Source of the DNA: Actinomycetes bacterium
GTDB lineage: Bacteria; Actinomycetota; Acidimicrobiia; Acidimicrobiales; RAAP-2
Assembly (NCBI GenBank): GCA_021810205.1
Contig: JAJZJC010000026.1
Coordinates: forward strand, 1 to 38,029
Direction: 5' to 3'
Length of the DNA stretch: 38,029 bases
Positions 1 to 38,029 of this stretch are shown in pieces (positions within the stretch are counted from its first letter, which is position 1; every line of letters starts with the position of its first letter). Both the position numbers and the translations under genes were made by a program. The notes beneath the pieces are model-generated. The model was not told the origin of the DNA. It saw only the letters and a list, made by a program, of their open reading frames with translations, and ran no database searches.

Positions 1-1
1 C

Positions 2-1309
2 GCGGTGCAGGTGGCGACGGCCGTCTCGGGTGCCGCCGTCTCCGAGCTGTCGCTCTCTGGCACGGTGGCTTCGTCGCAGAGCGTGACGATCTCCCCGGGC
101 GTCGCGGGCCGGGTGGGTTCGGTGGCGGTCACGCTCGGCCAGGTGGTGCCGGCGGGACAGGTGCTGGTGCGCCTGGTCAACCCGGTCCTGCAGGCCCAGC
201 TGGCCGAGGCACAGGCCGCGGTGGCGAGCGCCCAGGCCAAGCTGTCGGCGGCAGCCGCGGGGCCGAGCCCACAGGCGGTGGCGGTCGCCCAGGCGGAGGT
301 GGCCAAGGCGCAAGTGGCATTGCAGGCGGCCGAGCAGTCCTCCCAGCAGGCGCAGACAGCACCGGGCAAGGGCCAGCCCGGCTCCTCGTCAGGGGGGTCG
401 CCCTCCCAGGCGGCCGAGGCGGTGAGCGAAGCGCAGGCGGCGCTCACCCTCGCCCAGGCCCAGGCGGCCCAGGCCGAGGCGCCGCCGTCGTCGGCTGTCT
501 TGGCGCCGCTGGAGGCGGCGGTGACCCAGGCCGGCGACGCCGAAGCCGCGGTGGAGGCCCAGATCGCCCAGGAGACCGTCACCGCTCCGTTCGCCGGTGT
601 CGTCAGCTCGCTCAGCGCGGTGGTGGGCGAGCAGGTCACCCCAGCCAGCACGCTGCTCACCCTGGACGGCGCTGCGGTGTCGGTGCAGGTTCCGGTCGCA
701 GAGTCGGACCTGGGGCTGGTCCACCCGGGTGAGGCGGCCACGATCTCGTCGCCGGCCGGTTCTGGCTCGGTGCCGTCGAGGGTGTCGACGGTGGCGCCGA
801 CGGGGAACCCCTCGTCGCTTACCTTCGGCGTCACGATCAGTCCGGTGTCGGACCCGCCGTGGCTGGTCCCCGGCGAGGCGGCAACCGTGGCGGTGGTGAC
901 CGGACGGACCGCAGGGGCGGTGCTGGTGCCGTCGGGAGCGGTGATCTCGATCAACGGCCATCCGCAGGTCTTCGTGGTCCACGCCGATCACACGGTGGGC
1001 CTGGTCGACGTCACGCCGGGGATCTCCGACGGGACGACCACGGCGGTGACCGGCCTCGGGCCGGGCAGCGAGGTCGTCACGCTGGGCCAGACCTACCTGG
1101 CGCCAGGTGACCGGGTGCGGGTCACCGAGCGCGCCTCGACGCCGGCGACGGTCATCGGGTCGAGCATCGGCGGGCTGTTGACCGCTCCGGTCGCCTCGAC
1201 GCCCGCCGGAACGACAAGGCGCAGCAGCACAGAGACAGTGGGAACAGCGGGGGCCGGTTCGGGTGGCTCGACCGGCAGGCGCGGCGGACGAGGCGGTAAG
1301 AAGGGATGA
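2..1309 (+). CDS. RND/HlyD-family efflux periplasmic adaptor-type subunit (5' end outside window)
   Basis: Membrane-fusion (adaptor) subunit of an RND-type exporter. The reading frame is open from the window edge and no signal peptide or membrane anchor is seen, so the N-terminus probably lies upstream; the GTG at 5 is unlikely to be the true start. Visible parts: a first lipoyl half with GRVGSVAVTLGQVVPAGQ (about residues 36-55), a long Ala/Gln-rich coiled-coil hairpin (about 60-190), the second lipoyl half with TVTAPFAGVVSS, a beta-barrel region, and a Gly/Ser/Arg-rich tail ending RRGGRGGKKG. The stop overlaps the start of the permease gene by 4 bp (ATGA), so the two are translationally coupled. 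In a monoderm the adaptor would act on the outer face of the membrane. Family assignment is firm; the substrate is unknown. Confidence 0.88.
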   Translation, partial: AVQVATAVSGAAVSELSLSGTVASSQSVTISPGVAGRVGSVAVTLGQVVPAGQVLVRLVNPVLQAQLAEAQAAVASAQAKLSAAAAGPSPQAVAVAQAEVAKAQVALQAAEQSSQQAQTAPGKGQPGSSSGGSPSQAAEAVSEAQAALTLAQAQAAQAEAPPSSAVLAPLEAAVTQAGDAEAAVEAQIAQETVTAPFAGVVSSLSAVVGEQVTPASTLLTLDGAAVSVQVPVAESDLGLVHPGEAATISSPAGSGSVPSRVSTVAPTGNPSSLTFGVTISPVSDPPWLVPGEAATVAVVTGRTAGAVLVPSGAVISINGHPQVFVVHADHTVGLVDVTPGISDGTTTAVTGLGPGSEVVTLGQTYLAPGDRVRVTERASTPATVIGSSIGGLLTAPVASTPAGTTRRSSTETVGTAGAGSGGSTGRRGGRGGKKG

Positions 1310-4300
1310 GCCAGCAGGTCCCTGGCTCGGCGCCCGACGGTGCTTCGGCGCCAGCCGGGCGGTCGCGTTTCAACGTCACGGCGCTGTCGATCCGCCGGCC
1401 GGTGACCGTCTTGATGGTGCTCGGGTTCTTGGTGGTAGCCGGCGCGGTGGCGTTCACCAAGCTGCCGGTGCGCCGCCTCCCCAACGTCAGCTTCCCGTTC
1501 GTGCGGGTGGTGATCGGCGATGCCGGCACCTCGGCGTCGACGGTGTCGCAGACCATCACCACGCCGGTGGAGAAGGCGCTCAGCTCGGAGTCGGGGGTGG
1601 TGTCGATGGTCGGCACCTCGGCACCGGGCCGCTCGACGGTGGCTCTGCAGTACGCCGGAGGGACCAACGTCGACCAGGCCGCGGCGAGCATCTCGCTCGC
1701 CCTGGCCCGCGTGGCCAAGGGTCTGCCGCCGACGGCGACCCCGCCGTCGATCATCAAGGCCAACCCGAAGGCACTGCCGATGATGGACGTCGCCGTCTCG
1801 GGTCCGCTGGCCGCCTCGCAGCTCTACACCTTGGTCACGAGCGTGGTCGCCCCCGCCCTCGAGGAGCAGCCCGGGGTGGCCCAGGTGACGGTGGTGGGCG
1901 GCCGGGCGCCGGTGGTGACGGTCGCGCTGTCACCGGCCGAGCTTGCCGCCTACGGCCTATCGGTGCCCCAGGTGACCGCGGCCATGAAGGCCCAGAACGT
2001 CGCGGTGAGCGGCGGGGTGACCGTCGTGGGCGGCCAGGAGCTCCTGGCCCGCACGAACGGCGGCTACCCCTCGGTCGCTTCCCTCGAGGCGCTGCCGGTC
2101 GCCTCTCGCCCCGGCGGTGCGGTGCTCCTCGGCCAGGTGGCCAGCGTCTCGCAGGGACTGGCCCAGGCACAGTCGGCCGCCACGCTGAACGGCACCCCGG
2201 CGGTCGGGCTAGTGGTGACCGCGTCGTCGACGGCGAACTCCTTGGCCGTCGACGACGCAGTGCGCGCCGAGCTGGCGACGCTCGCTCCCCAGCTGCCGCC
2301 CGGGGTGCACGCCACGATCATCGGCGACGTCACCGACTACGTACGGGCCGCGCTGTCCAACGTCGAGCTCGACCTGTTCTTGGGGATCCTGTTCGCGGCG
2401 CTGGTGCTGGCGTTGTTCCTCCACCGCCTGGCCAACACGGTGATCGTGATGCTCGCGATCCCCGTCTCGCTGGTGGCGACCTTCGCGGTCATGTACTTCT
2501 TGCACTTCAGCTTGGACCTCATCTCGCTGATGGCGCTGTCGCTTTTGATCGGGATCCTGGTCGACGACTCGATCGTGGTGCTCGAGAACATCCACCGCCA
2601 CCGGTCCATGGGCAAGGACCCTGCCGCCGCCGCGGTGGACGGGCGGATGGAGATCGGCGCGGCTGCGGTGGCCATCACCCTGACCGACGTGGTCGTCTAC
2701 GCCCCCGTCGCCTTCGTCTCGGGCAACGTCGGCCAGCTGTTCAGAGAGTTCGGGCTCACGATCGTGGCCGCCACGCTGTTCTCGCTCCTCGTCTCCTACA
2801 CCCTGACCCCGATGCTGGCGGCGCGCTGGGCCCGCCTGCCCCGACCGGCCTCGGCCGGGGCGCGCAGCGGGCGGCGATTCGACGCCGGGTTCGACGCGCT
2901 GCGTGCCCGCTACCGGAAGGTGATCGCCTGGAGCCTGCGGCACCGCCTGGCGGTGGTCGGGGTGGCACTCGCCGCCCTGGTCGGGTCGGTGGGCATCGTG
3001 CGCTCGGGCGTGCTGCCCACCACCTTCGTACCCCCCGAGGACAACGGGGTGGTCACCGTCAATGCTCGCCTGCCGGTCGGCACGCCCCTTGCAGCAGCCC
3101 AGGCCACCCTCGCCGGCTATGCCCGGAAGGTGCAGCACCTCCCCGGGGTGACCAATGTGTTCGTCTCCTCCGGCTACGGCGCGGGGGTCGGCTCGGCACA
3201 CAACCTGGGCCAGCTCACCGTCGACCTCGGCCCCCGCGGGTCACGCCCGACAATCCGCAGCTACGTGAAGAAGCTCGGAAACCTTGCCCGGCGCTTCCCG
3301 GGTCTGGTGGCCCACGGTCACGTCCAGAGCCCATTCATCGCCGGCGGCGCCCGGGCGGCGTCGGTCGACATCGTGGGGCCCGACCTCGCCACCTTGGACC
3401 GCCTGGCTACCCAGGTCGCTGCCCGCCTGTCCGGCAACCCGGCGGTGTCCCAGGTGTCCACCTCGGTGCCCACCCCCACTCCCGAGCTGTCGATCACCGT
3501 CAACCGGGCAACGGCCACCTACCTCGGCGTCTCGCCCGCCACCGTCGGGGCCACCGTGGCCGCCGCCCTCGGCAGCGCAGCTGTCCCCCCGCTGGTCACC
3601 TCGTCCACGGCTCCCGCCGAGCCGATCCAGGTCACCCTCGGGAACGGGAACCGGCTCACCCCCGCCCAGCTCGCATCCATCCCAGTCCCGACTGCCCACG
3701 GCAGCGTGCCCCTCTCGACCGTCGCCACCCTGTCCGAAGCACCGGGGCCGGGGAAGATCACCCAGATCAACGGCCAGTACGCGGTGGCGGTGTCGGCGTC
3801 GAGCCCGACCGGCAACTCCGGGCCGGCCACCGCAGCCCTGCTCGCCGCCGCCCACCGCGTCGGGCTGCCGACGGGTTATGCCATCGAGGTCGGCGGCCAG
3901 TCCGCCCAGCAGGCCCGGGCCTTTGGACCGCTGCTCCAAGCCCTCGGCCTGTCGATCCTGCTCGTCTACATGCTCATGGCCGCTCTCTACGAGTCGCTGC
4001 TCGACCCCCTGGCCGTCCTGTTCGCGGTGCCGCTCGCCACCGTCGGGGCGCTGGCTGGCCTTTGGGCCGCCGGGCTTCCGATCTCGATCTTCGCCTTGAT
4101 CGCCATGATCATGTTGATGGGCCTGGTCTCCAAGAACTCGATCCTGCTCGTCGACTACACCAAGAGGCTGCGCCAGCGGGGCACCTCCAGGGACGAGGCG
4201 GTCGTCGAGGCTGGTGCCACCAGGATCCGCCCGATCCTGATGACGACCGCCACCATGGTCTGCGCCATGGCGCCGCTCGCCTTCGGGCACGGCTCGGGAG

Positions 4301-4518
4301 CGTCCGAGCGGATGCCGGTCGGCGTGGTGCTCATCGGGGGACTGCTCTCATCGACCGTGCTCAGCCTCTTGGTCGTGCCCGTGCTCTATACCCTCCTCGA
4401 CGACGTCCGCCACCACGTTCGCCGCCGGCGGCGACAGGACGCCGCACCTCGCAACGAGCCGGTGGTCACGACCGCCGAGTTGCCTCTCGTCGCCCGACCC
4501 GCTACCCCAAGTCCATGA
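1306..4518 (+). CDS. RND efflux permease (HAE1/AcrB-type)
   Basis: Proton-driven inner-membrane pump of 1070 residues, the usual length for AcrB-like permeases. An N-terminal helix follows the characteristic LSIRRPVTVLMVLGF; PVEKALSSESGV matches the first porter domain. Two sets of six membrane helices flank two large extracytoplasmic loops. The proton-relay Asp pair is present in LVDDSIVVLENIHRH (near residue 420), and the second half has GLVSKNSILLVDYT. The gene overlaps the adaptor stop (ATGA) and itself overlaps the start of the MarR gene (ATGA at 4515-4518), giving a three-gene operon. HAE1-type pumps are typical of diderms, and no outer-membrane TolC gene is seen here. Substrate unknown. 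Confidence 0.93.
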   Translation: MSQQVPGSAPDGASAPAGRSRFNVTALSIRRPVTVLMVLGFLVVAGAVAFTKLPVRRLPNVSFPFVRVVIGDAGTSASTVSQTITTPVEKALSSESGVVSMVGTSAPGRSTVALQYAGGTNVDQAAASISLALARVAKGLPPTATPPSIIKANPKALPMMDVAVSGPLAASQLYTLVTSVVAPALEEQPGVAQVTVVGGRAPVVTVALSPAELAAYGLSVPQVTAAMKAQNVAVSGGVTVVGGQELLARTNGGYPSVASLEALPVASRPGGAVLLGQVASVSQGLAQAQSAATLNGTPAVGLVVTASSTANSLAVDDAVRAELATLAPQLPPGVHATIIGDVTDYVRAALSNVELDLFLGILFAALVLALFLHRLANTVIVMLAIPVSLVATFAVMYFLHFSLDLISLMALSLLIGILVDDSIVVLENIHRHRSMGKDPAAAAVDGRMEIGAAAVAITLTDVVVYAPVAFVSGNVGQLFREFGLTIVAATLFSLLVSYTLTPMLAARWARLPRPASAGARSGRRFDAGFDALRARYRKVIAWSLRHRLAVVGVALAALVGSVGIVRSGVLPTTFVPPEDNGVVTVNARLPVGTPLAAAQATLAGYARKVQHLPGVTNVFVSSGYGAGVGSAHNLGQLTVDLGPRGSRPTIRSYVKKLGNLARRFPGLVAHGHVQSPFIAGGARAASVDIVGPDLATLDRLATQVAARLSGNPAVSQVSTSVPTPTPELSITVNRATATYLGVSPATVGATVAAALGSAAVPPLVTSSTAPAEPIQVTLGNGNRLTPAQLASIPVPTAHGSVPLSTVATLSEAPGPGKITQINGQYAVAVSASSPTGNSGPATAALLAAAHRVGLPTGYAIEVGGQSAQQARAFGPLLQALGLSILLVYMLMAALYESLLDPLAVLFAVPLATVGALAGLWAAGLPISIFALIAMIMLMGLVSKNSILLVDYTKRLRQRGTSRDEAVVEAGATRIRPILMTTATMVCAMAPLAFGHGSGASERMPVGVVLIGGLLSSTVLSLLVVPVLYTLLDDVRHHVRRRRRQDAAPRNEPVVTTAELPLVARPATPSP

Positions 4519-5141
4519 GCGAACCCCGAGCCCGCCGTACCCCGCACGCCAGCGAGCTACCCAAAGGCGGCCGCCACGAGGACGCCACCGAGCTGGCCGA
4601 CCAGGCAGAGAGCCTGTTCCGGGCGTTCCGGGTCGTGCGCCGCCGGGTCCTCGCCCGTCCGATCGGGATGTCCGGATTGCCCGGCGCGCACGTCGAGCTG
4701 CTCAACCTGGTACGCCGCTACCCCGGCGTGCGGACCCGGGAAGCCGCCCGACACCTGCGGCTCGCCTCCAACACGGTGAGCACTCTGGCGGGCCACCTCG
4801 AAGGAGCCGGACTGCTCGAACGCGGCCGCGACCCCACCGACGGGCGCGGCGTCCGCTTCTACCTCACCCCTGCCGCCGCAGGCGAGCTCGCCGGCTGGCG
4901 CGACCAACGCCTGGCCCTGCTCGCCCAGGCGCTCTCTGACCTCGACACCGCCGATCAGGTGCAGATCACCGCCGCCCTGCCTGCCCTCGACCGACTCGTC
5001 GCCGCCGTGCGTGCCCATGCCGCCCTCCCCCAGCCCCCACAGACACCCGACCGTCGACGCCCATCTCGAAAGCCCTCTCCGGCTGCCCGGGCCAAAGCGA
5101 GCAGGAGGAGCCCACGTGACCGCCCGCCACCCACGCCCTGA
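4515..5141 (+). CDS. MarR-family transcriptional regulator
   Basis: Winged-helix DNA-binding protein of 208 residues, probably the local repressor of the RND operon. The core VELLNLVRRYPGVRTREAA, then HLRLASNTVSTLAGHLEGAG (helix-turn-helix) and LLERGRDPTDGRGVRFYLT (wing with the DxRxxR-type motif), is classic MarR. The ATG overlaps the permease stop codon, which fixes the start. The last 40 or so residues are Arg/Pro-rich and outside the fold. The end overlaps the start of the next gene by 26 bp. Self-regulation is inferred from operon position; the operon promoter lies outside the window. Confidence 0.9.
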   Translation: MSEPRARRTPHASELPKGGRHEDATELADQAESLFRAFRVVRRRVLARPIGMSGLPGAHVELLNLVRRYPGVRTREAARHLRLASNTVSTLAGHLEGAGLLERGRDPTDGRGVRFYLTPAAAGELAGWRDQRLALLAQALSDLDTADQVQITAALPALDRLVAAVRAHAALPQPPQTPDRRRPSRKPSPAARAKASRRSPRDRPPPTP

Positions 5142-5820
5142 CCTCACCCCGGCGTCGGGGAACCCGGACCGCTCGACGGCCGCCGGCACGCCGGCACCCG
5201 GTGACCGCCACGCCCGACGGGCCTGGCGTCGACTCCGACGTCACCTGGGCCGCCTGCGGGTCCTCCCCGCGCTGGTCGGTGTCGCCGTGGTCGCGGCCGC
5301 CTGCTCTTCCCCCGCCGCCACCTCGACTCCGACCACGACGCCATCCCCGCCCCACAACCGCGACCACCACCGCGGCACCGGCATCGTCGGCAAGGTCGTC
5401 GCCGTCTCGGCGTCGTCCCTGGCCGTCGACGTCCGCGCCGCCACCCGCACCATCACCCTCACGCCGACCACCCGCTACCGCCAGGGACCCCAGGACGTCG
5501 CCGCATCCACCCTCACCCCGGGCGCACGCGTGCGCGTCCGGACCGCCGCCAACGGCAGCGCAGCGGTCGTGGCCATCCTCCCCGCCACCGCGAGCGGAAC
5601 CATCGTCGCGCTCGACACGCACGGCTTCACTCTCCACACCTCCCACGGCACCACCCTTGCGGTCACTCTGGAAGCCTCGACCACCTACCACGACGGAACC
5701 CGCACCATGACCGGGATTGCCCTCGAGCCCGGTCAGAAGCTCCACATCCAAGGTCAACCCGGGCCCAACGGATCGTTCACCGCCACCAAGATCACGATCG
5801 CCGCCGGCCTGTCTGGCTGA
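5116..5820 (+). CDS. Secreted lipoprotein with DUF5666-like repeats
   Basis: Predicted lipoprotein of 234 residues, function unknown. The GTG start at 5116 is chosen because a strong ribosome-binding site (AGGAGGAG, 5103-5110) sits 5 nt upstream. A basic stretch (about residues 34-48) precedes a hydrophobic segment and the lipobox VVAAAC with Cys63, followed by a Ser/Thr/Pro linker. The rest contains two related beta-rich units, [18 protein letters not shown] and [16 protein letters not shown], each a 'G x (I/V) V..(V/L)....L.V' pattern typical of DUF5666/OB-like extracytoplasmic domains. It overlaps the MarR gene by 26 bp, so it probably belongs to the efflux operon. The DUF assignment is from pattern recognition. 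Confidence 0.75.
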
Positions 5821-6398
5821 TACGACCCAACCGTGATGTGCTGCGGTGCCCGACACGACGCGATGTCCGACAGCATCGACGGGATCTTCGCCGTCACCGA
5901 ACTGCGCGTTCCCAGACGTGGCCGACCATGGCAGCGCGTTGGCTGTTGCATCGTCGAGATCACAGAACTCCTCGCTGCGCAGTGACCACGACCTCCCCTC
6001 CCACGCGCCGTACGCGAGCGCTGGTCAGCCTGGAGATCGATGCCAAGGAACCAACGACTTGGCTGAGCGGGCGCTCCGCGTTCGCGCCTGCTGGTCCCGG
6101 ACTCGACCGCCCGCGACTACAACGCGACTACAAATCCCGGCGAATACCCGGGAAGGGCAACGAGCCATGAATACAACAGTGCAGGTCAGAGCCACTGTCG
6201 GCGAACACCGGTTGGCACCGGGAGCGACCGGATCGCTCTCTCGGCGGCCTGAACGTGACGACGCTCCTCGCGTGGCAAGAGGGCGTTTGCAGGGTCCCGC
6301 GGCGCCATGCACGCTCGATGGAACGGCCCCCGCCCTAGGTCGCATGGCCAGACCGACCCGCCAGCGCACCTGGTCGGCGCCTGTGGGGCTCTATACGG
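5821..6398. other. Intergenic stretch with no convincing gene
   Basis: Nearly 580 bp between the lipoprotein gene and the convergent DUF2017 gene. The only short reading frame with protein-like composition is 5863-5985 (+), 40 codons starting MSDSIDGIFAVTELRVPRR; it has no good ribosome-binding site and I do not recognise it. A 6-bp inverted repeat TCCCGG-7 nt-CCGGGA lies at 6135-6153 without a T-run. The remaining frames on both strands look like random GC-rich translation. It may be decayed coding sequence. Confidence 0.5.
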
Positions 6399-6866
6399 CT
6401 ATGCGGCGCCACCTGTCGGTGCGGGTGCGTCGAGCGCGTCGATGAGGCAGAGCTGGAGGTGCTGGAGCGCCGCGATGAACGCACGATCCCCCGGACCGAG
6501 CGCGTCGCGTGCCTCGTCGCTTCGCACACCGAGCTCCGCCGCGTGCACTGCGACGGTCATGCCGAGGAGCGCCAGCCAGGCCTCCGCTTCGTCGTCGGAG
6601 ATGGACGACTTGGCGGCGCTCGACAAAACCGAAGCGGTGATGTCGTCGATCATCAGCTGGCGGGTGAGCACGACTGCCGGATCATCGGTCGGGTGCCCCT
6701 CATCGACGTGCCCGAACAGCCGGCCGTACGCGACGGTGCCCGGTTCCTCACCCACGCGCTGGAGCCGCTCTGCCGCCACGTTCAGGAAGTCGACGACCGT
6801 GCCGGGTAGTCGGACCTCGATGCGGCCAGGCTCGCGACGCAGGAACGGGGCCTTGCGGCGCCTCAT
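6399..6866 (-). CDS. DUF2017 family protein
   Basis: Conserved actinobacterial protein of about 155 residues, always or nearly always found next to clpS. It starts MRRRKAPFLRREPGRIEVRL and has a mostly helical body with a run of acidic and Leu-rich segments ending LQLCLIDALDAPAPTGGAA. The ATG at 6866 is preferred; a GTG three codons upstream (6875) is possible. It lies 33 bp downstream of clpS on the same strand, so the pair is probably co-transcribed and may work in ClpS/ClpP proteolysis (inference from gene neighbourhood only). Biochemical function not known to me. Confidence 0.8.
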   Translation of the reverse strand: MRRRKAPFLRREPGRIEVRLPGTVVDFLNVAAERLQRVGEEPGTVAYGRLFGHVDEGHPTDDPAVVLTRQLMIDDITASVLSSAAKSSISDDEAEAWLALLGMTVAVHAAELGVRSDEARDALGPGDRAFIAALQHLQLCLIDALDAPAPTGGAA

Positions 6867-6899
6867 TGCACACACTCGCCTCGGTCGCCCACCTGCAGC

Positions 6900-7208
6900 T
6901 CAGCTCGCTCTCGCGACCGTCGCCTGGAGCCCGTGGCTCCCGAGCTCGAGGCAGAACTGACGAGCACGATCCCGTGCCCCCGTCCAGACGATGACCTTGC
7001 CCTCCCGGTGCGCCGTCAACATGAGGAGCTCCGCCTTCTCGGTGCCATAGCCGAAGATCTTCTTCAGTACCCGCACGACCACGTCCATGAGGGTGACCGG
7101 ATCGTTCCAGAGGAACACGTGGTACGGCACGTCATCGGCACGCTCGGCCGACTCGATGCTGTCAGGATCGACGACCGGCAGGGAGACCGAGCGCAGGGTC
7201 GCGGTCAT
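6900..7208 (-). CDS. clpS: ATP-dependent Clp protease adaptor ClpS
   Basis: N-end-rule adaptor that delivers substrates to the Clp unfoldase. The 102-residue product has the ClpS core: VFLWNDPVTLMDVVVRVLKK (Asn35, Asp36 of the N-degron pocket), then KAELLMLTAHREGKVIVWTG with conserved His67, and the C-terminal QFCLELGSHGLQATV. The length is normal for the family with a short N-terminal arm. ATG at 7208 is chosen; a longer frame extends upstream but the extra residues have no ClpS similarity. It is the first gene of a clpS-DUF2017 pair, and divergent from the methyltransferase gene. Confidence 0.93.
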   Translation of the reverse strand: MTATLRSVSLPVVDPDSIESAERADDVPYHVFLWNDPVTLMDVVVRVLKKIFGYGTEKAELLMLTAHREGKVIVWTGARDRARQFCLELGSHGLQATVARAS

Positions 7209-7307
7209 GAAGCGAACGATAGACGGCGGGAGCTCGAGCGGAGGCACGAAGCAGGCGCCCGCGGGTCGGCCAGGCTGGTCGGCAGTGCACAGGTGTGAGA
7301 ACGTCGC

Positions 7308-8066
7308 GTGATGCGATCTGCCGCCGCCGAGGTAACTGGCGATGGACCACGCGCTCGGCGACGCGGCAACGACGCCGCTCGCCGCGTGTTCACCGGCTTG
7401 CCTGCGAGCTACGACCGCCTTGCGCAATGGCTCTCCTTCGGCCAGAACGCCCGGTGGCGGATGGCGCTCGTCGATGCTGTCGCCCCAAGCCGTCCCTCGC
7501 TTGTGCTCGACGTCGCCACCGGGACGGCTGGCGTCGCGCTCGCGCTGCATCGGCGCACCGGTGCCGCGGTCGTCGGGGTCGACCTCGACGACGGGATGCT
7601 GCGCACGGGCCTCGACAACGTTCGGCGAGCCGGCGGGCCCCCCGTCGCGCTTGCACGCTCGCGCGCCGAGCAGCTACCGATCGCTGACGCGACCGTCGAC
7701 GCATGCAGCTTCACCTATCTGTTGCGCTACGTCGACGATCCTGCGGCGACGATTCGAGAGATGGCCCGGGTGGTGAAGCCCGGCGGGGTCGTCGCGAACC
7801 TCGACTTCCTCGTACCTGCACAGCCGCTCTGGCGAAACGCGTGGTGGCTCTACACGCGCACCGCGCTCCCGCTGGCAGGGCTCGCGACTGGCGGGATGCC
7901 GTGGTACAGGGTGGGCCGATTCCTCGGCCCCAGCATCTCGGAGCACTACCGTCGCTTTCCTCTCGAGTGGACCGTCAGAGCATGGAATGAGGCGGGGATC
8001 GAAGGAGTGACCGTCCGGCGGATGAGCCTCGGCGGTGGCCTCGTGATGTGGGGACGCCGCGGGTGA
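7308..8066 (+). CDS. Class I SAM-dependent methyltransferase (UbiE/MenG-like)
   Basis: Methyltransferase of 252 residues resembling the quinone C-methyltransferases. It has FTGLPASYDRLAQWLSFGQN near the N-terminus (as in MenG/UbiE 'YD..n...S.G....WR'), motif I LVLDVATGTAGVALAL, GVDLDDGML, and VVKPGGVVANLDF after motif III. Start is GTG 7308 or the adjacent ATG 7311. The stop overlaps the next start (GTGA at 8063-8066), so it is coupled to a UbiA-like membrane protein gene, which hints at prenylated quinone or lipid modification. Exact substrate not assignable. Confidence 0.82.
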   Translation: MMRSAAAEVTGDGPRARRRGNDAARRVFTGLPASYDRLAQWLSFGQNARWRMALVDAVAPSRPSLVLDVATGTAGVALALHRRTGAAVVGVDLDDGMLRTGLDNVRRAGGPPVALARSRAEQLPIADATVDACSFTYLLRYVDDPAATIREMARVVKPGGVVANLDFLVPAQPLWRNAWWLYTRTALPLAGLATGGMPWYRVGRFLGPSISEHYRRFPLEWTVRAWNEAGIEGVTVRRMSLGGGLVMWGRRG

Positions 8067-8785
8067 GCGCCAAGCGGCCGGCGTTCTACGCAGCGCGATC
8101 CGGGCCGTGGCGCGACTGGTGGACCTTGCTGCACCCGCCCTACACCGCGTGGCACCTCTCCTATGTGGTGATCGGCGCCAGCCTCTCCCCCGTCGTCTCC
8201 GTGAGCCGCCTCGGGGCGACGCTCGCCGGGTTCTTCCTGGCCGTCGGTGTCGCTGCGCACGCCTTCGACGAGTTGCAGGGGCGCCCCCTGGGCACCCGGA
8301 TCCCTGCGAGCGTGCTCGTCGCGGTCTGTGTGGCAGCCCTCGGTGGCGCGGTCGGGCTCGGGATCGCCGGGGTCGTCGAGGTCGGTCCTTCCCTCGTCCC
8401 CTTCGTCGTCGTCGGGCCCGCGTTGGTCGTGGCGTACAACGCAGAGCTTTGGAAGGTCCACAGTGACCTCGGGTTCGCCCTTTGCTGGGGGGCATTCCCC
8501 CTCCTCACGGCCTTCGTCGCGCAGGCCGGCACCCTGTCCGCCGACGCGGTGCTCGCGGCCGGCGGTGCAACCGCGCTGTCGTTCGCACAACGTGCGCTCA
8601 GCTCGCCCGCCCGCCAGTTGCGGCGGCGTGTCACCGACGTCCACGGCACCGTCGTCTTCCCCGACGGCTCACGAGAACCCCTCAGCCGCGACGAGCTCCT
8701 CCGCCCGCTCGAGCGCGGCCTGGGGGCGACGACCATCGCAGTCGTGCTCCTCGCCACGGGCCTCGCGCTCAGTCGTCTCGGCTGA
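8063..8785 (+). CDS. Multi-pass membrane protein, UbiA prenyltransferase-like
   Basis: Integral membrane protein of 240 residues with about seven hydrophobic segments. It contains HAFDELQGRPLGTRIP after the second helix, placed like the Asp-rich first motif of UbiA prenyltransferases but with fewer Asp, and YNAELWKVHSDLGFALCWG in the middle. GTG 8063 overlaps the methyltransferase stop and is chosen over an upstream GTG at 8048. The C-terminus has a cytoplasmic loop with DGSREPLSRDELLRPLERG before the last helix. The UbiA relation is tentative; co-translation with a MenG-like methyltransferase supports a role in isoprenoid or quinone chemistry. Confidence 0.62.
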   Translation: MSAKRPAFYAARSGPWRDWWTLLHPPYTAWHLSYVVIGASLSPVVSVSRLGATLAGFFLAVGVAAHAFDELQGRPLGTRIPASVLVAVCVAALGGAVGLGIAGVVEVGPSLVPFVVVGPALVVAYNAELWKVHSDLGFALCWGAFPLLTAFVAQAGTLSADAVLAAGGATALSFAQRALSSPARQLRRRVTDVHGTVVFPDGSREPLSRDELLRPLERGLGATTIAVVLLATGLALSRLG

Positions 8786-8920
8786 CGCACGATCCCCCGG
8801 GGCATCGTCAGCGATTCGGCGCGTGCCGTGCGAGGCGCCCGCCCCCAACTGCGGCGTGACAGCCGACCAGGCGCGTCGCCCCCTGCCCTCGTTGTCCGAA
8901 GCGTAGACTCGCCAGTTGCC

Positions 8921-9151
8921 ATGACCAACACCACCACAGTGACGACCGACGACTGGGAGACGACGACGGCTCGAGAGGTCCGCGTCGGAGACCGAGTGCG
9001 GGTGAGCGAGCAGGAGATCACGGTGTCGCGCGTCGAGCCGTCGTTCCTCGGCATGGAGGGCATGATCGCCTTCGTCGAGGACAACGAACAACGCTGGCTG
9101 AAGGTGCCTGCGCCCAGCACGGCGACCGTTGAGGTGCGCCGGGGCGGCTGA
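8921..9151 (+). CDS. Small hypothetical protein
   Basis: A 76-residue soluble protein with a beta-rich middle, REVRVGDRVRVSEQEITV followed by FLGMEGMIAFVEDNEQRW; the 'VGDRVRVS' start looks like a small SH3-like barrel. Not recognised as a named family. The ATG at 8921 follows a TAGACT box (8904-8909) at 11 nt, a possible leaderless or short-leader promoter; there is no ribosome-binding site. It stands 33 bp upstream of the MpaB-type gene on the same strand. An overlapping antisense frame exists but has the Arg/Ser-rich composition of a shadow. Confidence 0.6.
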   Translation: MTNTTTVTTDDWETTTAREVRVGDRVRVSEQEITVSRVEPSFLGMEGMIAFVEDNEQRWLKVPAPSTATVEVRRGG

Positions 9152-9184
9152 GCCGTCGCGCCGGTGGGTGCGAGGCTGGCAACG

Positions 9185-10117
9185 GTGACCGAGACCGCCC
9201 GAGAACCCGAGCCTGCTTCGGATCTCCGCGACCTCGTCGCAGGGGCCGTCGCGCCGCTCCGGGTGCCCCTCGCAGTGGCCGAGCGGCTTCTCACGCCCGC
9301 GCGCATGGAGCTCCGGCGCAAGGTTCGCCGCTCTTTGGGGTTGGCACGTGAGCCCGTGGCGCATCCCGCTCGTGGCGAGCCGTTCCTGCCGGCCGACGCC
9401 GTCGCGCGCCACGTGCACGGGGATCTGCCGTCGATGGTCATCGGCGGGCTTGCGGCACTTCTCCTGCAGTCGCTGCACCCGCTGGCAATGGCAGGCGTCG
9501 CCGAGCACTCGAACTACAAAGAGGACCCCATCGGTCGGCTCCGACGCACGGCATCGTTCATCGGCGCCACCACGTTCGGATCCGTCGAGCAGGCCGAGGC
9601 TGCCATCGACGAGGTCCGCAGGGTGCACGGGCAGGTCCACGGGCGGGCGCCAGACGGGCGGCGGTACTCGGCCAACGATCCCGAGCTGCTCACGTGGGTC
9701 CATGTCGCAGAGGTCTACAGCTTCCTCACCGCCTCGCAGCGCTACGGACCTCGCCGGCTCACCGTGGCAACACAGGACCGGTACTTCGCGCAAACCGCAG
9801 GCGTCGCGTACGCGCTGGGCGCACGATGGGTACCCGAGTCTCGTGAGGAGGTCGACGCGTACTTCAAGCGCGTTCGACTCGAGCTCTACGCCGGCCGCCA
9901 AGCGCTCGAGGCGCGTGACTTCCTCTTGCGGGGCGTCGCCAAACGGCCAAACGACCGTCTCGTCTACGCGGCCATCGTCGCGGGCGCCTTGTCGATCTTG
10001 CCGACCTGGGCGAAGTCGGAGCTCCGCATCATCTCGGTGCCCTTCGCTGGCGATCTCGTGGTGAAGCCCATGGAACGCACCTTCTGCGCCGCCCTGCGTT
10101 GGGCGCTGCGCCCCTGA
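9185..10117 (+). CDS. MpaB/rubber-oxygenase-type protein (DUF2236)
   Basis: Member of the DUF2236 family, which includes latex-clearing protein Lcp and fungal MpaB; characterised members are b-type haem oxygenases. About 310 residues. Family signatures: LLLQSLHPLAMAGVAEHS, GRLRRTASFIGATTFGS, then VHGQVHGRAPDGRRYSAN and DPELLTWVHVAEVYSFL (candidate haem-ligand His region), and YFKRVRLEL further on. GTG 9185 has GAGG nine nt upstream (9172-9175); GTG 9164 is the alternative. No export signal is seen, so it probably works in the cytoplasm, unlike secreted Lcp. Substrate unknown. Confidence 0.85.
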   Translation: MTETAREPEPASDLRDLVAGAVAPLRVPLAVAERLLTPARMELRRKVRRSLGLAREPVAHPARGEPFLPADAVARHVHGDLPSMVIGGLAALLLQSLHPLAMAGVAEHSNYKEDPIGRLRRTASFIGATTFGSVEQAEAAIDEVRRVHGQVHGRAPDGRRYSANDPELLTWVHVAEVYSFLTASQRYGPRRLTVATQDRYFAQTAGVAYALGARWVPESREEVDAYFKRVRLELYAGRQALEARDFLLRGVAKRPNDRLVYAAIVAGALSILPTWAKSELRIISVPFAGDLVVKPMERTFCAALRWALRP

Positions 10118-10182
10118 GATCCGGGCTCCGGACGACGAGAGAGGACGCCGATGCTCGAGACGCGATGCGCAGGTGAGCCCGC

Positions 10183-11151
10183 GTGACCGCCATCTTGGCG
10201 GTGCTCGTCTCGAAGTTGCGGCGCTCCCAGTCGCTTCGACTGGCAGTCGGCGGCGCGGTGTGCCTTGTCGGCGGCGCGGCTGCCTTCAGTGTCACCCAGC
10301 ACTTGGGTTTCGGCCTCGCCCTCTACTGGGCCATCACGACCGCCACCACGGTCGGCTACGGCGACGTGACGCCCCACAACACAGCTGGCCGGATCGTCGC
10401 GTCCGTCACGATGCTCACGACCATCCCGCTGTTCGCCTCGGCGTTCGCCCTCTTCGCCGGCGCGGTCGCGAGCACCCATCTGCGTAGGCTCCTCGGCGTG
10501 GAGCGCGCCGAGATGGCCGAAGACGAGGTTGTCGTCCTCGGCATGCACCCGAGCGTCCCGGTGATCACCGCGGAGCTCGTGCGGATCGGGAGAGCCGTGA
10601 CGGTGGTCACCACTGCCGGACGCTCCTCGCTGCCTGACGACGTCAGGGTGATCGACGCCGATCCGACCAGCGAGCACGGCGTGGGCCGCGCTCACCCGGA
10701 GCGAGCCGGGCAGGTGCTCATCGCGGGCGCCGACGAGGCGCAGGTGCTCGTCACCGCCGTCCTCGTGCACCAGTTGGCCCCGAAGACGCCCACGGTCGCG
10801 ATCGCCTCTACCCCCGCGGTCCGCCGGGCGCTCGCCGAGCTCGGTGTCGGCGCCGCGATCTCGGCCGACGAGCTGTTGGCCCATACGGTCGCCAAGAGCC
10901 TGGAAGCGCCGCACGCCGGCGAGCTCCTGCTGCGCATCATCGACTCGGACGGCTACGCGCTCCAAGAGGTGCCGATCCCACCCGAAGCGGTGGGTCGCCC
11001 GCTGAGCGAAGCACGGGCAGTGGTCCACGGCGTCGTCCTGGGTGCGGTGCACGCTGGCGCGGTGGCGATGGGCGTCCTCGACGATCCCATGCTCGAAGCA
11101 GACGATCGGCTGCTTCTCCTTCGCCCCGACCGCCGGCATGCCGGCGTCTGA
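10183..11151 (+). CDS. Potassium channel with cytoplasmic RCK/TrkA domains
   Basis: A 322-residue two-helix channel subunit, expected to form a tetramer in the membrane. After helix 1 (about residues 19-37) the pore loop LYWAITTATTVGYGDVTPHN contains the K+ selectivity filter TVGYGD (56-61), then helix 2 (about 72-95). The cytoplasmic part has a TrkA-N-like Rossmann domain from VVVLGMHPSVPVITAELV (its glycine motif is incomplete, so nucleotide binding is uncertain) and a TrkA-C/RCK-C domain (about 245-318) with LLRIIDSDGYALQEVPIPPE. GTG start with AGGTGAG upstream. It ends convergently with the epimerase gene. Confidence 0.9.
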   Translation: MTAILAVLVSKLRRSQSLRLAVGGAVCLVGGAAAFSVTQHLGFGLALYWAITTATTVGYGDVTPHNTAGRIVASVTMLTTIPLFASAFALFAGAVASTHLRRLLGVERAEMAEDEVVVLGMHPSVPVITAELVRIGRAVTVVTTAGRSSLPDDVRVIDADPTSEHGVGRAHPERAGQVLIAGADEAQVLVTAVLVHQLAPKTPTVAIASTPAVRRALAELGVGAAISADELLAHTVAKSLEAPHAGELLLRIIDSDGYALQEVPIPPEAVGRPLSEARAVVHGVVLGAVHAGAVAMGVLDDPMLEADDRLLLLRPDRRHAGV

Positions 11152-11167
11152 GAGAACGAACGGCGCC

Positions 11168-12109
11168 TCAGAGCGAGTACGGGCGGATGCCCCAGCTCCC
11201 TTGCCAGATCTCGCCGATGCCGAGGACGATCAGGTCACGCCCCGACCGCAGCGCGTCAGGCGGGCACGTCATTGGCTCGACGGCGATGGCGGTCCGTCGC
11301 AACCCGTCGGGTTCGACGGTGTCACCGGTGAAGCACATGAGGTATCGGAACCGGTCGTCCGCCCACAGCTCGACTCCTCGCCCCTGGTCGACTCCCTCGA
11401 CGCGGACACGCACGAGGCCGTCGTCGTCACGAGCGAGCGACGTGTAGGCGGTGTCCAGGCGGGTCTCGCCGATGACCCGCTTGGTCGAGAAGTCGAGATC
11501 AGTCCCGCGCACCGTGTCGATCTCGCCCGTTGGAAGCTGACGATCGTCCACGACCAGACGTTCGGCGGCGGGCACCTCGAGCAGCGCCGTGTCGATCCCG
11601 TCGCCGCCGACGCTCAGGTACGGGTGGAAGCCGAGTCCGAACGGAGCCGTCGCCTCCGCTGCCCCCGTCGCCGTCGCCGTGACGACCAGCCCGTCACGGC
11701 GCAACCGGTACTCGAGCTGCAGGTCGACGCACCACGGGTAGCCGGGCGTGGGCCTCAGCGCGTAACGCAGGGTCACGACGTTCTGCGCATGCCCCTCGAG
11801 CTTCCAGGGAACCCAGCGCACGAGCCCGTGGATCGCGTTGCCGAGCGCCGGCTCGTCGAGGGCAGCCTGCGCCTGGACGCCACGCCACTCGTAGCGCCCG
11901 TCCCCCAGCCGGTTCGGCCATGGGGCGAGCACTTGCCCGCGGCCGGCATGACTCCACTCTGCGGGCCCGAACCCCTGCACGACGTCGAGTCCACCCAGGG
12001 TGTACGAGCGCAAGGTCGCACCAACCTCCGTCACGACGGCTTCTTGCTCTCCGTGTGCGATCACCCACTGCTCGCCGGTCGGAGACACGGATGCATCGCG
12101 CACAGGCAT
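11168..12109 (-). CDS. Aldose 1-epimerase family protein
   Basis: Sugar mutarotase-type protein of 313 residues, cytoplasmic. Recognisable elements: VTEVGATLRSYTLGGLDVVQGF, then QVLAPWPNRLGDGRYEW (the 'P.pNRi.dG.y' signature), NAIHGLVRWVPWKL with the catalytic-type His, PFGLGFHPYLSVGGD with the second His, the DTAYTSL-type strand with its Asp, and VEPMTCPPDALRSG near the end, which carries the conserved Glu. All of these match the galactose mutarotase-like fold. The ATG at 12109 fits the family's N-terminus. It is divergent from surE, with a 48-bp spacer. Confidence 0.88.
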   Translation of the reverse strand: MPVRDASVSPTGEQWVIAHGEQEAVVTEVGATLRSYTLGGLDVVQGFGPAEWSHAGRGQVLAPWPNRLGDGRYEWRGVQAQAALDEPALGNAIHGLVRWVPWKLEGHAQNVVTLRYALRPTPGYPWCVDLQLEYRLRRDGLVVTATATGAAEATAPFGLGFHPYLSVGGDGIDTALLEVPAAERLVVDDRQLPTGEIDTVRGTDLDFSTKRVIGETRLDTAYTSLARDDDGLVRVRVEGVDQGRGVELWADDRFRYLMCFTGDTVEPDGLRRTAIAVEPMTCPPDALRSGRDLIVLGIGEIWQGSWGIRPYSL

Positions 12110-12143
12110 ACGACGTCCTCTCAGGAGCTTCCGGGTCGGCGGG

Positions 12144-12149
12144 TATCGT
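12144..12149 (+). promoter_or_regulatory. Putative -10 element for leaderless surE
   Basis: TATCGT lies 8 nt before the GTG start of surE and there is no ribosome-binding site, so transcription probably begins at or next to the start codon. Confidence 0.4.
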
Positions 12150-12157
12150 AGCGGCGC

Positions 12158-13027
12158 GTGCGTGTCCTGGTCACCAACGACGACGGTATCTTCGCGCCAG
12201 GACTCGCCGCGATCACCCGTGCGCTCGCGGCATGGGCGGCAGACGAGCACGAGATCGTGGTCGTCGCGCCACTCGCCAACCACAGCGGCGCGTCCGCGGC
12301 GGTCGGCACGGTCTACGAGCGCGAAGCGATCTCGTACCGGCGCGTCGCCGTGCCCGGCGCGACCGGCGTCTGCGCATTCGGGGTCGACGCGCCACCGGCG
12401 CTCGCGGTGCTCGTGGGCACGCTGGGCGGCTTCGGCCCCCGCCCCGACGTCATCGTCTCGGGCGTCAACCTCGGGGTCAATGTGGGCCGGTCGGTGCTGC
12501 ACTCGGGGACCGTCGGGGCGACGCTCGCCGGTGCGCAACTTGGGGTGCGCGGACTCGCGGTCTCGCTGCGCTCGGGCTTCCCGCCCGAACAGTGGTCCAC
12601 CGCCACGACCCTCGCCCTCGGCATCCTCCCGGCCCTCTGCGCCGCACCGCCGAGGACGGTCTTGAACCTGAACGTGCCCGCAGTGCCGCTCGAGACACTG
12701 CGCGGCGTCCGGCGCGCCCGCATCAGCACATCGGGCATCGTGAAGTCGGCGACCGGTGGATCCGCCCTTGCGACCGCCGCAGCGACCGGCGGAACGATGA
12801 CCGGCGGCAGCGAGGACGAGGGAGAAGTCCACCTGACCCTGGGTACGGCGATCCCCACGCTCGGCCGAGTCGAAGAGACAGAGGATCCCGGTGACGACGC
12901 CGCCCTCATCGCCGCGGGGTATGCCACGCTGACCCCGATCGTCGGCGTCCACGAGGACACGGCGCCCGACGCCCAAGAGGTGGTGCGCGCCGCGCTCGGG
13001 GCGCTCGACGGTCTCCTGGGCGCCTGA
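12158..13027 (+). CDS. surE: 5'/3'-nucleotidase SurE
   Basis: Survival protein E, a metal-dependent nucleotide phosphatase. It starts MRVLVTNDDGIFAPGLAAIT with the metal-binding Asp8-Asp9, then VVVAPLANHSGASAA with Ser43, and PDVIVSGVNLGVNVGRSVLH with Asn104, followed by SGTVGATLAGAQLGVRGLAVS; all four active-site positions are present. Length is 289 residues; residues 205-250 contain an Ala/Thr/Gly-rich insert before LTPI. GTG start; see the -10 element entry. Confidence 0.93.
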   Translation: MRVLVTNDDGIFAPGLAAITRALAAWAADEHEIVVVAPLANHSGASAAVGTVYEREAISYRRVAVPGATGVCAFGVDAPPALAVLVGTLGGFGPRPDVIVSGVNLGVNVGRSVLHSGTVGATLAGAQLGVRGLAVSLRSGFPPEQWSTATTLALGILPALCAAPPRTVLNLNVPAVPLETLRGVRRARISTSGIVKSATGGSALATAAATGGTMTGGSEDEGEVHLTLGTAIPTLGRVEETEDPGDDAALIAAGYATLTPIVGVHEDTAPDAQEVVRAALGALDGLLGA

Positions 13028-13028
13028 G

Positions 13029-13139
13029 CACGACCGGCGGGCCGGCGGGCCCCACGACCGGCGGGCCGGCGGGCCCGTTGCCAGCCTCCATGTCTGCGAG
13101 CCTCCATGTCATCGAGATTGAGATGTCATTGAGATTGAA
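13029..13139. repeat. Nested tandem duplications in the surE-arfB spacer
   Basis: The spacer between convergent surE and arfB is built almost entirely of duplications. A perfect 24-bp unit is repeated at 13029-13052 and 13053-13076. An 11-bp GCCTCCATGTC occurs at 13084-13094 and 13100-13110. A 17-bp unit starting ATGTCAT is repeated with two mismatches at 13106-13122 and 13123-13139. The GGGCC/GGCCC parts could fold into hairpins, but no T-run follows. Confidence 0.8.
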
Positions 13140-13153
13140 CTGGGCACTGCACG

Positions 13154-13558
13154 TCAGTCCTCGGCACCCGGCTGTCGCCGATCGCGCTTGGTCACGGACC
13201 GTCGGCGCTTGTCCTCGAGCCGCCGGGCCCGGGCACCTGCCGTCGGTGCGGTCGGTCGGCGCTGTGCACGCGTGCGGAGCGCATCCTCCAGTCGTGCGGC
13301 AAGCCGCTCGAGCGCGAGCTGGCGATTGCGAGCCTGAGAGCGTTCATCCCCCGCCTGTGCCACCACGACCGGACCGAGGCGCGCGAGCAGGGTGGCGCGC
13401 TGTCGCGGCCCGAGGGCGGCCGACGCCTCGACGTCGAAGCGCACCTCGACCCGACTGGCGGTGCGGTTCGCGTGCTGGCCGCCGGGACCGCCCGGCGTCG
13501 TCGCACGCCACGAGATCTCCCTGAGCGGGATCGCGAGGCTGCGGGTCACACGCAGCAC
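13154..13558 (-). CDS. arfB: Peptidyl-tRNA hydrolase ArfB (class I RF-domain protein)
   Basis: Stalled-ribosome rescue factor of 134 residues that hydrolyses peptidyl-tRNA. It has LAIPLREISWRATTPGGPGG with the universal GGQ at residues 26-28, the NRTASRVEVRFDV segment, and a basic C-terminal tail (RRLEDKRRRSVTKRDRR) of the kind that enters the mRNA channel. GTG 13558 is chosen because GGGAG lies 7 nt upstream and the family begins a few residues before 'RSLAIP'. A -10-like TAGGCT lies upstream on the same strand (13593-13598). It is divergent from the aldo/keto reductase gene. Confidence 0.9.
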   Translation of the reverse strand: MLRVTRSLAIPLREISWRATTPGGPGGQHANRTASRVEVRFDVEASAALGPRQRATLLARLGPVVVAQAGDERSQARNRQLALERLAARLEDALRTRAQRRPTAPTAGARARRLEDKRRRSVTKRDRRQPGAED

Positions 13559-13635
13559 CGGTTCGCTCCCGTCCGCGCCGCTCACCAGCAAGAGCCTACG
13601 GTGGGGTGCCCGTACGGCTCCATGGCAAGCGACGT

Positions 13636-13641
13636 TACGCT
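13636..13641 (+). promoter_or_regulatory. Putative -10 element for leaderless aldo/keto reductase gene
   Basis: TACGCT lies 8 nt before the ATG at 13650 with no ribosome-binding site between, the same arrangement as at surE. Confidence 0.4.
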
Positions 13642-13649
13642 CGACTTCC

Positions 13650-14648
13650 ATGGAGTACCGCCACCTCGGCAGCAGCGGGCTCGTCGTCTCTGCGCTCGCG
13701 TACGGCAACTGGATCACCCACGGCGAACAGACGGAAGAGGAAGCGGCGCTTGCCTGTGTGCACGCCGCACTGGACTTGGGCATCACCACCTTCGACACGG
13801 CGGACGTCTACGCGCTGGGGAGGGCCGAAGAGGTCCTCGGGCGCGCCCTGAAGGGACAGCGCCGGGAGTCGCTCGAGATCTTCACCAAGGTCTACTGGCC
13901 GACCGGTCCCGGGCCGAACGACCGCGGCCTGTCGAGGAAGCACATCATCGAATCGCTCAACGCGTCGCTGCGCCGGCTCCAGACCGACTACGTCGATCTC
14001 TACCAGGCGCATCGCTTCGACTTCGAGACGCCCATCGAAGAGACCCTGCGCGCCTTCGACGACCTGGTACGCCAGGGAAAGGTCCACTACGTGGGCGTCT
14101 CGGAGTGGCCGGCCGACCAGATCGCCGAGGCGCTGCGCGTCGCCGACGAGATGGGCTTCGACCGCATCGTGTCCAACCAGCCGCAGTACTCGCTCCTGTG
14201 GCGGGTGATCGAGTCAGAGGTGGTCCCGCTCTGCGAGCGCGAGGGCATCGGGCAGATCGTATGGTCACCGCTCGCCCAGGGAGTGCTCACCGGAAAGTAC
14301 CAGCCGGGGCGTCCCCCGCCCGACGGTTCTCGCGCGACGTCGAAGGACGGCAGCGCGTTCATCAGCAACCTGCTCTCCGACGGCGTCCTCGAACCGGTCC
14401 AGCAGTTCGCGACGCTCGCCCGCGCCGCCGGTCACACGCCCGCCGCCGTGGCCCTTGCGTGGGTGCTCGCCAACCCGAACGTCTCTGCCGCGATCGTCGG
14501 AGCAACCAAGCCCGCCCAGCTCGCCGAGAACGTACGGGCGCTCGACATCGAGCTCGAACCCGAGCTTGCGCGTGCGATCGACGAGGTACTGGCACCGGTC
14601 GTCCAGCGTGACCCCAGGCTGACCGCCAGCACGCCGAGGCGACCCTGA
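13650..14648 (+). CDS. Aldo/keto reductase (Kv-beta-like)
   Basis: NADPH-dependent carbonyl reductase of 332 residues, TIM-barrel fold. The start MEYRHLGSSGLVVSALAYGN is typical. The catalytic tetrad is present: Asp49 and Tyr54 in FDTADVY, Lys80 in FTKVYW, His121 in YQAHRFD. SNQPQYSLLWR and IVWSPLAQGVLTGKY, and the C-terminal AIVGATKPAQLAENV that binds the cofactor phosphate, are as in the voltage-gated channel beta-subunit group. A longer in-frame extension upstream reads through the arfB promoter and is rejected. Physiological substrate not deducible. Confidence 0.92.
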   Translation: MEYRHLGSSGLVVSALAYGNWITHGEQTEEEAALACVHAALDLGITTFDTADVYALGRAEEVLGRALKGQRRESLEIFTKVYWPTGPGPNDRGLSRKHIIESLNASLRRLQTDYVDLYQAHRFDFETPIEETLRAFDDLVRQGKVHYVGVSEWPADQIAEALRVADEMGFDRIVSNQPQYSLLWRVIESEVVPLCEREGIGQIVWSPLAQGVLTGKYQPGRPPPDGSRATSKDGSAFISNLLSDGVLEPVQQFATLARAAGHTPAAVALAWVLANPNVSAAIVGATKPAQLAENVRALDIELEPELARAIDEVLAPVVQRDPRLTASTPRRP

Positions 14649-14688
14649 CGACCCGCCCTCGGCGACCACAGTCGCCAGCCCTCAGCGT

Positions 14689-14754
14689 GTCGGCGCCTGC
14701 GGCATCGTCCAAGACTCCGCCGGACGCGTGCTGCTCGTGCACGCACGTCGAGGC
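14689..14754 (+). pseudogene. Possible Nudix-hydrolase N-terminal fragment
   Basis: The frame reads VGACGIVQDSAGRVLLVHAR, which resembles the first strand and turn of Nudix hydrolases ('g.vv.d..GrvLLv.r'). No Nudix box follows, and the similarity stops where the NADH dehydrogenase remnant begins in another frame. It is short enough to be chance. Confidence 0.25.
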
Positions 14755-15191
14755 CGCTCCCATGACGCGCGTCCTCAGGCACCACCGCCACGTCCGCGCC
14801 CAGCTCGCCGAGGTCACGCACATGGACCTCGACCAGCGCGTGGTGGTCGCCACGCAGCCCATGCGCACCTTGGAGCACACCCCCATGACACCCTCATCGC
14901 CGCCACCTGGCAGGCAACCAGGCGCCGCAGGACTTGCGCTACCCCCGCTTCGGCTCGATGGCCACGATTGCCAGGTTTCGCGCCGTCGCCAGGTTTCGCG
15001 CCGTCGCCAGGTTCCGTCGTGTCACGATCGGTGGCCTCGTCGGATGGGCGTTGTGGCTGGTTGTCCGTCTGAAATTCTTGACCGGCTTCAAGAACCGTGT
15101 CGCCTCGCTCGACCAGTGGACGATCGCCCTCGTCGGGCGCGGCCGCGCCGGGAGCAGCAGCGCCCGAACCAGCGCCCTTGCGCGCAAGTGA
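14750..15191 (+). pseudogene. Decayed type II NADH dehydrogenase (NDH-2) remnant
   Basis: Pieces of an NDH-2 flavoprotein in three frames. From 14750: EAAPMTRVLRHHRHVRAQLA then EVTHMDLDQRVVVA, equal to the 'IAPP.R.vLR.qrNv.v.l..Vt.iDl' region. From 14884 in the next frame: HDTLIAATWQATR, equal to 'YDsLIvAaGa'. From about 14934 in the third frame: LRYPRFGSMATIARFRAVAR and, later, GLVGWALWLVVRLKFLTGFK plus NRVASLDQWTIAL, equal to the C-terminal 'f.Y.dKGsMAtisR..AvA....G..aWl.Wl..HL..LiGF' part. The N-terminal FAD-binding domain and roughly 250 central residues are missing. Two frameshifts and an internal deletion make this non-functional. Family match is from memory of mycobacterial Ndh. Confidence 0.75.
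14970..15016 (+). repeat. 18-bp tandem repeat inside the NDH-2 remnant
   Basis: An 18-bp unit starting GCCAGGTTTCGC occurs perfectly at 14970-14987 and 14988-15005, with a partial third copy at 15006-15016. In the C-terminal frame it encodes repeated A-R-F-R-A-V, where intact NDH-2 has a single such segment. Confidence 0.85.
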
Positions 15192-15210
15192 CCGGATCCC
15201 GGCCGCCCTC

Positions 15211-15216
15211 TACCCT
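15211..15216 (+). promoter_or_regulatory. Putative -10 element for leaderless DinB-fold gene
   Basis: TACCCT ends 6 nt before the GTG at 15223 with no ribosome-binding site, the spacing expected of a leaderless transcript. Confidence 0.4.
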
Positions 15217-15222
15217 GGTGCC

Positions 15223-16017
15223 GTGACCGGACCCCACGATCCTGAGCCCTGGGTCGACGCCCTCGCCGGCTCCCACGACCGACTCAGCGACATCGTGGGC
15301 GGACTGGGGGCCGACGGAGTACGCCGGCCCTCGTACTGCGGCGGCTGGACCATTGCTCAAGTGCTCTCGCACCTGGGGAGCGGCGCCGAGATCTTCGAGG
15401 CGATTCTCGACGCGGTCCTCGCCGGGGAGCCCGCGCCCGGACACGACAGCTTTCCGGCGGTGTGGGAGCGTTGGAACGCCATGACGCCCGACGAGCAGGT
15501 CGAGGGCTTCTGTGCCGCCGACGGCGCGTTCGTCGAACACCTCGAGCACCTCGGTGACCGCCTGGACGAGCTCGAGTTCGTGATGTTCGGCTCCGTGCGC
15601 ATGGACGCGGCCGGCTTCGTCGGCACGCGGCTCAGCGAGCATGCCGTGCACACGTGGGACGTCGCGGTCGCGCTCGACCCCGCCGCCACCGTCGATGACG
15701 AGGCGGTCGCGCTCCTCGTCGACCGTCTCCCCCAAATGGCCGCACGGATCGGCCACGCGGGCGGCGCCGGTTCGCGCCACCCCCTCGAGGTAACGATCCG
15801 TACCACGGACCCCTTCCGGCGCTTCACGCTGCGTGTGGACGACGCGGTGACCCTCATGCCCGCAGAGGAGTCACGAGAGCCTGCCGGCTCGACCCTCACG
15901 CTGCCCTCCGAAGCCTTCGTGCGCCTCGTCTACGGACGTCTCGACCCCGCCCACTCCCCCTCGCTCGAACCCGAGGAGCTGGTCGACGGCTTGCGAGTGG
16001 TGTTCCCCGGCTTCTGA
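15223..16017 (+). CDS. Maleylpyruvate isomerase N-terminal/DinB-fold protein
   Basis: Protein of 264 residues in the family of mycothiol-dependent maleylpyruvate isomerase and relatives. A four-helix DinB-like N-terminal domain carries CGGWTIAQVLSHLGSGAEIF (metal-binding His type), a long middle helix DGAFVEHLEHLGDRLDEL, and SEHAVHTWDVAVALDP with the other expected His. The C-terminal third, LEVTIRTTDPFRRFTLRVDD onward, looks like a small SCP2-like domain. Actinobacterial paralogues of this family are numerous, and most are thought to use mycothiol. The specific reaction cannot be assigned. Confidence 0.82.
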   Translation: MTGPHDPEPWVDALAGSHDRLSDIVGGLGADGVRRPSYCGGWTIAQVLSHLGSGAEIFEAILDAVLAGEPAPGHDSFPAVWERWNAMTPDEQVEGFCAADGAFVEHLEHLGDRLDELEFVMFGSVRMDAAGFVGTRLSEHAVHTWDVAVALDPAATVDDEAVALLVDRLPQMAARIGHAGGAGSRHPLEVTIRTTDPFRRFTLRVDDAVTLMPAEESREPAGSTLTLPSEAFVRLVYGRLDPAHSPSLEPEELVDGLRVVFPGF

Positions 16018-16058
16018 TCCCACCCTGCGTCGTCCCAGGTCGGGCGGCACCCCCGCGG

Positions 16059-17810
16059 GTGATCTTCCATCTCGGGGTGCAACTGGGGGGTTTCGAGCTC
16101 GAGGAGTTCGGGAACGCCGATCCCGTGCAGACCGCGCAACTGGTGGCAGCCCGCTACCGGCTCGAGGAGCACCTGGCGTCGGGTGGCATGGGAGAGGTGT
16201 GGACCGCAGTCGACCAGCTCTTGGACCGGCGGGTCGCCGTGAAGCTTCTCCATCCGAATCTTGCAGCCGACGCCTCGTTCCGGCGCCGGTTCAGGACCGA
16301 GGCGCGTGCGGCGGCCCGTCTCTCGCACCCTGGCGTCGTCTCCGTGTTCGACTACGGCGAGGATGACCAGGTCACCTTCCTGGCAATGGAGCTCGTCGAC
16401 GGTGAGCCGCTGAGCGAGGTTCTTCGCCGGCGCGGCACCTTGACGTCCGAGGAGACGATGGACCTCCTCGCCCAGAGCGCCGATGCGCTCGCGGCTGCCC
16501 ACGCCCGCGGGCTCGTGCACCGCGACGTGAAGCCCGGCAACCTCCTGGTGCGCACCGACGGCCGCGTGAAGGTGACCGACTTCGGCATCGTGCGCGCGAC
16601 GGACACGACCACCGTCACCGTCGACGGCACCGTGCTCGGCACCGTGGCCTACATGTCGCCAGAGCAGGTCCGCGGCGGGAGCGTCACCCCGGCGTCCGAC
16701 ATCTACAGCCTCGGGGTGGTGGCCTACGAATGCCTGGCAGGCGTGCGCCCGTATGCCGCGTCCGACTCGATCGCAGTGGCGCTCGCCCACTTGCACGATC
16801 CTGTCCCCGAGCTGCCGGCGTTCGTGCCAGGAGGCGTGCGAGCGCTCGTGACGTCGATGTTGCACAAGGACCCGTCGGTGCGGCCACCCACTGCCACCGC
16901 AGTCGCCCACCAGGCACGCACGCTGTCCGCGGGTGCATGGCTCCCCAACACGGCGGCATTCGGTACCGTGCCAGGTCCCGGGGCGGTGCAGAACGCCCCG
17001 GTCCGCGGCGCGTCGAGACCGACGGGCGCGCACCCCGACACCGAGAACGAGCGGCGAGGCGCCAGGGTACTTGCGGTGCCAGATGCGACAGGCGACCCTC
17101 CCACCCAACCGCACTCGCCGACCGGGCTCCATGCAGCGCCCCACGCTGCCGGGCCCACCGCGGCCAGCGGGCCCACCGAGGTCGGCGGGCTCACCGAGGC
17201 CAGCGCGCAAGCCCAGCACCGCCTGCCCGCCCGGGACCACGCCACCGCAGCGCATGAAGGGCTCGAGACCAAGCCGCTCGCAGGCATCGCCCGCTCCCCC
17301 GCGCTCGGCACCCATCCCTCGCGCCCGGCGCGTGGCGCCTCGCTGCCGCCAGCGCGCCACGCGGTGACCGTGGGCGCCGCCGCTGCGCTGTGCCTCCTGC
17401 TCGCCTTCCTCGTTGCGACAGTGGGGTCCGGCCCCACCACGAGCTCGGCAGGCGCCGGAACCGTGGTCGTCCCACGGCTCGTCGGCGTCACAGTGCGTAC
17501 CGCCCGCGACCGACTCGCCCACCTCGGGCTTCACGCGTCCTTCGGCGGCTCGGACCCTTCTCCACGCGCCACGGTCGCAAGGCAGCTCCCGGGGCCAACA
17601 CGCCGGGTACACCGGGGCACGACGGTGCTCCTGCGCGTGGCGTCCACCGGGCCGGCACCGCCTTCGACCACCACGTCGACTTCGACGACCACCTCCACGA
17701 CGACCGCGACGGTGGCACCGTCACCTGCACCCCCGTCAGAACGAGGCGGTGGTGACGGCCCGGGCCACGGCGTCGGGCACCGTGGGCACGGGGGCGGACC
17801 GGGGCACTGA
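16059..17810 (+). CDS. Membrane Ser/Thr protein kinase with one PASTA domain
   Basis: PknB-type signalling kinase of 583 residues. Kinase domain about 33-285: glycine loop LASGGMGEVW (39-48), Lys62 in VAVKLL, catalytic HRDVKPGN (154-161), DFG (174-176), the activation loop with several Thr (TDTTTVTVDGT), and YMSPEQ. A Pro/Ala-rich juxtamembrane linker (about 295-435) leads to one transmembrane helix (about 436-456), then a single PASTA repeat (about 468-528, VVPRLVGVTVRTARDRLAHL), then a Thr-rich and Gly/His-rich tail. PASTA domains bind peptidoglycan or related ligands; most PknB proteins have several, so one copy is unusual. GTG start. It converges with the DHA2 exporter gene, 22 bp apart. 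Confidence 0.9.
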   Translation: MIFHLGVQLGGFELEEFGNADPVQTAQLVAARYRLEEHLASGGMGEVWTAVDQLLDRRVAVKLLHPNLAADASFRRRFRTEARAAARLSHPGVVSVFDYGEDDQVTFLAMELVDGEPLSEVLRRRGTLTSEETMDLLAQSADALAAAHARGLVHRDVKPGNLLVRTDGRVKVTDFGIVRATDTTTVTVDGTVLGTVAYMSPEQVRGGSVTPASDIYSLGVVAYECLAGVRPYAASDSIAVALAHLHDPVPELPAFVPGGVRALVTSMLHKDPSVRPPTATAVAHQARTLSAGAWLPNTAAFGTVPGPGAVQNAPVRGASRPTGAHPDTENERRGARVLAVPDATGDPPTQPHSPTGLHAAPHAAGPTAASGPTEVGGLTEASAQAQHRLPARDHATAAHEGLETKPLAGIARSPALGTHPSRPARGASLPPARHAVTVGAAAALCLLLAFLVATVGSGPTTSSAGAGTVVVPRLVGVTVRTARDRLAHLGLHASFGGSDPSPRATVARQLPGPTRRVHRGTTVLLRVASTGPAPPSTTTSTSTTTSTTTATVAPSPAPPSERGGGDGPGHGVGHRGHGGGPGH

Positions 17811-17832
17811 GGCGGCCAGGTCCCTCGGGCGC

Positions 17833-19476
17833 TCACGAACCGCCGGTGACCCCCTCAGCACCCGCTGCGGCGAAGGGCGCGGCGGGCGAGGGCTCGACGA
17901 GCGCAGTCGGCTGTGAACCGGGCTCCGACGAGCGGCCGGCGGAGCGGGTCCCCAGGCGGATCTCGGGCAGCAGCCAGGTGAGCAGGAAGGCCACCGCCGC
18001 GATCGGGACGGCAACGAGGAAGATCGTGTCGATGGTCGAGGAGTACGCGGACGTCACCGCCGCGTGCACGTACGGCGGCATGTGCGCGAGCGCCCCGGGG
18101 CTCACGCTCGCGCCGAGCCCACGGGGGACGGGGAGACCGTGCAGCGCCGTACGCAACCTGCCGACCAGCAAATTTGCGAAGATGGCCCCGAACACCGCCG
18201 TGCCGAAGGAGCCGCCGATCGAGCGGAAGAAGGTCGCACCTGCCGTCGCGACCCCGAGCTCGTTGTGCGGGACGGCATTTTGCACGGCGATCACCAGGAC
18301 CTGCATCACGCCGCCCAAGCCCAATCCCAGGACGACCATGTCGAGGTACATCACGCCCTCGGACGTGCCCGCGTGCACGGTCGACAGGAGGAACATGCCG
18401 ATCGTCATGGTCGCCGCGCCCACGATGGGGAACACCTTGTAACGCCCGAAGCGGCTGATGAGCAAGCCCGAGAGCACTGAGGTCGTGAGCAGACCGCCCA
18501 TGAGCGGCAAGAGCTCGAGCCCTGAAAAGGTCGGGTCGGCACCCTTGGCGACCTGGAGGAAGACAGGCAGGAACGTCACGGCGCCGAACAGCGCGAACCC
18601 GACCACGAACCCGACCGCGCTCGCCGCAGCGAACACCTTGTTCGCGAACAGGTGCAACGGAAGCACTGGCTCGGCTGCACGTCGCTCCACGAGCGCCCAC
18701 AGAGCCAGGAGCACCACGCCCGACACGCCGAGGACGACGATCGGCAGGGAGCCCCACGGGTACGTCGTCCCACCAAGGCTCGCCACGAGCACCAGTGCGC
18801 TGGCCGCGAGGGTGAGCACGACGGTGCCCGCGTAGTCGACGACATGGTGGGCGCCGCGCAGGCGCGACGGCAACGCCACCGCGGTCACGACCAGTGCGAG
18901 CACACCGACGGGTACGTTGATGTAGAAGACCCAGCGCCAGCTGACGTCCTGGGTGAGGACGCCGCCGAGCAGGGGGCCCACCACGGTGGCGACGGCGAAC
19001 ACCGCACCGAACAACCCCTGGTACCGGCCGCGCTCGCGCGGCGAGACGATGTCGCCCACGATCGCCTGCGCGCCCACCATGAGCCCGCCGGCGCCCAGCC
19101 CCTGGAACGCGCGGCACACGATAAGCATCTCGAGCGACCGGCTCAGCCCCGAGAGCGCAGAGCCGACGAGGAAGATGACGATGGACGCCTGGAAGAAGGA
19201 CTTGCGGCCGTAGAGGTCGCCGAGCTTCCCCCACAGCGGAGTCGACACGGTGGCAAAGAGCAGGTAGGCGGTGACGATCCACGCGATGTGACTCGCCCCG
19301 CCGAGGTCGCCCACGATCGTGGGGAGTGCGGTGGAGACCACGGTCTGGTCCAGCGCAGCGAGCAGCATCCCGAGCAGGAGTGCAGCCATCACCCAAGCCA
19401 CGCGTCGCCGGTCGAGCTCCACCGTCGTCCCCACCTCGCCGCCTGCGCTCGCAGACGCCACATCCATCTCGTTCAT
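17833..19476 (-). CDS. DHA2-family MFS drug exporter (14 helices)
   Basis: Proton antiporter of 547 residues, the size of 14-helix DHA2 (EmrB/QacA-type) exporters. Motifs: LDQTVVSTALPTIVGDL in helix 1, GKLGDLYGRKSFF (motif A) between helices 2 and 3, RAFQGLGAGGLMVGAQAIV, and GPLLGGVLTQDVSWRWVFYI (motif C and the DHA2 'WRWiFyiNvP'). The ATG at 19476 follows GAGGCGGTCAGGG. It begins 14 bp after the TetR gene on the same strand, so the two form an operon and the regulator probably controls the exporter. Substrate unknown; multidrug or lipid export is typical. Confidence 0.92.
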   Translation of the reverse strand: MNEMDVASASAGGEVGTTVELDRRRVAWVMAALLLGMLLAALDQTVVSTALPTIVGDLGGASHIAWIVTAYLLFATVSTPLWGKLGDLYGRKSFFQASIVIFLVGSALSGLSRSLEMLIVCRAFQGLGAGGLMVGAQAIVGDIVSPRERGRYQGLFGAVFAVATVVGPLLGGVLTQDVSWRWVFYINVPVGVLALVVTAVALPSRLRGAHHVVDYAGTVVLTLAASALVLVASLGGTTYPWGSLPIVVLGVSGVVLLALWALVERRAAEPVLPLHLFANKVFAAASAVGFVVGFALFGAVTFLPVFLQVAKGADPTFSGLELLPLMGGLLTTSVLSGLLISRFGRYKVFPIVGAATMTIGMFLLSTVHAGTSEGVMYLDMVVLGLGLGGVMQVLVIAVQNAVPHNELGVATAGATFFRSIGGSFGTAVFGAIFANLLVGRLRTALHGLPVPRGLGASVSPGALAHMPPYVHAAVTSAYSSTIDTIFLVAVPIAAVAFLLTWLLPEIRLGTRSAGRSSEPGSQPTALVEPSPAAPFAAAGAEGVTGGS

Positions 19477-19490
19477 CCCTGACCGCCTCT

Positions 19491-20108
19491 TCAGCTCGCT
19501 GGCTCTCGGGTGCGACGCGGCGCGGCGATGCCGAGGACGTTGCACGCCGCCACGCTCGCCGTGTGCCGCACAAGCGCACGGTCCTCGTCGGGATCCGCTC
19601 GCAGGAACGCCATGTGGATCGCGCCGAGCGCGCAGCGCACCTTCACGCGCTGCTCCACGTCCGGCGTCTCGCTGCCCGACAGACCCCTCGTGAAACGCCG
19701 GTAGAGGGGCTCGGCCGTGGCCAGGACGCCGCTGCTGCGAGCTGCGGGGTCGTTCGCGAGGACTCGGATCAGGTCGACGTGCGTGGCCACGAGGTCGACG
19801 TAGCCTTCGACCAGCTGGCGCCGCTCTGCCGGAGTACCGGCGGACGCGCCGCGTTCAGCGAGTGCCGCAAGGTCCTCCATCGCGGGGGCGACGATGGCTG
19901 CCAGCAGGTCCTCCTTCGTGCGGAAGTGGTAGTAGAGCGCTGCCTTGGTGAACCCCAGGCGTTCGGAGATCTCCCGGGTGGACGTCGCCGAGAATCCGTG
20001 GTCGGCGATCAGCTGGAGCGCCGTCTCGATGATGCGCGCCCGAGTCTCGTCGCCGTGCTCTCGAGCACCGGCACCCCCGTGCTGGGGGTGTGCAGACGAG
20101 TCTGTCAT
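19491..20108 (-). CDS. TetR-family regulator of the exporter locus
   Basis: DNA-binding repressor of 205 residues. N-terminal HTH: IIETALQLIADHGFSATSTR then EISERLGFTKAALYYHFRTK, the canonical TetR motif; the C-terminal half is a helical ligand-binding domain. The ATG at 20108 is chosen because a TACACT box (20116-20121) ends 7 nt upstream, as for leaderless genes; a longer frame to 20144 would read through the promoter. First gene of the tetR-DHA2 operon and divergent from mmpL. The palindromic spacer suggests it controls both directions. Confidence 0.9.
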   Translation of the reverse strand: MTDSSAHPQHGGAGAREHGDETRARIIETALQLIADHGFSATSTREISERLGFTKAALYYHFRTKEDLLAAIVAPAMEDLAALAERGASAGTPAERRQLVEGYVDLVATHVDLIRVLANDPAARSSGVLATAEPLYRRFTRGLSGSETPDVEQRVKVRCALGAIHMAFLRADPDEDRALVRHTASVAACNVLGIAAPRRTREPAS

Positions 20109-20115
20109 GGTGCGT

Positions 20116-20161
20116 AGTGTACTTGACGGTCGACAGGCAAGCACATACCGTTCGACAAGTA
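20116..20161. promoter_or_regulatory. Bidirectional promoter with inverted operator between tetR and mmpL
   Basis: For mmpL: TTGACG (20123-20128), 17 nt, TACCGT (20146-20151). For tetR on the other strand: TACACT at 20116-20121. Overlapping both is an imperfect inverted repeat, TACTTGACGGTCG (20120-20132) and CGTTCGACAAGTA (20149-20161), 10 of 13 positions matching when one arm is reversed. This is the expected place for TetR binding; binding itself is inference. Confidence 0.6.
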
Positions 20162-20198
20162 ATTACGGGAGAGCAAGGGGAAGGGAGGCGAGGAGAGC

Positions 20199-22445
20199 GT
20201 GTTCTTGCGCCTGGGCAAGGCTGTCGTCAAGTACCCGTGGGTGATCATCGCGGTGTGGATCGTCGCCGTCGTGGCCGTCGTCGGCTTGGCACCCAAGCTG
20301 TCGACGACATCGACAGAGGCCAACTTCCTTCCGAGCCACTATCAGTCCATCCAGGCGGAGAACCTGCAGAAGAAGGACTTCCCGACCGCCGGTACGCCCG
20401 CAGCGATCGTCGTCTTCGAGCAGGCGAGCGGCAGGCCGCTGACGGCTGCCGACACGCAGCGGATCGGCCGCATCGCGGCAGATCTCGCTGCCAGGCATAT
20501 CGCCACGATCGGCACGATCCGAGCGTTCCCCCTGCCGACGAACCATCTCGTCGCGGCGATCGGCGTGCAGATGCCCAATGCGCAGGGCCAGCTCTCCCAG
20601 GCTCAGGTCGATGCGATCGACACCCTGCGCGCCGACGTCGCGTCGTTGAACCGGGGCAGTGGGATGCGAGCTGGAGTGACCGGCACGGCTGCCCAGTACG
20701 TCGACCAGCAGAGCTCGAGCAACAAGGCGACCAAGATCGTCGCGTTCGCCACGATCGCGCTCATCCTCGCCCTGCTTCTCTTGATCTTTCGGAGCCCGAT
20801 CATCGCCCTGCTCCCCGTGCTCACCATCGCGGTGGTCTCGGAGATGGCACGGGGACTGATCGCCGCTGTCTCGTCCGCGTTCAACCTCCAGGTCGACACG
20901 ACCATCTCGACGATGCTCATCGTCGTGCTCTTCGGCGTGGGCACCGACTACATCCTCTTCCTCATGTTCCGCTACCGAGAACGCCTGCGTGCCGGAGAGG
21001 ACTCGAAGACGGCGTTGGTGCAGGCGATCTCGCGGGTCGGCCCCGCGATCGCCACGGCTGCGGGCGCGGTCATCATTGCCTTCCTCGCACTCACGCTCTC
21101 GAGTCTCGGCCTGCTCCGGGCGCTCGGACCGGCGCTCGCGATCGCGGTCGCCACCACCCTGCTCGCAGGACTCACCCTGGTCCCCGCCATCGTCTCCCTC
21201 CTCGGCACGCGAGCATTCTGGCCCTCGAGCGCGTGGAAGACGGAGCCGACCGGGGCGCACTTCGCCCGCATCGGTGACGCGCTCGGTCGGCGACCTGGCC
21301 GCTTCGCGGTCGTCAGCGGTGGCGTACTGGTGCTGCTCGCGATCGCGGCGTTCAGCTTCCATCCCAGTTTCAATTTGAACTCCGGCGCCACATCCACCAC
21401 CCAGTCCGCCGTCTTCGACCGGATACTGCTCAAGAGCTATCCGGCGGGAACGATCGCGCCAACCGACGTCTTCTTGGAGTCGACCACGGGCGCCCCGCTC
21501 TCCGCCGCGACCCTGCATGCCTACGGCACGCGGCTCGCGGCAGTCCCCGGTGTCGGATCCGTCGCCACACCGGTCATCGCCAAGGGTGGAACGGTCGCCG
21601 ACTACAAGGTCGTGCTCGACGTCCCCGGAAAGTCGAACGCCGCCATGGCGATCGTCCGCGGCCCCCTCCAGCACGCGGCCGCGGCCTCCCCGCGAGGAGC
21701 CAAGACGCTCGTCGGTGGCATCACGTCGGTCTACGTCGACCTGCAGTCCGCGATGGACCACGACTACGCAATCGTCTTCCCCGTCGCAGCGGTCCTCATC
21801 CTGTGCATCCTTGGCATCCTGCTTCAAAGTGTGGTGGCTCCGTGGTACCTGATGGCGGCAGTCGGGCTCGGCTTCGCCGCGACGCTCGGCGCCTCGGTGC
21901 TCGTGTTCCAAGACGGTGCCAACCAGAGCGGCCTGACCTTCATCCTGCCGATCGTGATGTACCTCTTCGTCGTGGCCCTCGGGACCGACTACAACATCTT
22001 GATGATCTCTCGTCTCAGAGAAGAGGCAGCGACGGGCAGGGAACGACGCGCCGCGGCGGCGATGGCCGTCAGGCACGCAGGACCGACCATCGCCTCGGCC
22101 GGGCTCATCCTCGCCGGCACTTTCGCCTCCCTCATGCTTGCTGGCGGCAGCACCCTGGTCCAGATGGGGTTCGCCATCGCGTTCGGCATCGCCGTCGCCG
22201 CCTTCGTCATGTCCATGTTCCTGACGCCGTCGGTGACCGCGCTGATCGGGCATCGCGCGTGGTGGCCCGGTCACGATGCGCGTGCCGACGAGGGCAACCG
22301 CCAAGGGCGCGCGCTCTTGGACCGTCGAACTGCGGACAGCGCCACGACCGGGGACCACACTCCGACCGCTCGAGAGCATCGCGCACGCGACGACCGATCG
22401 GCCGCAGTGGCGTCGAACACGCCGCTCGCGCGACACCGACCATAG
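20199..22445 (+). CDS. MmpL/RND-superfamily transporter
   Basis: Lipid or drug exporter of 748 residues in the MMPL group. One N-terminal helix (about 11-30), an extracytoplasmic porter loop, five helices including LFGVGTDYILFLMFRYRE (first GxxxDY motif), a second helix and loop beginning near residue 370, and five more helices with VVALGTDYNILMISRLREE (second GTDY motif). The Asp-Tyr pairs carry protons in MmpL proteins. Start GTG 20199 with AGGCGAGGAGA just upstream. The hydrophilic tail after 690 is Arg/Asp/Thr-rich. The apbE-like gene follows after 4 bp. Expression is probably controlled by the divergent TetR. Confidence 0.92.
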   Translation: MFLRLGKAVVKYPWVIIAVWIVAVVAVVGLAPKLSTTSTEANFLPSHYQSIQAENLQKKDFPTAGTPAAIVVFEQASGRPLTAADTQRIGRIAADLAARHIATIGTIRAFPLPTNHLVAAIGVQMPNAQGQLSQAQVDAIDTLRADVASLNRGSGMRAGVTGTAAQYVDQQSSSNKATKIVAFATIALILALLLLIFRSPIIALLPVLTIAVVSEMARGLIAAVSSAFNLQVDTTISTMLIVVLFGVGTDYILFLMFRYRERLRAGEDSKTALVQAISRVGPAIATAAGAVIIAFLALTLSSLGLLRALGPALAIAVATTLLAGLTLVPAIVSLLGTRAFWPSSAWKTEPTGAHFARIGDALGRRPGRFAVVSGGVLVLLAIAAFSFHPSFNLNSGATSTTQSAVFDRILLKSYPAGTIAPTDVFLESTTGAPLSAATLHAYGTRLAAVPGVGSVATPVIAKGGTVADYKVVLDVPGKSNAAMAIVRGPLQHAAAASPRGAKTLVGGITSVYVDLQSAMDHDYAIVFPVAAVLILCILGILLQSVVAPWYLMAAVGLGFAATLGASVLVFQDGANQSGLTFILPIVMYLFVVALGTDYNILMISRLREEAATGRERRAAAAMAVRHAGPTIASAGLILAGTFASLMLAGGSTLVQMGFAIAFGIAVAAFVMSMFLTPSVTALIGHRAWWPGHDARADEGNRQGRALLDRRTADSATTGDHTPTAREHRARDDRSAAVASNTPLARHRP

Positions 22446-22449
22446 GCTT

Positions 22450-23244
22450 ATGACCGCCGGCACTGGCCCGCTCCCGGACGCCAATCCACGGGTGGTCACC
22501 CATGTCGAGCACGTGATGGGGACCGTGGTGTCGTTCCGGGTCCTGCCGTCGGACGAGGCGGGCCTTGACCATGTGGGCCAACTGCTCGCTGAGGCGTGCG
22601 CGCTCTTGCACCGAGTGGACTCGGTGTTCTCCACCTGGGATGCCCGCTCCCCCCTGAGTGAGCTGCGCGCGGGTGTCCGGACGATCGAGCAGTGTCCGCC
22701 AGCGGTCGCAGAGGTGCTCGAGCACTGCTCGACGGCCAAAGTGTGGTCGAACGGTTGGTTCGACCCGTGGGCAATGCCGGGCGGGATCGACCCGACCGGC
22801 CTCGTGAAGGGCTGGGCGGCCGACGGTGCGCTTGCGATCTTGCGCCAGCCCGCGGTCGCCGCGGCGCTCGTGAACGCGGGCGGGGACGTAGTCGGCTTCG
22901 GCTGCCCCTCGCCCGGTGCGCGCTGGCGCGTCGGGATCCGTCATCCTTGGCGCGCCGACGCGGTCGCGTGCGTCGTGTACCTCGACGGCGCTGTCGCGAC
23001 GTCGGCCACCTACGAGCGAGGTGCCCATCTGATCGATCCCCACACCGGCAAGAACCGAGCGCTCGCCGCGTCGGCCACTGTATGTGGACCGACCCTGGCG
23101 ATGTCCGACGCGCTCGCCACCGCGCTTGGCGTGGGGGGGGACGCCGTGATGGCCGCGATCGACGCGTTGACGGGCTACGAGGCCTATCTCATCCGTCCCG
23201 ATGGCTCGGAAATCTCCACGCCTGGGATGCCCTTCGCCGACTGA
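22450..23244 (+). CDS. ApbE-family FAD:protein FMN transferase
   Basis: Flavinyltransferase of 264 residues that attaches FMN covalently to Thr/Ser of target proteins. Family elements: HVMGTVVSFRVLPSDEAG at the start, RVDSVFSTWDARSPLSEL, GIDPTGLVKGWAADGAL (the 'D.gG.aKG.a.d' motif in its actinobacterial form), LVNAGGDVVGFG, ATSATYERGAHLIDPHTGK, and SDALATALGV with the Mg2+-binding-type Asp. No signal peptide or lipobox is visible, unlike many ApbE proteins. It lies 4 bp after mmpL and is probably co-transcribed. No obvious flavinylation target (NqrC/RnfG-like) lies in the window. Confidence 0.9.
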   Translation: MTAGTGPLPDANPRVVTHVEHVMGTVVSFRVLPSDEAGLDHVGQLLAEACALLHRVDSVFSTWDARSPLSELRAGVRTIEQCPPAVAEVLEHCSTAKVWSNGWFDPWAMPGGIDPTGLVKGWAADGALAILRQPAVAAALVNAGGDVVGFGCPSPGARWRVGIRHPWRADAVACVVYLDGAVATSATYERGAHLIDPHTGKNRALAASATVCGPTLAMSDALATALGVGGDAVMAAIDALTGYEAYLIRPDGSEISTPGMPFAD

Positions 23245-23609
23245 GGACAGGTGACATGCAGCCGAACGAGCTGTGCAGCCGTTTCTCCTGCGGTCACGGG
23301 TGGGCTGGGCGAGGTCTCGGTGCAAGGCGTCCTCGGAGCCCGTCACCGGGTGGCGATCGCTGTGGTCTCGCTGTAGGTGAGCGACAACCGAGCCGTCCTC
23401 GTTCGTCCGGCGAGCCTCACGCCGGCACACTCCTAGAGGATCACCACCTCGCCAGCTTCCTACCCAACCAGCCTGACCGCCGGCTGCACCCACGTCCATC
23501 GCTGCGCGCGTTCGGTTCCGACCGAACGAACCGGCGCGGTCGCCTCCAGCGCATCCCCAAAGTGGTCCTGCGGGGTGCACTCAGGCGAGCCCGAGGGCGC
23601 TTCTCCGGC
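23245..23609. other. Convergent intergenic region with a perfect hairpin
   Basis: About 365 bp between convergent apbE and the SDR gene. No frame on either strand looks like a protein I know. A perfect inverted repeat CGTTCGGT-TCCG-ACCGAACG lies at 23509-23528. It has 8-bp arms and a 4-nt loop and no T-run; it could be a factor-assisted terminator or an operator. Confidence 0.6.
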
Positions 23610-24347
23610 TCATGCCCGCCACACCTGGTCTCCGGCGCGGGCGACCACCAGGTTCGGCACGACCGCGCGGGCCGACAGGCGCGTCAGGGACACCACGAGC
23701 TCGGCAACGTCGGCAGCTTCGAGCATCGCGGACCGCTCGATGTGGTCGGTCGCCCAGGCACCCATGTCGGTGTCCACGAAGCCCGGCGACACTGCCGTCG
23801 CGCTGACGCCGCGCGCCGACTCCTCGACGGTGATCGCCTCGCACAGCGAGATGAGCGCCGCCTTCGTCGAGCCATACACACCGAGCAGGGGTTCGGCCAC
23901 TACCCCTGACAGCGAAGCAAGCGCCACGACACGCGCCCCCCGGGCCGGGTCCTCCGCTGCAGCCATACGCAACGCAGGCAGACACCGCTGGACGAGTACG
24001 AGTGGCGCTCGAAGGTTGACCGCGACCATCCGGTCCAGCCGCCTGAGCGGGAAGTCGGCCACCTCGCCGGCGAAGGACATCCCCGCGCTCAGTACGAGGA
24101 GATGAAGAAGGGGAAACCGCTCGAGGTGGGTGTCGGCCACACAGCGCACGTCCTCCTCGTTCGACAGGTCGCCGGTCACCGTTTGCACGTCCGCCCCGCC
24201 GGCGACGAGCTCACCTGCCACCTCGTCGAGCGGCGCCTCGTGCCGGGCGGCCAACGTGAGGTCGTACCCCTCGCCAGCCAGACGGCGCGCGATCGCCGCC
24301 CCGATGCCCCGGGAGGCGCCAGTCACGAGGGCGTACCGGCGCGTCAC
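23610..24347 (-). CDS. Short-chain dehydrogenase/reductase
   Basis: NAD(P)-dependent oxidoreductase of 245 residues, Rossmann fold. Cofactor loop TGASRGIG at 9-16, NAG-type segment altered to LVLSAGMSFAG, catalytic Ser145, Tyr158 and Lys162 (VYGSTKAAL), and PGFVDTDM after the active site. The GTG start overlaps the TetR stop codon (GTGA), so the two are translationally coupled. It is more distant from BadH than the two other SDRs in the window and reads as a general 3-oxoacyl or alcohol dehydrogenase. Its regulator partner suggests inducible expression. Confidence 0.88.
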   Translation of the reverse strand: MTRRYALVTGASRGIGAAIARRLAGEGYDLTLAARHEAPLDEVAGELVAGGADVQTVTGDLSNEEDVRCVADTHLERFPLLHLLVLSAGMSFAGEVADFPLRRLDRMVAVNLRAPLVLVQRCLPALRMAAAEDPARGARVVALASLSGVVAEPLLGVYGSTKAALISLCEAITVEESARGVSATAVSPGFVDTDMGAWATDHIERSAMLEAADVAELVVSLTRLSARAVVPNLVVARAGDQVWRA

Positions 24348-25063
24348 CGCGCCCCGCCGATGCTCTGGGCCACTCCGAGCGGCTCCGCCTGCGAGCCGGG
24401 TACGTCCAGGACTGGCGCGTACCGCTCGCGCTGGGCGTCGACCACGAGACCCAAGAGCACCGTCGACAGTTGCGCCCGCCCGTAGGCGTCGACGTCGCGA
24501 TAGGCGCCGAGGTGCCGGTGCTTGAGGGCCCACATGTGGGCGAGCATGGTGAGGTTCCAGCCGACCAGCTCGGTGTCGTGCGGCCGGAACACCCCCGCGG
24601 CGCATCCGGCCTCGAGCTCGGCGGTGAGCAGGCCGGTCGTAGCCACCTCGAGGGCGATCACGCGCTGAAGGGCATCCCGCCCCAGCGAGTGGCTCTCTCG
24701 GTACGCGAGCACTGCCGCCATCCGGTGCGCGTCGACGACGCGGCAGTACGAGAGGAAGCCCGCAGCCAGCCGGTCGACGGGGTCGGCGAGGCCAGCCATC
24801 GCGGCGGGCACCTCGCTCGCATAGGCGTCAAGGACGTCTTCCAATATGGCGAGAAGGATGCCCTCCTTGTTCTCCACGTACTGGTAGATGGTGCCGACGC
24901 TGATCCCCGCCTCACGAGCGAGCGCGCTCACCAGCATGTCGTGGAAGCCGTGCTCTTCCATCAGGCGGGTGGCCGCCTCCACGATCTGGCGGCGGCGCCA
25001 GGACGTGCGGGCGGCTCGGATCGCCTCCGGGCCAACCTCCACCTCAACCACGTCCAGCGTCAT
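24344..25063 (-). CDS. TetR-family regulator of the catabolic island
   Basis: Repressor-type protein of 239 residues. HTH region: RQIVEAATRLMEEHGFHDML, then SALAREAGISVGTIYQYVEN with KEGILLAILEDVL, the standard TetR N-terminus. The C-terminal domain (about 95-210) is helical. ATG 25063 is chosen; an in-frame upstream ATG would add about 35 residues lacking similarity. It lies between its co-translated SDR partner and the divergent BadH-like operon, the usual position for the local acyl-CoA-responsive regulator. Ligand unknown. Confidence 0.88.
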   Translation of the reverse strand: MTLDVVEVEVGPEAIRAARTSWRRRQIVEAATRLMEEHGFHDMLVSALAREAGISVGTIYQYVENKEGILLAILEDVLDAYASEVPAAMAGLADPVDRLAAGFLSYCRVVDAHRMAAVLAYRESHSLGRDALQRVIALEVATTGLLTAELEAGCAAGVFRPHDTELVGWNLTMLAHMWALKHRHLGAYRDVDAYGRAQLSTVLLGLVVDAQRERYAPVLDVPGSQAEPLGVAQSIGGAR

Positions 25064-25231
25064 CCACGCGCGTGCTCCGATCCATGGCGCTCCGAGCGTG
25101 GGTGCTCCCGTTCTGAACGCCGGCTCAACCTGATTGAACGATACTACCAACGCGTCGGCGCCTGCCATCGATGCACCGGCAGCCGCTTGACAGGCGTCCA
25201 CGTGCGGACTACTGTCGGTTTGTGAACCACT

Positions 25232-25261
25232 ATTCAGTTTAATCGACTGATGATTCAGTTT
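25232..25261. promoter_or_regulatory. Candidate operator upstream of the BadH-like operon
   Basis: ATTCAGTTT occurs twice, 25232-25240 and 25253-25261, 21 bp apart (two helical turns). The second copy overlaps a perfect inverted repeat ACTGA-TGAT-TCAGT (25246-25259). This AT-rich island in GC-rich DNA is between the TetR gene and the divergent operon, so it is a likely TetR site. Confidence 0.5.
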
Positions 25262-25295
25262 CATGAACGGTGACCGAGCAGCGAAGGTGAGGGAC

Positions 25296-26051
25296 ATGCG
25301 GATCGATCTCGAAGGGCATGCGGCGGTCGTCACCGGAGCGGGATCGGGCATCGGCCGGGCGACGACCCTGGCGCTCGCCGCAGCGGGGGCAAAGGTCGCC
25401 GCCGCCGACATCAATCTCGAAGCCGCCGAGGCGACCGCCAAGCTTGTCGCGGACGAGGGTGGCAGAGCCGAGGCCTTCGCCGTTGACGTCCGGAGCCGGG
25501 AGAGTGCCGAGGCGCTCCAGCGCGCTGCGCAGGAAGCCCTCGGGCTCGTCGACGTCGTCGTGAACGGCGCCGGGTGGAACGCTGGCCAGCCGTTCCTCGA
25601 GAACGACGCCGAGTTCGTCGAGAACGTCGTCGCGCTCAACCTCCTCGGGCCCATCTGGATCTGTCGGGCGTTCCTGGCATCCCTCGTCGACGCAGGCCGG
25701 CCGGGACGGGTCGTGAATGTCTCGAGCGACGCAGGACGGGTCGGGAGCCTCGGCGAGACCGTCTACGCGGGGGCGAAGGGCGGGGTCGTCGCCTTCACCA
25801 AGTCCCTGGCGCGGGAGATGGCCCGCTACGGCGTGAACGTCAACTGCGTCGCCCCGGGGCCGACGGACACCCCTCTGCTCCACGCCCAGCCCCAGAAGAT
25901 CCAAGACGCGCTCCTGCGGGCGATCCCACTCCGCCGCTTCGGGCAGCCCGAGGAGATCGCCCACGTCATCGCGTTCCTCGCCTCCGACCAGGCCTCCTAC
26001 GTGACCGGGCAGGTATTGAGCGTGAGCGGCGGCCTGACGATGGTCGGCTAG
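25296..26051 (+). CDS. BadH-like SDR, putative cyclic 2-hydroxyacyl-CoA dehydrogenase
   Basis: SDR of 251 residues most like 2-hydroxycyclohexanecarboxyl-CoA dehydrogenase (BadH) of alicyclic acid degradation, which makes the 2-keto ring thioester. Cofactor loop TGAGSGIG (13-20), NGAGWNAGQPF (BadH-like 'NAGWD..kPF'), Ser144, Tyr157 and Lys161, and the end GQVLSVSGGLTMVG, which matches the BadH terminus closely. ATG 25296 is preferred because GGTGAGGGAC precedes it; ATG 25263 is possible. First gene of a run of five catabolic genes; the acyl-CoA dehydrogenase gene follows after 4 bp. Substrate inferred from family only. Confidence 0.82.
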   Translation: MRIDLEGHAAVVTGAGSGIGRATTLALAAAGAKVAAADINLEAAEATAKLVADEGGRAEAFAVDVRSRESAEALQRAAQEALGLVDVVVNGAGWNAGQPFLENDAEFVENVVALNLLGPIWICRAFLASLVDAGRPGRVVNVSSDAGRVGSLGETVYAGAKGGVVAFTKSLAREMARYGVNVNCVAPGPTDTPLLHAQPQKIQDALLRAIPLRRFGQPEEIAHVIAFLASDQASYVTGQVLSVSGGLTMVG

Positions 26052-26055
26052 GGCG

Positions 26056-27234
26056 ATGGCCTCGCTCGATACGCGTTCCTCGCCGGCAGCTGCTACCTAC
26101 CTGGCCGATGCCGCCTGGCGAGCGCGGGTGGAGGAGGTCCGCGCCGTCGCCACCGGCGAGCTCGTCGAGCTCGCGCGATCGGGGGTCGAAGGACGCGTCA
26201 ACCGTCCGCTTCTGACGGCGATGGCCCGCCATGGCCTGCTCGAGGCCCTCTTCCCCGGTGCCGCCGCGGGCCAACCGAGTGGCCAAGTGGCGGCGACCGA
26301 GCTGTGTTGCTTGCGCGAGGGTCTGGCCAGCGTGTCCACCGAAGCGGAGACGGCCCTCGCGCTGCAGGGCCTCGGCGGCTATCCCATACTGCAGGGTGGT
26401 AGCACGGCGCTGGTGGAGGCGTGGATCCCCGCGATCGCCCGCGGCGAGGCGGTGGCGGCCTTCGCCCTCAGTGAGCCCGGGGCCGGTTCGGACGCCGCCG
26501 AGCTCGCGTTGCGGGCAGAGCCCTTCGGCGGTGGCTGGCGATTGTACGGCGAGAAGTTGTGGATCTCCAACGCCCCTGAAGCCGACGTCTACACGATCTT
26601 CGCCCGGACCACCCCCGGCGGTGGCGCCCGCGGCGTCACCGCTTTCGCGCTCCCGGCCGAGCGACCCGGGTGCAGCGGAGAGCCCCTCGAGCTGCTCGGG
26701 CCCCACCCGATCGGTCGGCTCCTCCTCGACGGCGTCGAGGTGGGGCCCGACGACGTCCTCGGTGAGGTCGATCGGGGTTTCGGAGTCGCCATGGCCACCC
26801 TCGACCTGTTCCGCCCAAGCGTCGGGGCCTTCGCTGTCGGGATGGCCCGCGCCGCCCTCGACGCGGCACTGTCCTACACCCAAGGGCGACAGGCATTCGG
26901 CGGCGCGCTCTCCGACTTGGAGGCAGTGGCGCACGCCCTGGCCGACATGGCGACGGAGCTCGAGGCTGCCCGCTTGCTCGTCCGAGCTGCCGCCACTGCC
27001 TACGACGCAATGGCGACACGCCACACGGTCACCCGGGCCTCGGCGATGGCCAAAGTCTTTGCCACCGAGGCGGCCCAACGGATCATCGACCACGCTCTCC
27101 AGCTCCACGGAGCCCGGGGGCTGGTCCGGGGCCACCTCCTCGAGCACCTCTACCGGGAGGTGCGGGCGACGCGCATCTACGAGGGCGCTTCGGAGGTGCA
27201 GCGGACGATCATCGCCCGGGAGCTCTTGCGATGA
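26056..27234 (+). CDS. Acyl-CoA dehydrogenase
   Basis: FAD-dependent dehydrogenase of 392 residues that introduces an alpha,beta double bond into an acyl-CoA. AFALSEPGAGSDAAELALRA and LYGEKLWISNAPEAD are the two FAD/substrate signatures; FGVAMATLDLFRPSVGAFAV and YTQGRQAFGGALSDLEAV match the C-terminal helical domain. The catalytic base is Glu376 in IYEGASEVQRTI. It lies 4 bp after the BadH-like gene. In this context it could dehydrogenate a cycloalkanecarboxyl-CoA (as AliB does), but chain-type substrates cannot be excluded. Confidence 0.92.
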   Translation: MASLDTRSSPAAATYLADAAWRARVEEVRAVATGELVELARSGVEGRVNRPLLTAMARHGLLEALFPGAAAGQPSGQVAATELCCLREGLASVSTEAETALALQGLGGYPILQGGSTALVEAWIPAIARGEAVAAFALSEPGAGSDAAELALRAEPFGGGWRLYGEKLWISNAPEADVYTIFARTTPGGGARGVTAFALPAERPGCSGEPLELLGPHPIGRLLLDGVEVGPDDVLGEVDRGFGVAMATLDLFRPSVGAFAVGMARAALDAALSYTQGRQAFGGALSDLEAVAHALADMATELEAARLLVRAAATAYDAMATRHTVTRASAMAKVFATEAAQRIIDHALQLHGARGLVRGHLLEHLYREVRATRIYEGASEVQRTIIARELLR

Positions 27235-27361
27235 GCCCCGCAGCGCGCCCGGCGCCTCGGCGTCGCCCGGCGCGCCGTTCCCCCAGGAGGGAACCGATGG
27301 CCGGCTCGTGCGGCTACCGGGTCGTTTTCCAGATGACAGTACGAGAGAAGGAGGTCCACCG

Positions 27362-28189
27362 ATGAGCCCGTTCCGCGGTTCGGTCAGCCCCACGCCGGCC
27401 TGGAAGCACTTCGAGTTCGTCCTCGAAGATCAGGTCGCCACGGTCACGTTGAACCGGCCCGAGAAGCTGAATGCCCTCACCTTCGAGAGCTATGCCGATC
27501 TGCGCGATCTCCTGCGAGAGCTACCCCAACGCGACGACGTTCGCGCTCTCGTCATCCGTGGCGAGGGCAAGGCGTTCTGCTCTGGCGGAGACGTGAACGA
27601 GATCATCGGTGAGCTCCTCAAGATGCACCCGGACGAGCTGCTCGACTTCACCCGGATGACCGGCGCGGTGGTGCAGGCGATGCGGGAGTGCCCCCTGCCG
27701 ATCATCGCTGCGATCCAGGGGATGGCAGCAGGCGCCGGCTCGGTGATCGCGCTCGCCGCCGACTTCCGCCTCCTCACCCGGTCGGCCCGCTTCGCCTTCC
27801 TGTTCACCAAGGTCGGCCTCGCCGGGGCCGACATGGGCTCGGCCTACCTCCTTCCGCGCCTAGTGGGCTTCGGTAGGGCGACGAAACTGCTCATGCTCGG
27901 CGACACGATCGATGCCGAGACCGCGGATCGCTACGGGCTCGTGTCCGAGCTCGTCGAGGACGGCGAGCTCGACGCCGCGACGACGGCGCTCGCCCGGCGC
28001 CTCGCCGACGGGCCGTCCTTCGCGTACGCGCAGACCAAGTCGCTGCTGTCGCGCGAGCTCGACATGCCGCTCTCGGCCGCGATCGAGCTCGAGGCGATGA
28101 CCCAGGCGCTGCTCATGAAGAGCGCCGACCACGCCGAGTTCCACGCGGCGTTCAACGAGAAGCGCCCCCCCGCCTGGCAGGGGCGTTAG
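27362..28189 (+). CDS. Crotonase-fold enzyme lacking both hydratase glutamates
   Basis: Enoyl-CoA hydratase/isomerase superfamily protein of 275 residues. It has TLNRPEKLNALTFESY, the oxyanion-hole segment AFCSGGDVNE, and IQGMAAGAGSVIALAADFRL. At the first catalytic Glu position (as in GGGCE) there is Ser127, and at the second there is Lys150/Val151 in FTKVGLAGADMGSAYLLPRL; Asp157 is present nearby. So it may be an isomerase, hydrolase or lyase rather than a classical hydratase. Strong ribosome-binding site AGAAGGAGGT nine nt before the ATG at 27362. Fits the operon between the dehydrogenase and the CoA ligase. Confidence 0.85.
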   Translation: MSPFRGSVSPTPAWKHFEFVLEDQVATVTLNRPEKLNALTFESYADLRDLLRELPQRDDVRALVIRGEGKAFCSGGDVNEIIGELLKMHPDELLDFTRMTGAVVQAMRECPLPIIAAIQGMAAGAGSVIALAADFRLLTRSARFAFLFTKVGLAGADMGSAYLLPRLVGFGRATKLLMLGDTIDAETADRYGLVSELVEDGELDAATTALARRLADGPSFAYAQTKSLLSRELDMPLSAAIELEAMTQALLMKSADHAEFHAAFNEKRPPAWQGR

Positions 28190-28228
28190 GGCCGAACGCA
28201 ACCCCAACCTCGCCACAAAGGGGGGACC

Positions 28229-29854
28229 ATGTCCCGAGACACCACGACAGGATCCGTCCACCAGCTCGGCGCCCGGGGCGCGACGGCGTTCCAAGTCCGA
28301 ACCGGGGGGTCACCCCAGCCGAGTCGCGACTGCTCACACGGCCACAACGTGACCGTGTGGCTGGAGGAGCTCGCCAGATCGTCGGGGTGGCTCGGGCGCG
28401 TCGCCTACCTCGACGGCGACCGGCGCTGGAGCTACGAGGAGATCGCCACCTCCGCGGCGGCGGCGGCCACCCTCCTCGCCGAGCGCGGCGCCTGCATGGG
28501 CCGATTCGTTCTCATCGCCACCCAGGACCGAATCGCCTTCGTCCTCGCCTTCCTCGGTGCCGCCCGCCTCGGCGCCATCGCACTGCCGGTCAACCCGAGG
28601 CTCGGTCCCAAGCAGCACGCCTTCATGGTCGCCGACGCCAAGCCCACCCTCGTCGTGTGCGAGGACGAGCTCACCTGCCACTTCCCGGGCGTCGCGGTGC
28701 TCAGCGCCGACGAGCTCGAGACGCTCGGACCCTCCCAGCCGCCTGCACCTCCCGCTAGCCTTCCACCTGGCGCCCTCCTCTACGGCCTGTACACCTCGGG
28801 CACCACCGGTAGACCCAAGCTCGCGCTCCACCGGCACTCCGATGTCGCCCACTACGCAGAAGTGCTGCGCGCCACCCTCGAGCCGACCCCCGACGACGTC
28901 TTCTTCTCGGTGTCGCGCGCCTACTTCTCCTACGGGCTGGGCAACAGCCTGCTGTGCGTCCTGTCGACTGGCGTCGCGGCCGTCCTCCAGCGGGAACTGC
29001 CCACCGTCGAGGCCGTCTCCCAGGTCGTGGCAAGGTTCCGGCCGACGGTGCTGTTCGCCGTCCCCACCTTCTACGCCGTGCTCCTCGCCGAGGGAGACGC
29101 GAGAAAGTTCGCCTCCCTGCGCGTCTGCCTGTCGGCGGGCGAGGCACTTGCTCCGGCGCTCCAGGAGCACGCCGCTGCCGCCTTCGGGGCGCCCGTCTTG
29201 AACGGGCTCGGCTCGACCGAGGTCGGTGGCCCCCCGTTCATCTCCCACACTCTGGGGAACTGCCGCCCGGGGACCTTGGGCAAGCCGATGCCCGGCTATG
29301 AGCTGAGCGTTCGGGACGAGCGCGCTGACCCCGTACCCCCTGGCGCGGTGGGCACGCTGTGGGTGAAGGGGCCGACCGTCATGCCCGGCTACCACAACAG
29401 GCCTGAGGAGAACGCGAAGGCGCTCGTCGGCGACTGGCTCGTCACCGGCGACCTGGTCAGCCTCTGCCAGGACGGTGAGGTCCGCTACCACGGGCGAAAG
29501 GACGACCTCCAGATGATCGGGGGCATCTCCGTGGCGCCCACCGAGATCGAGGGGATCCTTTCGGGCCACCCGGCCGTCGAGGAGGCGGCCGTCGTGGCCC
29601 TCCCAGACGCAATCGGCGCGACGCGCCTTCGCGCCTTCGTCGTCCTCGCGCCCGGGCAGGCCCCCTCCAAGGAGCTCGAGGCGACATTGCTCCAGCTCGT
29701 ACGGACTCACCTCGTCGCGTACATGGTCCCGCGCAGCGTCACCTTCGTCGACGCGCTGCCCCGCACGCCGTCGGGCAAGCTCCAGCGCCACGTCCTGCGC
29801 GGCGGCTGGCCGCCGGCCGGCAGCGGGTCGGACGCACCGACAAGGCGAGAATGA
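28229..29854 (+). CDS. Benzoate-CoA ligase-family acyl/aryl-CoA synthetase
   Basis: AMP-forming CoA ligase of 541 residues. P-loop-like motif YTSGTTGRPKLALHRHSD (about 188-205), the AYFSYGLGNSLLCVLSTG segment characteristic of benzoate-CoA ligases, LGSTEVG (adenine/substrate), WLVTGDLVSLCQDGEVRYHG, RKDDLQMIGG (hinge) and the adenylation Lys517 in TPSGKLQR. AAAGGGGGG precedes the ATG. It would activate the ring carboxylic acid at the head of the pathway; an aromatic or alicyclic acid is the best guess from the family, but a single position does not decide between them. Confidence 0.88.
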   Translation: MSRDTTTGSVHQLGARGATAFQVRTGGSPQPSRDCSHGHNVTVWLEELARSSGWLGRVAYLDGDRRWSYEEIATSAAAAATLLAERGACMGRFVLIATQDRIAFVLAFLGAARLGAIALPVNPRLGPKQHAFMVADAKPTLVVCEDELTCHFPGVAVLSADELETLGPSQPPAPPASLPPGALLYGLYTSGTTGRPKLALHRHSDVAHYAEVLRATLEPTPDDVFFSVSRAYFSYGLGNSLLCVLSTGVAAVLQRELPTVEAVSQVVARFRPTVLFAVPTFYAVLLAEGDARKFASLRVCLSAGEALAPALQEHAAAAFGAPVLNGLGSTEVGGPPFISHTLGNCRPGTLGKPMPGYELSVRDERADPVPPGAVGTLWVKGPTVMPGYHNRPEENAKALVGDWLVTGDLVSLCQDGEVRYHGRKDDLQMIGGISVAPTEIEGILSGHPAVEEAAVVALPDAIGATRLRAFVVLAPGQAPSKELEATLLQLVRTHLVAYMVPRSVTFVDALPRTPSGKLQRHVLRGGWPPAGSGSDAPTRRE

Positions 29855-29927
29855 GGAGCGCGGCGCGCAAGCAGCACAGCCGCGAGCAGAACGGCTACAC
29901 CAACAGCGAGGAAAGCGAGGAAAGCGG

Positions 29928-30734
29928 ATGCCCGTGTCCGACCACGCGGTGGAGCGCGAGCGTCGGGGATCCGTCGAGATCCTGACGATCAACCGGCCCG
30001 ACCAGCGCAACGCCATCGACGGCGCCGTCTCGAGAGGGATCGCGGCTGCGCTCGACGAGCTCGCCACCGACGACGAGGTGGCCGTGGTCATCCTCACCGG
30101 CGCCGGCGATCGGGCCTTCTGTGCCGGGATGGACCTGAAGGCGTTCGCCGCCGGCGAGATGCCCGAGACCTCCTCGGTCCCTGGGGGGTTCGCCGGCATC
30201 ACCCGGCGCAGCTTCCCGAAGCCGCTCATCGCGGCGGTCAACGGGGCGGCGGTCGCCGGGGGCTTCGAAATCGTCCTCAGCTGCGACCTCGCCGTCGCCG
30301 CCGACCACGCCACCTTCGGCATCCCCGAGGTGACCCGCGGTCTGCTCGCTGCTGCCGGCGGGCTCGTGCGGCTGCCAAAGCGCCTGCCCCTCGCCGTCGC
30401 TCTCGAGCTCGCCCTCACCGGCGCGCCCATCGACGCCGAGCGAGCCCATGCCCTCGGGCTCGTGAACCGAGTGGTGCCGCGCGACCAGGCCCTCGAGGCC
30501 GCCCTCGGCCTCGCCGAGGTGATCGCCGCCAACGCGCCGCTGTCGGTGCGAGCATCCAAGGCCGTGCTGCGCGCCGCCGCCGACACCGACGAGGCGTCTG
30601 GGTGGCGGATCAACGACGATGCAGCCGCCGTCGTGAGCCGCTCCCCCGACGCGCGCGAAGGGGCGCTCGCCTTCGCCCAGAAGCGTCCCCCGGTCTGGAC
30701 GGGTCACCGCTTCTCGTTTGGTGCGCAGATGTGA
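29928..30734 (+). CDS. Enoyl-CoA hydratase (crotonase)
   Basis: Hydratase of 268 residues: TINRPDQRNAIDGAVSRGI, oxyanion-hole AFCAGMDLKAF, VNGAAVAGGFEIVLSCDLAV with Glu114, and FGIPEVTRGLLAAAGGLVRL with Glu134, so both catalytic glutamates are kept, unlike in the crotonase encoded at 27362. Ends with KRPPVWTGH typical of the family. A 9-bp GCGAGGAAA repeat (29906-29914 and 29915-29923) gives two GAGG sequences before the ATG. Last gene of the TetR-linked run; it would hydrate the cyclic enoyl-CoA before the BadH-like step. Confidence 0.9.
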   Translation: MPVSDHAVERERRGSVEILTINRPDQRNAIDGAVSRGIAAALDELATDDEVAVVILTGAGDRAFCAGMDLKAFAAGEMPETSSVPGGFAGITRRSFPKPLIAAVNGAAVAGGFEIVLSCDLAVAADHATFGIPEVTRGLLAAAGGLVRLPKRLPLAVALELALTGAPIDAERAHALGLVNRVVPRDQALEAALGLAEVIAANAPLSVRASKAVLRAAADTDEASGWRINDDAAAVVSRSPDAREGALAFAQKRPPVWTGHRFSFGAQM

Positions 30735-30903
30735 GCACGTTCAGGCAGCCTCGCTTTGTGGAGCAGTGACGTCTCGTCTGGTTCCCCGGTGCCGTCTTCT
30801 GCCTTCTTCTGCCTTCACTTCGAGCTCACGTCGTTCGAGGTCGAGGCTCGCTGGGCTCTTCCCGGCCCAGGAGCTCCGTCATCGGCGGCCCGTCCAGCGA
30901 GTC

Positions 30904-31210
30904 CTACGTGCAGAATGGCTCCTCGAGAGAACGGATCAGCGCCTTCAAGCGGTCTCCCTGTTCTCGGTAGGCGTTGGCGAGCGCCGCAAGGTTCTCGGCC
31001 TCCGCACGAGCGATGAGGAGCTCAGTGGTCCGCGCCTGCTGGCGGTGCACCGGGAGGAATCTGCGTCCGGTGAAGAAATATGCGCAATCCAGGCAGTCGT
31101 CCTGCCTGGGGCAGATTTCGTCGACGGGCCGGACGCAGTAGCCGTTCGGCAGGCTCGTGCGGATGCGGCTCGAATTCTCCTCGATCCACTCGAGCTCACC
31201 AGGGGACCAC
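30904..31210 (-). mobile_element. Remnant of a Tn554-like tyrosine recombinase gene (3' end)
   Basis: About 95 codons matching the end of actinobacterial integrases: NGYC, three further Cys (C-x5-C-x2-C), FLPVHRQQ and LIARAEAENLAAL, then the coiled 'DRLKALIRSLEE' close. The catalytic domain is gone. It remains in frame with the upstream aldolase gene. The 168-bp spacer after it (30735-30903) holds no gene and may be more of the lost element. Confidence 0.72.
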
Positions 31211-31998
31211 TCGAGCTCACCGGGGGAGGTCTCGATCGCCGGCGCCGCCGCAAGCGCCTTGCGCCGAAGGTACTGCCAGCCCGCCTCGAGCAGTGGCGGG
31301 TTCCAGATCTCGTCCCGCTTCGATGCCGCCTCCGCCTCGTCCGACCACGAGATCGGCTCCCCAGCGGCCATTGCCGCGAGCTGCACCTGGCATGCCCTGT
31401 CGAGGAGCACCGCCGCCATCACGCCAGCCGCGACGCTCTCTCCGACAGCAACGAGCCCGTGGCGGGGCATGAGGCAGGCTCGGGCATCGCCAAGCGTCGT
31501 GGCGAGAGCGACACCGAGGTCCTTCGTTTTCACGAGGCCCCCGGTTCGAAGGAACCGGGGCACGTCGGGGTGAGCGAAGAGCGCGCCCTCGTGAGAGAGT
31601 GCCCGCAGCGGCACGCCGAGCGACGAGAGGGCGTTTGCGGCGGCCGAATGGGTGTGGACGACGCATTCGACGTCGGAACGCATCCGGAAGATCTCGCCGT
31701 GGATCGGAAACTCGATGTGGCGGGTGCCCGTGCCCTCGAGGATCTCGCCATCGAGCCCGAGGAGCAGCATCCGAGAAGCGACGACCTCGTCGAACCCCAG
31801 TCCTGCGGCCTTCATCCAAAAGCCTCGACCGCGCGGGTCCCGAACAGACACGTGGCCCCACACGAGGTCGCCCTGGCCAGCCACCCCGAGCGCCTGGTTC
31901 GCCTCCACGGCCAGCCGAACCACTGCGTCGACGTCCCTGTCCTCGACGTCCCTGTCCCCGATGTCCCTGTCCTCGATGTCCTCGATGATCAATGCCAC
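30904..31998 (-). CDS. Class II aldolase/adducin protein fused to an integrase tail
   Basis: 364-residue chimera. Residues about 24-250 are a class II aldolase domain, Zn-dependent lyase/epimerase fold: GQGDLVWGHVSVRD, VVHTHSAAANALS with metal ligands His115 and His117, and CLMPRHGLVAVG with His180. Residues about 266-364 are not aldolase: LPNGYCVRPVDEICPRQDDC, then CAYFFTGRRFLPVHRQQA, the Cys-rich end of Tn554-type site-specific recombinases. The junction lies at a 21-bp tandem repeat. N-terminal residues 6-23 are a D-R-D-rich stretch from a 15-bp repeat. GTG 31998 is chosen since TATTCT lies 6 nt upstream; a longer frame to 32079 exists. Whether the fusion protein works is unclear. Confidence 0.8.
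   Translation of the reverse strand: MALIIEDIEDRDIGDRDVEDRDVDAVVRLAVEANQALGVAGQGDLVWGHVSVRDPRGRGFWMKAAGLGFDEVVASRMLLLGLDGEILEGTGTRHIEFPIHGEIFRMRSDVECVVHTHSAAANALSSLGVPLRALSHEGALFAHPDVPRFLRTGGLVKTKDLGVALATTLGDARACLMPRHGLVAVGESVAAGVMAAVLLDRACQVQLAAMAAGEPISWSDEAEAASKRDEIWNPPLLEAGWQYLRRKALAAAPAIETSPGELEWSPGELEWIEENSSRIRTSLPNGYCVRPVDEICPRQDDCLDCAYFFTGRRFLPVHRQQARTTELLIARAEAENLAALANAYREQGDRLKALIRSLEEPFCT
31186..31227 (-). repeat. 21-bp tandem repeat at the aldolase-integrase junction
   Basis: Two 21-bp units (31186-31206, 31207-31227) with one mismatch encode SPGELEW twice, exactly where aldolase similarity ends and integrase similarity begins. Confidence 0.85.
31933..31977 (-). repeat. 15-bp tandem repeat in the aldolase N-terminus
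   Basis: Three 15-bp units (31933-31947, 31948-31962, 31963-31977), differing at two positions, plus a truncated fourth, encode an acidic/basic D-R-D-rich stretch before the aldolase domain. Confidence 0.85.
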
Positions 31999-32004
31999 GC
32001 CAAC

Positions 32005-32010
32005 AGAATA
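32005..32010 (-). promoter_or_regulatory. Putative -10 element for leaderless aldolase gene
   Basis: TATTCT on the minus strand ends 6 nt before the GTG at 31998; it is close to the consensus TATAAT and there is no good ribosome-binding site. Confidence 0.45.
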
Positions 32011-32068
32011 CCTTTCTGCTCTCAGGAGCGCCACATGTTGCGCGTGCGGTGGCACCTCATCGGCATCG

Positions 32069-32356
32069 TCATCGGCCATGTCTCGCTTTGCGCAGGTCGA
32101 GGTGCTGATGGAGTTGCGAGAGGTTGTAGCGCCCCAGCACCTCGTTGTTCGCGGCGAGCTCGTGGGCGCAGCGCGGTTCGAAGATCTCGATCACTCGAGC
32201 CGCAGCGGGTGCCTTGCAAGCTCGGTCATCGGGGTGGAGGGACGGCGCGGCGACGCAGGCGTCGTCGCGAGCGGGACAGTCTCGAGCCGACTCATATCCA
32301 CCGACGCTCCATGACGCGCCGTTGTAGAGTGCCGGACAAGTGATCGTCCGTTGCAA
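32069..32356 (-). CDS. Hypothetical small protein, doubtful
   Basis: A 95-codon frame just upstream of the aldolase gene on the same strand. The C-terminal half, IEIFEPRCAHELAANNEVLG followed by RYNLSQLHQHLDL, has a real-protein composition with few Arg/Pro, unlike most shadows here. The N-terminal half has five Cys. Not recognised. Its putative start region overlaps an inverted repeat. It could be a small gene or the end of a decayed one. Confidence 0.3.
   Translation of the reverse strand: MQRTITCPALYNGASWSVGGYESARDCPARDDACVAAPSLHPDDRACKAPAAARVIEIFEPRCAHELAANNEVLGRYNLSQLHQHLDLRKARHGR
32333..32350. promoter_or_regulatory. Inverted repeat upstream of the ferredoxin remnant and IpdAB operon
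   Basis: CGGAC-8 nt-GTCCG (32333-32337 and 32346-32350) lies about 30 bp before the ferredoxin fragment. It could be an operator for the second catabolic arm; evidence is the symmetry only. Confidence 0.3.
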
Positions 32357-32382
32357 ACTGGTCGCGCCAGCGCGGGGTCGTC

Positions 32383-32493
32383 GTGACCTACGGGATCACC
32401 GAGCCCTACGTCGAGACCAAGGGCCAGTCGTGCATCGACGTCTGCCGCGCTGGTGGCTCACGAGCGGGTCGATGCCCGCTGCCCGCAAGGTAG
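32383..32493 (+). pseudogene. Truncated ferredoxin gene fragment
   Basis: From GTG 32383 the frame reads VTYGITEPYVETKGQSCIDV then CRAGG, closely resembling the first 25 residues of 7Fe/4Fe ferredoxins ('tYvItepC...kd.aCv.vCPvd'). The first cluster Cys is replaced by Tyr, the Cys-Pro by Cys-Arg, and the frame runs into unrelated codons and a TAG at 32491, which forms part of the ribosome-binding site AGGAGG of the next gene. Cluster binding is impossible. It suggests deletion of a ferredoxin that once headed this operon. Confidence 0.65.
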
Positions 32494-32512
32494 GAGGCCG
32501 GGTGACGTCTGC

Positions 32513-33388
32513 ATGAACAAGGTCCTGTCGCTCCACGACGCCGTGGAGCGACACGTGCTCGACGGAGTAGGGCTGCTGGCCGTGGGCGGCATGCACCTTC
32601 ACAACAACCCGATGGCACTGGTGCGCGAGGTGGTGCGCCAGGGCCAGCGCATCCGGCGGCTGCTCACCAGCCCGTGCGGTGCGTTCAACGCCGAACTGCT
32701 GATCGCCGCCGGGCTGGTGGAGGAGATCGCCACCTCCTACGTCGGCTTCGAGCACCTGGGGCTGGCACCGGCGTTCCGGCGCTCGGCCGAGGACGGCTCG
32801 CTACGGGTGCTCGAGTGCGACGAGGCGTACATCACCCACGGCCTCAACGCCGGAGCCGGCGGGCTGCCCTTCGCCCCGCTGCCCGCCGGACTCGAGGTCT
32901 CCGACGTCTGGAAGGCGAACCCGGAGAGCTTCCGGCTGGTGGAGGACCCCTTCACCGGTACCCGTGTGCTCGCCGGTGCGCCGCTTCGCCCCGATGTCGC
33001 CCTGGTGCACGCGGCCGAGGCCGACACTGCCGGCAACGCAGTGCTGGCCGGGGCCCACTTCGTCGACCGGGTCATGGCGATGGCGGCCCGCACCGTCGTG
33101 CTGCAGGTCGAGCGGGTCGTGCCGACCGAGGTGATCAGCCGCCACCCCGTCGGCACCACCATCCCCGGCTTCCTCGTCCACGCCGTCGTCGAAGTGCCCG
33201 GCGGCTGCCACCCCACCGCCTCGCACGGCCACTACCGCGTCGACGAGGACCACCTGCGCCGCTACCTGGCCTTGGCTGGCGGTGCCGAAGGACCGCGGGC
33301 CTACGTGGAGCAGTACGTACGAGGCAGTGGCGAGGCCGACTACCTGCAGGCCCAGCGCGCGCCGGCGTCGGGTGAGGCGTTCGCGTGA
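32513..33388 (+). CDS. IpdA-like CoA-transferase-fold subunit (alpha)
   Basis: Alpha subunit, 291 residues, of a family annotated as CoA-transferase but containing IpdA, part of the actinobacterial steroid-degradation hydrolase IpdAB that opens a cyclic beta-keto acyl-CoA. Shared features: LHDAVERHVLDGVGLLAVGG, MHLHNNPMALVREVVRQGQR ('KPMAFVRAIL'), the CDEAYITHGLNAGAGGLPF block ('MDEGMLRCGLQAAAQRLPF'), VLQVERVVPTEVI ('LSVERIVATEEL') and VHAVVEVPGGCHPT. ATG 32513 is chosen, with AGGAGG at 32492-32497; a GTG at 32453 would read through the ferredoxin remnant. The stop overlaps the beta-subunit start. Alternative: true acyl-CoA transferase. Confidence 0.8.
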   Translation: MNKVLSLHDAVERHVLDGVGLLAVGGMHLHNNPMALVREVVRQGQRIRRLLTSPCGAFNAELLIAAGLVEEIATSYVGFEHLGLAPAFRRSAEDGSLRVLECDEAYITHGLNAGAGGLPFAPLPAGLEVSDVWKANPESFRLVEDPFTGTRVLAGAPLRPDVALVHAAEADTAGNAVLAGAHFVDRVMAMAARTVVLQVERVVPTEVISRHPVGTTIPGFLVHAVVEVPGGCHPTASHGHYRVDEDHLRRYLALAGGAEGPRAYVEQYVRGSGEADYLQAQRAPASGEAFA

Positions 33389-34191
33389 GCCAGACCGACG
33401 CAAGGACGAACGGCGGCGCGCCAGCGGGGCCGTCCATCGCAGAGCTCATGGCGGTGGAACTGGCTCGCCGGCTCCGCGGCGACGACGTCGCCGTCATGGG
33501 GACGGCCAGCGCGCTGCCGCAGATCGCCTGTCGGCTGGCGAAAGCGACCCATGCCCCCGATCTGTGGTTCGTGGCCGGAGGCACCTGCGGGGTCAACCCG
33601 CGTCTTGCCCCGGCGGTCCCCTCGTGCTGCGACGAGGACCTGCTGCGGGCGGACACCGCCGTGCCCCTGAGCGACGTGGTGCTGCTCGAGGGGCGCGGGG
33701 ACGTCTTCACCGTGTTCTTCTCGGGCGGCCTGCAGATCGACGCCCACGGCAACTGCAACCTGGTGTCGGTGGGCGACCGGGCACGCCCCAGCCTGCGGGG
33801 CCCGGGCACGGTCGGACTGCCGTTCCTGGCCCGAGTGGGGCGCGTGCTCATCTACACGATGGCCCACAACCCCCGGACGTTCGTGGAGCGGGTCGACTTC
33901 CTCGGTGGTCCGGGCTTCCTCGACGGACCCGCCTCGTGGGCGGCGGCCGGCCTCACGGGTGGCGGGCCAGCGGCGGTGGTGACGCCGCTGTGCACCATGG
34001 GCTTCGACTCCCAGACGCTGCGGATGCGGCTCGAGACGGTCCACCCAGGCGTGACGGTCCACGAGGTGGTGGAGGCCACCGGTTTCGAGGTGGTCGTACC
34101 CGAGGTGGTCCCCCCGACGCCTCTGCCAACCGATGAGCAGATCGCCATCCTCCGGGGCATCGACTCGGATGGTCTCTTGAAAGGACGCTGA
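33385..34191 (+). CDS. IpdB-like CoA-transferase-fold subunit (beta)
   Basis: Beta subunit, 268 residues, partner of the preceding gene (GTGA overlap). Features of the IpdB-like group: IAELMAVELARRLRGDDVAV, SGGLQIDAHGNCNLVSVGD ('GANQVDRYGNQNISA'), GTVGLPFLARVGRVLIYTMA, MRLETVHPGVTVHEVVEATG ('VSLHPGVTPGDVRDATSF'), and the closing TPLPTDEQIAILRGID ('TRLPTDDELHLIRAVID'). Together with the alpha subunit it should form a heterodimer or heterotetramer. The following BadH-like gene begins 3 bp later, so the pair sits next to an enzyme making cyclic 2-keto acyl-CoA, supporting hydrolytic ring opening over CoA transfer. Not proven. Confidence 0.8.
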   Translation: MSQTDARTNGGAPAGPSIAELMAVELARRLRGDDVAVMGTASALPQIACRLAKATHAPDLWFVAGGTCGVNPRLAPAVPSCCDEDLLRADTAVPLSDVVLLEGRGDVFTVFFSGGLQIDAHGNCNLVSVGDRARPSLRGPGTVGLPFLARVGRVLIYTMAHNPRTFVERVDFLGGPGFLDGPASWAAAGLTGGGPAAVVTPLCTMGFDSQTLRMRLETVHPGVTVHEVVEATGFEVVVPEVVPPTPLPTDEQIAILRGIDSDGLLKGR

Positions 34192-34194
34192 ACC

Positions 34195-34959
34195 ATGCCC
34201 AACGACGGGAGGTTCGCCGGCCAGGTGGCCATGGTCACTGGGGCCGGCAGCGGTATCGGCCGGGCGGCGGCGCTGCGGCTCGTGCGCGAGGGAGCGGCCG
34301 TGGTGGTCGCCGACCTCGCGGCCGAGCGGGCCGCGGCCGTGACCGCCGAGGCCGCAGACCTCGGCGGGGAGGCCGAGGCGACCGTGGTCGACGTCGCCGA
34401 CGCCGGTGCTGTCCGCCGGGCGGTCGACGGGGCCGTCGAGCGCTTCGGGAAGATCGACATCTTGGTGTCCAACGCGGGGTGGGACAAGGTGATGCCCTTC
34501 GTCGAGACCGACGAAGCCCTGTGGGACAAGGTCATCGCCATCAACTACCGGGGCCACCTCGCCTCTGCGCACGCCGTGGTGCCCCACATGATCGAACGCG
34601 GCACCGGGCGGATCGTGCTGGTGGCCTCCGACGCCGGGCGGGTGGGGTCGACGGGCGAGGTCGTCTACTCGGGAGCGAAAGGGGCGGTCATCGCCTTCAC
34701 CAAGGCTCTGGCCCGGGAGACTGCCCGATCGGGGGTGAACGTGAACTGCGTGGCGCCCGGCCTCACCGACACGCCGATGCTGGCCGGTGTCAGCGAGGGC
34801 CACGAGAAGCTCATGGCCGCCATCATCCGCTCGATCCCCTTGGGACGGACCGCCCTGCCCGAAGAGGTGGCCGCCGCCGTGCTGTTCTTCGCCTCGTCCG
34901 ACGCCGCGTACATCACCGGACAGACGCTCAGCGTCAACGGCGGCCTGTCGATGGTATAG
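34195..34959 (+). CDS. Second BadH-like SDR, putative cyclic hydroxyacyl-CoA dehydrogenase
   Basis: SDR of 254 residues, even closer to BadH than the copy at 25296. TGAGSGIG (15-22), SNAGWDKVMPFVETDEALWD (BadH 'NNAGWDIFKPFTKTEPGEWE'), VASDAGRVGSTGEVVYSGAK with catalytic Ser145, Tyr158 and Lys162, PGLTDTPML, and the end GQTLSVNGGLSMV. AAAGGA lies upstream of the ATG. Located 3 bp after the IpdB-like gene and presumably in one operon with it. Expected to oxidise a 2-hydroxycycloalkanecarboxyl-CoA to the 2-keto form, the substrate type for ring-opening hydrolases. Confidence 0.85.
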   Translation: MPNDGRFAGQVAMVTGAGSGIGRAAALRLVREGAAVVVADLAAERAAAVTAEAADLGGEAEATVVDVADAGAVRRAVDGAVERFGKIDILVSNAGWDKVMPFVETDEALWDKVIAINYRGHLASAHAVVPHMIERGTGRIVLVASDAGRVGSTGEVVYSGAKGAVIAFTKALARETARSGVNVNCVAPGLTDTPMLAGVSEGHEKLMAAIIRSIPLGRTALPEEVAAAVLFFASSDAAYITGQTLSVNGGLSMV

Positions 34960-35076
34960 GGCACGCGGCGGACCGGTGCCGAGCGCCGAGCTGGCGTCGA
35001 ACCATGACCGCTGCAGCGCGCAGATTCCCTCCCGGACTTTGCTGGCGGCAGCGCCACCGGCGGCCTGGCACCGAGC

Positions 35077-35793
35077 TCACTGCGGCGGGGGCACCACCTG
35101 GGCCGAGACGTCGAACAGCTCGTCGGGCTCGCGGCCGGTGGCAGCCCCGGCGAAGTTGGGCCCGTAGAGGGTGACGAAGGTGTCCATGATCAGCTCGAAA
35201 GGGAGGTCCGCGAAGCTGCCGCGCTCGCGCAGGTACTCCATGTGCTGGCGGCCGTCGACCGAGAACTGGTGGAACAGCGAGTCGTGCGCTCCGTCGAATT
35301 CGAGTGGCCGGACCCCGAATCGTTCGCAGAGCTCGACGTTGAAGGCGGGCGTCGCCTTCACCCATCGGCCGGACAGCCAGAATTCGACGAACCCGTGGAA
35401 GGCGAAGACGTCGGTGCCCATCAGTGCCAGCAGCTTGGTGCTGGCCAGGTGGTTGCGCACGTCGGCGAAGCCCAAGCGCGACGGCACCCCGGCGGCGCGC
35501 CCCAAAGCGGTCAGCAGCACCGCCTTGGGGATGCAGTAGGCGCGCCGACGTGCCAGCACGGCGCTGGCCCGGTAGGTCGCCGGGTCGTCGCCGACGAGGT
35601 AGGGGTCGTAGCGCACCTCGTCGCGCACGGCGTAGAAGAGACGCGTCGCCCGCTCGGCGTCGCTGCACGCGCCAGCGACGACAGCGGCGGCATGCCCGAC
35701 CACCGCCGGGTGGTCACAGTCCACGAACCACGTCGGCGCGAGGTACGGGGCGAGATCCTCTCGCACTGTCACCGGTTGCGCGTCAGCTGCCAC
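35077..35793 (-). CDS. Transglutaminase-like (papain-fold) protein
   Basis: 238-residue protein of the transglutaminase-like superfamily, no signal peptide, so cytoplasmic. Core: ATRLFYAVRDEVRYDPYLVG, ARRRAYCIPKAVLLTALGRA with the nucleophile Cys87, and FHGFVEFWLSGRWVKATPAF with His133. The usual third residue, Asp in 'vDpt', is replaced by the ATPAFN segment. GTG start at 35793. It is divergent from the ring-hydrolase-type crotonase and shares its double-operator region. A role is not known: proteolysis, amide hydrolysis or acyl transfer are all possible. Its place in a catabolic island is unexplained. Confidence 0.82.
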   Translation of the reverse strand: MAADAQPVTVREDLAPYLAPTWFVDCDHPAVVGHAAAVVAGACSDAERATRLFYAVRDEVRYDPYLVGDDPATYRASAVLARRRAYCIPKAVLLTALGRAAGVPSRLGFADVRNHLASTKLLALMGTDVFAFHGFVEFWLSGRWVKATPAFNVELCERFGVRPLEFDGAHDSLFHQFSVDGRQHMEYLRERGSFADLPFELIMDTFVTLYGPNFAGAATGREPDELFDVSAQVVPPPQ

Positions 35794-35858
35794 ACCCCGC
35801 CCCGTCTTTCATGCCTGCAAACCTACCCAGATTCGAAGAACGAGCGCTCACGACGGCG

Positions 35859-35905
35859 TGATGTACTACATTTTCATGACCAGGATCAACATGATGTAGT
35901 ACATT
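35859..35905. promoter_or_regulatory. Twin palindromic operators in a bidirectional promoter
   Basis: Two copies of TGATGTA(C/G)TACATT lie at 35859-35872 and 35892-35905. Each contains a perfect 11-bp palindrome ATGTA-N-TACAT; centres are 33 bp apart, three helical turns. Plus-strand promoter candidate: ATGACC (35876-35881), 18 nt, TACATT (35900-35905). Minus-strand candidate: TTGATC (35884-35889), 18 nt, TACATC (35860-35865). So each operator covers one -10 box. The regulator is not in an adjacent gene. Confidence 0.75.
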
Positions 35906-35932
35906 GTCCCCAAAGAGAGGGAGGGAGGACCG

Positions 35933-37003
35933 ATGGCCTTTGCGCAGCTGCCGACCGTCGAGTACACGGAGATCGGCTACGCCAAGAAGGACTGGGTGGC
36001 ACGCATCACCATCGAGCGGCCCGAGGCCTACAACGCCTACAGCACCCGCACGTTGATCGAGCTGGCGGCCGCCTTCCGCGACGCCGCGTTCGACGACGAG
36101 GTGGCGGTGATCGTCTACACCGGCAGCGGCACGGCCGCCTTCTGCACCGGCGGCGACGTCAAGGAGTACGACGAGGTCTACACGCGCTCACCCCACGACT
36201 ACTGGAAGTACATGGGGCTCTTCAGCGCCTACATCGAGAGCATCCTCAACACCGGCAAGCCCGTCATCGCGCGGCTCAACGGCATGGCGGTCGGCGGCGG
36301 CAACGAGAGCCACCTCGCCTGCGACCTGTCGGTCATCGCCGAGCATGCCTACGTGGGCCAGGTCGGCACCAAGGTGGGCAGCGTAGCGGCAGGCGGCGCC
36401 ACCCAGTGGCTGCCGATCTTCGTCGGCGACCGCCGGGCTCGGTGGATGCTCATGCTCAACCGCCCAGTGCCCGCGTACCAAGCCCTCGAGTGGGGACTGG
36501 TCAACGAGGTGGTCCCTTCGGTCCGCAAGGACGGGGCGTTCATCGAGAGAGCCACCCCCGAGCAAGTGAAGAAGGCCCAGAAGAACGAAGACGGCTACGG
36601 CATCGACCTCTCCCGCCTCGACGAGACGATCGACGCCCTGTGTGCTGAGCTGGTCGACAAGTTCCCCGAGTGCACCCGCTACACCAAACAGCAGGTGAAT
36701 TTCTGGAAGGACCTGGCTTGGCACCAGACCGTCGGCCACGCTCGCGACTGGCTCAGCATCCACTACGCCAGCTTCGAGCCGATCGAGGGGATGGGCGCCT
36801 TCGTCGAGAAGCGCCAGCCCAACTACCGCATGCTGCGGGAACGGGCGGTTCGTGGCGAGTCCTCGGAGTTCGTCTGGGGCCCTTACACCCAGCGCTGCCC
36901 GCGCTGCGACGCACGGTACCTGCCTGCAGGCTTCGCCTTCTGCGGCCAGTGCGGCAGCCCGCTCGACGGCGCCGTTGCCGTCGACACGTCGGCGAGGAAG
37001 TGA
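35933..37003 (+). CDS. Ring-hydrolase-type crotonase (BamA/Oah- and BadI-like) with C-terminal zinc ribbon
   Basis: 356 residues. Crotonase core: PEAYNAYSTRTLIELA (BamA 'QYNSYTT'), FCTGGDVKEYDEVY (oxyanion hole), PVIARLNGMAVGGGNESHLA with Glu125 at the catalytic position, and GQVGTKVGSVAAGGATQWLP. The extended C-terminal part IDLSRLDETIDALCAELVDK then FPECTR and ARDWLSIHYASFE is specific to 6-oxocyclohex-1-enecarbonyl-CoA hydrolase (BamA/Oah), while GQVGTKVGS resembles BadI ('GQVGPKMGS'). An extra domain follows: Cys322, Cys325, Cys337, Cys340 form a CxxC-x11-CxxC zinc ribbon. Strong AGGGAGGA ribosome-binding site. Reaction inferred: hydrolytic opening of a cyclic keto acyl-CoA. Compared with BamA as I recall it, His in 'GPKHGS' is Val. 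Confidence 0.82.
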   Translation: MAFAQLPTVEYTEIGYAKKDWVARITIERPEAYNAYSTRTLIELAAAFRDAAFDDEVAVIVYTGSGTAAFCTGGDVKEYDEVYTRSPHDYWKYMGLFSAYIESILNTGKPVIARLNGMAVGGGNESHLACDLSVIAEHAYVGQVGTKVGSVAAGGATQWLPIFVGDRRARWMLMLNRPVPAYQALEWGLVNEVVPSVRKDGAFIERATPEQVKKAQKNEDGYGIDLSRLDETIDALCAELVDKFPECTRYTKQQVNFWKDLAWHQTVGHARDWLSIHYASFEPIEGMGAFVEKRQPNYRMLRERAVRGESSEFVWGPYTQRCPRCDARYLPAGFAFCGQCGSPLDGAVAVDTSARK

Positions 37004-37008
37004 CAGCG

Positions 37009-37116
37009 ATGACCACGACATGCGTCTTCGACCTGCCAGGCCGCCAAGGTGCTTCGGAGGCACGCGGCGGCTTCGAGCGGTCGGGCAGCCGGCGCCCGGG
37101 CGCCGAGCGCGCCTGA
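37009..37116 (+). CDS. Possible 35-residue small protein
   Basis: ATG 37009 follows GAGGAAG at good distance and begins 6 bp after the hydrolase stop. The product, MTTTCVFDLPGRQGASEARG followed by a basic tail, is not recognised. It may be an upstream leader peptide, a remnant or chance. Confidence 0.25.
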   Translation: MTTTCVFDLPGRQGASEARGGFERSGSRRPGAERA

Positions 37117-37126
37117 GTAGGCCACG

Positions 37127-37525
37127 GTGCACGGCATCGGGTCCTCGACGAGCCGCCGGGCGGACGCTGCCGCGGCGCCCGGATCCGACGCCGTCGGCGG
37201 CGAGGATCTCCAGGCCGCCGGCTGGGAGCGACGCTTCGACGTCGACTCTGCACGGGTGGAGGAGATCGAAGAGCTCTACCGCTCGGCGGGATACGAAGTG
37301 CACGTCCGGGCCCTGGCGCCCGAGTCCTTCGGCCCCGAGTGCGCCGGCTGCGCTCTCGGGGCCTGCAGTCGCTACGTCGAGCTCTACACGCGGCGGACCG
37401 GAGATCCGTCGACCTCGACTCCCTCGCCGATGAAGCCGATGAAGCCGATGAAGCCGATGAAGAGCACAGCACCAGCGTCGCTGGCGCGGACGAAGGAGCA
37501 CCATCGATGGCAACCGACCTCCTGA
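37127..37525 (+). CDS. Small Cys-motif protein, unknown function
   Basis: 132-codon frame with an in-frame TAG just before its GTG start. The folded-looking part is RFDVDSARVEEIEELYRSAG, then YEVHVRALAPESFGPECAGC and ALGACSRYVELYTRR, with Cys in a CxxCxxxxC arrangement that could bind a metal. I do not recognise a named family. The tail after YTRR is low-complexity (PMK repeated) because a 9-bp repeat array lies there, and probably is not part of the original fold. It overlaps the hemerythrin start by 19 bp. Placed between the ring hydrolase and hemerythrin genes. Confidence 0.55.
   Translation: MHGIGSSTSRRADAAAAPGSDAVGGEDLQAAGWERRFDVDSARVEEIEELYRSAGYEVHVRALAPESFGPECAGCALGACSRYVELYTRRTGDPSTSTPSPMKPMKPMKPMKSTAPASLARTKEHHRWQPTS
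37427..37462 (+). repeat. 9-bp microsatellite (CCGATGAAG)4
   Basis: Four perfect tandem copies of CCGATGAAG at 37427-37462, in frame in the small Cys-motif gene (Pro-Met-Lys units). They lie 44 bp before the hemerythrin start, so copy number could change the spacing or tail without frameshift. Confidence 0.9.
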
Positions 37526-37914
37526 ACCTGATCGACCAACTCGAGCAGGAGCACCGCCAGATGCGCGACGCGCTGGCGCGCCTTGGCGAGGTACCGGCGG
37601 ACGCCGATCTCGCCACCGTGGTGGCGACACTGCACGACCTTGCCCCAGTGCTGGTAGCGGGACTCGACGAGCACAGCGCCGTCGAGGACACCACGCTGTT
37701 CCCTGCGCTGGCGGAGGCAGTCGGGGCCGCTGTCGACGTGTTCCGCGCCGAGCACGTCGACATCCGCTCGTGGCGCGACCAGCTCTACGGGTCGCCTTCG
37801 GTCGTGGACCGACTGAGGGCGGGAGCCGAGCTGCGGGAGCTGCTCGAGGCCCACATGGACCGCGAAGACGCCATGCTCTTCCCGAGCGCCCGCGACGTGC
37901 TCGGCGGGGAATGA
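37507..37914 (+). CDS. Hemerythrin HHE-domain protein
   Basis: Four-helix non-haem di-iron protein of 135 residues, binding O2 or sensing redox/NO in known members. Metal-ligand His/Glu pattern: LEQEHRQMRDALARL (helix 1), LDEHSAVEDTTLFPALAEA (helix 2, H-x3-E), FRAEHVDIRSWRDQL (helix 3), LEAHMDREDAMLFPSA (helix 4, H-x3-E). GAAGGAG lies 8 nt before the ATG at 37507. A longer upstream frame, including an acidic repeat translation, is discarded. Probably co-transcribed with the ring-hydrolase gene; oxygen handling or sensing is a guess. Confidence 0.88.
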   Translation: MATDLLNLIDQLEQEHRQMRDALARLGEVPADADLATVVATLHDLAPVLVAGLDEHSAVEDTTLFPALAEAVGAAVDVFRAEHVDIRSWRDQLYGSPSVVDRLRAGAELRELLEAHMDREDAMLFPSARDVLGGE

Positions 37915-37940
37915 CCCGCGACGTGCTCGGCGGGGAGTGA
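37889..37940 (+). repeat. 26-bp tandem duplication of the hemerythrin gene end
   Basis: 37889-37914 and 37915-37940 are 26-bp copies with one mismatch. The duplicated unit includes the final codons and stop (TGA), so the second copy lies just outside the gene. The remaining 89 bp to the window end hold nothing recognised. Confidence 0.9.
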
Positions 37941-38029
37941 CCGGTCCGCGCGCAGGTGAGCGGCGTCAGCCGGCAGGCGTCGGCCTGGCTGGCGGACCCC
38001 AGTGGCGGGCATCGGCGCGCCGTTCGGTC

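Follow-up and report, generated by a model that had tools for sequence, protein, structure and literature searches.

An IpdAB-like pair and a BadH-like dehydrogenase linked to benzoyl-CoA reductase genes: a candidate variant of the lower benzoyl-CoA pathway in Actinomycetota

Which ring compound is degraded by a gene island that unites BadH-like dehydrogenases, an IpdAB-like pair and a BamA/BadI-like hydrolase, and which of these proteins opens the ring? We know of no textbook pathway that matches this combination. The island lies in a 38,029-nucleotide stretch of a metagenome-assembled actinobacterial genome (contig JAJZJC010000026.1; the window hereafter denotes the whole stretch). All the genes listed by the initial annotation were found between positions 25296 and 37003, in two operon arms of long open frames on the same strand, with two opposite-strand genes in between. 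Arm 1, divergent from a TetR-family regulator gene (24344–25228, minus strand; Pfam TetR_N, 49.4 bits), comprises five plus-strand genes: (i) sdr1 (25296–26051), a BadH-like short-chain dehydrogenase whose best NCBIfam match is TIGR03206 (BadH; 267 bits, cut-off 431) and whose sole match above cut-off is the general SDR subfamily NF005559 (216.6/215); (ii) an acyl-CoA dehydrogenase gene (26056–27234; best match cyclohexane-1-carbonyl-CoA dehydrogenase, 212 bits, cut-off 650); (iii) the crotonase gene ech1 (27362–28189; NF006107, 416 bits, above the cut-off of 330); (iv) a gene for a benzoate-CoA-ligase-like AMP-forming ligase (28343–29854; TIGR02262, 341 bits, cut-off 375); and (v) a second crotonase gene, ech2 (29928–30734; NF006100, 326 bits, above the cut-off of 282). 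The class II aldolase/adducin-fold protein encoded next on the minus strand (30904–32079; Pfam PF00596, 131 bits) had no tblastn match in loci L038–L040 and L063–L065, and is probably a bystander.

Arm 2 begins with the ipdA-like alpha-subunit gene (32513–33388, plus strand; Pfam CoA_trans, 97 bits), for which NCBIfam gives weak, sub-cut-off matches to two CoA-transferase families (43 and 41 bits), and the ipdB-like beta-subunit gene (33385–34191, plus; CoA_trans, 41 bits), for which the NCBIfam search returned no family. They are followed by sdr2 (34195–34959, plus), again BadH-like (TIGR03206, 278 bits, cut-off 431; NF005559 passed, 230/215), by a minus-strand gene for a transglutaminase-like protein (35077–35793; Transglut_core, 63 bits) that is kept in L038–L040, and by the gene for the BamA/BadI-like ring hydrolase (35933–37003, plus; TIGR03200, 217 bits, cut-off 464; BadI, 160 bits, cut-off 468). 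The hydrolase ends in a putative zinc ribbon, whose Pfam matches are all below cut-off and whose four cysteines are invariant in a four-row alignment; TIGR03200 scores of 201–220 bits occur in seven of ten relatives among the matches listed. The family names of the ligase, SDRs and hydrolase are thus best or near-best matches, none above its own curated cut-off. Beyond arm 2, on the plus strand, lie a gene for a small cysteine-containing protein (37127–37525; no Pfam match; family F11, 15 loci in the family clustering) and one for a hemerythrin-domain protein (37435–37914; 60 bits). Note that the F11 protein gene adjoins benzoyl-CoA reductase (BCR) or bamA genes in several phyla. Neither the Rfam nor the tRNA scan gave a hit in the window.

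The initial annotation held that neither a benzoyl-CoA reductase nor an epoxidase is present, which stands for the window; for the genome, the BCR part does not. The end of the window (37800–38029) overlaps the end of another contig of the same assembly, C161, in a single blastn match of 230 columns (88.696% identity; 230 bp of the window, 204 bp of C161), in which 204 bases are identical and the remaining 26 columns are gaps; this join is consistent with the gene order of relatives. Between 42674 and 46917, C161 carries a single operon for BcrB/C-like subunits and two different activase-like subunits, with scores of 250/421 (BcrC, TIGR02263), 211/487 (BcrB, TIGR02260), 216/578 (BcrA) and 128/313 bits (BcrD), all below cut-off; both side-by-side activase-like subunits exceed the cut-off of TIGR00241. 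Ferredoxin and 4-hydroxybenzoyl-CoA-reductase-like genes are found on the same contig. Altogether, the Bcr-subunit, BamA, BadH and benzoate-ligase matches of this genome are all below their NCBIfam cut-offs. A salicylyl-CoA-5-hydroxylase-like monooxygenase half encoded on a further contig, C163 (422/1078 bits), had suggested a 2-aminobenzoyl-CoA/salicyl-CoA reading of arm 1; this reading was dropped because the monooxygenase half is encoded on that other contig and the two C163 stretches examined contain no match to the genes of either arm.

The genes of both arms recur in order, with 85–97% identity, in three genomes of the same genus (G007–G009), so that the gene set is not a chance assembly. 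Identities there are 87–95% for sdr1 (over the covered part only), 92–94% for the acyl-CoA dehydrogenase, 96–97% for ech1, 86–88% for the ligase, 92–95% for ech2 and 95–96% for the hydrolase, which is 79% identical in G098. The linkage of the island proposed initially holds in part: each arm is kept, but the two lie on separate contigs in G007–G009, arm 1 next to the BCR operon and arm 2 with bamA. boxC/boxB also accompany arm 2 in G009 and G007, the BoxB and BoxC matches in G009 exceeding cut-off and lying downstream of arm 2. Of the window genome and 12 others of its genus, four have a strong HGD-D (BcrB/C) pair, and these are also the four with a BamA-like gene; the HGD-D pair of G010 is weak.

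The combination also recurs further afield. BCR genes are present in the same locus in 17 of the 25 loci with ipdA or ipdB, and sdr2 follows ipdB on the same strand, within 139 bp, in 23 of them; these counts, obtained by our own ORF picking and tblastn, exclude L210 (same contig as L083) and are limited by short contigs and by the unreadable (N) sequence past ipdB in L147/L067. Judged by gene order, ipdA-ipdB-sdr2 forms a conserved set linked with BCR. Six genomes from two families have the operon bcrC-B-A-D-ipdA-ipdB-sdr2, with no bamA within the fetched stretch; in one genome, G155 (100% complete), no BamA-like protein was found at the sensitivity used, the best match (125 bits) being an ordinary crotonase by reading. 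Conversely, 9 of the 22 BamA loci titled Actinomycetota or relatives have no ipdAB in the stretch examined, several being cut by contig ends. BamA-like, ipdA and ipdB genes stand in that order in seven loci (L083, L084, L086, L087, L137, L146 and L147), an arrangement that may share ancestry with the steroid echA20-ipdA-ipdB arrangement. In the family clustering, the ech labels of L075 and L083 best match a 3-hydroxyacyl-CoA dehydrogenase query.

The class I (Bcr-type) benzoyl-CoA pathway of the Thauera type proceeds through Dch, Had and Oah. We compared 25 genomes chosen through a BamA-like gene from the available loci, 14 of the ipdAB type and 11 of the Had type. At E≤1e-45, Had (TIGR03201) was matched in all 11 genomes without ipdAB and in none of the 14 with it, subject to the incompleteness of MAGs; conversely, the ipdA profile scores 390–570 bits in the 14 and at most 172 in the 11. 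The best Dch (TIGR03189) match scores 112–181 bits in the Had genomes, 9 of which have it on the same contig as Had and no more than 9 kb away, versus 76–109 bits in the ipdAB genomes; the gap is narrow at its edge (112 versus 109), no genome reaches the cut-off of 292.5, and the Dch profile finds one or more matches at E≤1e-20 in every ipdAB genome. By these profile searches, canonical Had is missing from the examined ipdAB genomes and none of their crotonases scores clearly as Dch. Similarly, of 80 BamA loci, 14 have a close ipdAB, 34 a Had-like Zn-ADH and none both; on the BamA tree, the starred branches require no fewer than two changes. Since almost all ipdAB genomes belong to Actinomycetota and their ipdA genes form one clade (99/97), the comparison contains few independent replicates.

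Are the IpdAB-like proteins CoA-transferases? By sequence, the putative heteromer has a CoA-transferase fold without the beta-subunit glutamate of glutaconate CoA-transferase, which is absent from all 15 readable BCR- or BamA-linked ipdB-like rows (L082 being unreadable). The alpha-subunit glutamate of IpdA (Glu in PDB 6co6, Ala in 6coj) is present throughout the 14 ipdA-like rows read that are linked to BCR or BamA (the window's among them), as well as in the G155 orthologue. In the 47-row ipdA tree covering all 28 homologue loci, the side common to RHA1 IpdA is weakly supported (75/86), has long branches and includes two rows without the glutamate; in a 32-row tree without 15 of the 28 loci, the grouping with characterised IpdA has a support of 54/71. 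For the IpdA-like chain, AlphaFold gave a low-quality model (mean pLDDT 53.7, pTM 0.53), which was set aside.

We give about even chances to the reading in which the island supplies the later steps of a benzoyl-CoA pathway that works without oxygen in an uncultured actinomycete, with the IpdAB-like pair and a BadH-like dehydrogenase replacing Dch and Had. The ligase would activate benzoate-type acids, and BCR would yield cyclohexa-1,5-diene-1-carbonyl-CoA. Through its alpha-subunit glutamate, the IpdAB-like heteromer would hydrate the ring at its beta-carbon to form 6-hydroxycyclohex-1-ene-1-carbonyl-CoA (the task of Dch), which sdr2 would oxidise to 6-oxocyclohex-1-ene-1-carbonyl-CoA (the task of Had). 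BamA would open this ring to 3-hydroxypimelyl-CoA, which would enter beta-oxidation. The proposal of two kinds of ring-opening enzyme is thereby qualified: both protein types are present, but the IpdAB-like one may hydrate the BCR product while BamA opens the ring. In families without bamA, ring opening too would fall to the IpdAB-like enzyme. Overall, this enzyme may perform ring hydration, ring opening or both. Alternatively, hydration could be due to an unlinked crotonase or to ech1/ech2 of arm 1.

A less probable but serious reading makes the IpdAB-like enzyme the ring opener, BamA being a second opener or acting on another substrate and a crotonase performing the Dch step. The six operons without bamA suggest that it may open rings in those lineages, and a pure hydratase role leaves ring opening in G155 unexplained, as no BamA-like protein was found there. 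In the partial text of PMC5380842, moreover, COCHEA-CoA has the same ring core, and the steroid regulon has the order echA20 (MenB/BadI-like), ipdA, ipdB, like the seven loci mentioned above. Against this reading, the Dch step would have no linked gene in ipdAB loci, arm 1 excepted, BamA would be redundant in the 14 genomes with both (all picked through BamA), and BamA works without a close ipdAB in Dch- and Had-containing genomes. Slightly less probable again is a single IpdAB-type heteromer, encoded in bcrC-B-A-D-ipdA-ipdB-sdr2, that would both hydrate the dienoyl-CoA and, once an SDR has oxidised the product, open the 6-oxocyclohexene ring, making Dch, Had and BamA all dispensable.

It is improbable that the pair is a same-fold decarboxylase acting at a later stage, in the breakdown of glutaryl-CoA, for instance a glutaconyl-CoA decarboxylase of the AibA/AibB kind. 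In favour of this reading, the alpha subunit finds its top PDB match in AibA (144 bits; GctA, 140; IpdA chains, 123–127), and acyl-CoA dehydrogenase matches (26–37% identity) are located close to ipdAB in L080 and L084–L086. However, AibA has a glycine where the 15 BCR-linked rows keep glutamate, and a decarboxylase would explain neither why the genes are linked to BCR and not to glutaryl-CoA genes nor the absence of Had. We consider very unlikely an ordinary CoA-transferase that activates benzoate or a dicarboxylic acid, despite the CoA_trans domains of both subunits, given the missing beta glutamate and the separate AMP-forming ligase; the pairs beside BCR in the Chloroflexota loci L092 and L094, which carry this glutamate and look like true transferases, clustered with ipdAB but, for their transferase residues, were not counted as such. 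Hardly any weight goes, finally, to an island that degrades an already alicyclic or terpenoid acid without BCR. The arm-1 dehydrogenase does match cyclohexane-1-carbonyl-CoA dehydrogenase best, albeit weakly (212/650 bits), and an Ali/Bad-type side branch, which can be made up of ech, sdr and ligase genes, is conceivable. However, BCR-like and 4-hydroxybenzoyl-CoA-reductase-like genes adjoin the arms (here through the contig overlap, and also in relatives), and relatives have box genes beside arm 2. The initial suggestions that BCR is uninvolved and that the entering ring is already alicyclic are not supported, in view of the C161 overlap, of BCR beside arm 1 in G007–G009 and of the 17 BCR-containing loci, while CoA-dependent catabolism of a ring acid by a module with IpdAB-like and BamA/BadI-like proteins is supported.

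These findings suggest that several families of Actinomycetota have a pathway based on a class I benzoyl-CoA reductase. If the replacement of Dch and Had is real, steps otherwise assigned to a crotonase and a zinc alcohol dehydrogenase passed to an enzyme of the CoA-transferase fold that is known from the opening of steroid rings; our literature searches found no description of a benzoyl-CoA pathway variant with an IpdAB-like enzyme and a BadH-like dehydrogenase. Compared to the Thauera-type pathway, the four-subunit BCR-like operon, the BamA/Oah-like hydrolase, the 4-hydroxybenzoyl-CoA-reductase-like genes and the ferredoxin are the same, whereas the ipdAB genomes (14/14) have ipdA-ipdB-sdr2 instead of a Had match or a clear Dch, and the Bcr and BamA matches of the island are below the family cut-offs. 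The Rhodopseudomonas route proceeds through BadK, BadH and BadI; both SDRs best match BadH and the hydrolase also matches BadI, but all the island matches are below cut-off and, to our knowledge, that route has no counterpart of the IpdAB-like genes. The steroid last-ring enzymes EchA20 and IpdAB, as far as the partial text of PMC5380842 goes, share with the island the grouping of a MenB/BadI-like hydrolase gene with ipdA, ipdB and SDR genes, as well as the kept alpha glutamate and the absent beta CoA-transferase glutamate. Unlike them, the island is set in a BCR context, not in a steroid regulon, and by score its alpha subunit is not nearer to IpdA than to either AibA or GctA. The AibA/AibB decarboxylase likewise has the glutaconate-CoA-transferase fold without the transferase glutamate (excerpted text of PMC7756340), but AibA has a glycine where IpdA and the island family have the glutamate.

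The genes named in the initial annotation are true open reading frames where it had placed them, and family scans backed their general classes: BadH-like SDRs, an acyl-CoA dehydrogenase, two crotonases and a benzoate-CoA-ligase-like enzyme, as well as the CoA-transferase-fold pair and the BamA/BadI-like hydrolase (35933-37003, + strand). No protein reached the NCBIfam cut-off of its specific name (BadH, BamA, BadI, benzoate-CoA ligase); among the matches listed, a cut-off was exceeded only by ech1 (NF006107), ech2 (NF006100) and both SDRs (general SDR subfamily NF005559). The window is the entire contig C28 of a 3.0-Mb MAG that is 71.65% complete. Its arm 1 (25296-30734, + strand) may contribute activation through the ligase, a further hydratase and dehydrogenase, or a side branch of alicyclic type.

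When 14 genomes were searched for PF06050 (BcrB/C domain), strong pairs turned up in the window genome (contig C161), in its same-genus relatives G007, G008 and G009, and in G098; G010 has a weaker pair (117 and 60 bits), and the remaining eight gave no match. The genomes with a strong pair are the same set that carries a BamA-like protein at 644-831 bits, found in five of 100 genomes searched (window genome counted), where the other matches listed score at most 135 bits. The final 204 bases of C161 match window positions 37800-38029 in a single alignment; all 204 are identical, and the 26 gap columns are read as a 26-bp repeat with two copies in the window and one in C161. Onward from the window, C161 continues with a member of the PaaX family (by clustering), then a 3-hydroxyacyl-CoA dehydrogenase and a TetR-like regulator (by reading), followed in order by the class I benzoyl-CoA reductase (BCR) genes bcrC, bcrB, bcrA and bcrD, an FrhB-like protein, a ferredoxin and three molybdenum-hydroxylase subunits. 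The alpha and beta subunits best match 4-hydroxybenzoyl-CoA reductase (776 and 286 bits; cut-offs 995 and 405), and gamma scores 193 bits against a glyceraldehyde dehydrogenase subunit versus 172 against 4-hydroxybenzoyl-CoA reductase. In G007-G009, one contig carries arm 1, 3-hydroxyacyl-CoA dehydrogenase, bcrC-B-A-D, frhB, fd and hcr, and a separate contig carries ipdA-ipdB-sdr2-transglutaminase-bamA-hem. The arm-2 block (ipdA-ipdB-sdr2 at 32513-34959, + strand) of the window genome would thus sit where these relatives have ech2 adjoining 3-hydroxyacyl-CoA dehydrogenase, which agrees with the junction, and we infer that C28 and C161 are joined.

The FrhB-like (coenzyme F420-type) protein (L061 on C161, 11428-12666; L063-L065 in the relatives; 171 of 269 bits) and the ferredoxin lie, in the window genus, between bcrD and the 4-hydroxybenzoyl-CoA-reductase-like genes, and might serve BCR as an F420-linked source of electrons. 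In G009, PaaX (160 bits, below its cut-off of 265), boxC and boxB (BoxC 862/712, BoxB 717/499, both over cut-off) come after hem of the arm-2 block. The aerobic benzoyl-CoA genes boxC and/or boxB adjoin ipdAB/bamA or BCR at L038 (15912-19000), L070, L075, L083, L084 and L086, which suggests facultative oxygen use.

One contig scan of genomes yielded the best 80 of 135 BamA-like loci, whose titles name Actinomycetota, Chloroflexota, Gemmatimonadota, Acidobacteriota and Thermoplasmata, among others. Family clustering placed BCR genes in 65 of these 80 locus stretches. A zinc alcohol dehydrogenase resembling the canonical dehydrogenase Had occurs in 34 of the 80 and a close ipdAB in 14, and never ipdAB together with the Had-like gene. 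Had was the best match of all four zinc alcohol dehydrogenases tested (223-277 bits; cut-off 339). Of six crotonases taken from loci that contain bamA or lie close to it, one matched the canonical dienoyl-CoA hydratase Dch (TIGR03189) at 195 bits, slightly below its score of 197 against a general crotonase family, and the other five had no match at the 1e-55 limit. The same exclusion was seen in whole-genome searches of 25 genomes of our choosing: Had was present in all 11 that lack ipdAB, at 219-429 bits with one above the cut-off, and found in none of the 14 with ipdAB. Best Dch scores were 112-181 in the former and 76-109 in the latter, and in nine of the 11 the best Dch match lay less than 9 kb from Had on the same contig; the ipdA profile scored 390-570 in all 14 and at most 172 in the 11. 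On the BamA tree, the starred branches require two or more changes between the ipdAB and Had types, and the ipdA-like proteins group in a single clade (99/97, 47-row tree), so that the exclusion is clean, yet few independent events lie behind it. Thermoplasmata archaeal MAGs also carry BamA-like genes (L127, L128, L139, L140, L145), accompanied in L139 and L145 by BCR-like and Had-like genes.

Dch adds water across the dienoyl-CoA, placing the hydroxyl beta to the thioester, and IpdAB, the steroid last-ring hydrolase, is thought to start with water addition to a cyclohexene-carboxyl-CoA. PMC5380842 terms the IpdAB reaction a retro-aldol hydrolysis. The IpdAB-like pair, as a hydratase taking the Dch step, and the BadH-like SDR after it, taking the Had step, would thus fit exactly the two missing steps, with BamA keeping its usual job of ring opening. 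Alternatively, the IpdAB-like enzyme might not be a pure hydratase and might open the ring itself. The chief result for ring opening by the pair, and against the pure-hydratase reading, is a set of operons devoid of bamA. ipdA orthologues (E<=1e-80) occur in 12 of 395 genomes of the class, window genome included, and six of these 12, 94-100% complete, have the operon bcrC-bcrB-bcrA-bcrD-ipdA-ipdB-sdr2 (G155, G595, G536 and G690 in one family; G548 and G563 in a second), with bamA absent from the stretches fetched. A genome-wide search of G155 found no BamA-like protein: its top match scores 125 bits, compared with 767 in the window genome, and looks on reading like an ordinary crotonase. Of 25 ipdA/ipdB loci, 23 have sdr2 behind ipdB on the same strand at a distance of 6-139 bp (none was detected after ipdB in L087, and L147 is unreadable there), 17 have BCR at the same locus and 16 have bamA. 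A bifunctional IpdAB-like enzyme, performing both hydration and ring opening, would explain all observations and is the boldest reading. Our literature search, covering papers available without subscription, found none joining ipdAB with benzoyl-CoA reductase, none combining benzoyl-CoA reductase, glutaconate CoA-transferase and 6-oxocyclohex-1-ene, and none on benzoyl-CoA reductase, Actinomycetota and phthalate.

Several further genes were seen in passing. A small protein of family F11 (37127-37525; no Pfam match) that carries a conserved GWxRRF motif, joined in most members by a short cysteine cluster, adjoins BCR/bamA in Actinomycetota, Chloroflexota and Gemmatimonadota (L069, L073-L075, L077, L080, L082, L085, L089, L092, L094, L095, L105, L117, L134) and is possibly a BCR-associated factor. 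Two genes resembling class III CoA-transferases, whose best match is succinate-glutarate CoA-transferase at a score below cut-off, stand beside ipdA or bamA at L038 (3164-5610), L077, L079, L080, L082 and L085, accompanied by genes of families F25/F27; one F27 member (L125) scores above the cut-off for a UbiD-family decarboxylase. Together these genes appear to provide an entry from phthalate to benzoyl-CoA. Contig C163 of the window genome (L048, 13506-15104) encodes a stand-alone monooxygenase that resembles salicylyl-CoA 5-hydroxylase over the latter's N-terminal half, with a score of 422 bits that stays below cut-off.

The printed alignments of the IpdA chains of PDB entries 6co6 and 6coj differ at one glutamate position, which is Glu in 6co6 and Ala in 6coj. 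In an ipdA alignment of 47 rows, including all 28 homologue loci, Glu occupies this site in 18, among them all 15 rows linked to BCR or BamA (window and G155 counted); the other three are IpdA of RHA1 and two unlinked homologues, L153 and L154. In the IpdA-like protein of the window this glutamate is residue 104. The catalytic glutamate of the glutaconate CoA-transferase (GCT) beta subunit is absent from all 15 readable ipdB-like rows. PMC5380842 reports that IpdAB has lost it too and that the donors and acceptors tried gave no CoA-transferase activity. Retention of the alpha Glu and loss of the beta glutamate favour IpdAB-type chemistry, and these residues argue for it, rather than CoA transfer, in the IpdAB-like pair; less firmly, they speak against an AibAB-type decarboxylase. 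In Chloroflexota, L092 and L094 have a GCT-like pair adjoining BCR, with Asn at the alpha site and the beta glutamate present, possibly a CoA-transferase activating the substrate. The IpdAB-like pair is like IpdAB in keeping the alpha Glu and missing the GCT beta glutamate, and its alpha subunit is unlike both GctA, which has Gln at this site, and AibA, which has Gly.
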